Of a stretch of DNA of 32,869 nucleotides, positions 1-32,869 are shown piece after piece (the first letter of the stretch is position 1; each line of letters starts with the position of its first letter). Origin of the DNA: a virus; the IMG/VR virus record IMGVR_UViG_3300029998_000080, positions 1-32,869 of that record. The stretch is one strand, 5' to 3'. Made by a program: the position numbers and the translations under genes. Under the pieces are notes generated by a model. The model made no database searches and was not told the DNA's origin. It saw only the letters and a list, made by a program, of their open reading frames with translations.

Positions 1-77
1 AATATTCAAATGTATTAAGTGATGATTATTATAATAATTGGAAAATTATTAATGACACCAATAAATTCAATTTGTAA
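1..77 (+). CDS. 3' end of an unknown protein with a KFNL tail (partial)
   Basis: The reading frame is open from base 3 and ends at TAA 75-77. The last residues are INDTNKFNL, the same C-terminal tail seen on most plus-strand proteins of this window, which is why I accept this short fragment as the end of a real gene. The codons used here (TTC for F, TTG for L) differ from the TTT and ATA/TTA used in the other tails, so the tail is kept as protein and not only as DNA. Nothing can be said about its function because the body lies outside the window. Confidence 0.6.
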   Translation, partial: YSNVLSDDYYNNWKIINDTNKFNL

Positions 78-132
78 TGAGTTTTTATAGATTTAATAAT
101 ATAACTGATAAATCAATTGAATGATATAATTT

Positions 133-149
133 ATGACATTAGATGTCAT
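133..149. promoter_or_regulatory. Short perfect inverted repeat upstream of the first complete gene
   Basis: ATGACAT and ATGTCAT form a 7-base perfect inverted repeat around a TAG centre. It lies 37 bases before the start at 186, in the only non-coding stretch here (78-185). It could be a protein-binding operator or a weak hairpin ending the upstream transcript. There is no T-run after it, so I favour a binding site, with low confidence. Confidence 0.3.
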
Positions 150-185
150 TAAAACAGCAAAAAATAGCAAAATAAAACAAATAGT

Positions 186-1343
186 ATGATAACAAATTTC
201 AAAAAATTTAAAATGTTTGAAAGTTCAGATAGCGCAAAACATGATTTGTCACATGACTTTTTAGATGACGAATATATATCAGCTTATTATGATGAACATT
301 ATTTAGATAATCCAACAGAATCTGATATTGTAGAAATATTAACTTATGATCCAAATTTAATTTCTAGTGTTTTTGATAATAATAAATACATACAAGATAT
401 CATTAACTCAACTGTCAAAGAACTAAATATTGGAGATTTTTATGATTATGAATATAAAGAATATATTAATAATCATTTAACATCAGTTAAAGAAAATAAG
501 ATAATAGAATCTTATTATGATAATAATGATGATGATGATATGATTATAAAATCTGAATATGACGGTATTGTATCAATTATTGAGGAAGATAACATCAAAA
601 AAATTATAATAGCTGAGGATAATTCTAAGGAGGAATATATTATTCCTGATAACTTTACAGTTGTAGTTGAAGATGGAGATGAAATTAGTTCCAACTCTAT
701 TATTGCAAAAAATGATGAATTGAAATATGATTCTGATATGTTAGATGATTTAGATTCAGATCAATTACAAGAGATTATAACAGATGAATCAGAAGAAGGT
801 GAATTTATAGAAGAAACTATTACCAAAAGATATGAATATCTCACTTTCATTGAGGTTATGTCAGAAAAAACAGGAGTAGATAGTTATGTTGAATTGATTG
901 ATAATTTTACACCAAATGGTTTTTATAACAATTATAGTGTATATATAGATGAGAATAAACTTGTTGAATATTATAAAAGAAATACAGATACTGTTTCAAA
1001 ATATGGTTGGGTAGAATCACAAATTGGAAATAGTATAGAAATACAACATTACCTAATGGATAATTCAGGTGACTCCGATAATCTAACGTTGTTATTATTT
1101 GAACTATTTGAAGAAAAAAGAACTCACAATGATGATATTTCAGATGAATATGATTTTCAAAAAAGATATATAGAAGAATATATAAAGGAAAATGGATATG
1201 AAGATGACACAGAAGATGAAAAAGGTGATTTGATAGCTGAATCTTTAAATATCTTAAACTCTAATTTTAGGTTAGATTCACAAATAAAAGAAGAATTCAA
1301 TAAATATATGTTTATTGTAGATTCTGATAAATTTAATATGTAA
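186..1343 (+). CDS. Large acidic protein with a capsid-targeting-like leader, unknown function
   Basis: This 385-residue protein is very rich in Asp and Glu (for example an NNDDDD run near residue 115) and matches no family I recognise. It starts MITNFKKFKMFE and the next gene starts MITNFKIFE. This hydrophobic-Lys-Phe-Glu leader is shared with the operon at 5336-8799 and resembles the leader that sends T4 internal proteins into the prohead. The protein ends VDSDKFNM, a version of the shared KFN tail. The next gene begins 2 bases after the stop, so the two are probably one transcript. By inference it is a packaged or virion-associated protein; an acidic DNA-mimic role is conceivable but unsupported. 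No signal peptide or membrane segment is visible. Confidence 0.8.
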   Translation: MITNFKKFKMFESSDSAKHDLSHDFLDDEYISAYYDEHYLDNPTESDIVEILTYDPNLISSVFDNNKYIQDIINSTVKELNIGDFYDYEYKEYINNHLTSVKENKIIESYYDNNDDDDMIIKSEYDGIVSIIEEDNIKKIIIAEDNSKEEYIIPDNFTVVVEDGDEISSNSIIAKNDELKYDSDMLDDLDSDQLQEIITDESEEGEFIEETITKRYEYLTFIEVMSEKTGVDSYVELIDNFTPNGFYNNYSVYIDENKLVEYYKRNTDTVSKYGWVESQIGNSIEIQHYLMDNSGDSDNLTLLLFELFEEKRTHNDDISDEYDFQKRYIEEYIKENGYEDDTEDEKGDLIAESLNILNSNFRLDSQIKEEFNKYMFIVDSDKFNM

Positions 1344-1345
1344 AC

Positions 1346-1936
1346 ATGATAACAAATTTTAAAATTTTTGAAGGCTCAGATAATAACTCATATTATTATG
1401 ATAAAAACAATTCTCTGATATCAATGAATGATAATGGCGAATATATTAGATTTATTAAACCTGATGTTAATAATTATAGTGAAGTTTTTTGGAAATTTAT
1501 AAAAATTTCTGATTGGAATAAAATTATTAAGAGTAGAAATAATATTGGACAGAAGAATAAAACAGAAAATTTCAAGTTGAAAATAAGAGTATTTAAAAAT
1601 TTTGAATATGATACTATTATGAGTTTTTATGATGAATATGAAAAATTGTATAAAGAACTTTTTAATTATTTTAAACCAATTTGGCTAGATGAGAAATATA
1701 ATATTTTTATGCCATCAGATGACGGTTATTCAGATTTGATAAGCTCAGTTATTGGCAAAGGAAAACTATTTATAAAAAAATGTATAAACGATCATGATGT
1801 ATTTATTAACATGGCTATGACATTTGAATATGTTGAAAATTTTGAATATATATGGCAAACAACTTTAAGTGAGTATGATAAAATTAGAACTGAATATGAC
1901 CCGTTGTATAGAGATTCTAAAAAATTTAATTTATAA
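1346..1936 (+). CDS. Unknown protein with MITNFKIFE leader and KFNL tail
   Basis: This 196-residue protein is rich in Tyr, Phe and Trp and has no motif I recognise. The first nine residues, MITNFKIFE, nearly match those of the preceding gene, after which the two differ completely. That pattern is expected of a sorting leader and not of a paralogous pair. The last residues are RDSKKFNL. The start follows the previous stop by 2 bases and a strong hairpin terminator begins 5 bases after the stop, so this is the last gene of its transcript. The KFNL tail is therefore kept here although there is no downstream start codon for it to serve. Confidence 0.8.
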   Translation: MITNFKIFEGSDNNSYYYDKNNSLISMNDNGEYIRFIKPDVNNYSEVFWKFIKISDWNKIIKSRNNIGQKNKTENFKLKIRVFKNFEYDTIMSFYDEYEKLYKELFNYFKPIWLDEKYNIFMPSDDGYSDLISSVIGKGKLFIKKCINDHDVFINMAMTFEYVENFEYIWQTTLSEYDKIRTEYDPLYRDSKKFNL

Positions 1937-1940
1937 AAAA

Positions 1941-1963
1941 ATAGCAGATTGTTAATCTGCTAT
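1941..1963. terminator. Bidirectional Rho-independent terminator between convergent genes
   Basis: A 10-base perfect stem (ATAGCAGATT / AATCTGCTAT, loop GTT) is flanked by an A-run at 1935-1941 and a T-run at 1963-1969, so it can end transcription on both strands. It sits between the stop of the plus-strand gene (1936) and the stop of the tail-fibre gene on the other strand (1968). Confidence 0.85.
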
Positions 1964-1967
1964 TTTT

Positions 1968-3779
1968 TTATGCATTTGCATCTACAATTATCATTCTATT
2001 ATATTGTAATTTTTTAGTATTTGTATCATCAACATACAATTCTTTTGTATAAGGTAAATATACGTAACTTGCTAATGTAAAATCTAATCCTCCAAAATTA
2101 TCACAAACACTATTCATTTGAAAATAATCAGAAATTGTATTTATTCTAAAAGAATTTCCAATACTATTATTTGTAAATCCAATACCTACTATATTTGAAT
2201 CAAATGTACTACCTATGTTATTTGAAGTAAATAAATTGGAAATGTTATTACTAGAGAAAGATGAATTTATACTATTTGACGTGAAATGATCAGCAATTAT
2301 ATTATTTGTAAAAAAATCTCCTATATTATTATATAAAAATTGTATTCCAATAGAATTAATCTGAAACGTATTTCCAATAGAATTACGGGTAAATTCTGTA
2401 TTTATAATATTAATGTTGAAATTGTTTCCAATGACATTAGCATTAAAATTGCTATCGATAACGTTATTATAACAGTCATCACCAAGTGTATTACTAGAAA
2501 AAGATTTACAAATCATATTATTATAGAATCTATCACCTATATTATTTCCAGTGAATTCTGTACTAATAATGTTATTATTACATATTCTACCAATTTTATT
2601 ATATGAGCCAGCAGAACCAATAGAGTTATATTTAAACTCATATCCAATAGAATTAGCCTGAAATGTATCTCCAATAGAATTGTTTTTAAAATTATCATCA
2701 ATTAAATTGTTTTTAAAATTATCACTAATACTATTACCAATAAAATTACGACCAATAGTATTGTTATTAAAATCATTACCAATAGTATTGTTATAGAAAT
2801 TCACATTTATATTATTATCTCTGAAATTGACACCTAATATAACATTATTTGATCCATTTATTATATTTGAGTTTAATTCAGATATATTAATTATATTTGA
2901 ATATGATGTTGAATAATAGTAGTCAAAATCACTCCACATATAACTATCAGTATATCCTGTTGAACATGGCATGGTTATATCACCAAAAATTAGATTATAT
3001 TCAGTACAACTTATATAAGATAGATTATAATACTCAAATAACTGCCAAATACCATTTGAATCATCATTATTATTTGGATTTATATTTGTTGTATTATTTT
3101 TTATGCAAATATAAATTTGATTGGTTTCAGAAAATAATACAACATCTTTGGAATTGTATGTTGTTCCTGAATTCCATATATTTGTAACATTAATTTGCCA
3201 TCTTCTAAATTTAACATTTCTAAAATCAAAAGGAAAATCGTTATTTTGTATTGTATCAATTCTTCTGTAAATATAGCCAGTTGTGCATCCTGGTACAACT
3301 GTTTGATTATTATTAAAATTATAATAAATTACATCTTGTGAATATAAATAAGAATGAGCTTCTGGTTTCAATTTATCTAATCCAATTGCGGTAACTAATA
3401 ATGGTTCAGTTATACCTGAATTTAAATCACTAGTATATGGAATTATATGTACTGTACTATAATCAGTAATTAAATATTGTGTACCAATAGTTAATGATAA
3501 AGTATTTATCAAATCTAATAATTCACTATATGTAACATTAGTTACTGATGCTCCTCCTGAAGATCCATTTAAACCTGAAGTTCCAGAAGTACCTGTAGTT
3601 CCGTTTATTCCTGATGTGCCATTAGTTCCGTTTATTCCTGATGTTCCAGAAGTACCTGTATATCCTGTAAAAGAATAAACATCATTAAAATTGGAATTTA
3701 TTTTAATGAATGATTCTCTTAAATTATCTCCAGTTCCATCGTTTGGAGATGAGCCAATATTAATTAATTGTTTGCTCAT
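1968..3779 (-). CDS. Tail-fibre-like structural protein with nonapeptide beta-helix
   Basis: This 603-residue protein has a mosaic typical of phage fibres. Residues 8-36 carry the INIGSSPNDGTGD...INSNFNDVY head found on many virion structural proteins of T4-like phages. Residues about 40-76 are a collagen-like GTSGTSG/NGT run. Residues about 83-315 form a globular region including TIGTQYLITDY and a GTTYNSKDVV stretch like a small carbohydrate-binding module. Residues 319-561 are 27 consecutive nine-residue repeats of the form FxxNxIxxx, expected to fold as a right-handed beta-helix. A 42-residue C-terminal cap follows. Likely role: fibre or baseplate appendage that touches the host surface. 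It is transcribed alone or with the small genes upstream on the same strand. The exact fibre type cannot be told from sequence alone. Confidence 0.85.
   Translation of the reverse strand: MSKQLINIGSSPNDGTGDNLRESFIKINSNFNDVYSFTGYTGTSGTSGINGTNGTSGINGTTGTSGTSGLNGSSGGASVTNVTYSELLDLINTLSLTIGTQYLITDYSTVHIIPYTSDLNSGITEPLLVTAIGLDKLKPEAHSYLYSQDVIYYNFNNNQTVVPGCTTGYIYRRIDTIQNNDFPFDFRNVKFRRWQINVTNIWNSGTTYNSKDVVLFSETNQIYICIKNNTTNINPNNNDDSNGIWQLFEYYNLSYISCTEYNLIFGDITMPCSTGYTDSYMWSDFDYYYSTSYSNIINISELNSNIINGSNNVILGVNFRDNNINVNFYNNTIGNDFNNNTIGRNFIGNSISDNFKNNLIDDNFKNNSIGDTFQANSIGYEFKYNSIGSAGSYNKIGRICNNNIISTEFTGNNIGDRFYNNMICKSFSSNTLGDDCYNNVIDSNFNANVIGNNFNINIINTEFTRNSIGNTFQINSIGIQFLYNNIGDFFTNNIIADHFTSNSINSSFSSNNISNLFTSNNIGSTFDSNIVGIGFTNNSIGNSFRINTISDYFQMNSVCDNFGGLDFTLASYVYLPYTKELYVDDTNTKKLQYNRMIIVDANA
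2097..2825 (-). repeat. 27 tandem nine-residue (27-bp) repeats inside the fibre gene
   Basis: Read on the minus strand, the coding sequence runs through 27 units of FxxNxIxxx with no insertion or deletion, for example FKNNSIGDT, FQANSIGYE and FTSNNIGST. A Cys or Gly replaces Phe in three units. The centre Asn and Ile are the most constant. DNA identity between units is modest, so the array is old or has been diversified. Confidence 0.85.
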
Positions 3780-3813
3780 ATTTATTTGATTTATTTTTTT
3801 ATGTTAATATAAA

Positions 3814-4245
3814 TTAAAAGGTATCTGCTGTTATTAATGTAGTATCTGCTGTTATTAATGTAGTATCTACCGTTATTGATGCTCTAGACTTAGTTTCTAC
3901 TATTATATTGGATATTTTCCAATTTAAATTGTTTTTAATTTTAATTTTAATTTTAGCATCATCAATATATCTAAAATCTAACAAATATATGAAATATAGC
4001 AAAAATGATTGTATCAAATTCATATTGCTGCTATTATTCGATAAATATTCCAACAAATTTTGACTTTTACCATTTCCTCTTATTGGAATTGGAATTTTAT
4101 TAAAATCTATAGGAAATTCTTTAATAAAAGATAATTTGCTATTATCTAAAAATGTTATAATATTAGTGTGAGAACCAGTTTTAATTTTAAAATTTATCCA
4201 ATTATTATTTATCCAAACCTTAGCTTGTTTTTCAACATTATTCAT
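3814..4245 (-). CDS. Unknown small protein with a 7-residue C-terminal repeat
   Basis: This 143-residue protein begins MNNVEKQAKVWINNNWINFK and has a basic middle (KIKIKIKNNLNW). It ends in a run of TLITADT heptads produced by a 21-bp tandem repeat. It lies upstream of the fibre gene on the same strand, separated by 34 bases, and has its own TATATATAA-type promoter-like box. I recognise no family. The position suggests a virion accessory or fibre-linked protein (inference only). The last repeats may be expanding and contracting between relatives. Confidence 0.7.
   Translation of the reverse strand: MNNVEKQAKVWINNNWINFKIKTGSHTNIITFLDNSKLSFIKEFPIDFNKIPIPIRGNGKSQNLLEYLSNNSSNMNLIQSFLLYFIYLLDFRYIDDAKIKIKIKNNLNWKISNIIVETKSRASITVDTTLITADTTLITADTF
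3821..3883 (-). repeat. 21-bp tandem repeat, 3 copies, in frame
   Basis: Two identical 21-base units (3821-3841 and 3842-3862) are followed by a diverged third unit (3863-3883). Each encodes seven residues, giving TLITADT repeats at the C-terminus of the gene at 3814-4245. The perfect identity of two units points to recent slippage. Confidence 0.85.
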
Positions 4246-4260
4246 ATTCTAAATTGTTTT

Positions 4261-4275
4261 TTATTATATATAAAA
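4261..4275 (-). promoter_or_regulatory. TATATATAA-type promoter-like box upstream of 4245
   Basis: Read on the minus strand this is TTTTATATATAATAA followed by an A-run, 16-30 bases before the start codon. Nearly the same box precedes the starts at 4535, 5227 and 9968 (minus) and 4659, 5336 and 31609 (plus). There is no TTTG element at the usual distance, so it resembles the single-box late promoters of T4-like phages more than a host promoter. Confidence 0.5.
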
Positions 4276-4316
4276 ATAAATAAATAAAATATCAACACAT
4301 CTTATTCAATAACAAT

Positions 4317-4535
4317 TTATGCTATATTCAATGTTGTTGTTGTTGTATTTATTATATTTTCTCTATACTCATAACTACCATTTTCCATCATTAAAAAGTT
4401 TCCATTTTCTGATAGCATATGATTTTCAGTTACATTTAATTCTAACTCTAATTTGCCAGATGTTTTTGAGAAATTGATATAATATTTACTAGTATTATTA
4501 GATTTAGATTTTAACACTATTTTATTTTTAGCCAT
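4317..4535 (-). CDS. Unknown 72-residue protein
   Basis: The protein starts MAKNKIVLKSKSNNTSKYY and ends in a Thr-rich stretch (INTTTTTLNIA). The middle is polar with alternating hydrophobic residues (GKLELELNV), so a small beta-rich protein is likely. It is a separate transcription unit with its own TATATATAA box and a gap of 71 bases before the next gene downstream. The neighbourhood is structural. I do not recognise it. Confidence 0.65.
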   Translation of the reverse strand: MAKNKIVLKSKSNNTSKYYINFSKTSGKLELELNVTENHMLSENGNFLMMENGSYEYRENIINTTTTTLNIA

Positions 4536-4556
4536 TATAAAACTTTGTATGATTTT

Positions 4557-4572
4557 TTATTATATATAATTT
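4557..4572 (-). promoter_or_regulatory. TATATATAA-type promoter-like box upstream of 4535
   Basis: On the minus strand the sequence is AATTATATATAATAAAAAAT, matching the box before 4245 almost base for base from TTATATATAATAAAAAA. It lies about 25-35 bases before the start codon of the 72-residue protein. Confidence 0.45.
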
Positions 4573-4613
4573 TTTATTACGATAAAATATTATTATTTAT
4601 AAATTTTTTGTTT

Positions 4614-4642
4614 GACTCAATAATATATAATATATAGATTAT
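4614..4642 (+). promoter_or_regulatory. Promoter-like box upstream of 4659 (CTCAATAAT plus TATATAATATATA)
   Basis: GACTCAATAATATATAATATATAG lies 17-45 bases before the start at 4659. The same order, CTCAATAAT then TATATAATATATA, occurs at 5296-5323 before the operon at 5336, and a close relative precedes the gene at 31609. The shared upstream word beyond the TATA-like part argues that it is more than AT-richness. Confidence 0.5.
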
Positions 4643-4658
4643 AAAAAATGTTTTATTT

Positions 4659-4853
4659 ATGAAATGTAAAGTTATAAATTCAAATAAAAATACATTAGAA
4701 GAGAAAATAAATGATTGGTTGAGTACAGAAACAGTTGAAATATTTAATTTTGTACAAACTCAACATAACGAATATATAACTATTACATTTTTTTATTATG
4801 ATAAATCTGAATTGAGAAAAATTAAATTGAAAAAATTAGAAAGCAATAAATAA
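4659..4853 (+). CDS. Small protein resembling the Cse60/DUF2758 type, with RKxKL tail
   Basis: The 64-residue protein has the pattern KCKVINSNKNTLEEKINDWL followed by VEIFNFVQTQ and ITITFFYY. This resembles small phage and Bacillus proteins of the Cse60 type (LEKEVNEWL, then a beta-hairpin ending in a Tyr-rich strand), whose function is unknown. The resemblance is by eye. The C-terminus, SELRKIKLKKLESNK, is a plus-strand example of the RKxKL tail otherwise found on minus-strand proteins. The next start codon follows the stop directly. Confidence 0.7.
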   Translation: MKCKVINSNKNTLEEKINDWLSTETVEIFNFVQTQHNEYITITFFYYDKSELRKIKLKKLESNK

Positions 4854-5006
4854 ATGGACATAAGAATCCAGTTAGAAAAAGACTTGATAGTCGAAGATGT
4901 TGTAGGTACACTTGTATCAGAAGATGAATCGTCTAATATTATAGGTGAAATAATATATTATGATGAGATAACTGGTATATCTATCTGTGAATTATATAAA
5001 AAATAG
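4854..5006 (+). CDS. 50-residue acidic protein, unknown
   Basis: The start codon ATG directly follows the TAA of the previous gene, and the frame stays open to TAG 5004-5006, where a strong hairpin terminator begins. The protein starts MDIRIQLEKDLIVEDVVG and ends ISICELYKK, with a predicted beta-rich body (GEIIYYDEITG). Its place between a coupled upstream gene and a terminator supports it as a real small gene. No function is apparent. Confidence 0.6.
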   Translation: MDIRIQLEKDLIVEDVVGTLVSEDESSNIIGEIIYYDEITGISICELYKK

Positions 5007-5026
5007 AATCAATATTGATTCTATTT
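5001..5026. terminator. Bidirectional terminator between convergent genes
   Basis: A perfect 26-base palindrome (AAATAGAATCAAT / ATTGATTCTATTT) runs into T5-6 on the plus strand and on the minus strand. It overlaps the stop of the 50-residue gene and lies just before the stop of the minus-strand gene at 5033. Confidence 0.8.
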
Positions 5027-5032
5027 TTTATT

Positions 5033-5227
5033 TTAATCTTTATCAACTTCTGAGTCAAATTCATGAGAATAATCTTTTTCTGGTTCTTCTTCTGGTTCTT
5101 TATCTTCAAGATTTTCTTTAATGACATCAATTCCTGTGTCTGTTCTTTTTGTCTTATTTGCTTGCTGTGGGTTATAATTACCAGTGAAGTCAGTAAAACT
5201 TAATAAGTTTTCTAGTTTTGTTTTCAT
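5033..5227 (-). CDS. 64-residue protein with a strongly acidic C-terminus
   Basis: It begins MKTKLENLLSFTDFTGNYNP and continues through a basic linker (NKTKRTDTG) into a Glu/Asp-rich C-terminus (KEPEEEPEKDYSHEFDSE). Such charge-segregated small proteins are common among phage scaffold-associated and head-accessory proteins, but I recognise no family. It has its own TATATATAA promoter-like box 24-36 bases upstream and shares a terminator with the convergent genes. Confidence 0.65.
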   Translation of the reverse strand: MKTKLENLLSFTDFTGNYNPQQANKTKRTDTGIDVIKENLEDKEPEEEPEKDYSHEFDSEVDKD

Positions 5228-5250
5228 TATTTTTAAATTGTTTTTTATTG

Positions 5251-5263
5251 TTTATATATAAAA
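5251..5263 (-). promoter_or_regulatory. TATATATAA-type promoter-like box upstream of 5227
   Basis: On the minus strand TTTTATATATAAA precedes ACAATAAAAAACAATTT, and the next gene in this class (4245) has AATAAAAAACAATTT at the same place. The agreement extends over about 25 bases between two otherwise unrelated upstream regions. Confidence 0.5.
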
Positions 5264-5295
5264 AAAATATAATTTACTTTTTTTATAAATAATAT

Positions 5296-5323
5296 CTCAA
5301 TAATTTATATATAATATATAAAA
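5296..5323 (+). promoter_or_regulatory. Promoter-like box of the 5336-8799 operon
   Basis: CTCAATAATTTATATATAAT followed by ATATAAAA ends 13 bases before the TTG start. The CTCAATAAT word and the TATATAATATATA block are shared with 4614-4642. I take it as the single promoter of the eight-gene operon, because all downstream junctions are 4-base overlaps. Confidence 0.5.
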
Positions 5324-5335
5324 TAATTTAAAATC

Positions 5336-5605
5336 TTGAAATATATAAAAAAATTTGAAAATAAAAAAGATGAACCAAAAGTAGGTGATTATGTAATTTT
5401 TGACTGTCCTATGTCATATGATGTAAAAATGAATAATCTATACAATTATACAGTTCATAAAATTATAAATATATATTGGGATTCATATGAAACAAATCTA
5501 GGACTTAATATAAATAAATCTTATCTATTAGATTTTTCAGATAACAAAAGAAAATTACAACAATATGTTAAACTAAAAAAAAATACAGATAAATTTAATA
5601 TATGA
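5336..5605 (+). CDS. Small SH3-like (KVGDYV) protein with leader and KFNI tail, TTG start
   Basis: The start is TTG at 5336. I choose it because it gives MKYIKKFE, the leader shared by the operon; the first in-frame ATG would remove both leader and domain. After the leader comes PKVGDYVIFDCP, the opening of a small SH3/KOW-like barrel that recurs in this window at 8254, 24161, 25983, 26227, 30169-31026 and inside the protein at 31609. The C-terminus is KNTDKFNI and its stop overlaps the next start by 4 bases. The protein has 89 residues and no enzymatic motif. By inference it is packaged in the virion. Confidence 0.75.
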   Translation: MKYIKKFENKKDEPKVGDYVIFDCPMSYDVKMNNLYNYTVHKIINIYWDSYETNLGLNINKSYLLDFSDNKRKLQQYVKLKKNTDKFNI

Positions 5606-6219
5606 AACACATAAAAATGTTTGAAACATTTACAAATAAAATTACAATAGGAATAGATATTGATGGTACGATATGTGATTTCGTTAATGCATACAATACA
5701 CTATATAAAAGATACTTTCCTGATAAAGAAATAAATCAGGATCAAAATTGGCATTGGTATGAAACAATGGACTATAATGGTGAATCATCAAAAACATGGT
5801 TTAATAATAAAAAATCTGAAGTTTTTGATATTGCTCAACCATATAAAGGTGCTGTTGATACTATAAACAATATATATGATTTTATAAAAACTCATGGTTT
5901 CAAATTAAACATAGTAACTAAACAACCTACTGAAGAATCTAAAGAATCTGCTAAGAAATGGTTAGACCATTATGGATTTAAATACGATGACATCATTTTT
6001 GCTAATTCATCAATGGATAAATGGAAATATGCTGATATATTAATAGATGATTCTCAAAAAGTTATTGGAAGTAAACCATTAAGTAAAGTATCAATTAAAA
6101 TTGAACACCCTCATAATACAGAAATTGAAGGAGATTTTAATATTCTTGAAATTAATAATCTAACAATTGATATAATTCAGAAAGCTATATCTAAACTTAA
6201 AAATAAAACTACTGTATGA
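5602..6219 (+). CDS. HAD-family 5'(3')-deoxyribonucleotidase-like protein with capsid-targeting-like leader
   Basis: This 205-residue protein matches the NT5C-type nucleotidase pattern. It has ITIGIDIDGTICDFVNAYN with nucleophile and acid Asp19 and Asp21, then NIVTKQP (motif II), a helical cap with KKWLDHYGF, KWKYADILIDDS (motif IV, two Asp) and a C-terminal strand. The family removes phosphate from nucleoside monophosphates. In phages it is usually linked to nucleotide-pool control. The protein starts MKHIKMFETF, the operon leader, while the catalytic domain starts only at about residue 13. Unlike its neighbours it ends KNKTTV and lacks the KFN tail. Both junctions are ATGA overlaps. Domain assignment is firm; packaging in the capsid is an inference. 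Confidence 0.85.
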   Translation: MKHIKMFETFTNKITIGIDIDGTICDFVNAYNTLYKRYFPDKEINQDQNWHWYETMDYNGESSKTWFNNKKSEVFDIAQPYKGAVDTINNIYDFIKTHGFKLNIVTKQPTEESKESAKKWLDHYGFKYDDIIFANSSMDKWKYADILIDDSQKVIGSKPLSKVSIKIEHPHNTEIEGDFNILEINNLTIDIIQKAISKLKNKTTV

Positions 6220-6683
6220 AATTTATAAAAAAATTTGAAGATAGATATTCTGATATCTTTTTTAATAGTGATGATAGTGTATTTGAAGCTTGTAGAAGAG
6301 GAGATTTAGAAGTTGTACAAGAATATATAGAAGTTGAAAAAGGTGATGTGAATAATATAGATAAATATGGATATACACTATTAATACTAGCAGCAGATAA
6401 CAATAGGATAGATGTGGTGAAGTATTTAATAGGAAAAGGAGCTGATATAAACTATCAAGATATCTATAATAGAACAGCATTAAATTATGCTACATTAAGA
6501 GAAAACAATGATATAGTAAGATTTTTAATAGAAGCTAATGCTAATTGGAACTTAAAAGATAATTTGGGTAATGATTTTTTGACGTATTTACTACCAATTA
6601 ATAAGATTAATATAATTGAAGAATATCCAGAACAATATCAAAAATATCTAACTATAAAAAAATCCGAAAAATTTAATTTATGA
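6216..6683 (+). CDS. Ankyrin-repeat protein with capsid-targeting-like leader
   Basis: The 155-residue protein has about four ankyrin repeats. Residues 22-40 (SVFEACRRGDLEVVQEYIE), 50-80 (YGYTLLILAA...VVKYLIGKGADIN), 84-113 (RTALNYATLRENNDIVRFLI) and a partial unit near 116-127 follow the TPLhxAxxxGhxxhVxxLLxxGAdhN pattern. Ankyrin repeats bind other proteins, so a host target is likely. The leader is MKFIKKFE followed directly by DRYSD, and the protein ends KKSEKFNL. An ankyrin protein carried into the cell could be an inhibitor or adaptor acting at injection. That role is inferred from leader and fold only. Confidence 0.85.
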   Translation: MKFIKKFEDRYSDIFFNSDDSVFEACRRGDLEVVQEYIEVEKGDVNNIDKYGYTLLILAADNNRIDVVKYLIGKGADINYQDIYNRTALNYATLRENNDIVRFLIEANANWNLKDNLGNDFLTYLLPINKINIIEEYPEQYQKYLTIKKSEKFNL

Positions 6684-6709
6684 AAAAATATAATCAATTC
6701 ATTAATGAA
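6669..6709 (+). repeat. 41-bp gene-junction repeat, copy 1
   Basis: The repeat covers the codons for KFN(I/L), the ATGA stop-start overlap and MKKYNQFINE of the next gene. Copies are at 6669-6709, 7097-7137, 7459-7499 and 7872-7912 and differ at only a few bases. Unique sequence of about 360-420 bases separates them, so each gene is a cassette between identical ends. Confidence 0.9.
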
Positions 6710-7111
6710 AATAGAGCATACGGTAAAGATAATAAAACCAATGATTTTAATTTTAATTTTTTTATATTATTAGAAAATGCGACAGAAGAAAACCAAAGTA
6801 AAGCATTTGAAGAATTTAATAAATATGTAAATTTAGAATCACATAATATAAAAAATTTATTAATAACTAAATCAAATATTGATGATTTTAAAAATACAGA
6901 AATTGAATGGCTTTGGTATATTAATGTATATGAGAGTTGGGGTAATGTACGAATACCAAGAGATACAATTGATTTCTTTAAAATGAGATCTACTGATCTT
7001 CGTAGTAGTGATAATTTAATTATTTCATTAGATGAATTTATTAAAATTGGATTGAAAGGAGTTGAAACTCTTTATAAAGTAAAAAAAGATGCAAATAAAT
7101 TTAATATATGA
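6680..7111 (+). CDS. Unknown protein with MKKYNQFINE leader and KFNI tail (1 of 4)
   Basis: After the 10-residue leader MKKYNQFINE come a polar linker and then NFNFFILLENAT, a helical part (KAFEEFNKYV) and EWLWYINVYESWGNVRIP. The general order (short strand, helix, strand with Trp-Gly) resembles the proteins at 7108 and 7883, so the three may be distant paralogs. I do not recognise the family. The leader fits a T4-type capsid-targeting sequence with I-N-E before the expected cut. The protein ends KDANKFNI. Confidence 0.8.
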   Translation: MKKYNQFINENRAYGKDNKTNDFNFNFFILLENATEENQSKAFEEFNKYVNLESHNIKNLLITKSNIDDFKNTEIEWLWYINVYESWGNVRIPRDTIDFFKMRSTDLRSSDNLIISLDEFIKIGLKGVETLYKVKKDANKFNI

Positions 7112-7137
7112 AAAAATATAACCAATTCATTAATGAA
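7097..7137 (+). repeat. 41-bp gene-junction repeat, copy 2
   Basis: Same element as at 6669-6709, with AAC in place of AAT for the Asn of the leader. The change is silent. Confidence 0.9.
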
Positions 7138-7473
7138 AAAAATTCTGATGTATTTAAAGTTTCAATAGATATTAAAAATATCACAGATGACGATTTATAT
7201 AAGCTCAATGAAATATTCAAAAAATATTTTGACATTTATGATATTATAAGTCAATATGCGTCATATAGTAATAAACCTCATACATTGGTTTTAGATATAA
7301 GTAACAATAAAATAACTACTTGGTGTATTACAACACCTGATTGGGGTTATGATGAAGATTATATTATAAATATTATTAAACCTGAAGAATTGTTAAATGC
7401 TAGATCAAATGGAATTAAAGATATTGTAGAATATCTTGAAGCAAGAAATAATACAAATAAATTTAATATATGA
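7108..7473 (+). CDS. Unknown protein with MKKYNQFINE leader and KFNI tail (2 of 4)
   Basis: The 121-residue protein has the body FKVSIDIKNITDDDLYKLNE, a second strand HTLVLDISNN, and WCITTPDWGYDEDYI. The gene at 7883 shows the same sequence of elements (FRFAINIKGITDEQTDQVID, SIIVDVSNYPNN, VSTRGWGNNIDYM), so the two are paralogs that have diverged over most of their length while their ends stayed identical. A small alpha/beta fold is likely, function unknown. The tail is NNTNKFNI. Confidence 0.8.
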   Translation: MKKYNQFINEKNSDVFKVSIDIKNITDDDLYKLNEIFKKYFDIYDIISQYASYSNKPHTLVLDISNNKITTWCITTPDWGYDEDYIINIIKPEELLNARSNGIKDIVEYLEARNNTNKFNI

Positions 7474-7499
7474 AAAAATATAATCAATTCATTAATGAA
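7459..7499 (+). repeat. 41-bp gene-junction repeat, copy 3
   Basis: Same element as at 6669-6709. From the start codon on it is identical to copy 1 through the ten leader codons. Confidence 0.9.
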
Positions 7500-7886
7500 T
7501 CAAAAGATATATGGCAAAGAGAATCAACAAAAGATGAAACATATGGTCCTATTTTTTACATAAAAAGACCAGGATTTAAGACTGGAGTGTATGATGGAGA
7601 TATAGTTAAATTAGATAAAGAATATATTGAAAAATTAGACTCTGTATTATATAATAGACATAATGAAAAAAAGACGACTGACAAATTTACTGATAATGAT
7701 TATAGTAAAGAATATGTTCTAGTTGATTATGTATGGTATTATGGGTATGTATTAAGAAATTCACTATCTGATATAGAAGATAATGATTTCTTAGGATGGG
7801 TACCAACAGGATATGTTAGACACCTAACAGACGAAGAAATGAAAGATTATCAATATAAAATACATGCAAAAAAATTTAACATATGA
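7470..7886 (+). CDS. Unknown protein with MKKYNQFINE leader and KFNI tail (3 of 4)
   Basis: The 138-residue protein continues after the leader with SKDIWQRESTKDETYGP, then FKTGVYDGDIVKLDKEYIEKL, an SH3-like opening in which GDIVKLD matches the VGDIV pattern of the other barrels in the window. Later come a Tyr/Trp-rich part (YVLVDYVWYYGYVLRN) and LGWVPTGYVRHLTDEE. It ends IHAKKFNI. It is not obviously related to its neighbours at 7108 and 7883, although its first ten residues are the same, which supports a separable leader. Confidence 0.8.
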   Translation: MKKYNQFINESKDIWQRESTKDETYGPIFYIKRPGFKTGVYDGDIVKLDKEYIEKLDSVLYNRHNEKKTTDKFTDNDYSKEYVLVDYVWYYGYVLRNSLSDIEDNDFLGWVPTGYVRHLTDEEMKDYQYKIHAKKFNI

Positions 7887-7912
7887 AAAAATATAATCAA
7901 TTCATTAATGAA
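7872..7912 (+). repeat. 41-bp gene-junction repeat, copy 4
   Basis: Same element as at 6669-6709, with AAC for the tail Asn in place of AAT. It is the last copy; the next gene uses the MIHIKKFE form of the leader. Confidence 0.9.
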
Positions 7913-8257
7913 AGTTCTAAAACTAAATTCAGGTTTGCAATAAATATTAAAGGCATAACAGATGAACAAACAGATCAAGTTATTGATAAACTCAAAAAAT
8001 ATAATCTAAGTCAAAGTGATGAACACACTATAAGAAATGATGTAAAAATACAAGGTTTTTATTCAATAATTGTTGATGTGTCAAATTATCCAAATAATAC
8101 ACATATATTTATAATTGCTGTTTCCACACGAGGATGGGGTAATAATATTGATTATATGCAAAATATGCTATCAATAGATAATTTTTTAGTTATACCATTT
8201 GATGATATATATGATAATATTCAATATAGAATATACGCAAAAAAATTTAACATATGA
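7883..8257 (+). CDS. Unknown protein with MKKYNQFINE leader and KFNI tail (4 of 4)
   Basis: This is a 124-residue diverged paralog of the gene at 7108, with FRFAINIKGITDEQ at residues about 17-30, a helix, SIIVDVSNY and the Trp-Gly segment VSTRGWGNNIDYM. It ends IYAKKFNI. The pair with one unrelated gene between them suggests duplication and reshuffling through the 41-bp junction repeats. No catalytic motif is visible. Confidence 0.8.
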   Translation: MKKYNQFINESSKTKFRFAINIKGITDEQTDQVIDKLKKYNLSQSDEHTIRNDVKIQGFYSIIVDVSNYPNNTHIFIIAVSTRGWGNNIDYMQNMLSIDNFLVIPFDDIYDNIQYRIYAKKFNI

Positions 8258-8799
8258 TACATATTAAAAAATTCGAATTCTACGATACCAAAGAATTTAC
8301 ACGTGATTCAGAACCAGAAATAAATGATTACGTTAGACTTGATGAAGATTTCTATGAATCTAAAATACCTGAATATTTTATACCTAGAGAAAATGACACA
8401 GACTATAAATATAGAATAGGTAAAATAATTGGATATAATGAACATACAGAACACTATAACGTTAAATTTGATAAATATGAATTGTGGAATAATAATTTTT
8501 TAGTTAAACGTGAACAAATAAAAAGCTATTCTAAAAAAATTGAAGATCTGGAAAATCTGCCATCTGTTGGAGATTATTGTCTGCTTGGTTGGGATAATAC
8601 GGAATTGTGTAAAGTAATAAAGAAAGAAAGAGTTGAAAATTTTAGATGGGCTTCAATTGATTATAAGGTTAAAAAAATGAATCCTGGTCCTCACGATGGC
8701 ACAGGAATTGTTCAAACTGATGATGATTCAATGAAATATTGGTCAAGCGATATAAATGATATGAAATCAATTATAGCATCAAAGAAATTTAATGTGTAG
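8254..8799 (+). CDS. Two-domain SH3-like protein with MIHIKKFE leader and KFNV tail
   Basis: The 181-residue protein has the leader MIHIKKFEFYD, then EINDYVRLDEDF...YKYRIGKIIGYNEHTEHYNVKF, which is one small barrel. SVGDYCLLGWDNTELCKVIKKERV starts a second one. It ends IIASKKFNV. As the last gene of the operon it has no downstream start codon, yet the tail is kept with a different codon set (AAT GTG TAG). The stop codon lies inside the 3' end of the convergent tRNA gene. I see no separate terminator. Function unknown; likely packaged, by the leader argument. Confidence 0.8.
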   Translation: MIHIKKFEFYDTKEFTRDSEPEINDYVRLDEDFYESKIPEYFIPRENDTDYKYRIGKIIGYNEHTEHYNVKFDKYELWNNNFLVKREQIKSYSKKIEDLENLPSVGDYCLLGWDNTELCKVIKKERVENFRWASIDYKVKKMNPGPHDGTGIVQTDDDSMKYWSSDINDMKSIIASKKFNV

Positions 8800-8869
8800 C
8801 TTGAGAGGGATTCGAACCCTCACTGAAACGCATTTGAAACGCCGTCCTCTGCCGTTGGGATACCAAGCC
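8797..8869 (-). tRNA. tRNA-like gene, anticodon CAA (Leu?), short variable loop
   Basis: The minus strand folds as a 73-base cloverleaf: acceptor GGCTTGG/TCAAGCT (two G-U), D arm TCC/GGA with GG in the loop, and T arm GAGGG-TTCGAAT-CCCTC (perfect). The anticodon stem GGCGT/GCGTT is weak (three G-U pairs) around loop TTCAAAT, giving anticodon CAA. A Leu tRNA should have a long variable arm, but here it is only five bases. The anticodon arm also contains a direct repeat GCGTTTCA. The tRNA may be altered or decaying, or the identity may be wrong. No CCA is encoded. The 3' end overlaps the TAG of the gene at 8254 by 3 bases. Confidence 0.65.
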
Positions 8870-8870
8870 A

Positions 8871-9968
8871 TTATTTTAACCACTTCTTAACTGCTTTACC
8901 AGTTACTCCATAAACTCTACCAACAGCTTCTAAACTTGTATCAGATATCATTAATCTTAACTCATCTTTTGTTGGTCTGTTCTTTACTTTTCTTTCAGAT
9001 AATCTGTAGCAGTCATAACATTGTTTAGAATTGTGTTTAATTTCTTTTCCACATGCACAATAATTTTTTATTAAATTATTGTTTATTTTAATTTCTTTTT
9101 TACCTGATTTTAATTTTTTTATTCTATCATTTCTAATTATATTATAATAATATTCATCAACTTCACTTTTGATATTTAAATTTTTAACACCAAGAAACTC
9201 ATACATTTTTTTGAAATCTACTCTTCTATTTACGTTTATTCTATAACAGTTATCTTTACTTATTTGTATAGTATAATGAATATTTATAATATCAAGTGAG
9301 TTACAATAAATATCTACTATATCTTTAGACATATTAGAAAAATTATAATAATAACCGAAATATTTTTTTCCTTCTTTTTTAATTATTGTATTTTTATATA
9401 AGCAACCATCTGAATGAAACAATCCACGTATTATGTTTTTGTGATTTATATTTTTTATTTGAAAATCTTCTAGTATTATTTTTCTTTTGTGCTTTACTCC
9501 TTTTCCTATTTGAGGAAATAAATATTTTAAAGAGTTGGAATATACTGAAACAATAAACATATTATATTTAGTTTTATGAATATTTATTTTATTAAATGGA
9601 AATAATATTTTTAAATTATTTTCACATTCAGTTACTATATTATAATACTTACTATCTAAAAATATTCGAATTTGATATGATGATCTTTTTGTTTTTATTA
9701 TATGACCATCTCCTAAATATAATCCTAATATATAATTATATTCTAATTTTTTATCAGATAAATAATTATTAATATCACAATTATTTTTTAATTTTTTTTG
9801 ATTTTCTAATTTATTATATTGATTGAATTTTTCATTGTTATTTAACCAATATCTAATATTACTTCTTGGTATATTATATTTTTTACTTAATTCTGACTGT
9901 TTTGATCCATTATTATATTCTTCTATTATTTTTATGATTTCACTAACTTCATATACTCTATATGTCAT
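8871..9968 (-). CDS. LAGLIDADG homing endonuclease inserted in the tRNA cluster
   Basis: I start at ATG 9968 (MTYRVYEVSEI), because a longer frame would run into the neighbouring tRNA. This gives 365 residues. Residues 8-43 are a helix-turn-helix (GSKQSELSKKYNIPRSNIRY). LGLYLGDGHI (81-90) and IRGLFHSDGCL (180-190) are the two LAGLIDADG helices with their acidic residues, so the protein acts as a monomer that cuts a long, nearly unique DNA site. CACGKE...CYDC (304-320) is a zinc-ribbon-like Cys4, and residues 343-364 form a second helix-turn-helix (SLEAVGRVYGVTGKAVKKW). The stop lies one base from a tRNA 5' end. It is a selfish mobile gene, probably free-standing; I see no intron borders. Confidence 0.9.
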   Translation of the reverse strand: MTYRVYEVSEIIKIIEEYNNGSKQSELSKKYNIPRSNIRYWLNNNEKFNQYNKLENQKKLKNNCDINNYLSDKKLEYNYILGLYLGDGHIIKTKRSSYQIRIFLDSKYYNIVTECENNLKILFPFNKINIHKTKYNMFIVSVYSNSLKYLFPQIGKGVKHKRKIILEDFQIKNINHKNIIRGLFHSDGCLYKNTIIKKEGKKYFGYYYNFSNMSKDIVDIYCNSLDIINIHYTIQISKDNCYRINVNRRVDFKKMYEFLGVKNLNIKSEVDEYYYNIIRNDRIKKLKSGKKEIKINNNLIKNYCACGKEIKHNSKQCYDCYRLSERKVKNRPTKDELRLMISDTSLEAVGRVYGVTGKAVKKWLK

Positions 9969-9977
9969 ATTATTTTT

Positions 9978-9996
9978 TATTTTATATATAAAAAAT
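9978..9996 (-). promoter_or_regulatory. TATATATAA-type promoter-like box upstream of the endonuclease
   Basis: On the minus strand TTTTTATATATAAAATAAA lies 10-28 bases before ATG 9968, matching the boxes before 4245, 4535 and 5227. It supports ATG 9968 as the true start and suggests that the endonuclease is expressed separately from the tRNA genes. Confidence 0.45.
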
Positions 9997-10072
9997 TCTA
10001 TGACAAAAAGAATAAAAATTGAACATATTTTTAAATAAATTGTATCATAATGATTAATCATTGAATATATTG

Positions 10073-10160
10073 TACTCCTGGTCGGACTTGAACCGACACG
10101 CCTACTATTGTTCAGCACATGTTTCTAAAACATGGATGTCTACCATTCCATCACAGGAGC
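10073..10160 (-). tRNA. tRNA-Leu (anticodon UAG)
   Basis: The minus-strand cloverleaf has acceptor GCTCCTG/CAGGAGT, anticodon stem CATGT/ACATG around TTTAGAA (anticodon TAG, reading CUA), a long type II variable arm typical of Leu, and T arm GTCGG-TTCAAGT-CCGAC. It is 88 bases long with discriminator A and no encoded CCA. It is transcribed with its two neighbours. Confidence 0.92.
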
Positions 10161-10169
10161 GATTTTTTG

Positions 10170-10256
10170 TACCGATGACGGGACTTGAACCCGTATAAGC
10201 ATATAGCTTGCAAAATTTTAAGTTTTGAATGTCTACCAAGATTCCATCACATCGGC
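10170..10256 (-). tRNA. tRNA-Leu (anticodon UAA)
   Basis: Acceptor GCCGATG/CATCGGT, anticodon stem CAAAA/TTTTG around CTTAAAA (anticodon TAA, reading UUA), a long variable arm, and T arm ACGGG-TTCAAGT-CCCGT. UUA is expected to be the main leucine codon in so AT-rich a genome. Discriminator A, no CCA. Confidence 0.92.
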
Positions 10257-10264
10257 ATATTTTG

Positions 10265-10344
10265 TACTCCTAGAGGTATTCGAAACCTCATCCAAATGGA
10301 CATCATCTTAAGTGATGCGTGTATACCAATTCCACCATAGGAGC
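10265..10344 (-). tRNA. tRNA-Leu (anticodon UAA), second isoacceptor
   Basis: Acceptor GCTCCTA/TAGGAGT, anticodon stem CATCA/TGATG around CTTAAGA (anticodon TAA), a variable arm with TCCA/TGGA pairing, and T arm GAGGT-TTCGAAT-ACCTC. It has the same anticodon as the gene at 10170 but a different body and T loop, so it is not a recent duplicate of it. First tRNA of the transcript. Confidence 0.9.
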
Positions 10345-10364
10345 ATTTTATTATAAAAGAAAAA

Positions 10365-10390
10365 ACCTCAGTCAAATAAATGACTGAGGT
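10365..10390. terminator. Bidirectional hairpin upstream of the tRNA cluster
   Basis: ACCTCAGTCA and TGACTGAGGT form a perfect 10-base stem around AATAAA. It is flanked by an A-run on the left and ATTTTT on the right, so it can work on both strands. On the minus strand it stands between the promoter at 10563-10594 and the first tRNA. It would then attenuate the tRNA transcript, or act as a processing site. Confidence 0.75.
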
Positions 10391-10562
10391 ATTTTTAATA
10401 TGCTTATATTATTTGTTACAATAGATATGACATAATATTCTCAGTCCGATTATTCTGTAATAATAGGTTTAAGAGTAGCAAGTTCATTATGTTATTGTAG
10501 TTTTTCATATCAGTATATATTATCTTAAAAATGTGATTTTTTTCTATTTTTATTATGTAGTA
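10391..10562. other. Non-coding stretch between promoter and tRNA cluster
   Basis: I see no convincing gene in these 172 bases. No cloverleaf or long hairpin stands out besides the terminator at its left edge. On the minus strand it would be the transcribed leader between the promoter at 10563-10594 and the tRNA genes, so a small RNA of about 170 bases ending at the hairpin is possible. Confidence 0.4.
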
Positions 10563-10594
10563 CAAAAGTACAAAAAAGTTTTCAATCTACCAAA
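10563..10594 (-). promoter_or_regulatory. Host-type (Bacteroidota) promoter
   Basis: On the minus strand TTTG of AGTTTGGTAGATT is followed after 20 bases by TACTTTTG, matching TTTG-N17-23-TAnnTTTG. The TTTGGTA word also occurs in the promoters at 14047, 17252 and 20126. It points toward the leader and tRNA cluster. Confidence 0.65.
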
Positions 10595-10601
10595 CTTTTT
10601 A

Positions 10602-10820
10602 TTAAAAAGTTTCATCTTTTTTATATTCTTTATTTATAATAGCATCAAGTATATTTTTTTGTTCATTTTCATAAAGAGCATCAAATGGAAAATCTAAGCC
10701 CAAGTCTATACAATATATATCATTTTTATATGTATAAATAGCTTCAACATCTTGTTTACTTGTGAACACACAAGGTGTTGTATGATTGTTACCTAGTATT
10801 TCTAAAATTTTTTCTTTCAT
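10602..10820 (-). CDS. Unknown 72-residue protein
   Basis: I start at ATG 10820 (MKEKILEILGNNHTTPCVF), because the longer frame overlaps the previous gene and begins with an unlikely Ile-rich run. The start is then 4 bases after the stop of the gene at 10825, as expected in this packed operon. The body alternates short strands (VEAIYTYKNDIYCIDLG) with a C-terminal helix (YENEQKNILDAIINKEY). No family recognised. It is the last gene of an operon read from about 12288. Confidence 0.65.
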   Translation of the reverse strand: MKEKILEILGNNHTTPCVFTSKQDVEAIYTYKNDIYCIDLGLDFPFDALYENEQKNILDAIINKEYKKDETF

Positions 10821-10824
10821 ATTT

Positions 10825-11088
10825 TTAATTGTTTTCAAAAAATGAATTATAATCGTTTTTACTTTCACTATGAGAAATAAAATTTTCATCATTTCTAAGT
10901 TTTATATAATTTTTCCATTCCTTTAAATATAACTTATTATTCTCAGGAAACAAATTCATCATATTTTTCATTTTATGTAGCATTTTAACATCTGAATGAA
11001 AACTTTGTAATTCAACAATTCCTAATTTACCATCTTTAATGAGAGGTATATCACACAATGCATTTAATATTTTTTTCTCTATGCTCAT
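10825..11088 (-). CDS. Unknown 87-residue protein
   Basis: I choose ATG 11088 (MSIEKKILNALCDIPLIKDG), which lies 4 bases after the upstream stop; a longer frame would overlap the upstream gene by 32 bases. The protein is mainly helical and basic in the middle (KMLHKMKNMMNLFPENNKLY) and acidic at the end. No domain is recognised. Confidence 0.65.
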   Translation of the reverse strand: MSIEKKILNALCDIPLIKDGKLGIVELQSFHSDVKMLHKMKNMMNLFPENNKLYLKEWKNYIKLRNDENFISHSESKNDYNSFFENN

Positions 11089-11092
11089 TTTT

Positions 11093-11449
11093 TTAATTAT
11101 TTGGGCCAACTTCTTCAATTCCAATTGTTTTCAAATAACTTAAGCATTCGAATTCAGTTTTAAATTTTATTGGTTTATAAGAGTTATTATAATCTCCTTT
11201 TATTTTTCTTGTTTTTTTGAAATTTTTATAGAAATCATCATTATCAACTTTGTATATAACATCATGATCATCAAAATATGGAAATTCATAACTAAAATAA
11301 TTAGAATTAAATAATGTGACATATATTTGTTTTTGTCTTGTTTCTACGTTACAAAGTAATCTTATATTTTCATATAATTTTTCGTGCTGTTGTTCGTGTA
11401 CTGTTTTTATTTTGCTAGATGATATTACATCTTTGGTATAATCAATCAT
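11093..11449 (-). CDS. Unknown 118-residue protein
   Basis: It begins MIDYTKDVISSSKIKTVHEQ. Its start overlaps the previous stop by 4 bases (ATGA), which implies coupled translation. The central part is aromatic (NSNYFSYEFPYFDDHDVIY), followed by a basic segment and a C-terminal helix (FECLSYLKTIGIEEV). I do not recognise it. Confidence 0.7.
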   Translation of the reverse strand: MIDYTKDVISSSKIKTVHEQQHEKLYENIRLLCNVETRQKQIYVTLFNSNYFSYEFPYFDDHDVIYKVDNDDFYKNFKKTRKIKGDYNNSYKPIKFKTEFECLSYLKTIGIEEVGPNN

Positions 11450-11691
11450 ATATTATTTAAATTTTGTAATTTTTCTTTTCTTATATTATTCAATTTTAAT
11501 TTTTTTTTTAAAATAGTTAATTCCTTGTTCAACTCAGCTCTACTATTTATAGTGTCTATATATTCAGAGTTACTTATGTAGTGGCTATTTACCTTTAACT
11601 CCAAACCAAATATTCTATTTACCTTTAACTTCAAACCAAATATTCTATTTTCTATAAATAATATTCTATTGTAAATATCTTTTGATGTCAT
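11446..11691 (-). CDS. Small coiled protein with internal 10-residue repeat and RKEKL tail
   Basis: The 81-residue protein contains two adjacent copies of NRIFGLxLKV (residues 16-35) from a 30-bp tandem repeat. A long charged helix follows (INSRAELNKELTILKKKLKL). The end is NNIRKEKLQNLNNI, one of the recurrent RKxKL tails. Coiled-coil self-association is plausible. The start at ATG 11691 lies 29 bases after the upstream stop at 11721. Confidence 0.7.
   Translation of the reverse strand: MTSKDIYNRILFIENRIFGLKLKVNRIFGLELKVNSHYISNSEYIDTINSRAELNKELTILKKKLKLNNIRKEKLQNLNNI
11587..11646 (-). repeat. 30-bp tandem duplication inside a gene
   Basis: Units 11587-11616 and 11617-11646 differ at one base (giving Lys versus Glu) and add ten residues in frame. 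The duplication is recent and keeps the gene open. Confidence 0.9.
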
Positions 11692-11720
11692 GTTATCTGA
11701 GTTTATTTAATTTATTCATG

Positions 11721-12062
11721 TCAAATTATTTCTCCTCTTTTGATTTCTGCTCGTCTATTTATCAAATCTACTTTTTCTTTAATAGCCATTCTTACTTTAT
11801 TCTTAGTGAATATTTCTGATTCAATATGTCCAGTTAGTTTAAATAGTAATTTAGGAATGGTTGTTATAATAACATCTCCAAATAGTAAATATTTACGATG
11901 AGTAAAATATTCAGTACCGTAGTAAAATAGTGTTTTATAGCCATATTCATCTTCTATTTGATTATATTTATATGTTTTACCATCATATACAATTTCTTTA
12001 TAATTTGGCTCTTTATATTCTTTGAAGATAAAGGTTTTATTGTTGAGTTTTTTGACTATCAT
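11721..12062 (-). CDS. Unknown 113-residue basic protein
   Basis: It begins MIVKKLNNKTFIFKEY. The N-terminal half is Tyr-rich with beta character (VYDGKTYKYNQIEDEYGYKT), then comes a hydrophobic stretch (LLFGDVIITTIPKLLFKLTG) and a basic helix at the end (MAIKEKVDLINRRAEIKRG). It lies one base downstream of the gene at 12064. No family recognised. Confidence 0.65.
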   Translation of the reverse strand: MIVKKLNNKTFIFKEYKEPNYKEIVYDGKTYKYNQIEDEYGYKTLFYYGTEYFTHRKYLLFGDVIITTIPKLLFKLTGHIESEIFTKNKVRMAIKEKVDLINRRAEIKRGEII

Positions 12063-12063
12063 G

Positions 12064-12288
12064 TTACAAGGTATTAGTTTCTAATATAGCTTCTGCTACA
12101 TGTAGATATTCAACAGATGTCATATCACATTCAAATGATTTTTTATCATCTCCGTAGTATTTTGATTTACCAAGATATCTACGAATACCGATATAATTAG
12201 ATTTAATTCTAGATTTAAAAACATCACAATCAGGGTAAAGTAATTTTACTTTATCTAATAATTCAGGTGTTATATTATATTTGCTCAT
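12064..12288 (-). CDS. Unknown 74-residue protein
   Basis: It begins MSKYNITPELLDKVKLLYPD, a short helical opening, then a basic segment (KSRIKSNYIGIRRYLGKSKY) and ends AEAILETNTL. It seems to open the small-gene operon running down to 10602. The next gene upstream on this strand is a 22-residue membrane peptide 67 bases away. Function unknown. Confidence 0.65.
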   Translation of the reverse strand: MSKYNITPELLDKVKLLYPDCDVFKSRIKSNYIGIRRYLGKSKYYGDDKKSFECDMTSVEYLHVAEAILETNTL

Positions 12289-12355
12289 TTTTTTTAATTT
12301 TTAATATTTATTTATAAAAATCTAATGTTTCATAAAAATCTAAACCAGTGATTAT

Positions 12356-12424
12356 TCACCAAATTACTGCTGGTAGTATAGTAGTAATTCCAATTACAAA
12401 CAGAAATCTAAATAGTATTTTCAT
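12356..12424 (-). CDS. 22-residue single-TM peptide
   Basis: ATG 12424 to TGA 12356 encodes MKILFRFLFVIGITTILPAV followed by IW, almost entirely one membrane-spanning helix after a short basic start (positive-inside). It begins 2 bases after the stop of the SHOCT-like gene and belongs to a run of membrane proteins, which is the main reason to accept so short a frame. Such phage microproteins often modulate host membrane complexes; no specific role can be given. Confidence 0.5.
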   Translation of the reverse strand: MKILFRFLFVIGITTILPAVIW

Positions 12425-12426
12425 GT

Positions 12427-12603
12427 TTAATCAAGTTTCTTTTTGTATTTTTTATATGCTTCTGTTGAAATGTCTCCGTTGTTGAAAATTTCATTAAGCA
12501 TATCCTTTTTGCCATCATTTGAAATTTTTAATATTTGAGCTATTAATAACACAATGATAAAAATAACAAAAAATCCGATATACACATAATTTGGTCCTTC
12601 CAT
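12427..12603 (-). CDS. 58-residue TM protein with SHOCT-like C-terminus
   Basis: Residues about 6-27 form one membrane helix (YVYIGFFVIFIIVLLIAQIL). The rest, DMLNEIFNNGDISTEAYKKY and KKKLD, fits the SHOCT pattern (a helix, then a G-x-I-(S/T)-x-E-E/A-(Y/F) turn and a second helix). SHOCT segments occur at the ends of membrane and DNA-binding proteins and are thought to mediate oligomer contacts. A TATCTTTG box lies 37 bases upstream. It is probably cotranscribed with the TM peptide. Confidence 0.7.
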   Translation of the reverse strand: MEGPNYVYIGFFVIFIIVLLIAQILKISNDGKKDMLNEIFNNGDISTEAYKKYKKKLD

Positions 12604-12639
12604 GATTTGTTTATTTTAATTGATTGTTTATATTAAATA

Positions 12640-12647
12640 CAAAGATA
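12640..12647 (-). promoter_or_regulatory. TATCTTTG -10 element upstream of the SHOCT-like gene
   Basis: TATCTTTGTA on the minus strand matches the Bacteroidota -10 element, 37 bases before ATG 12603. I see no clear TTTG 17-23 bases further up, where a terminator hairpin lies, so the promoter may be weak. Confidence 0.5.
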
Positions 12648-12650
12648 AAA

Positions 12651-12678
12651 AAAAATCCTCACATAAGCAAGGATTTTT
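12651..12678. terminator. Terminator after the two-TM gene
   Basis: AAAAATCCT and AGGATTTTT form a 9-base stem with a 10-base loop. On the minus strand the stem ends in a T-run, 21 bases after the stop of the gene at 12699. Confidence 0.75.
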
Positions 12679-12698
12679 AATTTATTTATATATTATTA

Positions 12699-13034
12699 TT
12701 AGACTTCTTTTGTGTCATCTTCTTTTATGTCAGTTTCTTTTGTTTCAGTTGAACCATCTTCCATGATATTATCTAGTTTAACTAGTTTTTTTGGTTTCCA
12801 AATAAAATAGAAGAGACTTGAAGCTGCAATAACAGAAAAGAAATATATCACATTAATAATATCAACTGCTGAATTTTGAGTTTTTAATTCATAAATTGCG
12901 TTGTCATCAGTGAATTGCTGTGCTGCTATTTTTGAATAGTCTTGTGTATTCTTATTGATTACCAATTTGTATGATGCTCCAAGGCAAATCAAAAGAATGA
13001 AAACTAATAATGATTTTAATATTTTACTTTTCAT
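12699..13034 (-). CDS. Two-TM membrane protein, acidic cytoplasmic tail
   Basis: The 111-residue protein has a first hydrophobic helix at 5-23 (ILKSLLVFILLICLGASY), a polar loop of about 35 residues, a second helix at about 58-80 (VIYFFSVIAASSLFYFIW) and a charged tail (STETKETDIKEDDTKEV). The start overlaps the stop of the SPFH lipoprotein by one base (TAATG), so the two are translated together and probably act together at the inner membrane. Confidence 0.75.
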   Translation of the reverse strand: MKSKILKSLLVFILLICLGASYKLVINKNTQDYSKIAAQQFTDDNAIYELKTQNSAVDIINVIYFFSVIAASSLFYFIWKPKKLVKLDNIMEDGSTETKETDIKEDDTKEV

Positions 13035-13993
13035 TATCGTTTTGCTTTTGTTGTGCTAGTGTTCATACTTTTCAAGCCATATAATTCAAGCATTGAAAAA
13101 TTTCCACCTGCAATAGTAAGATTATCAGGTACTTGAAGCTTACCATTTTTTACTGCTTCAGCAAATGCTAATTTTATTGCGATATCTGCATCAAGGTGAC
13201 TCTGTGCTTCAATGGAAGCTTTTGCTTTGGCAAATTTATTAGCTGCAATTACCTTATTCTCAGCAGTTTTAATATTCATTTCAGACGAATATTTTTCATT
13301 TATTGCACTTTGAATACTAGGATTAGAATATGTAAATTGTCCAGCAGAACCAATGTTCATAATTTTTATACCATATAATGCAAAATGTTCTGTTACGTCT
13401 TTTGACATTTGAGAGAAAATAGCACTTCTATCATTCTGTCCTTGTGTTAAATTTCTATCACCAAATTGGGTAGTTAAACATTTTTGGACGTATCCCCTAA
13501 CATCAGTATCCATCAAATCTGCTAACGTTCTTCCACTATATGAATATAAAAATAGTGATGTCCAATCATCTGGAATTGAAGCTGTTGCTGTTATACAAAC
13601 TGAAAATCCAATTGATTCTTTTGACTCTACTTCAATTGCTTCATTTGATGTTTTATTTGAACCACTTCCTGAACCATTCCATTCACGTGTAACAGGAGTA
13701 CGGTCAACAGTAATAACTCTAACTGATGGAATCCATTCACCACTATTTGACATCCTGCCTGTTTTGTGCCATTGAGTTGGAATGTAAATACGTTTTGCAA
13801 TTACTTTGTTTTGTTCAAGATAAGCTTGTGATTTCAATTTAGTTTGATTGACTTGTGTGCCATTTTCCAATGGGATCACATAAACAGATTCATTAGGTTT
13901 AATCTCTTGGTACTTTTGTACCTGATAAGGTTTCATACAAGATGACATCAATGCTACTACGAGCACACATACTAAAATCAATTGTTTTTTCAT
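13034..13993 (-). CDS. SPFH/band-7 (prohibitin-like) lipoprotein
   Basis: I start at ATG 13993, which gives a classic lipoprotein signal, MKKQLILVCVLVVALMSSC, with lipobox LMSSC and Cys19; the longer frame puts this signal internally. The mature 301 residues follow the SPFH pattern. An N-terminal beta part (NESVYVIPLENGTQVNQ) is followed by ITATASIPDDWTSLFLYSY, RGYVQKCLTTQFGDRNL, an EHFALYGIKIMNIGSAGQF strand and a long Ala/Lys-rich coiled helix (AANKFAKAKASIEAQ). Such proteins form large ring scaffolds on membranes. The residues after Cys (MKPYQ) are not the acidic export signal of surface lipoproteins, so it should face the periplasm. A strong host-type promoter stands 54-85 bases upstream, suggesting early expression. 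Confidence 0.85.
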   Translation of the reverse strand: MKKQLILVCVLVVALMSSCMKPYQVQKYQEIKPNESVYVIPLENGTQVNQTKLKSQAYLEQNKVIAKRIYIPTQWHKTGRMSNSGEWIPSVRVITVDRTPVTREWNGSGSGSNKTSNEAIEVESKESIGFSVCITATASIPDDWTSLFLYSYSGRTLADLMDTDVRGYVQKCLTTQFGDRNLTQGQNDRSAIFSQMSKDVTEHFALYGIKIMNIGSAGQFTYSNPSIQSAINEKYSSEMNIKTAENKVIAANKFAKAKASIEAQSHLDADIAIKLAFAEAVKNGKLQVPDNLTIAGGNFSMLELYGLKSMNTSTTKAKR

Positions 13994-14046
13994 ACTTTTT
14001 TTGTTTTTGTTTTTAATAATAATTAATTTTGTTTTTAATTGAGATA

Positions 14047-14078
14047 CAAAGATACTTCGTTTATTTGAATTTACCAAA
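14047..14078 (-). promoter_or_regulatory. Strong host-type (Bacteroidota) promoter of the SPFH operon
   Basis: On the minus strand AGTTTGGTAAATT is followed after 20 bases by TATCTTTG, which matches TTTG-N20-TAnnTTTG fully. The plus-strand methyltransferase gene is read away from the same intergenic stretch. Confidence 0.75.
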
Positions 14079-14123
14079 CTTATTTATGATTATTTTATAT
14101 AATAAACAAAATAAACATATTAA

Positions 14124-14915
14124 ATGGCTAAAATAGAAAATGATAAGTATTACACACCAATAGAAATTTCTAAATATTGTATAGACAAAACTTTAGAAAT
14201 TATTGATAATCAGAATATTACAGATATTATTGAGCCAAGTGCTGGTAACGGGTCATTTTCAAATCAATTAATATGTACATCATATGATATTGAACCAGAA
14301 TCTGAAAATATCATTAAACAAGATTATTTACAATTAAACATACCATATAAGAAAGGCAGATTGATTATAGGAAATCCTCCGTATGGTACTAAGATGCACT
14401 TGGTAATTAAATTTTTCAAAAAATCAATTGAGATTGGTGATTATATATCTTTCATATTACCAATTTCTCAATTAGATAATGTGGCAAGTTTATATGAATT
14501 TAATTTGGTGTATAGTGAAGATTTAGGTTTACAATATTATACAGATAGAAAAATTCATTGTGTTTTAAATATTTATAAAAGACCTGATATTGGATTAAAT
14601 TCGAAGCCTGATTTTAAAATGAAAGATTTGACTATATTTAGAGAGACATACAAAGGATATAATGATATTGACAATTTTGATTTGAGAATGGTTTATTGGG
14701 GGTCAGGATGTGCAGGAAGGATATTAACAAAAGATGATAAGAGATATGCTGGAGAATATAAAATTTTTATACATAATGAAAAATTAAAAAGCAGAATAAT
14801 TGAAGTTCTATCAACTACAAATTGGAAAAAAGAATTAAAAACAATTGCTATGATGAGAATTAAGCATTATCACATATATAATGTACTAAAAAGAGAAATA
14901 CCTGAAATATTATAG
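14124..14915 (+). CDS. Orphan N6-adenine-type DNA methyltransferase
   Basis: The 263-residue protein begins with the DKYYTP start typical of the N6_Mtase group. IIEPSAGNGSF (36-45) is the S-adenosylmethionine-binding motif I, and IIGNPPYGTK (81-90) is the catalytic NPPY motif that flips and methylates adenine (or the N4 of cytosine). A middle ISFILPISQL strand and a C-terminal target-recognition part follow. No restriction partner is adjacent, so it is an orphan that probably protects phage DNA or regulates it. It is the only plus-strand gene between 8799 and 31609. An AT-rich box TTATATAATAAAC lies upstream and a terminator overlaps its stop. Confidence 0.88.
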   Translation: MAKIENDKYYTPIEISKYCIDKTLEIIDNQNITDIIEPSAGNGSFSNQLICTSYDIEPESENIIKQDYLQLNIPYKKGRLIIGNPPYGTKMHLVIKFFKKSIEIGDYISFILPISQLDNVASLYEFNLVYSEDLGLQYYTDRKIHCVLNIYKRPDIGLNSKPDFKMKDLTIFRETYKGYNDIDNFDLRMVYWGSGCAGRILTKDDKRYAGEYKIFIHNEKLKSRIIEVLSTTNWKKELKTIAMMRIKHYHIYNVLKREIPEIL

Positions 14916-14928
14916 TTTCAGGTATTTT
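14896..14928. terminator. Terminator at the 3' end of the methyltransferase gene
   Basis: AAATACCTGAAA and TTTCAGGTATTT pair over 12 bases around an 8-base loop that contains the stop codon. It runs into TTTTTA on the plus strand, and its left arm can serve the convergent gene at 14936 only weakly. Confidence 0.8.
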
Positions 14929-14935
14929 TATTTGA

Positions 14936-15325
14936 TTATATACTTTTAAAATCTTCCAGTATTTTATCTATCATTTCACCACTGTGAATCTCGTCATATA
15001 TATGTCCAGTTTCTGTGTTATATGGTATTGCATATACATCAAAAACTTCATCAACAATTGAATAAATACACACAAAATCATTTTCAATGTCTAGTGATGC
15101 AGGAAAATCCAATGACATGAAAATTTTCTTAGCTCCGTCATCTAAATATTGTTTTGCCATTTTATAGCATGATTCAACATCACCTCCCAATGCTAATGAA
15201 TTCATTTCGAATTTACCATCATTTGTTTCTACAAATAATTGAAATGGATAATGTCCATAACAATCTTCACTTTCAATTAATTCAATTTTAACTAATTGTT
15301 CTACAAATTCTTTTACATTTTTCAT
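14936..15325 (-). CDS. Unknown 129-residue acidic protein
   Basis: It begins MKNVKEFVEQLVKIELIESE. The body has short strands (PFQLFVETNDGKFEMNSLAL), a helix (CYKMAKQYLDDGAKKIFMSL) and a Tyr-rich strand pair (FVCIYSIVDEVFDVYAIPY). A small alpha/beta phage protein is likely, with no catalytic motif visible. The opening MKNVKEFVE is a borderline match to the capsid-targeting-like leader, but the spacing to Glu differs. It is convergent with the methyltransferase. Confidence 0.7.
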   Translation of the reverse strand: MKNVKEFVEQLVKIELIESEDCYGHYPFQLFVETNDGKFEMNSLALGGDVESCYKMAKQYLDDGAKKIFMSLDFPASLDIENDFVCIYSIVDEVFDVYAIPYNTETGHIYDEIHSGEMIDKILEDFKSI

Positions 15326-15338
15326 ATTATATTATTTT

Positions 15339-15833
15339 CTATTTTATAATTTTTAATTTAAATTTTCTTAATGACGTATAGGTATAAAAATAATTATCAT
15401 AATCAATTCTTTCAACTCTTGATTTTTCTATTGCTACTTTATCTGATATTACTGAAACTATAAAAGATGAAATAAATATTAATCTTTGGTTTGATATGCC
15501 GTTAAATATATTAAATGAATTATCGTTTTTGAAATATTTACACAAAAAAATAACAGTACAATTTGAATTAGAATCTACAAAAGAATAATCAAAAATAGAT
15601 TTTGTCATATCCTCAATAAAAATAACAGTTTTTTCACGTATTTGGTTTGTTATACTTTGTAATTTTTCAAAACTACTAATATAATTTATAGTTTTTATTT
15701 TATATTTCATTTTTAATAAATCTTCTTTGATCATCATCAAGAACCATTTATTATTAGCATTTGAATCCATTATGAATGTTATTTTTTGTCCTTCATATCT
15801 TTTTATATTATTTATTAAATCTTTATATACCAT
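15339..15833 (-). CDS. Unknown protein with Walker-B-like strand and RKFKL tail
   Basis: The 164-residue protein reads as repeated strand-helix units: QKITFIMDSNANNKWFLMMI, KTVIFIEDMTKS, CTVIFLCKYF and QRLIFISSFIV. This looks like a small Rossmann or P-loop-like core, and VIFIED resembles a Walker B strand. The expected GxxxxGK(S/T) P-loop is missing (GQKITFIMDSNANNKW stands in its place), so ATP binding is doubtful. It ends YTSLRKFKLKIIK, a clear example of the RK-x-KL tail. No family is assigned. Confidence 0.65.
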   Translation of the reverse strand: MVYKDLINNIKRYEGQKITFIMDSNANNKWFLMMIKEDLLKMKYKIKTINYISSFEKLQSITNQIREKTVIFIEDMTKSIFDYSFVDSNSNCTVIFLCKYFKNDNSFNIFNGISNQRLIFISSFIVSVISDKVAIEKSRVERIDYDNYFYTYTSLRKFKLKIIK

Positions 15834-15880
15834 ATTTAATTGTTGAATAACGAATATAAGGAATATATTTCACATAAAAA

Positions 15881-15906
15881 AATAGTTAGATAAAAATCTA
15901 ACTATT
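15881..15906. terminator. Terminator between two minus-strand transcripts
   Basis: AATAGTTAGA and TCTAACTATT form a 10-base stem around TAAAAA, with A7 before and T7 after, so it can act in both directions. It follows the gene at 15939 on the minus strand. Confidence 0.85.
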
Positions 15907-15910
15907 TTTT

Positions 15911-15957
15911 TATAAATCTCTATTTAATATATTTTTTATTATAAATCTCTATTTAAT
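15911..15957. repeat. 18-bp direct repeat duplicating a gene end
   Basis: TATAAATCTCTATTTAAT occurs at 15911-15928 and again at 15940-15957. The second copy is the real 3' end of the gene at 15939 (LNRDL and stop). The first copy lies outside the gene, between the stop and the terminator, and looks like a remnant of duplication or of a shortened gene. Confidence 0.8.
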
Positions 15958-16457
15958 TTATCAAGTTTAATTTTTCTGACTTCTTTTATAGTATCACTAT
16001 ATGAAAGATTGTTTTTACGTTCAGTCCAAACTCTATTTTTAATATTATCTCCTGAATTGTCATAGCATGATTTGCATATAATAGAAATCCAACCTTTTGT
16101 TGAACCAATATCTTCAGTAGAACCACAAAACTCACAAACACTACCAGACATATTTTCTGTCATACTTATCATACCATCAATCTGTGAATTGCCTCCATAA
16201 TAATAGAAACAAAGAATTCCAAATTTTTCTTTTACTTGTGATGCTACAACTTGCGGAATTTTTTCATCATCAGATAAAAACTTATTATTAGTATCTATAT
16301 AACTTTGAATAGAATAGCATAGTTGATCTAATAACCAAAACCATCCATCACCATGTTCAAACCCCCAACACATTGCAGTCTTGGTCATATTTTCATACCG
16401 ATTTACAAAAATTTTAGGATATTTTTCAACTAAATAGCTATCTAAATTTTCAGTCAT
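15939..16457 (-). CDS. Conserved phage protein with Cys4 zinc-binding part and RKIKL tail
   Basis: The 172-residue protein follows a pattern I know from many phage and bacterial hypothetical proteins. It has EKYPKIF near the start, then CWGFEHGDGWFWLLDQLC (30-47), QVKEKFGILCFYYY (74-87) and a zinc site CEFC (108-111) with CKSC (128-131). The function of that family is not known to me. The C-terminus, VRKIKLDKLNRDL, carries the tail shared with other minus-strand proteins. The gene is next to clpP, 1 base after its stop, and is likely cotranscribed from the promoter at 17252-17282. Confidence 0.8.
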   Translation of the reverse strand: MTENLDSYLVEKYPKIFVNRYENMTKTAMCWGFEHGDGWFWLLDQLCYSIQSYIDTNNKFLSDDEKIPQVVASQVKEKFGILCFYYYGGNSQIDGMISMTENMSGSVCEFCGSTEDIGSTKGWISIICKSCYDNSGDNIKNRVWTERKNNLSYSDTIKEVRKIKLDKLNRDL

Positions 16458-16458
16458 A

Positions 16459-17214
16459 TTATTTTACTTGTTTAAATACATATTTCATATAATATTCATC
16501 AAAACCATCCATCATAGTTGTAATTGAATTGGATTTATTATCAGCTAATCCAATGACATTATCTATCAAACCATAATTCAAAGCTTCATCAGAATTTAAC
16601 CACATATCTCTTTGACAAAAATCATGAATTTCTTCAAATGACTTGTCAGTATTAAGAGCAAGAATTTTGAATAGTAAAAAATTGTATTTTTCAGTTTCCA
16701 TTTGACTAATACGAGTATCATCTACTTTGCCACTAGTTCCTGCTGCAACGTGATGTAGCATAACTGTTGAATTAATTAATGATGAACGCTTACCTTTTGC
16801 TCCAGATGATAGAAGTACACTACCCATTGAAGCGCACATTCCTAAATTGACTGTGGCTACATTAGGTTTAATATAGTTCATAACATCTATGATTCCTAAC
16901 CCATGAGTCACACTACCGCCTCCTGTATTAATTTGCATTGTAATGTCCTTTTGAGGATCAGAATCTTCTAAATATAATAATTGTGCTTGAATAATATCAG
17001 ACATTGTATCATCAACGTCACCAGACACCCATAAAATTCTATCCATCATAAGTCTATCAAACACAGATAGTTGAGTTACATTCAATTGTCGTTCTTCTAA
17101 AACATGAGGAGATAAGCCATAATTTTCAGCTTGATATTTTGTTGCATCATCTACTAATGTAGAACTCATTCCTAAATGTTTGGTAGCAAACTTTTTAAAT
17201 TCATTTTTGTGCAT
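16459..17214 (-). CDS. clpP: ClpP-like serine protease
   Basis: This 251-residue protein has the full catalytic set of the ClpP peptidase. Ser129 sits in MCASMGSVLL, His154 in VMLHH, and Asp203 in QRDMWLNSDEALNYGLIDNV; the oxyanion strand is NTGGGSVTHGLGIIDVMNYI. Host ClpP forms a 14-mer that degrades proteins handed over by ClpX or ClpA. The segment HVLEERQLNVTQLSVFDRLM (37-56) strongly recalls Bacteroidota ClpP, so the gene was probably taken from such a host. No ClpX/A partner is in view. It may use the host unfoldase, mix with host subunits, or serve phage head maturation. It has its own host-type promoter. Confidence 0.92.
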   Translation of the reverse strand: MHKNEFKKFATKHLGMSSTLVDDATKYQAENYGLSPHVLEERQLNVTQLSVFDRLMMDRILWVSGDVDDTMSDIIQAQLLYLEDSDPQKDITMQINTGGGSVTHGLGIIDVMNYIKPNVATVNLGMCASMGSVLLSSGAKGKRSSLINSTVMLHHVAAGTSGKVDDTRISQMETEKYNFLLFKILALNTDKSFEEIHDFCQRDMWLNSDEALNYGLIDNVIGLADNKSNSITTMMDGFDEYYMKYVFKQVK

Positions 17215-17251
17215 AATTTAATATTTTAATTATTAATTGATTGATTGAATG

Positions 17252-17282
17252 CAAAGATAAGGAAATTTTTTGATTTACCAAA
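17252..17282 (-). promoter_or_regulatory. Host-type (Bacteroidota) promoter of clpP
   Basis: On the minus strand CTTTGGTAAATCA is followed after 19 bases by TATCTTTG, 38 bases before the clpP start. Both elements match the promoters at 14047 and 20126. Confidence 0.75.
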
Positions 17283-17305
17283 GGAAAATCATTATTATTT
17301 ATATA

Positions 17306-17364
17306 AATAAACCTATAATTGAATAATAAACTGATATGATTTATTGTACGATTATAGGTTTATT
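17306..17364. terminator. Nested long hairpin between two minus-strand genes
   Basis: AATAAACCTATAAT and ATTATAGGTTTATT form a perfect 14-base outer stem. Within the 31-base loop, AATAAA/TTTATT can form an inner stem. It lies after the stop of the gene at 17382 and just upstream of the clpP promoter, so its simplest role is termination. It lacks a clean T-run, so a structured RNA or protein-binding site remains possible. Confidence 0.6.
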
Positions 17365-17381
17365 ATAAAGTTGATTCAGAT

Positions 17382-17726
17382 TTAATCTTCTACTGGTTCA
17401 TCTGTGCTAATTGAATCATCAGAATTTTCTTCATCATCATTGAGTTGTGCTATCATCAAATCTTTCATTTTTTGCATCCTTTCGTCAGCAAAAAGTGATT
17501 TCACTTTTTCATCATCAATTGGATATGAAATTTCATTATCTAATACATGATAAAGATAGTCAATAGCTAAATCTTGATCAGCTTTTTCGCAAATAAAATC
17601 AAGTAAAGCTAACTTTTCAGTCTCATTAAGATCAAAGATTTTAATTTCTTTAACCTCATTTAGAAATGTTTTCTGTTCTTCAGTTGATGGATTAACCATT
17701 TCTGACAATTTTTCTGTAATATTCAT
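17382..17726 (-). CDS. Acidic helical protein, unknown
   Basis: The 114-residue protein is almost all helix (NEVKEIKIFDLNETEKLALL, CEKADQDLAIDYLYHVLDNE) with an acidic disordered tail (NDDEENSDDSISTDEPVED). It starts MNITEKLSEMVNPSTEEQ. Acidic phage proteins of this size are often inhibitors of host nucleic-acid enzymes, but there is no specific match here. It is followed by the nested hairpin. Confidence 0.65.
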   Translation of the reverse strand: MNITEKLSEMVNPSTEEQKTFLNEVKEIKIFDLNETEKLALLDFICEKADQDLAIDYLYHVLDNEISYPIDDEKVKSLFADERMQKMKDLMIAQLNDDEENSDDSISTDEPVED

Positions 17727-17779
17727 AATTTTTTATTTAATTAATTTGTTTGTTGTTTAATTTTAATATTATAATTTAA

Positions 17780-18022
17780 TTAATATTCTTCTTCCTCAAT
17801 TTCTGCTCCATCTTTATCTAAGTTTCTAAAATCATCATAATCATTAAGATCTTGAATGTCATTTGCTACCACCTCTACTATTTCAATATCATCATATGGT
17901 ACGGGATTATCTTGAATAAGACTCTCTGCCAGTTCTTGTGCAAATTGTTCTACTCTCTCATAATCAGCTTCTTCTGATTCTATTGATAATGTCAATTGAA
18001 TTTTGTATTCTTTTATTTTCAT
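17780..18022 (-). CDS. Acidic 80-residue protein, unknown
   Basis: It begins MKIKEYKIQLTLSIESEEAD, with a strand followed by a helix (YERVEQFAQELAESLIQ) and a second strand (IEIVEVVAND), an arrangement like a small ferredoxin-like half-barrel, and ends DGAEIEEEEY. No binding residues are evident. It follows the gene at 18038 by 15 bases. Confidence 0.65.
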   Translation of the reverse strand: MKIKEYKIQLTLSIESEEADYERVEQFAQELAESLIQDNPVPYDDIEIVEVVANDIQDLNDYDDFRNLDKDGAEIEEEEY

Positions 18023-18037
18023 ATTTTGTTTTTGTTT

Positions 18038-18241
18038 TTATTTTATTTTATTATCTTCTAATACATAAATATTTCTTATCTTATGTGAAGGAGTGAATGT
18101 ATAATTCTCTCCTATGTGTTGCCAAACACCATTATTTCCTATTGCTGTTACATTTTGTTTTAAACTATATTCATTCTCATATTCTGCAGGTATAGTAATT
18201 ACTGTATTATCTTCAAGATTTACAATTATATTATAATTCAT
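18038..18241 (-). CDS. Unknown 67-residue beta-rich protein
   Basis: It begins MNYNIIVNLEDNTVITIPAE, an obvious beta-hairpin, and continues NVTAIGNNGVWQHIGENYTF and IRNIYVLEDNKIK. The pattern suggests a small all-beta fold. No paralog in the window and no family recognised. Separate from the gene upstream by 47 bases. Confidence 0.6.
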   Translation of the reverse strand: MNYNIIVNLEDNTVITIPAEYENEYSLKQNVTAIGNNGVWQHIGENYTFTPSHKIRNIYVLEDNKIK

Positions 18242-18288
18242 AGATTTAATTTTTTCTTATATACTATAATAAAATAAATAAGTTTATA

Positions 18289-18603
18289 TTATTTATTGAA
18301 TATTAGAGTTAATTCATCATTTGGGTAAGGATGCTTCAATAATTGTCTTTTGAATATTTTCAACATACTATCTTGCTTTGTTTTACAAATTGGAAAATTA
18401 TTATTTGTTGTATTATTAAATTCCATCAATGTGTTATTGTCAAAATCTAAATCCATTGTATTATCAAAATTTATTGTTAATTCTAATAAAATATCATCAT
18501 AAGAACTATCAAATCCTAATTGATATGGATAAAAATTAATATTATATTTTTTATTACCATCAACATCTTCTAAATGTGAGTATTTTTTATCGTTAAATTT
18601 CAT
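18289..18603 (-). CDS. Unknown 104-residue Asn-rich protein
   Basis: It begins MKFNDKKYSHLEDVDGNKKY and carries an Asn/Thr-rich low-complexity middle (MDLDFDNNTLMEFNNTTNNN) before a basic helix (SMLKIFKRQLLKHPYPNDE). The start lies 5 bases after the stop of the gene at 18609. Nothing points to a function. Confidence 0.6.
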   Translation of the reverse strand: MKFNDKKYSHLEDVDGNKKYNINFYPYQLGFDSSYDDILLELTINFDNTMDLDFDNNTLMEFNNTTNNNFPICKTKQDSMLKIFKRQLLKHPYPNDELTLIFNK

Positions 18604-18608
18604 AATTA

Positions 18609-18857
18609 TTATTCATAATAGAATGCAGCAAATGGGTCATTCTTTATTGATTTTATTAAATCATATTGTTTATTTTTTGGTGTATTATCCAATATAATTC
18701 TAATCTCTGGTGTATCTTGAATTAAAAATCCACCAGTTATAAACTGTTCTCCATTTTTCTCAATTACAGCTAATCCATTTGTTCTTGATACCCTATTTGC
18801 AATAAGTTCAATTTCTTCGTAACCATTAGTTTCTGGTGTGATGTGTAATGCTTTCAT
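18609..18857 (-). CDS. Unknown 82-residue protein of a phage-type small fold
   Basis: It begins MKALHITPETNGYEEIELIA and continues GLAVIEKNGEQFITGGFLIQ and IRIILDNTPKNKQYDLIKSI. It has a beta-hairpin and a C-terminal helix and better-than-average codon and sequence complexity, so it is likely a conserved gene, though I cannot name the family. The start overlaps the stop of the upstream gene by 4 bases. Confidence 0.65.
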   Translation of the reverse strand: MKALHITPETNGYEEIELIANRVSRTNGLAVIEKNGEQFITGGFLIQDTPEIRIILDNTPKNKQYDLIKSIKNDPFAAFYYE

Positions 18858-19402
18858 ATGTCTACGTTTATTATTATATTTGGTGTATATTTTTCTTCTA
18901 TTGAATTAATATAATATTTATTTTTTGTATAAGTTATATTATAATTGGTTGTTTTATTATCATCATATCCAATTATTGCAATTACAACAATATCATCAAT
19001 AGTGAAAATAGCGTCAATTCTAATATAATTGTGAATTCTCTTATAATGACTTTCTAATTCAGTACAATATTTTTTATTGTTGTCACATATTTCTTTTTCC
19101 AAAGTTGAAATAATATTCAGTTCGTGTTTTATATAATTCAAATTTTTATAAATACTGCGTAAATAATTTTTACTTGATATTGATGTTTTTAATCTTTTGA
19201 TATTTGGAATATCACGATTTGAATAATATTTTACTACTGATTGATTATTTTTTTTTTCAATTAAAATATTAATAATATAATCTAAGTTATTTGAATTATA
19301 AAAAAATGATATTTTTTTTTCATGACAACCTACAAATTCAACATCAAAATTCTTTTTGAATATATATTCTTCTATTTTTTTTATAGTCTCTGTGTCAGTC
19401 AT
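18854..19402 (-). CDS. Unknown 182-residue Lys/Asn-rich protein
   Basis: It begins MTDTETIKKIEEYIFKKNFD. A beta-rich first third (FDVEFVGCHEKKISFFYNS) is followed by a helical middle (HELNIISTLEKEICDNNKKY) and a final set of strands (ITYTKNKYYI). Its start overlaps the previous stop by 8 bases. It shares the same general order with the next gene upstream, but I cannot align the two with confidence. Confidence 0.6.
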   Translation of the reverse strand: MTDTETIKKIEEYIFKKNFDVEFVGCHEKKISFFYNSNNLDYIINILIEKKNNQSVVKYYSNRDIPNIKRLKTSISSKNYLRSIYKNLNYIKHELNIISTLEKEICDNNKKYCTELESHYKRIHNYIRIDAIFTIDDIVVIAIIGYDDNKTTNYNITYTKNKYYINSIEEKYTPNIIINVDI

Positions 19403-20105
19403 CAGTCATCAGTTTAATAAGTTTTTCTTTTCTTATTATTTTAGTTATATCATTGCTAAACGTCTTGTTTGTTTCAATTTTTGAAATTAATGCTAATTTT
19501 TTTGACTCTCCATCATAATATAACTGTAATAATATATTTGAATTATTATTATTTAAAAATACTGAAATATTATATCTTGAATAATGTTCTAATGATGTGT
19601 CAAATAATTTATCATTATATGTTTTTTTGCTATTTATTCTTAATATACTATTTTTTGATGAAAATTGAATAGTTATATAATCAGAATGAAATCCTCTAAC
19701 TGAAAAATCATTATACTTTAAATCATCATAATGATTATATGTTTTTTTAATATAATTATTTATTGTATCTTTTATACCTATTTTATCAATTTCTCTTTTT
19801 TGTATATAAATATCTAATTTTATAATCTTTTTTAAAAATGTTTTGAAACTAGATATGATTTTTTTTTCTACACAAAAATCATTAATAATAGTAAATTCTA
19901 ACTCTTTAATATCTGAAAATGGATGACAGTTAAAAAAGGAGAACTTATAATCATCAGTGACAGATATAATATATTCTGATTCATTTATAATATATTTTAT
20001 TTCTGCAAATGAAGAATATCTAACATTTGAATTTGTTTCCCCAAAAATCAAATTTGGAAATTTTCCTGAATTTCTTAAAATATTATATACTTCTAATGAT
20101 GTCAT
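19395..20105 (-). CDS. Unknown 236-residue protein with RKEKL tail
   Basis: It begins MTSLEVYNILRNSGKFPNLI, and the body is mostly short strands with many Ser, Asn and Tyr (ISVTDDYKFSFFNCHPFSD, NSILRINSKKTYN, NISVFLNNNNSNILLQLYYD). It ends TKIIRKEKLIKLMTDD, one of the recurrent tails. It is the first gene of a transcript that begins at the host-type promoter at 20126-20157, at the 3' end of the ligase gene. Confidence 0.6.
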   Translation of the reverse strand: MTSLEVYNILRNSGKFPNLIFGETNSNVRYSSFAEIKYIINESEYIISVTDDYKFSFFNCHPFSDIKELEFTIINDFCVEKKIISSFKTFLKKIIKLDIYIQKREIDKIGIKDTINNYIKKTYNHYDDLKYNDFSVRGFHSDYITIQFSSKNSILRINSKKTYNDKLFDTSLEHYSRYNISVFLNNNNSNILLQLYYDGESKKLALISKIETNKTFSNDITKIIRKEKLIKLMTDD

Positions 20106-20125
20106 TTATATTTAATCTTATCTTA

Positions 20126-20157
20126 TAAAGATAATATATTTATTTGTAATTACCAAA
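20126..20157 (-). promoter_or_regulatory. Host-type (Bacteroidota) promoter at the ligase 3' end
   Basis: On the minus strand AATTTGGTAATTAC is followed after 20 bases by TATCTTTA, 20 bases before the start at 20105. The -33 word touches the ligase stop codon. It matches the promoters at 14047 and 17252 except for the last -10 base. Confidence 0.65.
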
Positions 20158-22041
20158 TTAATTGTTCAACATTTTTTCTAAATCTTCAACACTTAACAAT
20201 TTCACTCCAATCTCTTCTGCTTTAACTGCCTTGCTTGATAAAGAATTTTTATCTTTCATAACTAAGTATGTTAAATTTTTAGATACACCAGATGCAACTT
20301 TACCTGATTTTGAAATTATGATTTCTTCTAAATCTTTTCGTCGTATTCCAGTAAAACAAAAAGACACATTTTCTAATTCGTTTGTTACCATAATAATATT
20401 TTCTTTTTTTGTTTCAATTGTTATTTGAGGTTTATCTTGTAACCATTCATAAAATGTATCATAAGCATCAAGATATGCATGTGCAGATTTATCTGAGAAT
20501 CCTTTAATTGATAGAATTTCGTCAAGTGATGGTTTACCTTCAAAATGCATTAGTAATTCAATTTTTTTACTACCAAGATTCACAAAGAAATTTGAAGAAT
20601 GCATTAATTTAGATAATTTGACATTTTTTATAGAAGATTGAATACTATTATATATAATTTCAGCCCTTCTCTCACCAAATCTATCTAATGATTCTAATTC
20701 TGATTGTGTTAATTCCAATATTTGTTTAACAGTCTTATATCCAGAGTTATATAACTGATTGATAATACCTTCTGATACATTATCAGCTTCAAGTATTTCA
20801 AAGAAAGATATCAATTTCTTAATTTCTTGTTCTTCAGTTCCTTCAACCATTAATTCTACTTCATTTTCATTCCAGAAAACTTTTGAACTACCAAAAGTTG
20901 GCATTTCAAATCCAGTTGCAGAAACAATTTGAACAATCTTTGGTATTACCAAACCTGACCGAATTATTTTTACAATACTTCCAACTCCTAAATCATGTTT
21001 TTTTACAAATTTATAGTTATTTAAGGTGACACGTGATACTGTAGCACCATCAATATTCACTGGAATTATTCGCCCAACTGGCTTAAGTAATCCGTTTTTC
21101 GAAACTTCTTTTACAATTTCAAGTATGGTTGTTTCTGCTGATTCTGCCCATTCAGGATTCTTATATGCTCTTGCGTATGATGGATTATTGTTAGTTTCAC
21201 GACCAAGTTTTTTTCTGATGTCTTTGTCATTTATATCAAAAACAAGTCCATCAATATCATAATCTTTACCCCATTCAATAAAAATATCATTTAGCTCATC
21301 AAAATTCAAATCTTTTGCTTTGAATATTTTGTATGGTACATTAGATAAATTAGTACTGATGAAATCTAATTGTTCAGATTTATCTTGAGTGAAATCTTCG
21401 CTTGCATAACCATAACGAATATGTTTAGCAAATTTCAAATCTTCGGATGGAGTATCAGAATTTTTAAGTCCAGCAATCATATTACGAGCATTCTTAAATG
21501 GCTTACCATTATCTCTATAAAATACTCTACTATTAAAAACTTGTTTTGGAAAAATCATTTCTCCAATAGTAAACAAATTAATATTTTTACTATCATCATT
21601 CAACTTTTTGTAGTGCAAATGCATAGTTTCGCCAGTGATGCCATTTCCTCTTGACCAAGCAAGTTGTTTATATTCATCTTTAAGAATTGACATACCATCA
21701 TATTTTGATGTACAAACCAATTCTGTTTCTAATGGTAACCCTTTATTTTTCAACCATTTGTGAATTTCTACAATTGTGTGATATTTATCCAATGAATACA
21801 TTGGAAATTTTAAATTTTCTTTTCTGTCTGGATTGACATCTTCGCTATCTTCAATAACGCCAGATTCAAATATTTCATTATCTGGGTCTAATTTTTGAAA
21901 TGTAGAAATTACTTTATCATATTCAGGATCACTGATTTCAGGTTCTCCGTCACGATATTTCTTATTTAGTTTTTTGACTTCAACTGCTGCAGACTCAAAC
22001 ATACCGTATTCTAATAATCGATAAATTTCTGATAATTCCAT
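20158..22041 (-). CDS. ligA: NAD-dependent DNA ligase (LigA type) lacking the Cys4 zinc finger
   Basis: The 627 residues have the LigA domain order. Domain Ia has DPEYD (38-42). The adenylation domain has CTSKYDGMSI, in which Lys113 takes the AMP, and RGNGITGE (131-138). The OB-fold has VGRIIPVNIDGATVSRVTL. A helix-hairpin-helix region follows (VKQILELTQSELESLDRFGE), then a C-terminal BRCT domain (SFCFTGIRRKDLEEII...GVSKNLTYLVMKD). Bacterial LigA has a Cys4 zinc finger between OB and HhH; here that place reads MPTFGSSKVFWNENEVELMV with no Cys, so the finger is lost or rebuilt without metal. It seals nicks during phage replication using NAD. A TATCTTTG box lies upstream. The family call is firm. 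Confidence 0.93.
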   Translation of the reverse strand: MELSEIYRLLEYGMFESAAVEVKKLNKKYRDGEPEISDPEYDKVISTFQKLDPDNEIFESGVIEDSEDVNPDRKENLKFPMYSLDKYHTIVEIHKWLKNKGLPLETELVCTSKYDGMSILKDEYKQLAWSRGNGITGETMHLHYKKLNDDSKNINLFTIGEMIFPKQVFNSRVFYRDNGKPFKNARNMIAGLKNSDTPSEDLKFAKHIRYGYASEDFTQDKSEQLDFISTNLSNVPYKIFKAKDLNFDELNDIFIEWGKDYDIDGLVFDINDKDIRKKLGRETNNNPSYARAYKNPEWAESAETTILEIVKEVSKNGLLKPVGRIIPVNIDGATVSRVTLNNYKFVKKHDLGVGSIVKIIRSGLVIPKIVQIVSATGFEMPTFGSSKVFWNENEVELMVEGTEEQEIKKLISFFEILEADNVSEGIINQLYNSGYKTVKQILELTQSELESLDRFGERRAEIIYNSIQSSIKNVKLSKLMHSSNFFVNLGSKKIELLMHFEGKPSLDEILSIKGFSDKSAHAYLDAYDTFYEWLQDKPQITIETKKENIIMVTNELENVSFCFTGIRRKDLEEIIISKSGKVASGVSKNLTYLVMKDKNSLSSKAVKAEEIGVKLLSVEDLEKMLNN

Positions 22042-22075
22042 ATTTTTTTGTTTTATATTTTTTGTTTATGAAGTA

Positions 22076-22083
22076 CAAAGATA
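22076..22083 (-). promoter_or_regulatory. TATCTTTG -10 element upstream of the ligase
   Basis: TATCTTTGTAC on the minus strand lies 34 bases before the ligase start. A clear TTTG at -33 is missing because the terminator hairpin of the previous transcript occupies that place. Confidence 0.55.
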
Positions 22084-22085
22084 AA

Positions 22086-22124
22086 AAATATATCTTGAAT
22101 AAAAAAATTATTCAAGATATATTT
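22086..22124. terminator. Long-stem terminator after the HAD gene
   Basis: AAATATATCTTGAATAA and TTATTCAAGATATATTT pair perfectly over 17 bases around AAAAA. On the minus strand it follows the stop at 22144 and continues into TTTTTTATC, adjoining the ligase -10 box. Confidence 0.8.
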
Positions 22125-22143
22125 ATGAAATATATGAAATTTA

Positions 22144-22944
22144 TTATATTTTAACTTTTACCTGTTCTGTGTTCCTATTAATTGCATTAGATATGCTATA
22201 AAATTCAGGAAAGTCTAATGATTTTTCCATACTAACAAATGAATCTATCGTGCCAGGAGAAATATCTTTAACGTAATTTGAAAATTTATTAGTAGCATCC
22301 TGTATAGCTAATTGTCTTGTTTTCATTGTAGGTGTAAAATAAAACTCATCTTTAAATGCTTGAGACATTAATCCAATAAAATAACAGCAATCTAAATAAT
22401 TTTCTATTTGATCAGTTGATTCAAATTTAAATAATTGATTATATTTTTGAATATTTGTCAACATTATATTTTTATCATCAGAATCTAGTACATTATCAAT
22501 TATATATCTAACTGAAGAACGAATTGTAGTTGGTTCATGTCCTCTTGTTGTAATAATCGCAAATAATCTTCCTTCTTTTAAAGTTGATAGTAATGATTTC
22601 CATGATGGTCCGAAGTCTTTATTTTTTATTGCTTTTTTGATATCATCAAGTAGTGAATTATCTCCTCTTGCTCCGCTGTCTACAAATTCTGAAAAAGTAT
22701 ATTTAGTATCAGCTTTCCATTCATTATTATCTATATAATTATCTGGATATTTTTCACGTATTTTAGAAAAATCTTGTATTGATATGTCTTTATTTATCCA
22801 TTTGTCATTTTCAAAATGTTGAAAGTGTAAAGGAGTATTCATGATAAGCAAATTATCATCAATATCAAATATAGAATATTGTGAATTACCTACACTTTGT
22901 TGCTCTAAAATAAATGAATTCCAATCTTTGACTATTTTGCTCAT
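22144..22944 (-). CDS. HAD-like phosphatase-type protein with capsid-targeting-like leader
   Basis: The 266-residue protein has a HAD core. IFDIDDNLLIMNTPLH holds motif I with Asp27 and Asp29, and FAIITTRGHEP holds the motif II Thr. A large insertion lies between. HAD proteins of this pattern are common in T4-like phages, with substrate unknown. The residue after the second Asp of motif I is Asp-Asn and not Gly-Thr, so activity is not certain. The opening MSKIVKDWNSFILEQQ contains WNSFILE, which fits the (aromatic)xxFIxE core of MKKYNQFINE and of the T4 leader, with I-L-E before the expected cut. The start lies on the stop of the gene at 22944-23270. Confidence 0.8.
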   Translation of the reverse strand: MSKIVKDWNSFILEQQSVGNSQYSIFDIDDNLLIMNTPLHFQHFENDKWINKDISIQDFSKIREKYPDNYIDNNEWKADTKYTFSEFVDSGARGDNSLLDDIKKAIKNKDFGPSWKSLLSTLKEGRLFAIITTRGHEPTTIRSSVRYIIDNVLDSDDKNIMLTNIQKYNQLFKFESTDQIENYLDCCYFIGLMSQAFKDEFYFTPTMKTRQLAIQDATNKFSNYVKDISPGTIDSFVSMEKSLDFPEFYSISNAINRNTEQVKVKI

Positions 22945-23270
22945 TATAAATTAAATTTTTTTGTAGATTTATACAATTCTGTATCTTTCATATATTCAAC
23001 TATATCATTATATTCTTCGTCTGTTATAGATATTGTACCTTTTTGATAATTTTTCAAGGCAAAAGATATTTTATAACCGCCTGGTTTAAGTGAACTTTTA
23101 TATATGCTGTCTGATTTTATAATAAAATCAGGTGAATTTTGAAATCCGTGATTTTTTCTAAATTCATCATTTGTATTTACATAATCATCAACAACTCTCA
23201 TCATATTATCATAATATCGATCTAATTGAATTTTCTTTGAATAATATTCGCCAAAACTATATACTGTCAT
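22944..23270 (-). CDS. Unknown protein with KFNL tail (minus strand)
   Basis: The 108-residue protein begins MTVYSFGEYYSKKIQLDRYY and ends YKSTKKFNL, the same tail as the plus-strand packaged-type proteins and the only minus-strand example. Its stop overlaps the start of the leader-bearing HAD gene. The middle (GYKISFALKNYQKGTISITD) is beta-rich. Its opening YSFGE is only weakly like the leader. By association it may belong to the packaged set. Confidence 0.7.
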   Translation of the reverse strand: MTVYSFGEYYSKKIQLDRYYDNMMRVVDDYVNTNDEFRKNHGFQNSPDFIIKSDSIYKSSLKPGGYKISFALKNYQKGTISITDEEYNDIVEYMKDTELYKSTKKFNL

Positions 23271-23307
23271 TTAATAATTTATTTTTATTTAATGTATATA
23301 TAAAAAT

Positions 23308-23336
23308 AAAAATCCATCTTAAACAGATGGATTTTT
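23308..23336. terminator. Terminator overlapping the end of the gene at 23319
   Basis: AAAAATCCATCT and AGATGGATTTTT pair over 12 bases around TAAAC, with the stop codon in the loop side. A- and T-runs on both sides let it work in either direction. Confidence 0.82.
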
Positions 23337-24164
23337 CAATAATTTTGTTTTAATAAATTCTTCATCAATTTTAACTAATTGAATATCATGTGAGTTTATA
23401 TAATCATCAATTTCAGTGTTACCTTCTTTTTTTAATTCTCCCATTATATTCCAAACATTCGAATAATCATTATCACCTTTTGATTTCTCAGAAATTAAAA
23501 GGTTAGTTACAATTTTTCTTTTTCTTTTTTCGTCTGAAGGAATATTTTCTAGTATCTTTTGATACAAGATATCTCCTCTGAAATACTCATTAAAGTTATT
23601 GTAATAATGTGTTGGATCGAATATCATAATCTTCATTGATAAACCTTTATTATTATTAAATGCATACCAATCTTTTTCTCTTTCGTTCCATTCATCTTCT
23701 GATACATTTTCATCTGCATCACATTGATTTTGACAATACCAATCTGTTAGAAATTCTAAAAGAATTTTTCTATGCTCTCCTACATTAATATTAGGAAACA
23801 CTAATATTTTATCATTTTTACAATCAATTGATAAACTAAGATCAACCATAAATTCATTTTTGTATTGTCCTTTTGATAATATGTTACCAGCTTGAAATAA
23901 ATAAGAAATTACTGTTGTGTTATCTTCAATTGAGATGTTTTTTATTTCATTTTTTATTGAATTGATTTCATTGATAGCTGAATATTCCATTTGATGAATA
24001 ATATTACATTTTTCATCAACATGTAATATAATATTTCTAGCATAACACTTTGCTAATTCATTTTGTGATGCTCCTTCAAATCTATCAAATCTTTTCAAAA
24101 TTTCTTCTTGTATATATGCTAAACCATTTCTGGTCATCATGCCATCATATGCTTTTAAACTCAT
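23319..24164 (-). CDS. Unknown 281-residue protein
   Basis: It begins MSLKAYDGMMTRNGLAYIQE, an opening I believe recurs in hypothetical proteins of T4-like phages, though I cannot name the family. The N-terminal third is helical with conserved-looking polar residues (NELAKCYARNIILHVDEKCN). The middle has strands (EFMVDLSLSIDCKNDKILVF) and an acidic stretch with two Cys (CQNQCDADENVSEDEWNERE), then NNNKGLSMKIMIFDPTHYYN and a basic helix. It lacks both the leader and the tails. It overlaps the start of no other gene; its stop is inside a terminator. Confidence 0.75.
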   Translation of the reverse strand: MSLKAYDGMMTRNGLAYIQEEILKRFDRFEGASQNELAKCYARNIILHVDEKCNIIHQMEYSAINEINSIKNEIKNISIEDNTTVISYLFQAGNILSKGQYKNEFMVDLSLSIDCKNDKILVFPNINVGEHRKILLEFLTDWYCQNQCDADENVSEDEWNEREKDWYAFNNNKGLSMKIMIFDPTHYYNNFNEYFRGDILYQKILENIPSDEKRKRKIVTNLLISEKSKGDNDYSNVWNIMGELKKEGNTEIDDYINSHDIQLVKIDEEFIKTKLLKNPSV

Positions 24165-24424
24165 AATTCTTTATTTATATTGTTTAATTCTTTCAATTTG
24201 AATTTTCTTAATTCAGAATATTTTATAAATCTTTGCTTTCGAAAACTAAATCCTGGTATTTCAAATAAAGCAATTTCTCCATAACTATTTATGTTATTAA
24301 ATGTATAAATATTACCAATTTTTAATAATCTTAAAGAGCAGTAGCCTAATTCCGCTCCAGTGTATTTTGATGTATTATCAATGCAAACAAATTTTTCACC
24401 TTTTTTATATTGAATTGATTTCAT
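24161..24424 (-). CDS. SH3-like small protein with RKFKL tail (KKGEKFVCIDN type)
   Basis: The 87-residue protein has YKKGEKFVCIDNTSKYTGAE and RLLKIGNIYTFNNI, the pattern KKGDxVxCIxN...LTIGKxYxV that recurs at 25983, 26227 and 29616 and in many phage proteins as a small SH3-like barrel. It ends YSELRKFKLKELNNINKEL. Its stop overlaps the next start by 4 bases (ATGA). Such barrels often bind nucleic acid or protein; no specific role is supported. Confidence 0.75.
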   Translation of the reverse strand: MKSIQYKKGEKFVCIDNTSKYTGAELGYCSLRLLKIGNIYTFNNINSYGEIALFEIPGFSFRKQRFIKYSELRKFKLKELNNINKEL

Positions 24425-24426
24425 AT

Positions 24427-24618
24427 TTAATATTCTAGTTTTTCTCTATTATTTTTTAGATATTTATAGATACTTCCGAATATTTTATAAAAACTACCAA
24501 TTTCACATATTACTTTTCTATTCTCAATTATCATTTTAACTAACTTAGATTGATTACCTGTCAAATTTTTTATATTTGATTCTTTAACCCAGTTAGAATA
24601 TATTTCATTATCTTTCAT
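24427..24618 (-). CDS. Unknown 63-residue basic protein
   Basis: I start at ATG 24618 (MKDNEIYSNWVKESNIKNLT), because the TATATTTG box at 24638-24645 would put the transcript start after the first in-frame ATG at 24651. The protein is helical and Lys-rich (QSKLVKMIIENRKVICEIGS, YKYLKNNREKLEY). It precedes the SH3-like gene by 2 bases and opens this transcript. A small DNA-binding protein would fit but is not shown. Confidence 0.6.
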   Translation of the reverse strand: MKDNEIYSNWVKESNIKNLTGNQSKLVKMIIENRKVICEIGSFYKIFGSIYKYLKNNREKLEY

Positions 24619-24637
24619 ATTCAAGTATATTATTTCA

Positions 24638-24645
24638 CAAATATA
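24638..24645 (-). promoter_or_regulatory. TATATTTG -10 element
   Basis: TATATTTG on the minus strand fits TAnnTTTG, 20 bases before ATG 24618, and directly follows a terminator for the upstream gene. A convincing -33 TTTG is not visible. Confidence 0.45.
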
Positions 24646-24653
24646 CAACAAAA

Positions 24654-24691
24654 AATTGATATAAAAAAATTATTTATTTTTTATATCAATT
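24654..24691. terminator. Terminator overlapping the end of the gene at 24670
   Basis: AATTGATATAAAAAA and TTTTTTATATCAATT pair over 15 bases around an 8-base loop. On the minus strand it ends in a T-rich stretch just before the -10 box at 24638. Confidence 0.7.
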
Positions 24692-25032
24692 ATTGTATTA
24701 AATAATTTGTTAAATTTAGATTTCAAATCATTTAAATCTTTTTCGTATTCATTCATTTCATCTATAACAGCATCTATATCGCAGAAGAAATATTTATTGT
24801 TGTGTTCTATTTTTGAGTTTTTGAACTCTGTTTTATTTAATGGAAAACATAATCCAGTACCTTCAAAATCTTTATCATTTGCTAATCTTTCAACATAATA
24901 ACCAATTGCTACTGCATATCCTATATTATCAAAACCTATACATTTTGTTTTAATAAAACTATTTATATTATCATTATAATATTCTAAAATATATATTGGC
25001 TCTCCTACCAATAAATCTGTCCATTTTTTCAT
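24670..25032 (-). CDS. Unknown 120-residue protein
   Basis: It begins MKKWTDLLVGEPIYILEYYN. A beta-rich N-terminal half (IGFDNIGYAVAIGYYVERLA, KYFFCDIDAVIDEM) is followed by a C-terminal coiled helix (YEKDLNDLKSKFNKLFNTII). The start lies 11 bases after the stop at 25044. I do not recognise it. Confidence 0.65.
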   Translation of the reverse strand: MKKWTDLLVGEPIYILEYYNDNINSFIKTKCIGFDNIGYAVAIGYYVERLANDKDFEGTGLCFPLNKTEFKNSKIEHNNKYFFCDIDAVIDEMNEYEKDLNDLKSKFNKLFNTIIDIKNK

Positions 25033-25043
25033 AATTTATAAAA

Positions 25044-25286
25044 TTAAAATTCATCATAACACCAAATTGGTGTGTGTTCTCCCATATAAGCACCAGCGGT
25101 ATTGAATTCAAAGAATTCTAATGCTTCTTCTTCTGTCATACCATCAGTAATAAATATTTCTATACATTTTGATACTGAGTAAATTAATCTCATTGAATTC
25201 ATTTCTAAACCAATTACTGCATCATCCAAACCATCAGCAGATAATATTCCTTCATCTGGATAATTGTTTATAATTTCTTCTAACAT
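25044..25286 (-). CDS. Conserved phage protein of unknown function
   Basis: The 80-residue protein carries GILSADGLDDAVIGLEMNSM, LIYSVSKCIEIFITDGMTEE and ALEFFEFNTAGAYMGEHTPI. I recognise this as a widespread small family of phages and bacteria whose function I do not know. Its complexity and clear pattern make it a certain gene. It lies between the deformylase-like gene and the gene at 24670 in a tight minus-strand operon. Confidence 0.85.
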   Translation of the reverse strand: MLEEIINNYPDEGILSADGLDDAVIGLEMNSMRLIYSVSKCIEIFITDGMTEEEALEFFEFNTAGAYMGEHTPIWCYDEF

Positions 25287-25301
25287 TTTTTACTATTATT
25301 T

Positions 25302-25736
25302 TCATATTATCAATTTACCATTGATATGATCAAATTGATGTTGAACAGCTATTGAGTTCAAATCTTTTAATGTCAACAATTTATAATTCCAATTTATATC
25401 ATAATATTTAATCATAACAATTGACCTTCTATTAATAGGAAATTCCAAATTAGGTAAACTTAGACATCTCTCCTTATTTTGAATAAAAAGTCCATCAAGA
25501 TATATTTCTGGATTAATAAATACTTCCTTTAAATCAGGATTATCAATTATAAATAAATTTAAATTGTGTCCAACTTGAGGAGCAGACAATCCAAATTCAA
25601 ATTTGTGATAATTAAGAGTTTCAAACATGTTTTTGATTAAGGAAAGTAGAAATGGATTCTCCTTTTTTACGTTCACGTTTATTTTTCTTAATTTTCCTGA
25701 GTTTAAATCATCATATTTAATTATATCTAAAATCAT
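25302..25736 (-). CDS. Peptide-deformylase-like protein with Glu-to-Gln change in the active site
   Basis: The 144 residues carry all three deformylase motifs. FGLSAPQVG (48-56) matches GxGLAAPQVG. ERCLSLPN (89-96) matches EGCLSVP, with metal ligand Cys91. VQHQFDHINGK (131-141) matches QHExDHxxG, with metal ligands His133 and His137. The catalytic base Glu of HExxH is Gln134 here (codon CAA). The family removes formyl from new proteins using iron or zinc, and phage versions are known from marine phages. With Gln in place of Glu it may be slow or inactive, or act by binding only. Its start overlaps the stop of the next gene by 4 bases. The fold call is firm, the activity is not. Confidence 0.88.
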   Translation of the reverse strand: MILDIIKYDDLNSGKLRKINVNVKKENPFLLSLIKNMFETLNYHKFEFGLSAPQVGHNLNLFIIDNPDLKEVFINPEIYLDGLFIQNKERCLSLPNLEFPINRRSIVMIKYYDINWNYKLLTLKDLNSIAVQHQFDHINGKLII

Positions 25737-25954
25737 TTACCGTGCTTCTTTTCTTTCTTCTTTTCTTTAATTTCAGATTTCTCAATCGTCTTTTCTTCTA
25801 ATTTCTCAGATGTTTCTGATTTGAAAAAATCCTTATATTCTTTTTTTGAACAATATTTCCATCCTTGTTCAATGTAAGATTTTATTGATACAACATCATT
25901 TATACTAGCATCAGGTAATTTCTTAAAGGTGTCTTTTTTTCTTAAAATTTTCAT
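25733..25954 (-). CDS. Small charged protein (GWKYCSKKEYKDF)
   Basis: The 73-residue protein begins MKILRKKDTFKKLPDASIND. It has a conserved-looking core IKSYIEQGWKYCSKKEYKDF and a disordered Lys/Glu tail (EIKEKKKEKKHGK). The GWxYxSKxEYK core recalls small phage proteins of unknown function. It is coupled to the deformylase-like gene by a 4-base overlap, and could be its partner or simply cotranscribed. Confidence 0.65.
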   Translation of the reverse strand: MKILRKKDTFKKLPDASINDVVSIKSYIEQGWKYCSKKEYKDFFKSETSEKLEEKTIEKSEIKEKKKEKKHGK

Positions 25955-25982
25955 ATCCTATTTTATTTTTATTATTTATATG

Positions 25983-26237
25983 TTATACTAAATTTAATCT
26001 ATTTAGTTTGTCTTTTCTTTCTTTTCTTTCAAATTCATTGGGTGACAAAAACATTGTTCCTAATGGATTTACAAATAATACATGTTTTGCGTCAGATAAT
26101 ATTCTAAAATGATCTAAGTTAGTTATTTTTCCTTTGTAAATACAACAAATTTCATATGTTTTACCAATTGTTAAATATTTTTCATATCCTCCTGTATTAT
26201 CAATACACACAACTTCATCTCTTTTTTTAAAATTCAT
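25983..26237 (-). CDS. SH3-like small protein (KKRDEVVCIDN type) with RKDKL tail
   Basis: The 84-residue paralog of the genes at 24161 and 26227 has FKKRDEVVCIDNTGGYEKYL then TIGKTYEICCIYKGKITNLD, a beta-hairpin pair, and LSPNEFERKERKDKLNRLNL at the end. Its start overlaps the stop of its paralog at 26227 by 11 bases, the same overlap length as in the tandem array at 30169-31026. Confidence 0.8.
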   Translation of the reverse strand: MNFKKRDEVVCIDNTGGYEKYLTIGKTYEICCIYKGKITNLDHFRILSDAKHVLFVNPLGTMFLSPNEFERKERKDKLNRLNLV

Positions 26238-26499
26238 TTGATAATAAATTATTTATATTTTCTAATTTTTCTTTTCTTTGAATTTTTTTATATTCAGTAG
26301 TTGATATAAATCTACTTAAAAAAACAGTAACTCGTCCTTCATCAAAATCATCTGATTTTACTTGAACATGATAAGCACCATCTATTTTATCAATATACAT
26401 AACTTTATAAGATTCTCCAATTGTTAATGAATTTTCATATCCTCCATCATTTCTAATACAAATAACTTTATCTCCTTTTTTATAATTTGTGTTATTCAT
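26227..26499 (-). CDS. SH3-like small protein (KKGDKVICIRN type) with RKEKL tail
   Basis: The 90-residue protein has YKKGDKVICIRNDGGYENSL, TIGESYKVMYIDKIDGAYHV and VTVFLSRFISTTEYKKIQ, then RKEKLENINNLLSNEF. It is about half identical by eye to the gene at 25983 over the first 40 residues, so a recent tandem duplication is likely. Probable nucleic-acid or protein-binding barrel, role unknown. Confidence 0.8.
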   Translation of the reverse strand: MNNTNYKKGDKVICIRNDGGYENSLTIGESYKVMYIDKIDGAYHVQVKSDDFDEGRVTVFLSRFISTTEYKKIQRKEKLENINNLLSNEF

Positions 26500-26519
26500 T
26501 CAAACCTAATTTTTTAAGG

Positions 26520-27236
26520 TTATTTATCTACCAATTTTTTTCTATCTTCACTCAAATAATTTATAAGCAATTCTGACGCTTTTATTGAACCTGGAGTAGT
26601 TATACTACCAAGATACATATCTAATTCAGGATATTGTAAATATATCGGTAATTCTTTATTTAAATTGAAATCTAAATTATTTTTATGAAAAAAATCTAAT
26701 TCAGATAATGACATTTTAAAGTAATAATTATCTTCACTAAAATATTCTTTTGTCATTCCTGACTTAAACATTGTTCTCAATATAATATAGACTACATCAT
26801 TTTCAAAATCAATTTTTTCTATAAAAATATCATTACGATCACATAATGTACCAAATGTATATTTTTTATCCAATATTATATTTATATGATTACTTGATTT
26901 TAGATATTCATAATAGCCATCATTAATATCTTTTTTCTCTTCTTCATTTAAATCATTATACCCTACACAAATCAAATCTGATGGTGAATTATAGCAACCT
27001 TTATTTCTATATGATGTTATAATAGAACTCTTTATTTCAGAAGCAGATAATTTATCTTCATCGCTTAGAAAATTGGTATTTCTATGAGTAATATTTTGTT
27101 GAATATATTTCTTTATAAAAGAATAATCCAAATCTTCAAATTTTAAAGATAAATCTAAATTTTCTTTATTGTGTTTACTTTCTAATTCCGCTGATTCTTT
27201 TTTAAAATCTAAGTGATGTTGAAAAAAATTATTCAT
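26520..27236 (-). CDS. Unknown 238-residue acidic protein
   Basis: It begins MNNFFQHHLDFKKESAELES. A helical first third (NKENLDLSLKFEDLDYSFIK) is followed by a mixed region with KGCYNSPSDLICVGYNDLNE and a final segment of strands and turns (DNYYFKMSLSELDFFHKNNL). It ends NYLSEDRKKLVDK. Its start overlaps the upstream stop by 8 bases. No family recognised. Confidence 0.65.
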   Translation of the reverse strand: MNNFFQHHLDFKKESAELESKHNKENLDLSLKFEDLDYSFIKKYIQQNITHRNTNFLSDEDKLSASEIKSSIITSYRNKGCYNSPSDLICVGYNDLNEEEKKDINDGYYEYLKSSNHINIILDKKYTFGTLCDRNDIFIEKIDFENDVVYIILRTMFKSGMTKEYFSEDNYYFKMSLSELDFFHKNNLDFNLNKELPIYLQYPELDMYLGSITTPGSIKASELLINYLSEDRKKLVDK

Positions 27237-27495
27237 TTTTAATATTTTTTAATTTGTTGAGTTTTTCTATTCTTTCTTCTTTTAATCTTGCGATCTTATT
27301 TTCTCTTGATTCTATAAGATCTGATATTGTTGTAGACATCATTATATAAGGAACAAAAATATATCCTTGTTCTAATGATCCTGTTGAACCAGAAACAACA
27401 CTATTTGTATTCGCACTTACTGAAATATTACTATAACAATTTGGTGATATTTTAGATACACTATATCTTGATTTTACTGTTTTTAATGAATTCAA
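27229..27495 (-). CDS. Small Ser-rich protein with basic helical tail
   Basis: The 88-residue protein has a Ser/Asn-rich start (YSVSKISPNCYSNISVSANT), a hydrophobic strand (GYIFVPYIMMSTTISDLIE) and a basic helix at the end (NKIARLKEERIEKLNKLKN), a looser form of the shared RKxKL tail. It is coupled by a 4-base overlap to the gene at 27492. Function unknown. Confidence 0.6.
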   Translation of the reverse strand: MNSLKTVKSRYSVSKISPNCYSNISVSANTNSVVSGSTGSLEQGYIFVPYIMMSTTISDLIESRENKIARLKEERIEKLNKLKNIKNE

Positions 27496-27932
27496 TCTCT
27501 ATACATTAATTTTTTATTGTAGTATATACTACCACAGGTTCCTTGTCCATATGTCATAGCAAATTGCCATCCTTTATATTCACATATATCAGACTGAAAA
27601 TGTTCTGTGAAATCATCAATAGTTTCAGTAATTTCAACTCCTTCTTGTTCTGCTAAATCAAATAATGAGTTTAATAGATTAGTTGGATATGGCATACAAC
27701 CATTTTTCCAGCATTTGTCTCTCCATTCATCACCATTTTTACATATTATTCTATTAACTAAAGAATCAAAAGTTTCTTGATCATTAAACATTTTTTTAAT
27801 TCTTTCAATGTTATTATCCTTAATATCTACTTCTAATTGTAATTTTGCTTTAAATTCACGAATACTTTCTTCTCCCTCAGGAGTTTTTAAAAACTCTAAA
27901 TATTCGCTCATTTTCTCTGTAACACTTGACAT
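27492..27932 (-). CDS. Unknown 146-residue protein with Cys/Trp-rich middle
   Basis: It begins MSSVTEKMSEYLEFLKTPEG, a helical acidic segment. Then come NRIICKNGDEWRDKCWKNGC and PYPTNLLNSLFDLAEQEG, and it finishes SDICEYKGWQFAMTYGQGTC followed by GSIYYNKK. The three Cys close to Trp in the middle could bind metal, but the spacing does not match a standard zinc site. The sequence has high complexity and is probably a conserved phage family; I cannot name it. Confidence 0.75.
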   Translation of the reverse strand: MSSVTEKMSEYLEFLKTPEGEESIREFKAKLQLEVDIKDNNIERIKKMFNDQETFDSLVNRIICKNGDEWRDKCWKNGCMPYPTNLLNSLFDLAEQEGVEITETIDDFTEHFQSDICEYKGWQFAMTYGQGTCGSIYYNKKLMYRD

Positions 27933-27950
27933 AATATTATAATTTATTTG

Positions 27951-28271
27951 TTAATCAAACCACATTCTAAAGTGGTTATTTGTTTCTTCTGAAAACTCAT
28001 CAGGATGTTTTGATAAAATTAACAACAGAAGTTTTTTGTAATTTGTGTTATCTGTTGTTTCAATATATAATGTTGACGAGAATTTATTTTCATTTTCTCC
28101 ATCTTCAACATCAAAAACAATTTCTGATACACCGTATTCTTCAAGCTGTTCACAAAAAATTGAAGTCTCTCTCTCACTCCAATCTGAATATATCATATGT
28201 GTAGTGTAGTCAAACTCAACTAATTCTCCATAATATATTCCATATTTTTCACTTTTATGTTCTATTATCAT
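27951..28271 (-). CDS. Unknown 106-residue acidic protein
   Basis: It begins MIIEHKSEKYGIYYGELVEF and has HMIYSDWSERETSIFCEQLE and GVSEIVFDVEDGENENKFSS, a likely alpha/beta fold with a beta-sheet at the centre and a C-terminal helix (KHPDEFSEETNNHFRMWFD). It follows the sirtuin gene by 2 bases and is probably cotranslated with it. No function evident. Confidence 0.7.
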   Translation of the reverse strand: MIIEHKSEKYGIYYGELVEFDYTTHMIYSDWSERETSIFCEQLEEYGVSEIVFDVEDGENENKFSSTLYIETTDNTNYKKLLLLILSKHPDEFSEETNNHFRMWFD

Positions 28272-28273
28272 AT

Positions 28274-28951
28274 TTATAATTTTAATTTTTTGACTCCTTT
28301 TGTTGCTGTTTCTTTAATATGAGTGAAATTTCGAATATCAATACCAACATCAGAATCAGATGGATCAATATAATATGTGTGTGTTCTGAAATTTACTTTA
28401 TATAACAAATTTGCTGCAGGATAAACTTGTAATGATGTTCCAATTACAATAAGAATATCTGCTTCTTTTGTTAATTTTTCAGCTTTACCCATATTTGGTA
28501 CATCTTCACCGAACCAAACAATATGTGGTCGTAATGTATCACCATTTTCATCTACACTATCTGTTTGAATATCAAAGTCTTTTGGCCAATCATAAACAGT
28601 ATTATTGTTAAATGCTCTCATCTTTGTTAATTGTCCATGGAGATGTAACACATTTGTACTGCCTGCTCTCTCATGTAAATCGTCCACATTTTGCGTCACT
28701 ATCTGAACATCATATTTCTGTTCTAATTCAGCAAGAAAGTAATGTGCAGAATTAGGTTCTACTGTATCTAATTGTTTATGCCTTTCATTGTAAAATTTTA
28801 ATACCAATTTTCTATCTTTCCTCCAACCATCAATCGTTGCGACGTCTTTAACATCATATTGCTCCCAAAGTCCGTCAGAATCCCTGAAAGTTTGAATTCC
28901 GCTTTCTGCACTTATTCCAGCACCAGTAAATACTACTATTTTCTTTTTCAT
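28274..28951 (-). CDS. Sirtuin (Sir2, class III-like NAD-dependent deacylase)
   Basis: The 225-residue protein has the complete Sir2 core. VVFTGAGISAESGIQTFRD (6-24) binds NAD, TQNVDDLHERAG (86-97) forms the ribose and nicotinamide pocket, His105 in LHLHG is the catalytic base, RPHIVWFGEDVP is the acyl-lysine loop, and VIGTSLQVYPAANL closes the NAD site. Y54 and R57 form the YxxR pair that in SIRT5 and bacterial CobB favours succinyl and malonyl lysine. The Cys4 zinc knuckle is absent (KMRAFNNNTVYDWP stands in its place), a variant I associate with Bacteroidota and class III enzymes. Likely role: removing acyl groups from host proteins during infection, using NAD. Confidence 0.92.
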   Translation of the reverse strand: MKKKIVVFTGAGISAESGIQTFRDSDGLWEQYDVKDVATIDGWRKDRKLVLKFYNERHKQLDTVEPNSAHYFLAELEQKYDVQIVTQNVDDLHERAGSTNVLHLHGQLTKMRAFNNNTVYDWPKDFDIQTDSVDENGDTLRPHIVWFGEDVPNMGKAEKLTKEADILIVIGTSLQVYPAANLLYKVNFRTHTYYIDPSDSDVGIDIRNFTHIKETATKGVKKLKL

Positions 28952-28955
28952 AATA

Positions 28956-29219
28956 TTATTGTATTTCTTTTAATTTAACTAGTTTTTCTTTTCTTAATAT
29001 ATTATTTGCATTATTATAATATTTAGAATATTTGAGTTCACTAAAATATTTATAATTAATCCAACTTTGATTAGGTGGCTCATAATCCATATTTGGTAGA
29101 AATGGTATAGAATCTTTATAATCTTTCACATAATCTTGGACCAAAAGATAATATGCAATGTCATCAAGTCTTGTTGGATTTATCAAATCCCAGCAGCCCC
29201 AACCTTTATCTATTTTCAT
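28956..29219 (-). CDS. Unknown 87-residue protein with RKEKL tail
   Basis: It begins MKIDKGWGCWDLINPTRLDD, with two Trp and a Cys close together, continues IAYYLLVQDYVKDYKDSIPF and ends NNILRKEKLVKLKEIQ, one of the best matches to the shared tail. It lies 4 bases upstream of the sirtuin gene and 1 base after the gene at 29220. No known domain. Confidence 0.65.
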   Translation of the reverse strand: MKIDKGWGCWDLINPTRLDDIAYYLLVQDYVKDYKDSIPFLPNMDYEPPNQSWINYKYFSELKYSKYYNNANNILRKEKLVKLKEIQ

Positions 29220-29609
29220 TTAAAATTCAACTGTATTTACCATTCTTAAATATAATGGCAATTTTTGGTGTAATTCTTTTCTATATTTAATAAAAATATT
29301 ATTTATATTTAAAAAATCCTTTTTTTCAATAATTTTAACTAAATAGTAATCATATTTAACTGACCATTGTCCTAAAGTATTATCAATGAACGTGTTGTTT
29401 TTTGATATGTTAACAAAATGTATAATACAATTATCACTATTAATACAAACACACATACCAACAGTTGGTTGATTGCTACTTAGTGCGTCATTAACAGCAT
29501 TCATTTGACATCTGAAATTATATCTACATCTACCACTTTTAACGTTTATTTTTGTCGCCGTGTGAATGATATGTTCTTTAATACACTGAGTTGATTTTTT
29601 ATCTAACAT
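29220..29609 (-). CDS. Protein with Cys-His-Asp arrangement, possible papain-fold member
   Basis: The 129-residue protein has CRYNFRCQMNAVNDALS (Cys28, Cys34), then IIHFVNI (His64) and FIDNTLG (Asp76, Asn77) ahead of a strand YDYYLVKII. The order Cys at a helix start, His in a strand, then Asp or Asn is that of papain-like and transglutaminase-like folds, and CQMNA at a helix start fits. Such proteins cut or modify peptide and amide bonds. The call rests on order and local pattern only; the usual aromatic residues around Cys are not conserved. I recall similar hypothetical proteins in phages. Confidence 0.6.
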   Translation of the reverse strand: MLDKKSTQCIKEHIIHTATKINVKSGRCRYNFRCQMNAVNDALSSNQPTVGMCVCINSDNCIIHFVNISKNNTFIDNTLGQWSVKYDYYLVKIIEKKDFLNINNIFIKYRKELHQKLPLYLRMVNTVEF

Positions 29610-29615
29610 ACTTAT

Positions 29616-30194
29616 TTATTTTTTAGGATTATATAATTCTTTTAAATCTTTAGGAATAGGTATCAAATGCCAAAAGCCGTCATCATCAATTGTGAAACTT
29701 TCTGGTTTCATGGAATAATAGCCCCATGTACAGAATCCATTACATTCATTATTTTCACAAGTATTTGTAAACTTATTCTCAATACCCCAATCTTGTCCAC
29801 ATAGAACGCAAATTAATTTTTTTTCTGGCTCATCAACAAAAATATCATCTGATGATTTGACTATATTTTTTAATTTATCTCTTCTCTCATATTTTATTGA
29901 ATACATAAATCTATTTATCGTGCTCCAAATTTTTTTATTTCCGTCATTTAAAATTTTAATTTTGCCTTTTTTATGATCTAATATTTCATATGATTTACCA
30001 ATTGTTAAATCACAATGACTAGATGAATTATAATATCTAATATCTGAGCAGTAGTTTTCGTTATCAAAACATATGTATGTTTTTCCTATTACGCAATATT
30101 TATCAGATAATATGGATCTTTTTAATATTTTTCTTTTATCAAATTGATTCTTTTCTAAAAAATCAGGATTATTTAACCACTGCTGAAGTATCAT
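29616..30194 (-). CDS. SH3-like plus zinc-ribbon protein
   Basis: The 192-residue protein has a degenerate SH3-like barrel (YCVIGKTYICFDNENYCSD then DLTIGKSYEILDHKKGKIK) followed by YERRDKLKNIVKSSDD, the RKxKL element found as the C-terminal tail elsewhere but here internal. A zinc ribbon comes next: CVLC (129-132), then CENNEC (146-151) and a further Cys155. The combination suggests a nucleic-acid-binding role. It overlaps the gene at 30169 by 26 bases, the longest overlap in the array, which fits a zinc-ribbon extension added after the standard tail. Confidence 0.75.
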   Translation of the reverse strand: MILQQWLNNPDFLEKNQFDKRKILKRSILSDKYCVIGKTYICFDNENYCSDIRYYNSSSHCDLTIGKSYEILDHKKGKIKILNDGNKKIWSTINRFMYSIKYERRDKLKNIVKSSDDIFVDEPEKKLICVLCGQDWGIENKFTNTCENNECNGFCTWGYYSMKPESFTIDDDGFWHLIPIPKDLKELYNPKK

Positions 30195-30414
30195 TCAATT
30201 GAATTAATTTTTGTTTTCTTGTATATTGTTTATCTAATTCTGAATATTCATCTAAATATTTAGATTCAATAGATTTTTTCCTTACTGTATGAACTGATTT
30301 ATTTGCTGGTATATCATGACTATATACATAATTATCATTTAAAATTTTTAATATTACTATTTTAAATACCATACCTTTTGTACCAACAACAACAGCTCCA
30401 ACTTTATATCTCAT
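30169..30414 (-). CDS. SH3-like tandem paralog 4 (MRYKVGAVV), RKQKL tail
   Basis: The 81-residue protein begins MRYKVGAVVVGTKGMVFKIV and ends YSELDKQYTRKQKLIQLNDT followed by SAVVK. The barrel and tail match the three genes upstream. It is the last of four in tandem, each overlapping its neighbour by 11 bases, and has the longest C-terminus. Loss of Asp in VGDIV (VGAVV here) marks it as the most diverged copy. Confidence 0.8.
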   Translation of the reverse strand: MRYKVGAVVVGTKGMVFKIVILKILNDNYVYSHDIPANKSVHTVRKKSIESKYLDEYSELDKQYTRKQKLIQLNDTSAVVK

Positions 30415-30607
30415 TTAATTTTATTAATTTTTGTTTTCTCATTGATTTAATATCCAATTCAGAATTATAGTCTAAATAATCGAAATGTACACGTTTAGAC
30501 AAATTCAGACTTTTATTATCTACATAATAATAATATCCATCCCAAATTTTTAATATTACTAATTTACTATTCTTTCCGTCTACAATATCACCAACTTTAT
30601 ATTTCAT
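30404..30607 (-). CDS. SH3-like tandem paralog 3 (MKYKVGDIV), RKQKL tail
   Basis: The 67-residue protein is MKYKVGDIVDGKNSKLVILK, then WDGYYYYVDNKSL and a tail SELDIKSMRKQKLIKLNEI. The tail codons AAT GAA ATA TAA overlap the start ATG AAA TAT of the next gene in another frame, so the end of one protein and the beginning of the next are encoded by the same 11 bases. Confidence 0.85.
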   Translation of the reverse strand: MKYKVGDIVDGKNSKLVILKIWDGYYYYVDNKSLNLSKRVHFDYLDYNSELDIKSMRKQKLIKLNEI

Positions 30608-30812
30608 ATAATTGTTTCAATTTTTCTTTTCTAGTAGATTTGATATCTAATTTTGATTCATTGTCTATTATTAATGCGTTGTAGTTGTGTACAAATTTTG
30701 ATATTTCATTTAAATAATTTATTACACAATATTTATATTCGTCATATTCATAAGATAAAATCATTATTCTAAAATAATCACCTATAACAATATCTCCAGC
30801 TTTATATTTCAT
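30597..30812 (-). CDS. SH3-like tandem paralog 2 (MKYKAGDIV), RKEKL tail
   Basis: The 71-residue protein begins MKYKAGDIVIGDYFRIMILS, has a Tyr-rich strand (YEYDEYKYCVINYLNE) and ends ESKLDIKSTRKEKLKQLYEI. It shares first residues and tail with the copies on either side but little in between, the same pattern of conserved ends and free middle seen in the plus-strand operon. Confidence 0.85.
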   Translation of the reverse strand: MKYKAGDIVIGDYFRIMILSYEYDEYKYCVINYLNEISKFVHNYNALIIDNESKLDIKSTRKEKLKQLYEI

Positions 30813-31026
30813 GTAATTTATACAATTTTTGCTTTCTCATAAATTTAATATTCAATTCTGTTTGATTTTCTATATAATCATAAGTAATGATATGTGTATC
30901 ATCATTATCAAGAAATCTAAATTTATACTGAGGTTTTTTGTGAGTATAAATCATAATATCTAATATTATTGATTCACTATCATACATTTGTTTAAAATAA
31001 ATAATGTCTCCTACTTTATATTTCAT
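30802..31026 (-). CDS. SH3-like tandem paralog 1 (MKYKVGDII), RKQKL tail
   Basis: The 74-residue protein begins MKYKVGDIIYFKQMYDSESI, contains KKPQYKFRFLDNDDTHIITY and ends TELNIKFMRKQKLYKLHEI. It is the first of the four paralogs in transcription order. Its start sits inside the last codons of the gene at 31016 with an 11-base overlap. Confidence 0.85.
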   Translation of the reverse strand: MKYKVGDIIYFKQMYDSESIILDIMIYTHKKPQYKFRFLDNDDTHIITYDYIENQTELNIKFMRKQKLYKLHEI

Positions 31027-31522
31027 TTAAACATTTCAATTTTAATGCTCTTATTTCTTTATTAGAAAAAATATTCAATTTTGTTTCATTGATAATATAT
31101 GAAAATAATTTATTTTTAGTTAATTCATATCTATTATCTATAGATATTGATTTTATAACGCTTTCTATATCAGATATTTCTCCAAATTGTTCATTGATAA
31201 ATAGTTTATTTTTATCATAGCTATATTCTAATGTCATATATATGTCAAATATTGGCTCACCATAAACATTATTATGAGTACTTTCTAAATAATCTCCTAC
31301 TATTCTATCAAAACAATTGGACAAATAGCATAAATAATTTTCTAATAGAACTGATACAAATTCAGTTCCAGTAAAATCATCAACTTGTCTACGTAAGAAA
31401 TTTTCAGTGAACCATTTTTGAGGATTAATATCAGTTTCAGATGAAATGTTGTCTATTATTTCTAATTGATGTTTTACTTTTTTGTTCATCCAAACATTAA
31501 ATGTATCTTCAAATGTTGTCAT
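31016..31522 (-). CDS. Unknown 168-residue protein, first gene of a long minus-strand operon
   Basis: It begins MTTFEDTFNVWMNKKVKHQL and is mostly helical (ENFLRRQVDDFTGTEFVSVL, CYLSNCFDRIVGDYLE), followed by a strand pair (IYMTLEYSYDKNKLFINEQF). It ends NKEIRALKLKCLNEI, a tail variant that also carries the NEI codons needed for the next start. A TATCTTTG box lies 28 bases upstream, so it opens the operon running at least to 29616. Not recognised. Confidence 0.7.
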   Translation of the reverse strand: MTTFEDTFNVWMNKKVKHQLEIIDNISSETDINPQKWFTENFLRRQVDDFTGTEFVSVLLENYLCYLSNCFDRIVGDYLESTHNNVYGEPIFDIYMTLEYSYDKNKLFINEQFGEISDIESVIKSISIDNRYELTKNKLFSYIINETKLNIFSNKEIRALKLKCLNEI

Positions 31523-31549
31523 ATTTACTTTATTAAATTATTAGATTTA

Positions 31550-31557
31550 CAAAGATA
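31550..31557 (-). promoter_or_regulatory. TATCTTTG -10 element of the 31522 operon
   Basis: TTGTATCTTTGTAAATC on the minus strand carries the same -10 as at 14047 and 17252. The -33 TTTG is not at the normal place. It shares an 86-base divergent region with the plus-strand box at 31572. Confidence 0.55.
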
Positions 31558-31571
31558 CAAAAAAGATTTGG

Positions 31572-31595
31572 AATAATAATATATAATGTATAAAA
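31572..31595 (+). promoter_or_regulatory. Promoter-like box of the ART-like gene
   Basis: AATAATAATATATAATGTAT followed by AAAA lies 14-37 bases before ATG 31609 and resembles the boxes at 4614 and 5296 (AATAAT, then TATATAAT, then TATA). It belongs to the class found before plus-strand packaged-type genes. Confidence 0.5.
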
Positions 31596-31608
31596 TAAAA
31601 AATAATTT

Positions 31609-32730
31609 ATGAAATATTTAAAAACTTTTGAAAAAATGATGTCAAATTTTACGTTATATCATGGCTCACCATACTTATTTTCTGAGTTTAAAAATAAAAT
31701 TACATTTTTTTCAGATAATTCTCAATTTGCGTATGATTATGCTAGTGAGAAATCTAGTGATAATGAATTAGATCAATCACCAGTCATATATACATGCAAA
31801 TTAAATGGTAAGATATTTGATGCTAACATAGATGAACATTTAAAAAAATTAGATGATATATTACCAGATAAAATAACATGCTATATGAGTAATTTTTGCT
31901 TTCCTGCTGATTATACAAAACAGGATATTTTAAAATTATTGAAAGGTGATGATACAATTGAGCCAATTGATTATATATCAAATGCTAAAGTTGGAGATAT
32001 AGTAGATGACCCATATTATAAAATTGATAAATTAATTGTAGTTGATGTTGATTCTGAAAATGTTTATACTATTGACAAAAAGAATTTTAATTATCATTTA
32101 AGTGGAGCTGACTCAATAAGATATGGTGATAATCATTTTGGATATGAATATCGTAAATACTTTGATGATTTTAGAAATTATATTAAAGAAATTTTTAAAG
32201 GAAAGGAAATTTATGGAATATCGGATCATTTGACTGGTATATTTCTGGACAAAAAATATCACAAAACATATTTAAAATTTGAAATTCCTGATGAACAGTA
32301 TATAAAAGGAGTTGAATTATATGATATAGCAAAAGAAAATATGATGAAAGATTATGCGTCTAAACTCAAAAAATCATGGAACAAAAAACCAAAAAAAATA
32401 AAATTGGATGACACATGGAGATATTATGAAAATGATTCTGTTTCTAGCGCAATTGAAAAATTAGGATTTGCTGGTTATGTTGCAAAAGAAAAAAAGCATA
32501 ATACATATGCCATATTCAATCCAAAAGAAACTATTACAATCGAATCAATTTATTATGAAGTTGGTGAGTTTAAAAACTTAGAAGAAATAGGAGATTACAA
32601 CAAAATGATAAACAAACTTTATAAGCATTATGATTCATCATTTGGTTATGAGAGATATAATGTATATAAATATATGAAAAAAGGATTTACATTAGAAGAA
32701 ATAATATCTGAAATTGATAATAAAAAATAA
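31609..32730 (+). CDS. ADP-ribosyltransferase-like protein with capsid-targeting-like leader
   Basis: The 373-residue protein starts MKYLKTFEKM, the shared leader. Next comes TLYHGSPYLFSEFK (15-28) and ITFFSDNSQFAYDYA (31-45), the H-G-S and FFS/T-x-(5)-AxxYA pattern of polyvalent phage and toxin ADP-ribosyltransferases, which bind NAD through the YHGS strand. An SH3-like insert (NAKVGDIVDDPYYKIDKLIV) begins near residue 125. The C-terminal part has LGFAGYVAKEKKHNTYAIFN (about 285-304), matching the GYDGI...YVVFNP end of the same fold. Such enzymes move ADP-ribose from NAD to a target protein. T4 packages one (Alt) that acts on host RNA polymerase at injection, and I infer a similar role. The KFN tail is absent. 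The catalytic Glu is not identified. Confidence 0.75.
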   Translation: MKYLKTFEKMMSNFTLYHGSPYLFSEFKNKITFFSDNSQFAYDYASEKSSDNELDQSPVIYTCKLNGKIFDANIDEHLKKLDDILPDKITCYMSNFCFPADYTKQDILKLLKGDDTIEPIDYISNAKVGDIVDDPYYKIDKLIVVDVDSENVYTIDKKNFNYHLSGADSIRYGDNHFGYEYRKYFDDFRNYIKEIFKGKEIYGISDHLTGIFLDKKYHKTYLKFEIPDEQYIKGVELYDIAKENMMKDYASKLKKSWNKKPKKIKLDDTWRYYENDSVSSAIEKLGFAGYVAKEKKHNTYAIFNPKETITIESIYYEVGEFKNLEEIGDYNKMINKLYKHYDSSFGYERYNVYKYMKKGFTLEEIISEIDNKK

Positions 32731-32735
32731 AAATA

Positions 32736-32869
32736 ATGATAGATTTTATAATATTCTCATTATCTACAATTGGATTGACATTAATAATAACTCAATCATA
32801 TATATTTAAGAATTTAAGAGATAAAGCACAGCAAATGAGTCCATCATTGGGTAAACTATTAAAGTGCTG
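32736..32869 (+). CDS. N-terminus of a small membrane protein (partial)
   Basis: ATG 32736 opens 5 bases after the stop of the ART-like gene and runs off the window. The 44 visible residues start MIDFIIFSLSTIGLTLIITQ, one membrane helix, then a basic turn (FKNLRDKAQQMSPSLGKLLK) ending in Cys. The order helix, short basic loop and LGKLLxC recalls small phage membrane proteins in which CPxCxGFW follows (DUF1360-like), but the decisive part lies outside the window. Confidence 0.6.
   Translation, partial: MIDFIIFSLSTIGLTLIITQSYIFKNLRDKAQQMSPSLGKLLKC

What the first reader, a model, noticed from the sequence alone, without database searches (positions are those of the whole stretch)
5336..8799. 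An operon of unrelated proteins sharing a capsid-targeting-like leader
Eight consecutive plus-strand proteins begin with MKKYNQFINE (four times) or MKxIKxFE/MIHIKKFE and then diverge completely into a HAD nucleotidase, ankyrin repeats, SH3-like barrels and unknown folds. T4 internal proteins use MKTYQEFIAE as a leader that sends them into the prohead, cut after Glu by the prohead protease (consensus I/L-x-E). MKKYNQFINE agrees at M, K, Y, F, I and E with identical spacing. I infer a set of packaged proteins injected with the DNA. The KFE forms fit the cut site less well than INE does.
Basis: partly seen in the sequence, partly recalled or inferred. Interest (0 to 1): 0.93.

Follow-up and report, generated by a model that had tools for sequence, protein, structure and literature searches.

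The report
Head-targeting leaders on huge-phage cargo proteins
A family of giant viruses of bacteria (probably of Bacteroidetes) puts the same short N-terminal tag on dozens of unrelated proteins, and the tag matches repeats in the virus's own head scaffold and the cut site of its coat protein, so these proteins are probably loaded into the virus head and injected into the next host.

Summary
The leader is real. Four proteins start MKKYNQFINE and four start with MKxIKxFE-type forms. The window is a fragment of a huge phage in the Mahaphage clade. In its relatives the leaders occur on 52-53 proteins per complete ~640 kb genome, against about 1 expected, in 110 unrelated sequence clusters. Conservation stops one or two residues after the Glu.

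Three independent tests point to head assembly. (1) The clade has a gp23-type coat protein next to a protease carrying T4 gp21's His/Ser motifs. The predicted coat-protein cut is INE|N in 80/80 relatives and MNE|N in the window's own lineage. (2) That protease is fused to a scaffold with 8-13 repeats 'YSEYIAE', the leader motif; no other protein in three sequences counted has three or more copies. (3) Small proteins made of a leader plus the coat protein's mature N-arm align the leader's Glu with that site. One 84%-identical ortholog pair swaps INE for FE leaders.

Corrections: three of the four MKKYNQFINE bodies are paralogs, and the FE class lacks the I-x-E cut site. Missed: most of these proteins end in KFN[ILMV], and leaderless proteins carry a different tail (RKxKLxxL).

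Virion content, cleavage and injection remain untested. This is a new, much expanded variant of T4 internal-protein packaging.

The parts
5336..5605 (+). Leader class B (MKYIKKFE, TTG start) + 'VGDY' small protein + tail DKFNI
   Evidence: ortholog G010 139932 starts with ATG and reads MKHLKTFE
5602..6219 (+). Leader class B (MKHIKMFE) + HAD/NT5C-type nucleotidase; Pfam domain starts at residue 13, just after the leader; no KFN tail
   Evidence: PF06941 E 3.4e-12
6216..6683 (+). Leader class B (MKFIKKFE) + ankyrin repeats (from about residue 24) + tail EKFNL
   Evidence: PF13637 E 1.8e-19
6680..7111 (+). Leader class A MKKYNQFINE (6680-6709) + paralog family member 1 + tail NKFNI
   Evidence: AlphaFold pLDDT 73, residues 1-16 below 50; no significant PDB match
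7108..7473 (+). Leader class A MKKYNQFINE + paralog family member 2 + tail NKFNI
7470..7886 (+). Leader class A MKKYNQFINE + body unrelated to the paralog family + tail KKFNI
   Evidence: ortholog in G010 (82% identity) with leader MKKYDQFINE
7883..8257 (+). Leader class A MKKYNQFINE + paralog family member 3 + tail KKFNI; weak match to PHROG 2667 'internal head protein' starting at residue 1
   Evidence: E 5.8e-5; orthologs in G003 4.9e-4 and 2.9e-3
8254..8799 (+). Leader class B (MIHIKKFE) + unknown body + tail KKFNV; last gene, no downstream partner, stop TAG
   Evidence: next to tRNA-Leu 8796-8869
186..1343 (+). Leader-like N-terminus MITNFKKFKMFE + tail DKFNM
1346..1936 (+). Leader-like N-terminus MITNFKIFE + tail KKFNL; no downstream gene on this strand, tail kept
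22144..22944 (-). Class-A-like leader MSKIVKDWNSFILE; ortholog of W01 113187 (MDILRFDQFIRE)
22944..23270 (-). Protein with N-terminus MTVYSFGEYYSKK and tail KKFNL
31609..32730 (+). Leader class B (MKYLKTFE), 373-aa protein of unknown family, no KFN tail
30169..31026 (-). Four tandem leaderless 'MKYKVGDI' proteins with the other C-terminal tail (RKxKLxxLN): contrast group
   Evidence: 13 of 60 window ORFs carry this tail

Best explanation
The leaders are prohead-targeting sequences. Newly made cargo proteins dock, through an amphipathic [I/L]-K-x-[Y/F]-x-x-F stretch, onto the inner scaffold of the growing prohead. That scaffold is itself a tandem array of the same motif (YSEYIAE). In the INE class, the gp21-like protease fused to the scaffold then cuts after the Glu, as it is predicted to cut the scaffold repeats (IAE|N) and the coat protein (INE|N, MNE|N). 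This frees the cargo inside the head, to be delivered with the DNA. The FE class uses the same docking core; whether and where it is cut is open, and cutting after the FE Glu is plausible. Shown by sequence: the shared motif, its modularity, its protein-level selection, the protease, scaffold and coat motifs, and the alignment of leader with coat propeptide. Inferred: docking, cleavage, presence in virions and injection.
For: Leader enrichment over shuffles: W01 25 class A vs 0.74 expected and 28 class B vs 0.29; W02 21 vs 0.88 and 31 vs 0.29; G010 6 and 24; G003 6 and 13; also around 80 coat loci, 13 vs 1.2 and 22 vs 0.5. 163 leader proteins fall into 110 unrelated clusters; conservation is strong up to Glu and one or two residues beyond, then at background. 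Leader codons follow genome usage, so selection is on the protein. Pfam domains begin after the leader: HAD at 13, SET 34, NUDIX 36, methyltransferase 41. Gp23-type coat protein E 4.5e-28 beside a gp21-like protease E 1.8e-5 that keeps T4's GExxHP and VSSR motifs (H85 and S140 by position in T4 gp21; 80/80). Coat site INE|N 80/80; MNE|N in the window lineage, tied to it by G016, 83-90% DNA identity to and collinear with G010. The scaffold is the only protein with 3 or more internal leader motifs in W01 (11 of 55), W02 (11 of 61) and G016 (13 of 17). Leader + coat-arm proteins, E 1e-13 to 1e-5 to coat residues about 32-90. Leader swap at 83.5% identity. PHROG internal head protein match. T4 CTS determinants 4, 7, 8, 10 match (PMC9026906).
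Against: There is no virion proteomics for any member. The window holds neither coat protein nor protease; these come from sister contigs. The coat cleavage site is placed by similarity, not measured; an automatic alignment with T4 gp23 did not align the two sites. FE-class leaders lack I/L-x-E at the Glu in most cases (position -3 relative to the cut is T, K or L). Some leader proteins match functions not obviously needed at entry (endolysin, primase, polymerase exonuclease). Leaders are gained or lost in 19 of 39 W01/W02 ortholog pairs that have one, so targeting is not essential for those functions.
Confidence: 0.75

Rival explanations
1. The leader docks proteins on the prohead scaffold, but they are assembly helpers or structural inner proteins that stay in or leave the prohead and are not injected effectors.
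For: The scaffold-motif match and coat-arm proteins speak for head association, not for injection. Some leader genes lie near head genes.
Against: Bodies are mostly enzymes typical of host interaction: RNA ligase, PPK2, NUDIX, SET, methyltransferases, 2H phosphoesterase/Acb1-like. There are over 50 per genome in unrelated families.
Confidence: 0.14
2. The leader is a localisation signal for another compartment (replication zone, membrane, nucleoid), and its likeness to scaffold and coat is coincidence or shared ancestry.
For: It is N-terminal, modular and found on many enzymes. No virion data exist.
Against: The scaffold is the only protein with 3 or more internal copies, and the coat-arm proteins align the leader with the coat propeptide.
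Confidence: 0.08
3. The shared ends are a by-product of recent tandem duplication or recombination at conserved gene junctions (the DNA at KFNI-TGA/ATG-MKKYNQFINE is a 50-98 nt repeat), without a role as a signal.
For: Near-identical junction DNA in the window. Three of the four bodies are paralogs.
Against: Leaders elsewhere use varied codons and sit on unrelated bodies, with conservation at the amino-acid level. The sister phage G003 keeps the peptide with different codons. Leader and tail occur apart from each other and at operon ends.
Confidence: 0.02
4. The start-of-gene sequence is a translation-initiation element read by us as a peptide.
For: Junctions are AT-rich with overlapping stop/start in a host group expected to lack strong Shine-Dalgarno sites (general knowledge).
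Against: Synonymous codon use in the leaders is like the genome average. Leaders also occur on genes that do not overlap an upstream gene.
Confidence: 0.01

Closest known systems
T4 internal proteins IPI, IPII, IPIII with capsid targeting sequence MKTYQEFIAE
   Same: N-terminal 10-residue leader; Y4, F7, I8, E10 and spacing identical; unrelated bodies; gp21-type protease and gp23-type coat protein in the clade; variable cassette-like gene clusters.
   Different: Fifty or more proteins per genome instead of three; a second leader class without I-x-E; scaffold made of tandem leader-like repeats, which T4 gp22 (269 aa) does not show (no T4 protein has 3 or more copies); KFN tails in the window lineage.
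T4 Alt
   Same: T4 Alt is a packaged, injected enzyme processed by gp21, including at its C-terminus (PMC9026906).
   Different: No Alt homolog was found here. The KFN tail is not an E-x cut site.
phiKZ/SPN3US inner-body (ejection) proteins
   Same: Huge phages that load and eject many proteins, with proteolytic maturation after Glu (PMC9026906, PMC5694885).
   Different: Cut motif S/A-x-E and, as far as known to me, no shared short leader on dozens of unrelated proteins.
P1 DarB capsid targeting
   Same: N-terminal signal sufficient to send a reporter into the capsid (PMC9024508).
   Different: No sequence relation tested or expected; different phage type.

Membership tests
T4-type capsid targeting sequence / internal head proteins | N-terminal leader with aromatic residue 4, F7 (targeting), I/L8 and E10 (processing) | tested here: met
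   MKKYNQFINE matches all four positions; mapping of determinants from PMC9026906. The FE class meets the targeting core only.
T4-type capsid targeting sequence / internal head proteins | Unrelated mature bodies behind one leader | tested here: met
   110 clusters among 163 proteins; within the window only partly (three paralogs)
T4-type capsid targeting sequence / internal head proteins | Phage encodes a gp21-like protease and a gp23-like coat protein with a matching cut site | tested here: met
   in relatives and sister contigs; the window itself is a fragment without them
T4-type capsid targeting sequence / internal head proteins | Profile similarity to known internal head proteins | tested here: inconclusive
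   PHROG 2667 E 5.8e-5 for 7883 and weaker for two orthologs; the match starts at the leader and the other members do not match
T4-type capsid targeting sequence / internal head proteins | Protein found in virions, leader removed, injected with DNA | not testable with these tools
   needs virion mass spectrometry and infection experiments
gp21 (S77) prohead protease | Catalytic His and Ser of T4 gp21 (H85, S140) | tested here: met
   GExDHP and VSSRA in 80/80 relatives, aligned by eye to T4 GELNHP and VSSRG; the Pfam score is below the curated cut-off
Mahaphage clade | Relationship to the 634-735 kb genomes | tested here: met
   Conserved proteins about 42-60% identical to W01/W02; coat protein about 51% in sister contigs; clade and Bacteroidetes host prediction from PMC7162821. 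No tree was built.

The most novel reading that the evidence does not exclude
The window's lineage uses a two-ended address code on about a fifth of its proteins. Leader plus KFN[ILMV] tail marks proteins for the prohead. A different tail (RKxKLxxLN) marks leaderless proteins for another fate, perhaps exclusion from the head, another site, or timed breakdown by the phage's own ClpP. Cargo is recruited because its leader mimics one repeat of the scaffold.
Probability: 0.35. Interest if true: 0.88.

Novelty: new variant of a known kind. Interest (0 to 1): 0.82.

Why it matters
If right, the largest known phages deliver dozens of ready-made proteins with their DNA, among them candidate repair and counter-defence enzymes, and their cargo can be listed from sequence alone. 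It gives a simple mechanism for cargo choice (cargo mimics a scaffold repeat), a direct test by mass spectrometry of virions, and a tag that might load proteins into phage heads. The C-terminal tails are a separate open question that the same data would address.

Tried and rejected
DNA similarity of the cluster to phage records: no match. A protein search with 7883 in phages: no match. AlphaFold plus Foldseek for the paralog family: moderate model, no significant PDB match. AlphaFold for the VGDY family: low confidence, so an SH3 barrel is neither confirmed nor excluded. Idea that the KFN tail copies the scaffold C-terminus (W01 ERFKNI): rejected for the window lineage, whose scaffold ends FDKLSS/FDKLNS. 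Idea that the tail is only a coupling signal for the next gene: rejected as the sole cause, because it persists at operon ends with changed codons. Idea that 31609-32730 is an ADP-ribosyltransferase like Alt: no Pfam, PHROG or significant PDB support. A first coat-protein search found only W01-like phages; an AT-rich codon pattern was needed to reach the window's lineage.
Full report
WHAT IS THERE. The eight genes at 5336-8799 are real, co-directional and mostly overlap by ATGA. Four start with the exact decapeptide MKKYNQFINE, four with an MKxIKxFE-type leader. The same tail closes 186-1343, 1346-1936 and 22944-23270, and leader-type starts occur at 186, 1346, 22144 and 31609. The bodies are not all unrelated: 6680, 7108 and 7883 are divergent paralogs. 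HAD, ankyrin, 7470 and the rest are different.

WHERE IT COMES FROM. The window is a 32.9 kb IMG/VR record. Its NAD-dependent ligase is 42% identical to LR756502 and LR745206, 642 and 635 kb complete phages (called W01 and W02 here). PMC7162821 places all genomes over 634 kb in the Mahaphage clade, predicted to infect Bacteroidetes. Closer sister contigs G010 (235 kb) and G003 (125 kb) carry the same cluster with changed leaders (MKKYKEFINE, MKKYKQFINE, MKKYDQFINE, MKSFDQYINE).

THE LEADER IS GENOME-WIDE. With strict patterns for the two classes and shuffled N-termini as control, W01 has 25 + 28 leader proteins (expected 0.7 + 0.3) among 922 ORFs, W02 21 + 31, G010 6 + 24, G003 6 + 13, the window 5 + 4, and T4 2 + 0 (T4's two are the known MKTYQEFIAE proteins). 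The 163 leader proteins of the five huge-phage sequences form 110 clusters by mature sequence. One representative per cluster gives, for class A, [I/L]-K-[K/N]-[Y/F]-N-[Q/E]-F-I-N-E-[S/E], and for class B, K-[Y/H]-[L/I]-K-x-[F/Y]-E-[S/N]-[F/Y]. Positions not used for selection are also conserved (I/L/V in 32 of 33 at E-9 in class A; F, Y or L in 46 of 72 at E+2 in class B), and conservation falls to background after that. Placed on [I/L]-K, the two classes share [I/L]-K-x-[Y/F]-x-x-[F/Y]. T4's targeting determinants are residues 4 and 7 and its processing determinants 8 and 10 (PMC9026906). Class A has all four; class B has the targeting-like core with Glu directly after the first aromatic. 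Codon choice within leaders follows the genome, so the peptide is selected, not the DNA. Pfam domains start after the leader.

TEST 1, PROTEASE AND COAT. W01 and W02 carry a gp23-type coat protein (PF07068, E 4.5e-28 and 6.8e-26). Immediately upstream is a 700-aa protein with a gp21/S77-like protease domain (E 1.8e-5, below Pfam's cut-off) holding T4's GExxHP and VSSR motifs, identified by position as H85 and S140 of T4 gp21; 80 of 80 relatives keep both. The coat N-terminus reads ...EYAEFHSINE|NAYVNASN... with INE in 80 of 80, where T4 gp23 has ...FLTE|AEIGG...GYNATN (my placement; one search's automatic alignment did not put these together). For the window's own lineage an AT-rich codon pattern recovered the head locus. 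Contig G016 is 83-90% identical to and collinear with G010 and carries leaders, KFN tails, the scaffold and the start of the coat gene. Sister contigs G013 (L307) and G012 (L296) give the full coat protein, with EMHSMNE|NVAYSTL.

TEST 2, SCAFFOLD. The same protein continues into a scaffold of tandem 14-residue repeats, YSEYIAENLDKNIA, found in W01, W02, W03, W04 and the window's lineage. Its core Y-x-x-Y-[I/L]-x-E has the spacing of MKTYQEFIAE and MKKYNQFINE. Counted over whole ORF sets without N-termini, only this protein has three or more copies: 11 of 55 in W01, 11 of 61 in W02, 13 of 17 in G016. So the leader looks like one repeat of the scaffold.

TEST 3, COAT-ARM PROTEINS AND LEADER SWAPS. 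G003 802, G010 62681, W01 80294, W02 93266, W01 542908 and W02 554784 are small basic proteins that carry the mature N-arm of the coat protein (GMGxVxxAQP...GSGD) behind a leader or an LxLE site. BLAST aligns them to coat residues of about 32-90 (best E 1e-13), and the leader's Glu falls on the coat's INE Glu. W02 363366 (MIIKKYIKFINEE|FDHL) and W01 385173 (MKYLRTYE|GFDHL) are 83.5% identical orthologs that differ in leader class, which suggests the two classes do the same job and places the class-B boundary at its Glu.

CARGO. Leader proteins in W01/W02 include RNA ligase (E 8e-21), PPK2 (6e-77), NUDIX, SET, methyltransferases, HNH nuclease, GNAT, 2H phosphoesterases (2'-5' RNA ligase E 2e-11; weaker to anti-CBASS Acb1, 1.6e-6), and also an endolysin-like and a primase-like member. 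Most have no known domain.

THE TAILS. KFN[ILMV] ends 10 window ORFs (0.12 expected), 43 in G010 (1.0) and 21 in G003 (0.6), and is at background in T4 and close to it in W01 and W02. Over five sequences of the lineage, 84 of 98 tail proteins have a leader-like start against 142 of 784 others (p 5e-41). The tail is kept with F/Y and I/L/M/V exchanges, varied codons and no downstream gene, so it acts as protein. A second tail, RKxKLxxLN, ends 13 window, 43 G010 and 28 G003 ORFs, none or one elsewhere, and avoids leader proteins (1 of 96 vs 86 of 786, p 5e-4). Its role is unknown. It may partly serve gene overlap, as its codons are strongly biased (AGA AAA).

VERDICT. The leader is best read as a T4-type capsid-targeting sequence, used on a much larger scale and mimicking the scaffold. 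Docking, cleavage, packaging and injection are inferred. The INE class is the firmer part, the FE class weaker. The literature held here described T4 and P1 targeting sequences, and the searches made found nothing on this leader set in huge phages; subscription papers and preprints were not covered.

Noticed in passing
window 4659-4853, 11446-11691, 15339-16457, 19395-20105, 24161-24424, 25983-26499, 28956-29219, 30169-31026: Thirteen leaderless ORFs share a C-terminal motif RKxKLxxL(N); 43 of 376 ORFs in G010 and 28 of 212 in G003 have it, W01/W02/T4 have one or none.
   Followed up: partly
G003 802-1185, G010 62681-63073, W01 80294-80539 and 542908-543423, W02 93266-93520 and 554784-555284: Small basic proteins reuse the mature N-arm of the major capsid protein behind a cleavable-looking leader.
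   Followed up: partly
L091-L170, L296, L307: Prohead protease and scaffold are one fused protein across these huge phages; separate genes in T4.
   Followed up: partly
window 8796-8869, 10072-10160, 10169-10256, 10264-10344: Four tRNA-Leu genes on the minus strand (anticodons CAA, TAG, TAA, TAA), split by an ORF that looks like a homing endonuclease (8871-10118).
   Followed up: no
window 1968-3779: Tail-fibre-like protein with collagen-like GTSG repeats and long N-rich repeats.
   Followed up: no
G012:1-127 and G003:1-127: Two contigs from different samples share an exact 127-base end, as assembly-graph neighbours or branches do.
   Followed up: no
window 16459-17214 and 28274-28951: Phage-encoded ClpP-like and Sir2-like proteins, both with relatives in W01/W02 (names from sequence motifs; identities of 44-53% to W01/W02).
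   Followed up: no
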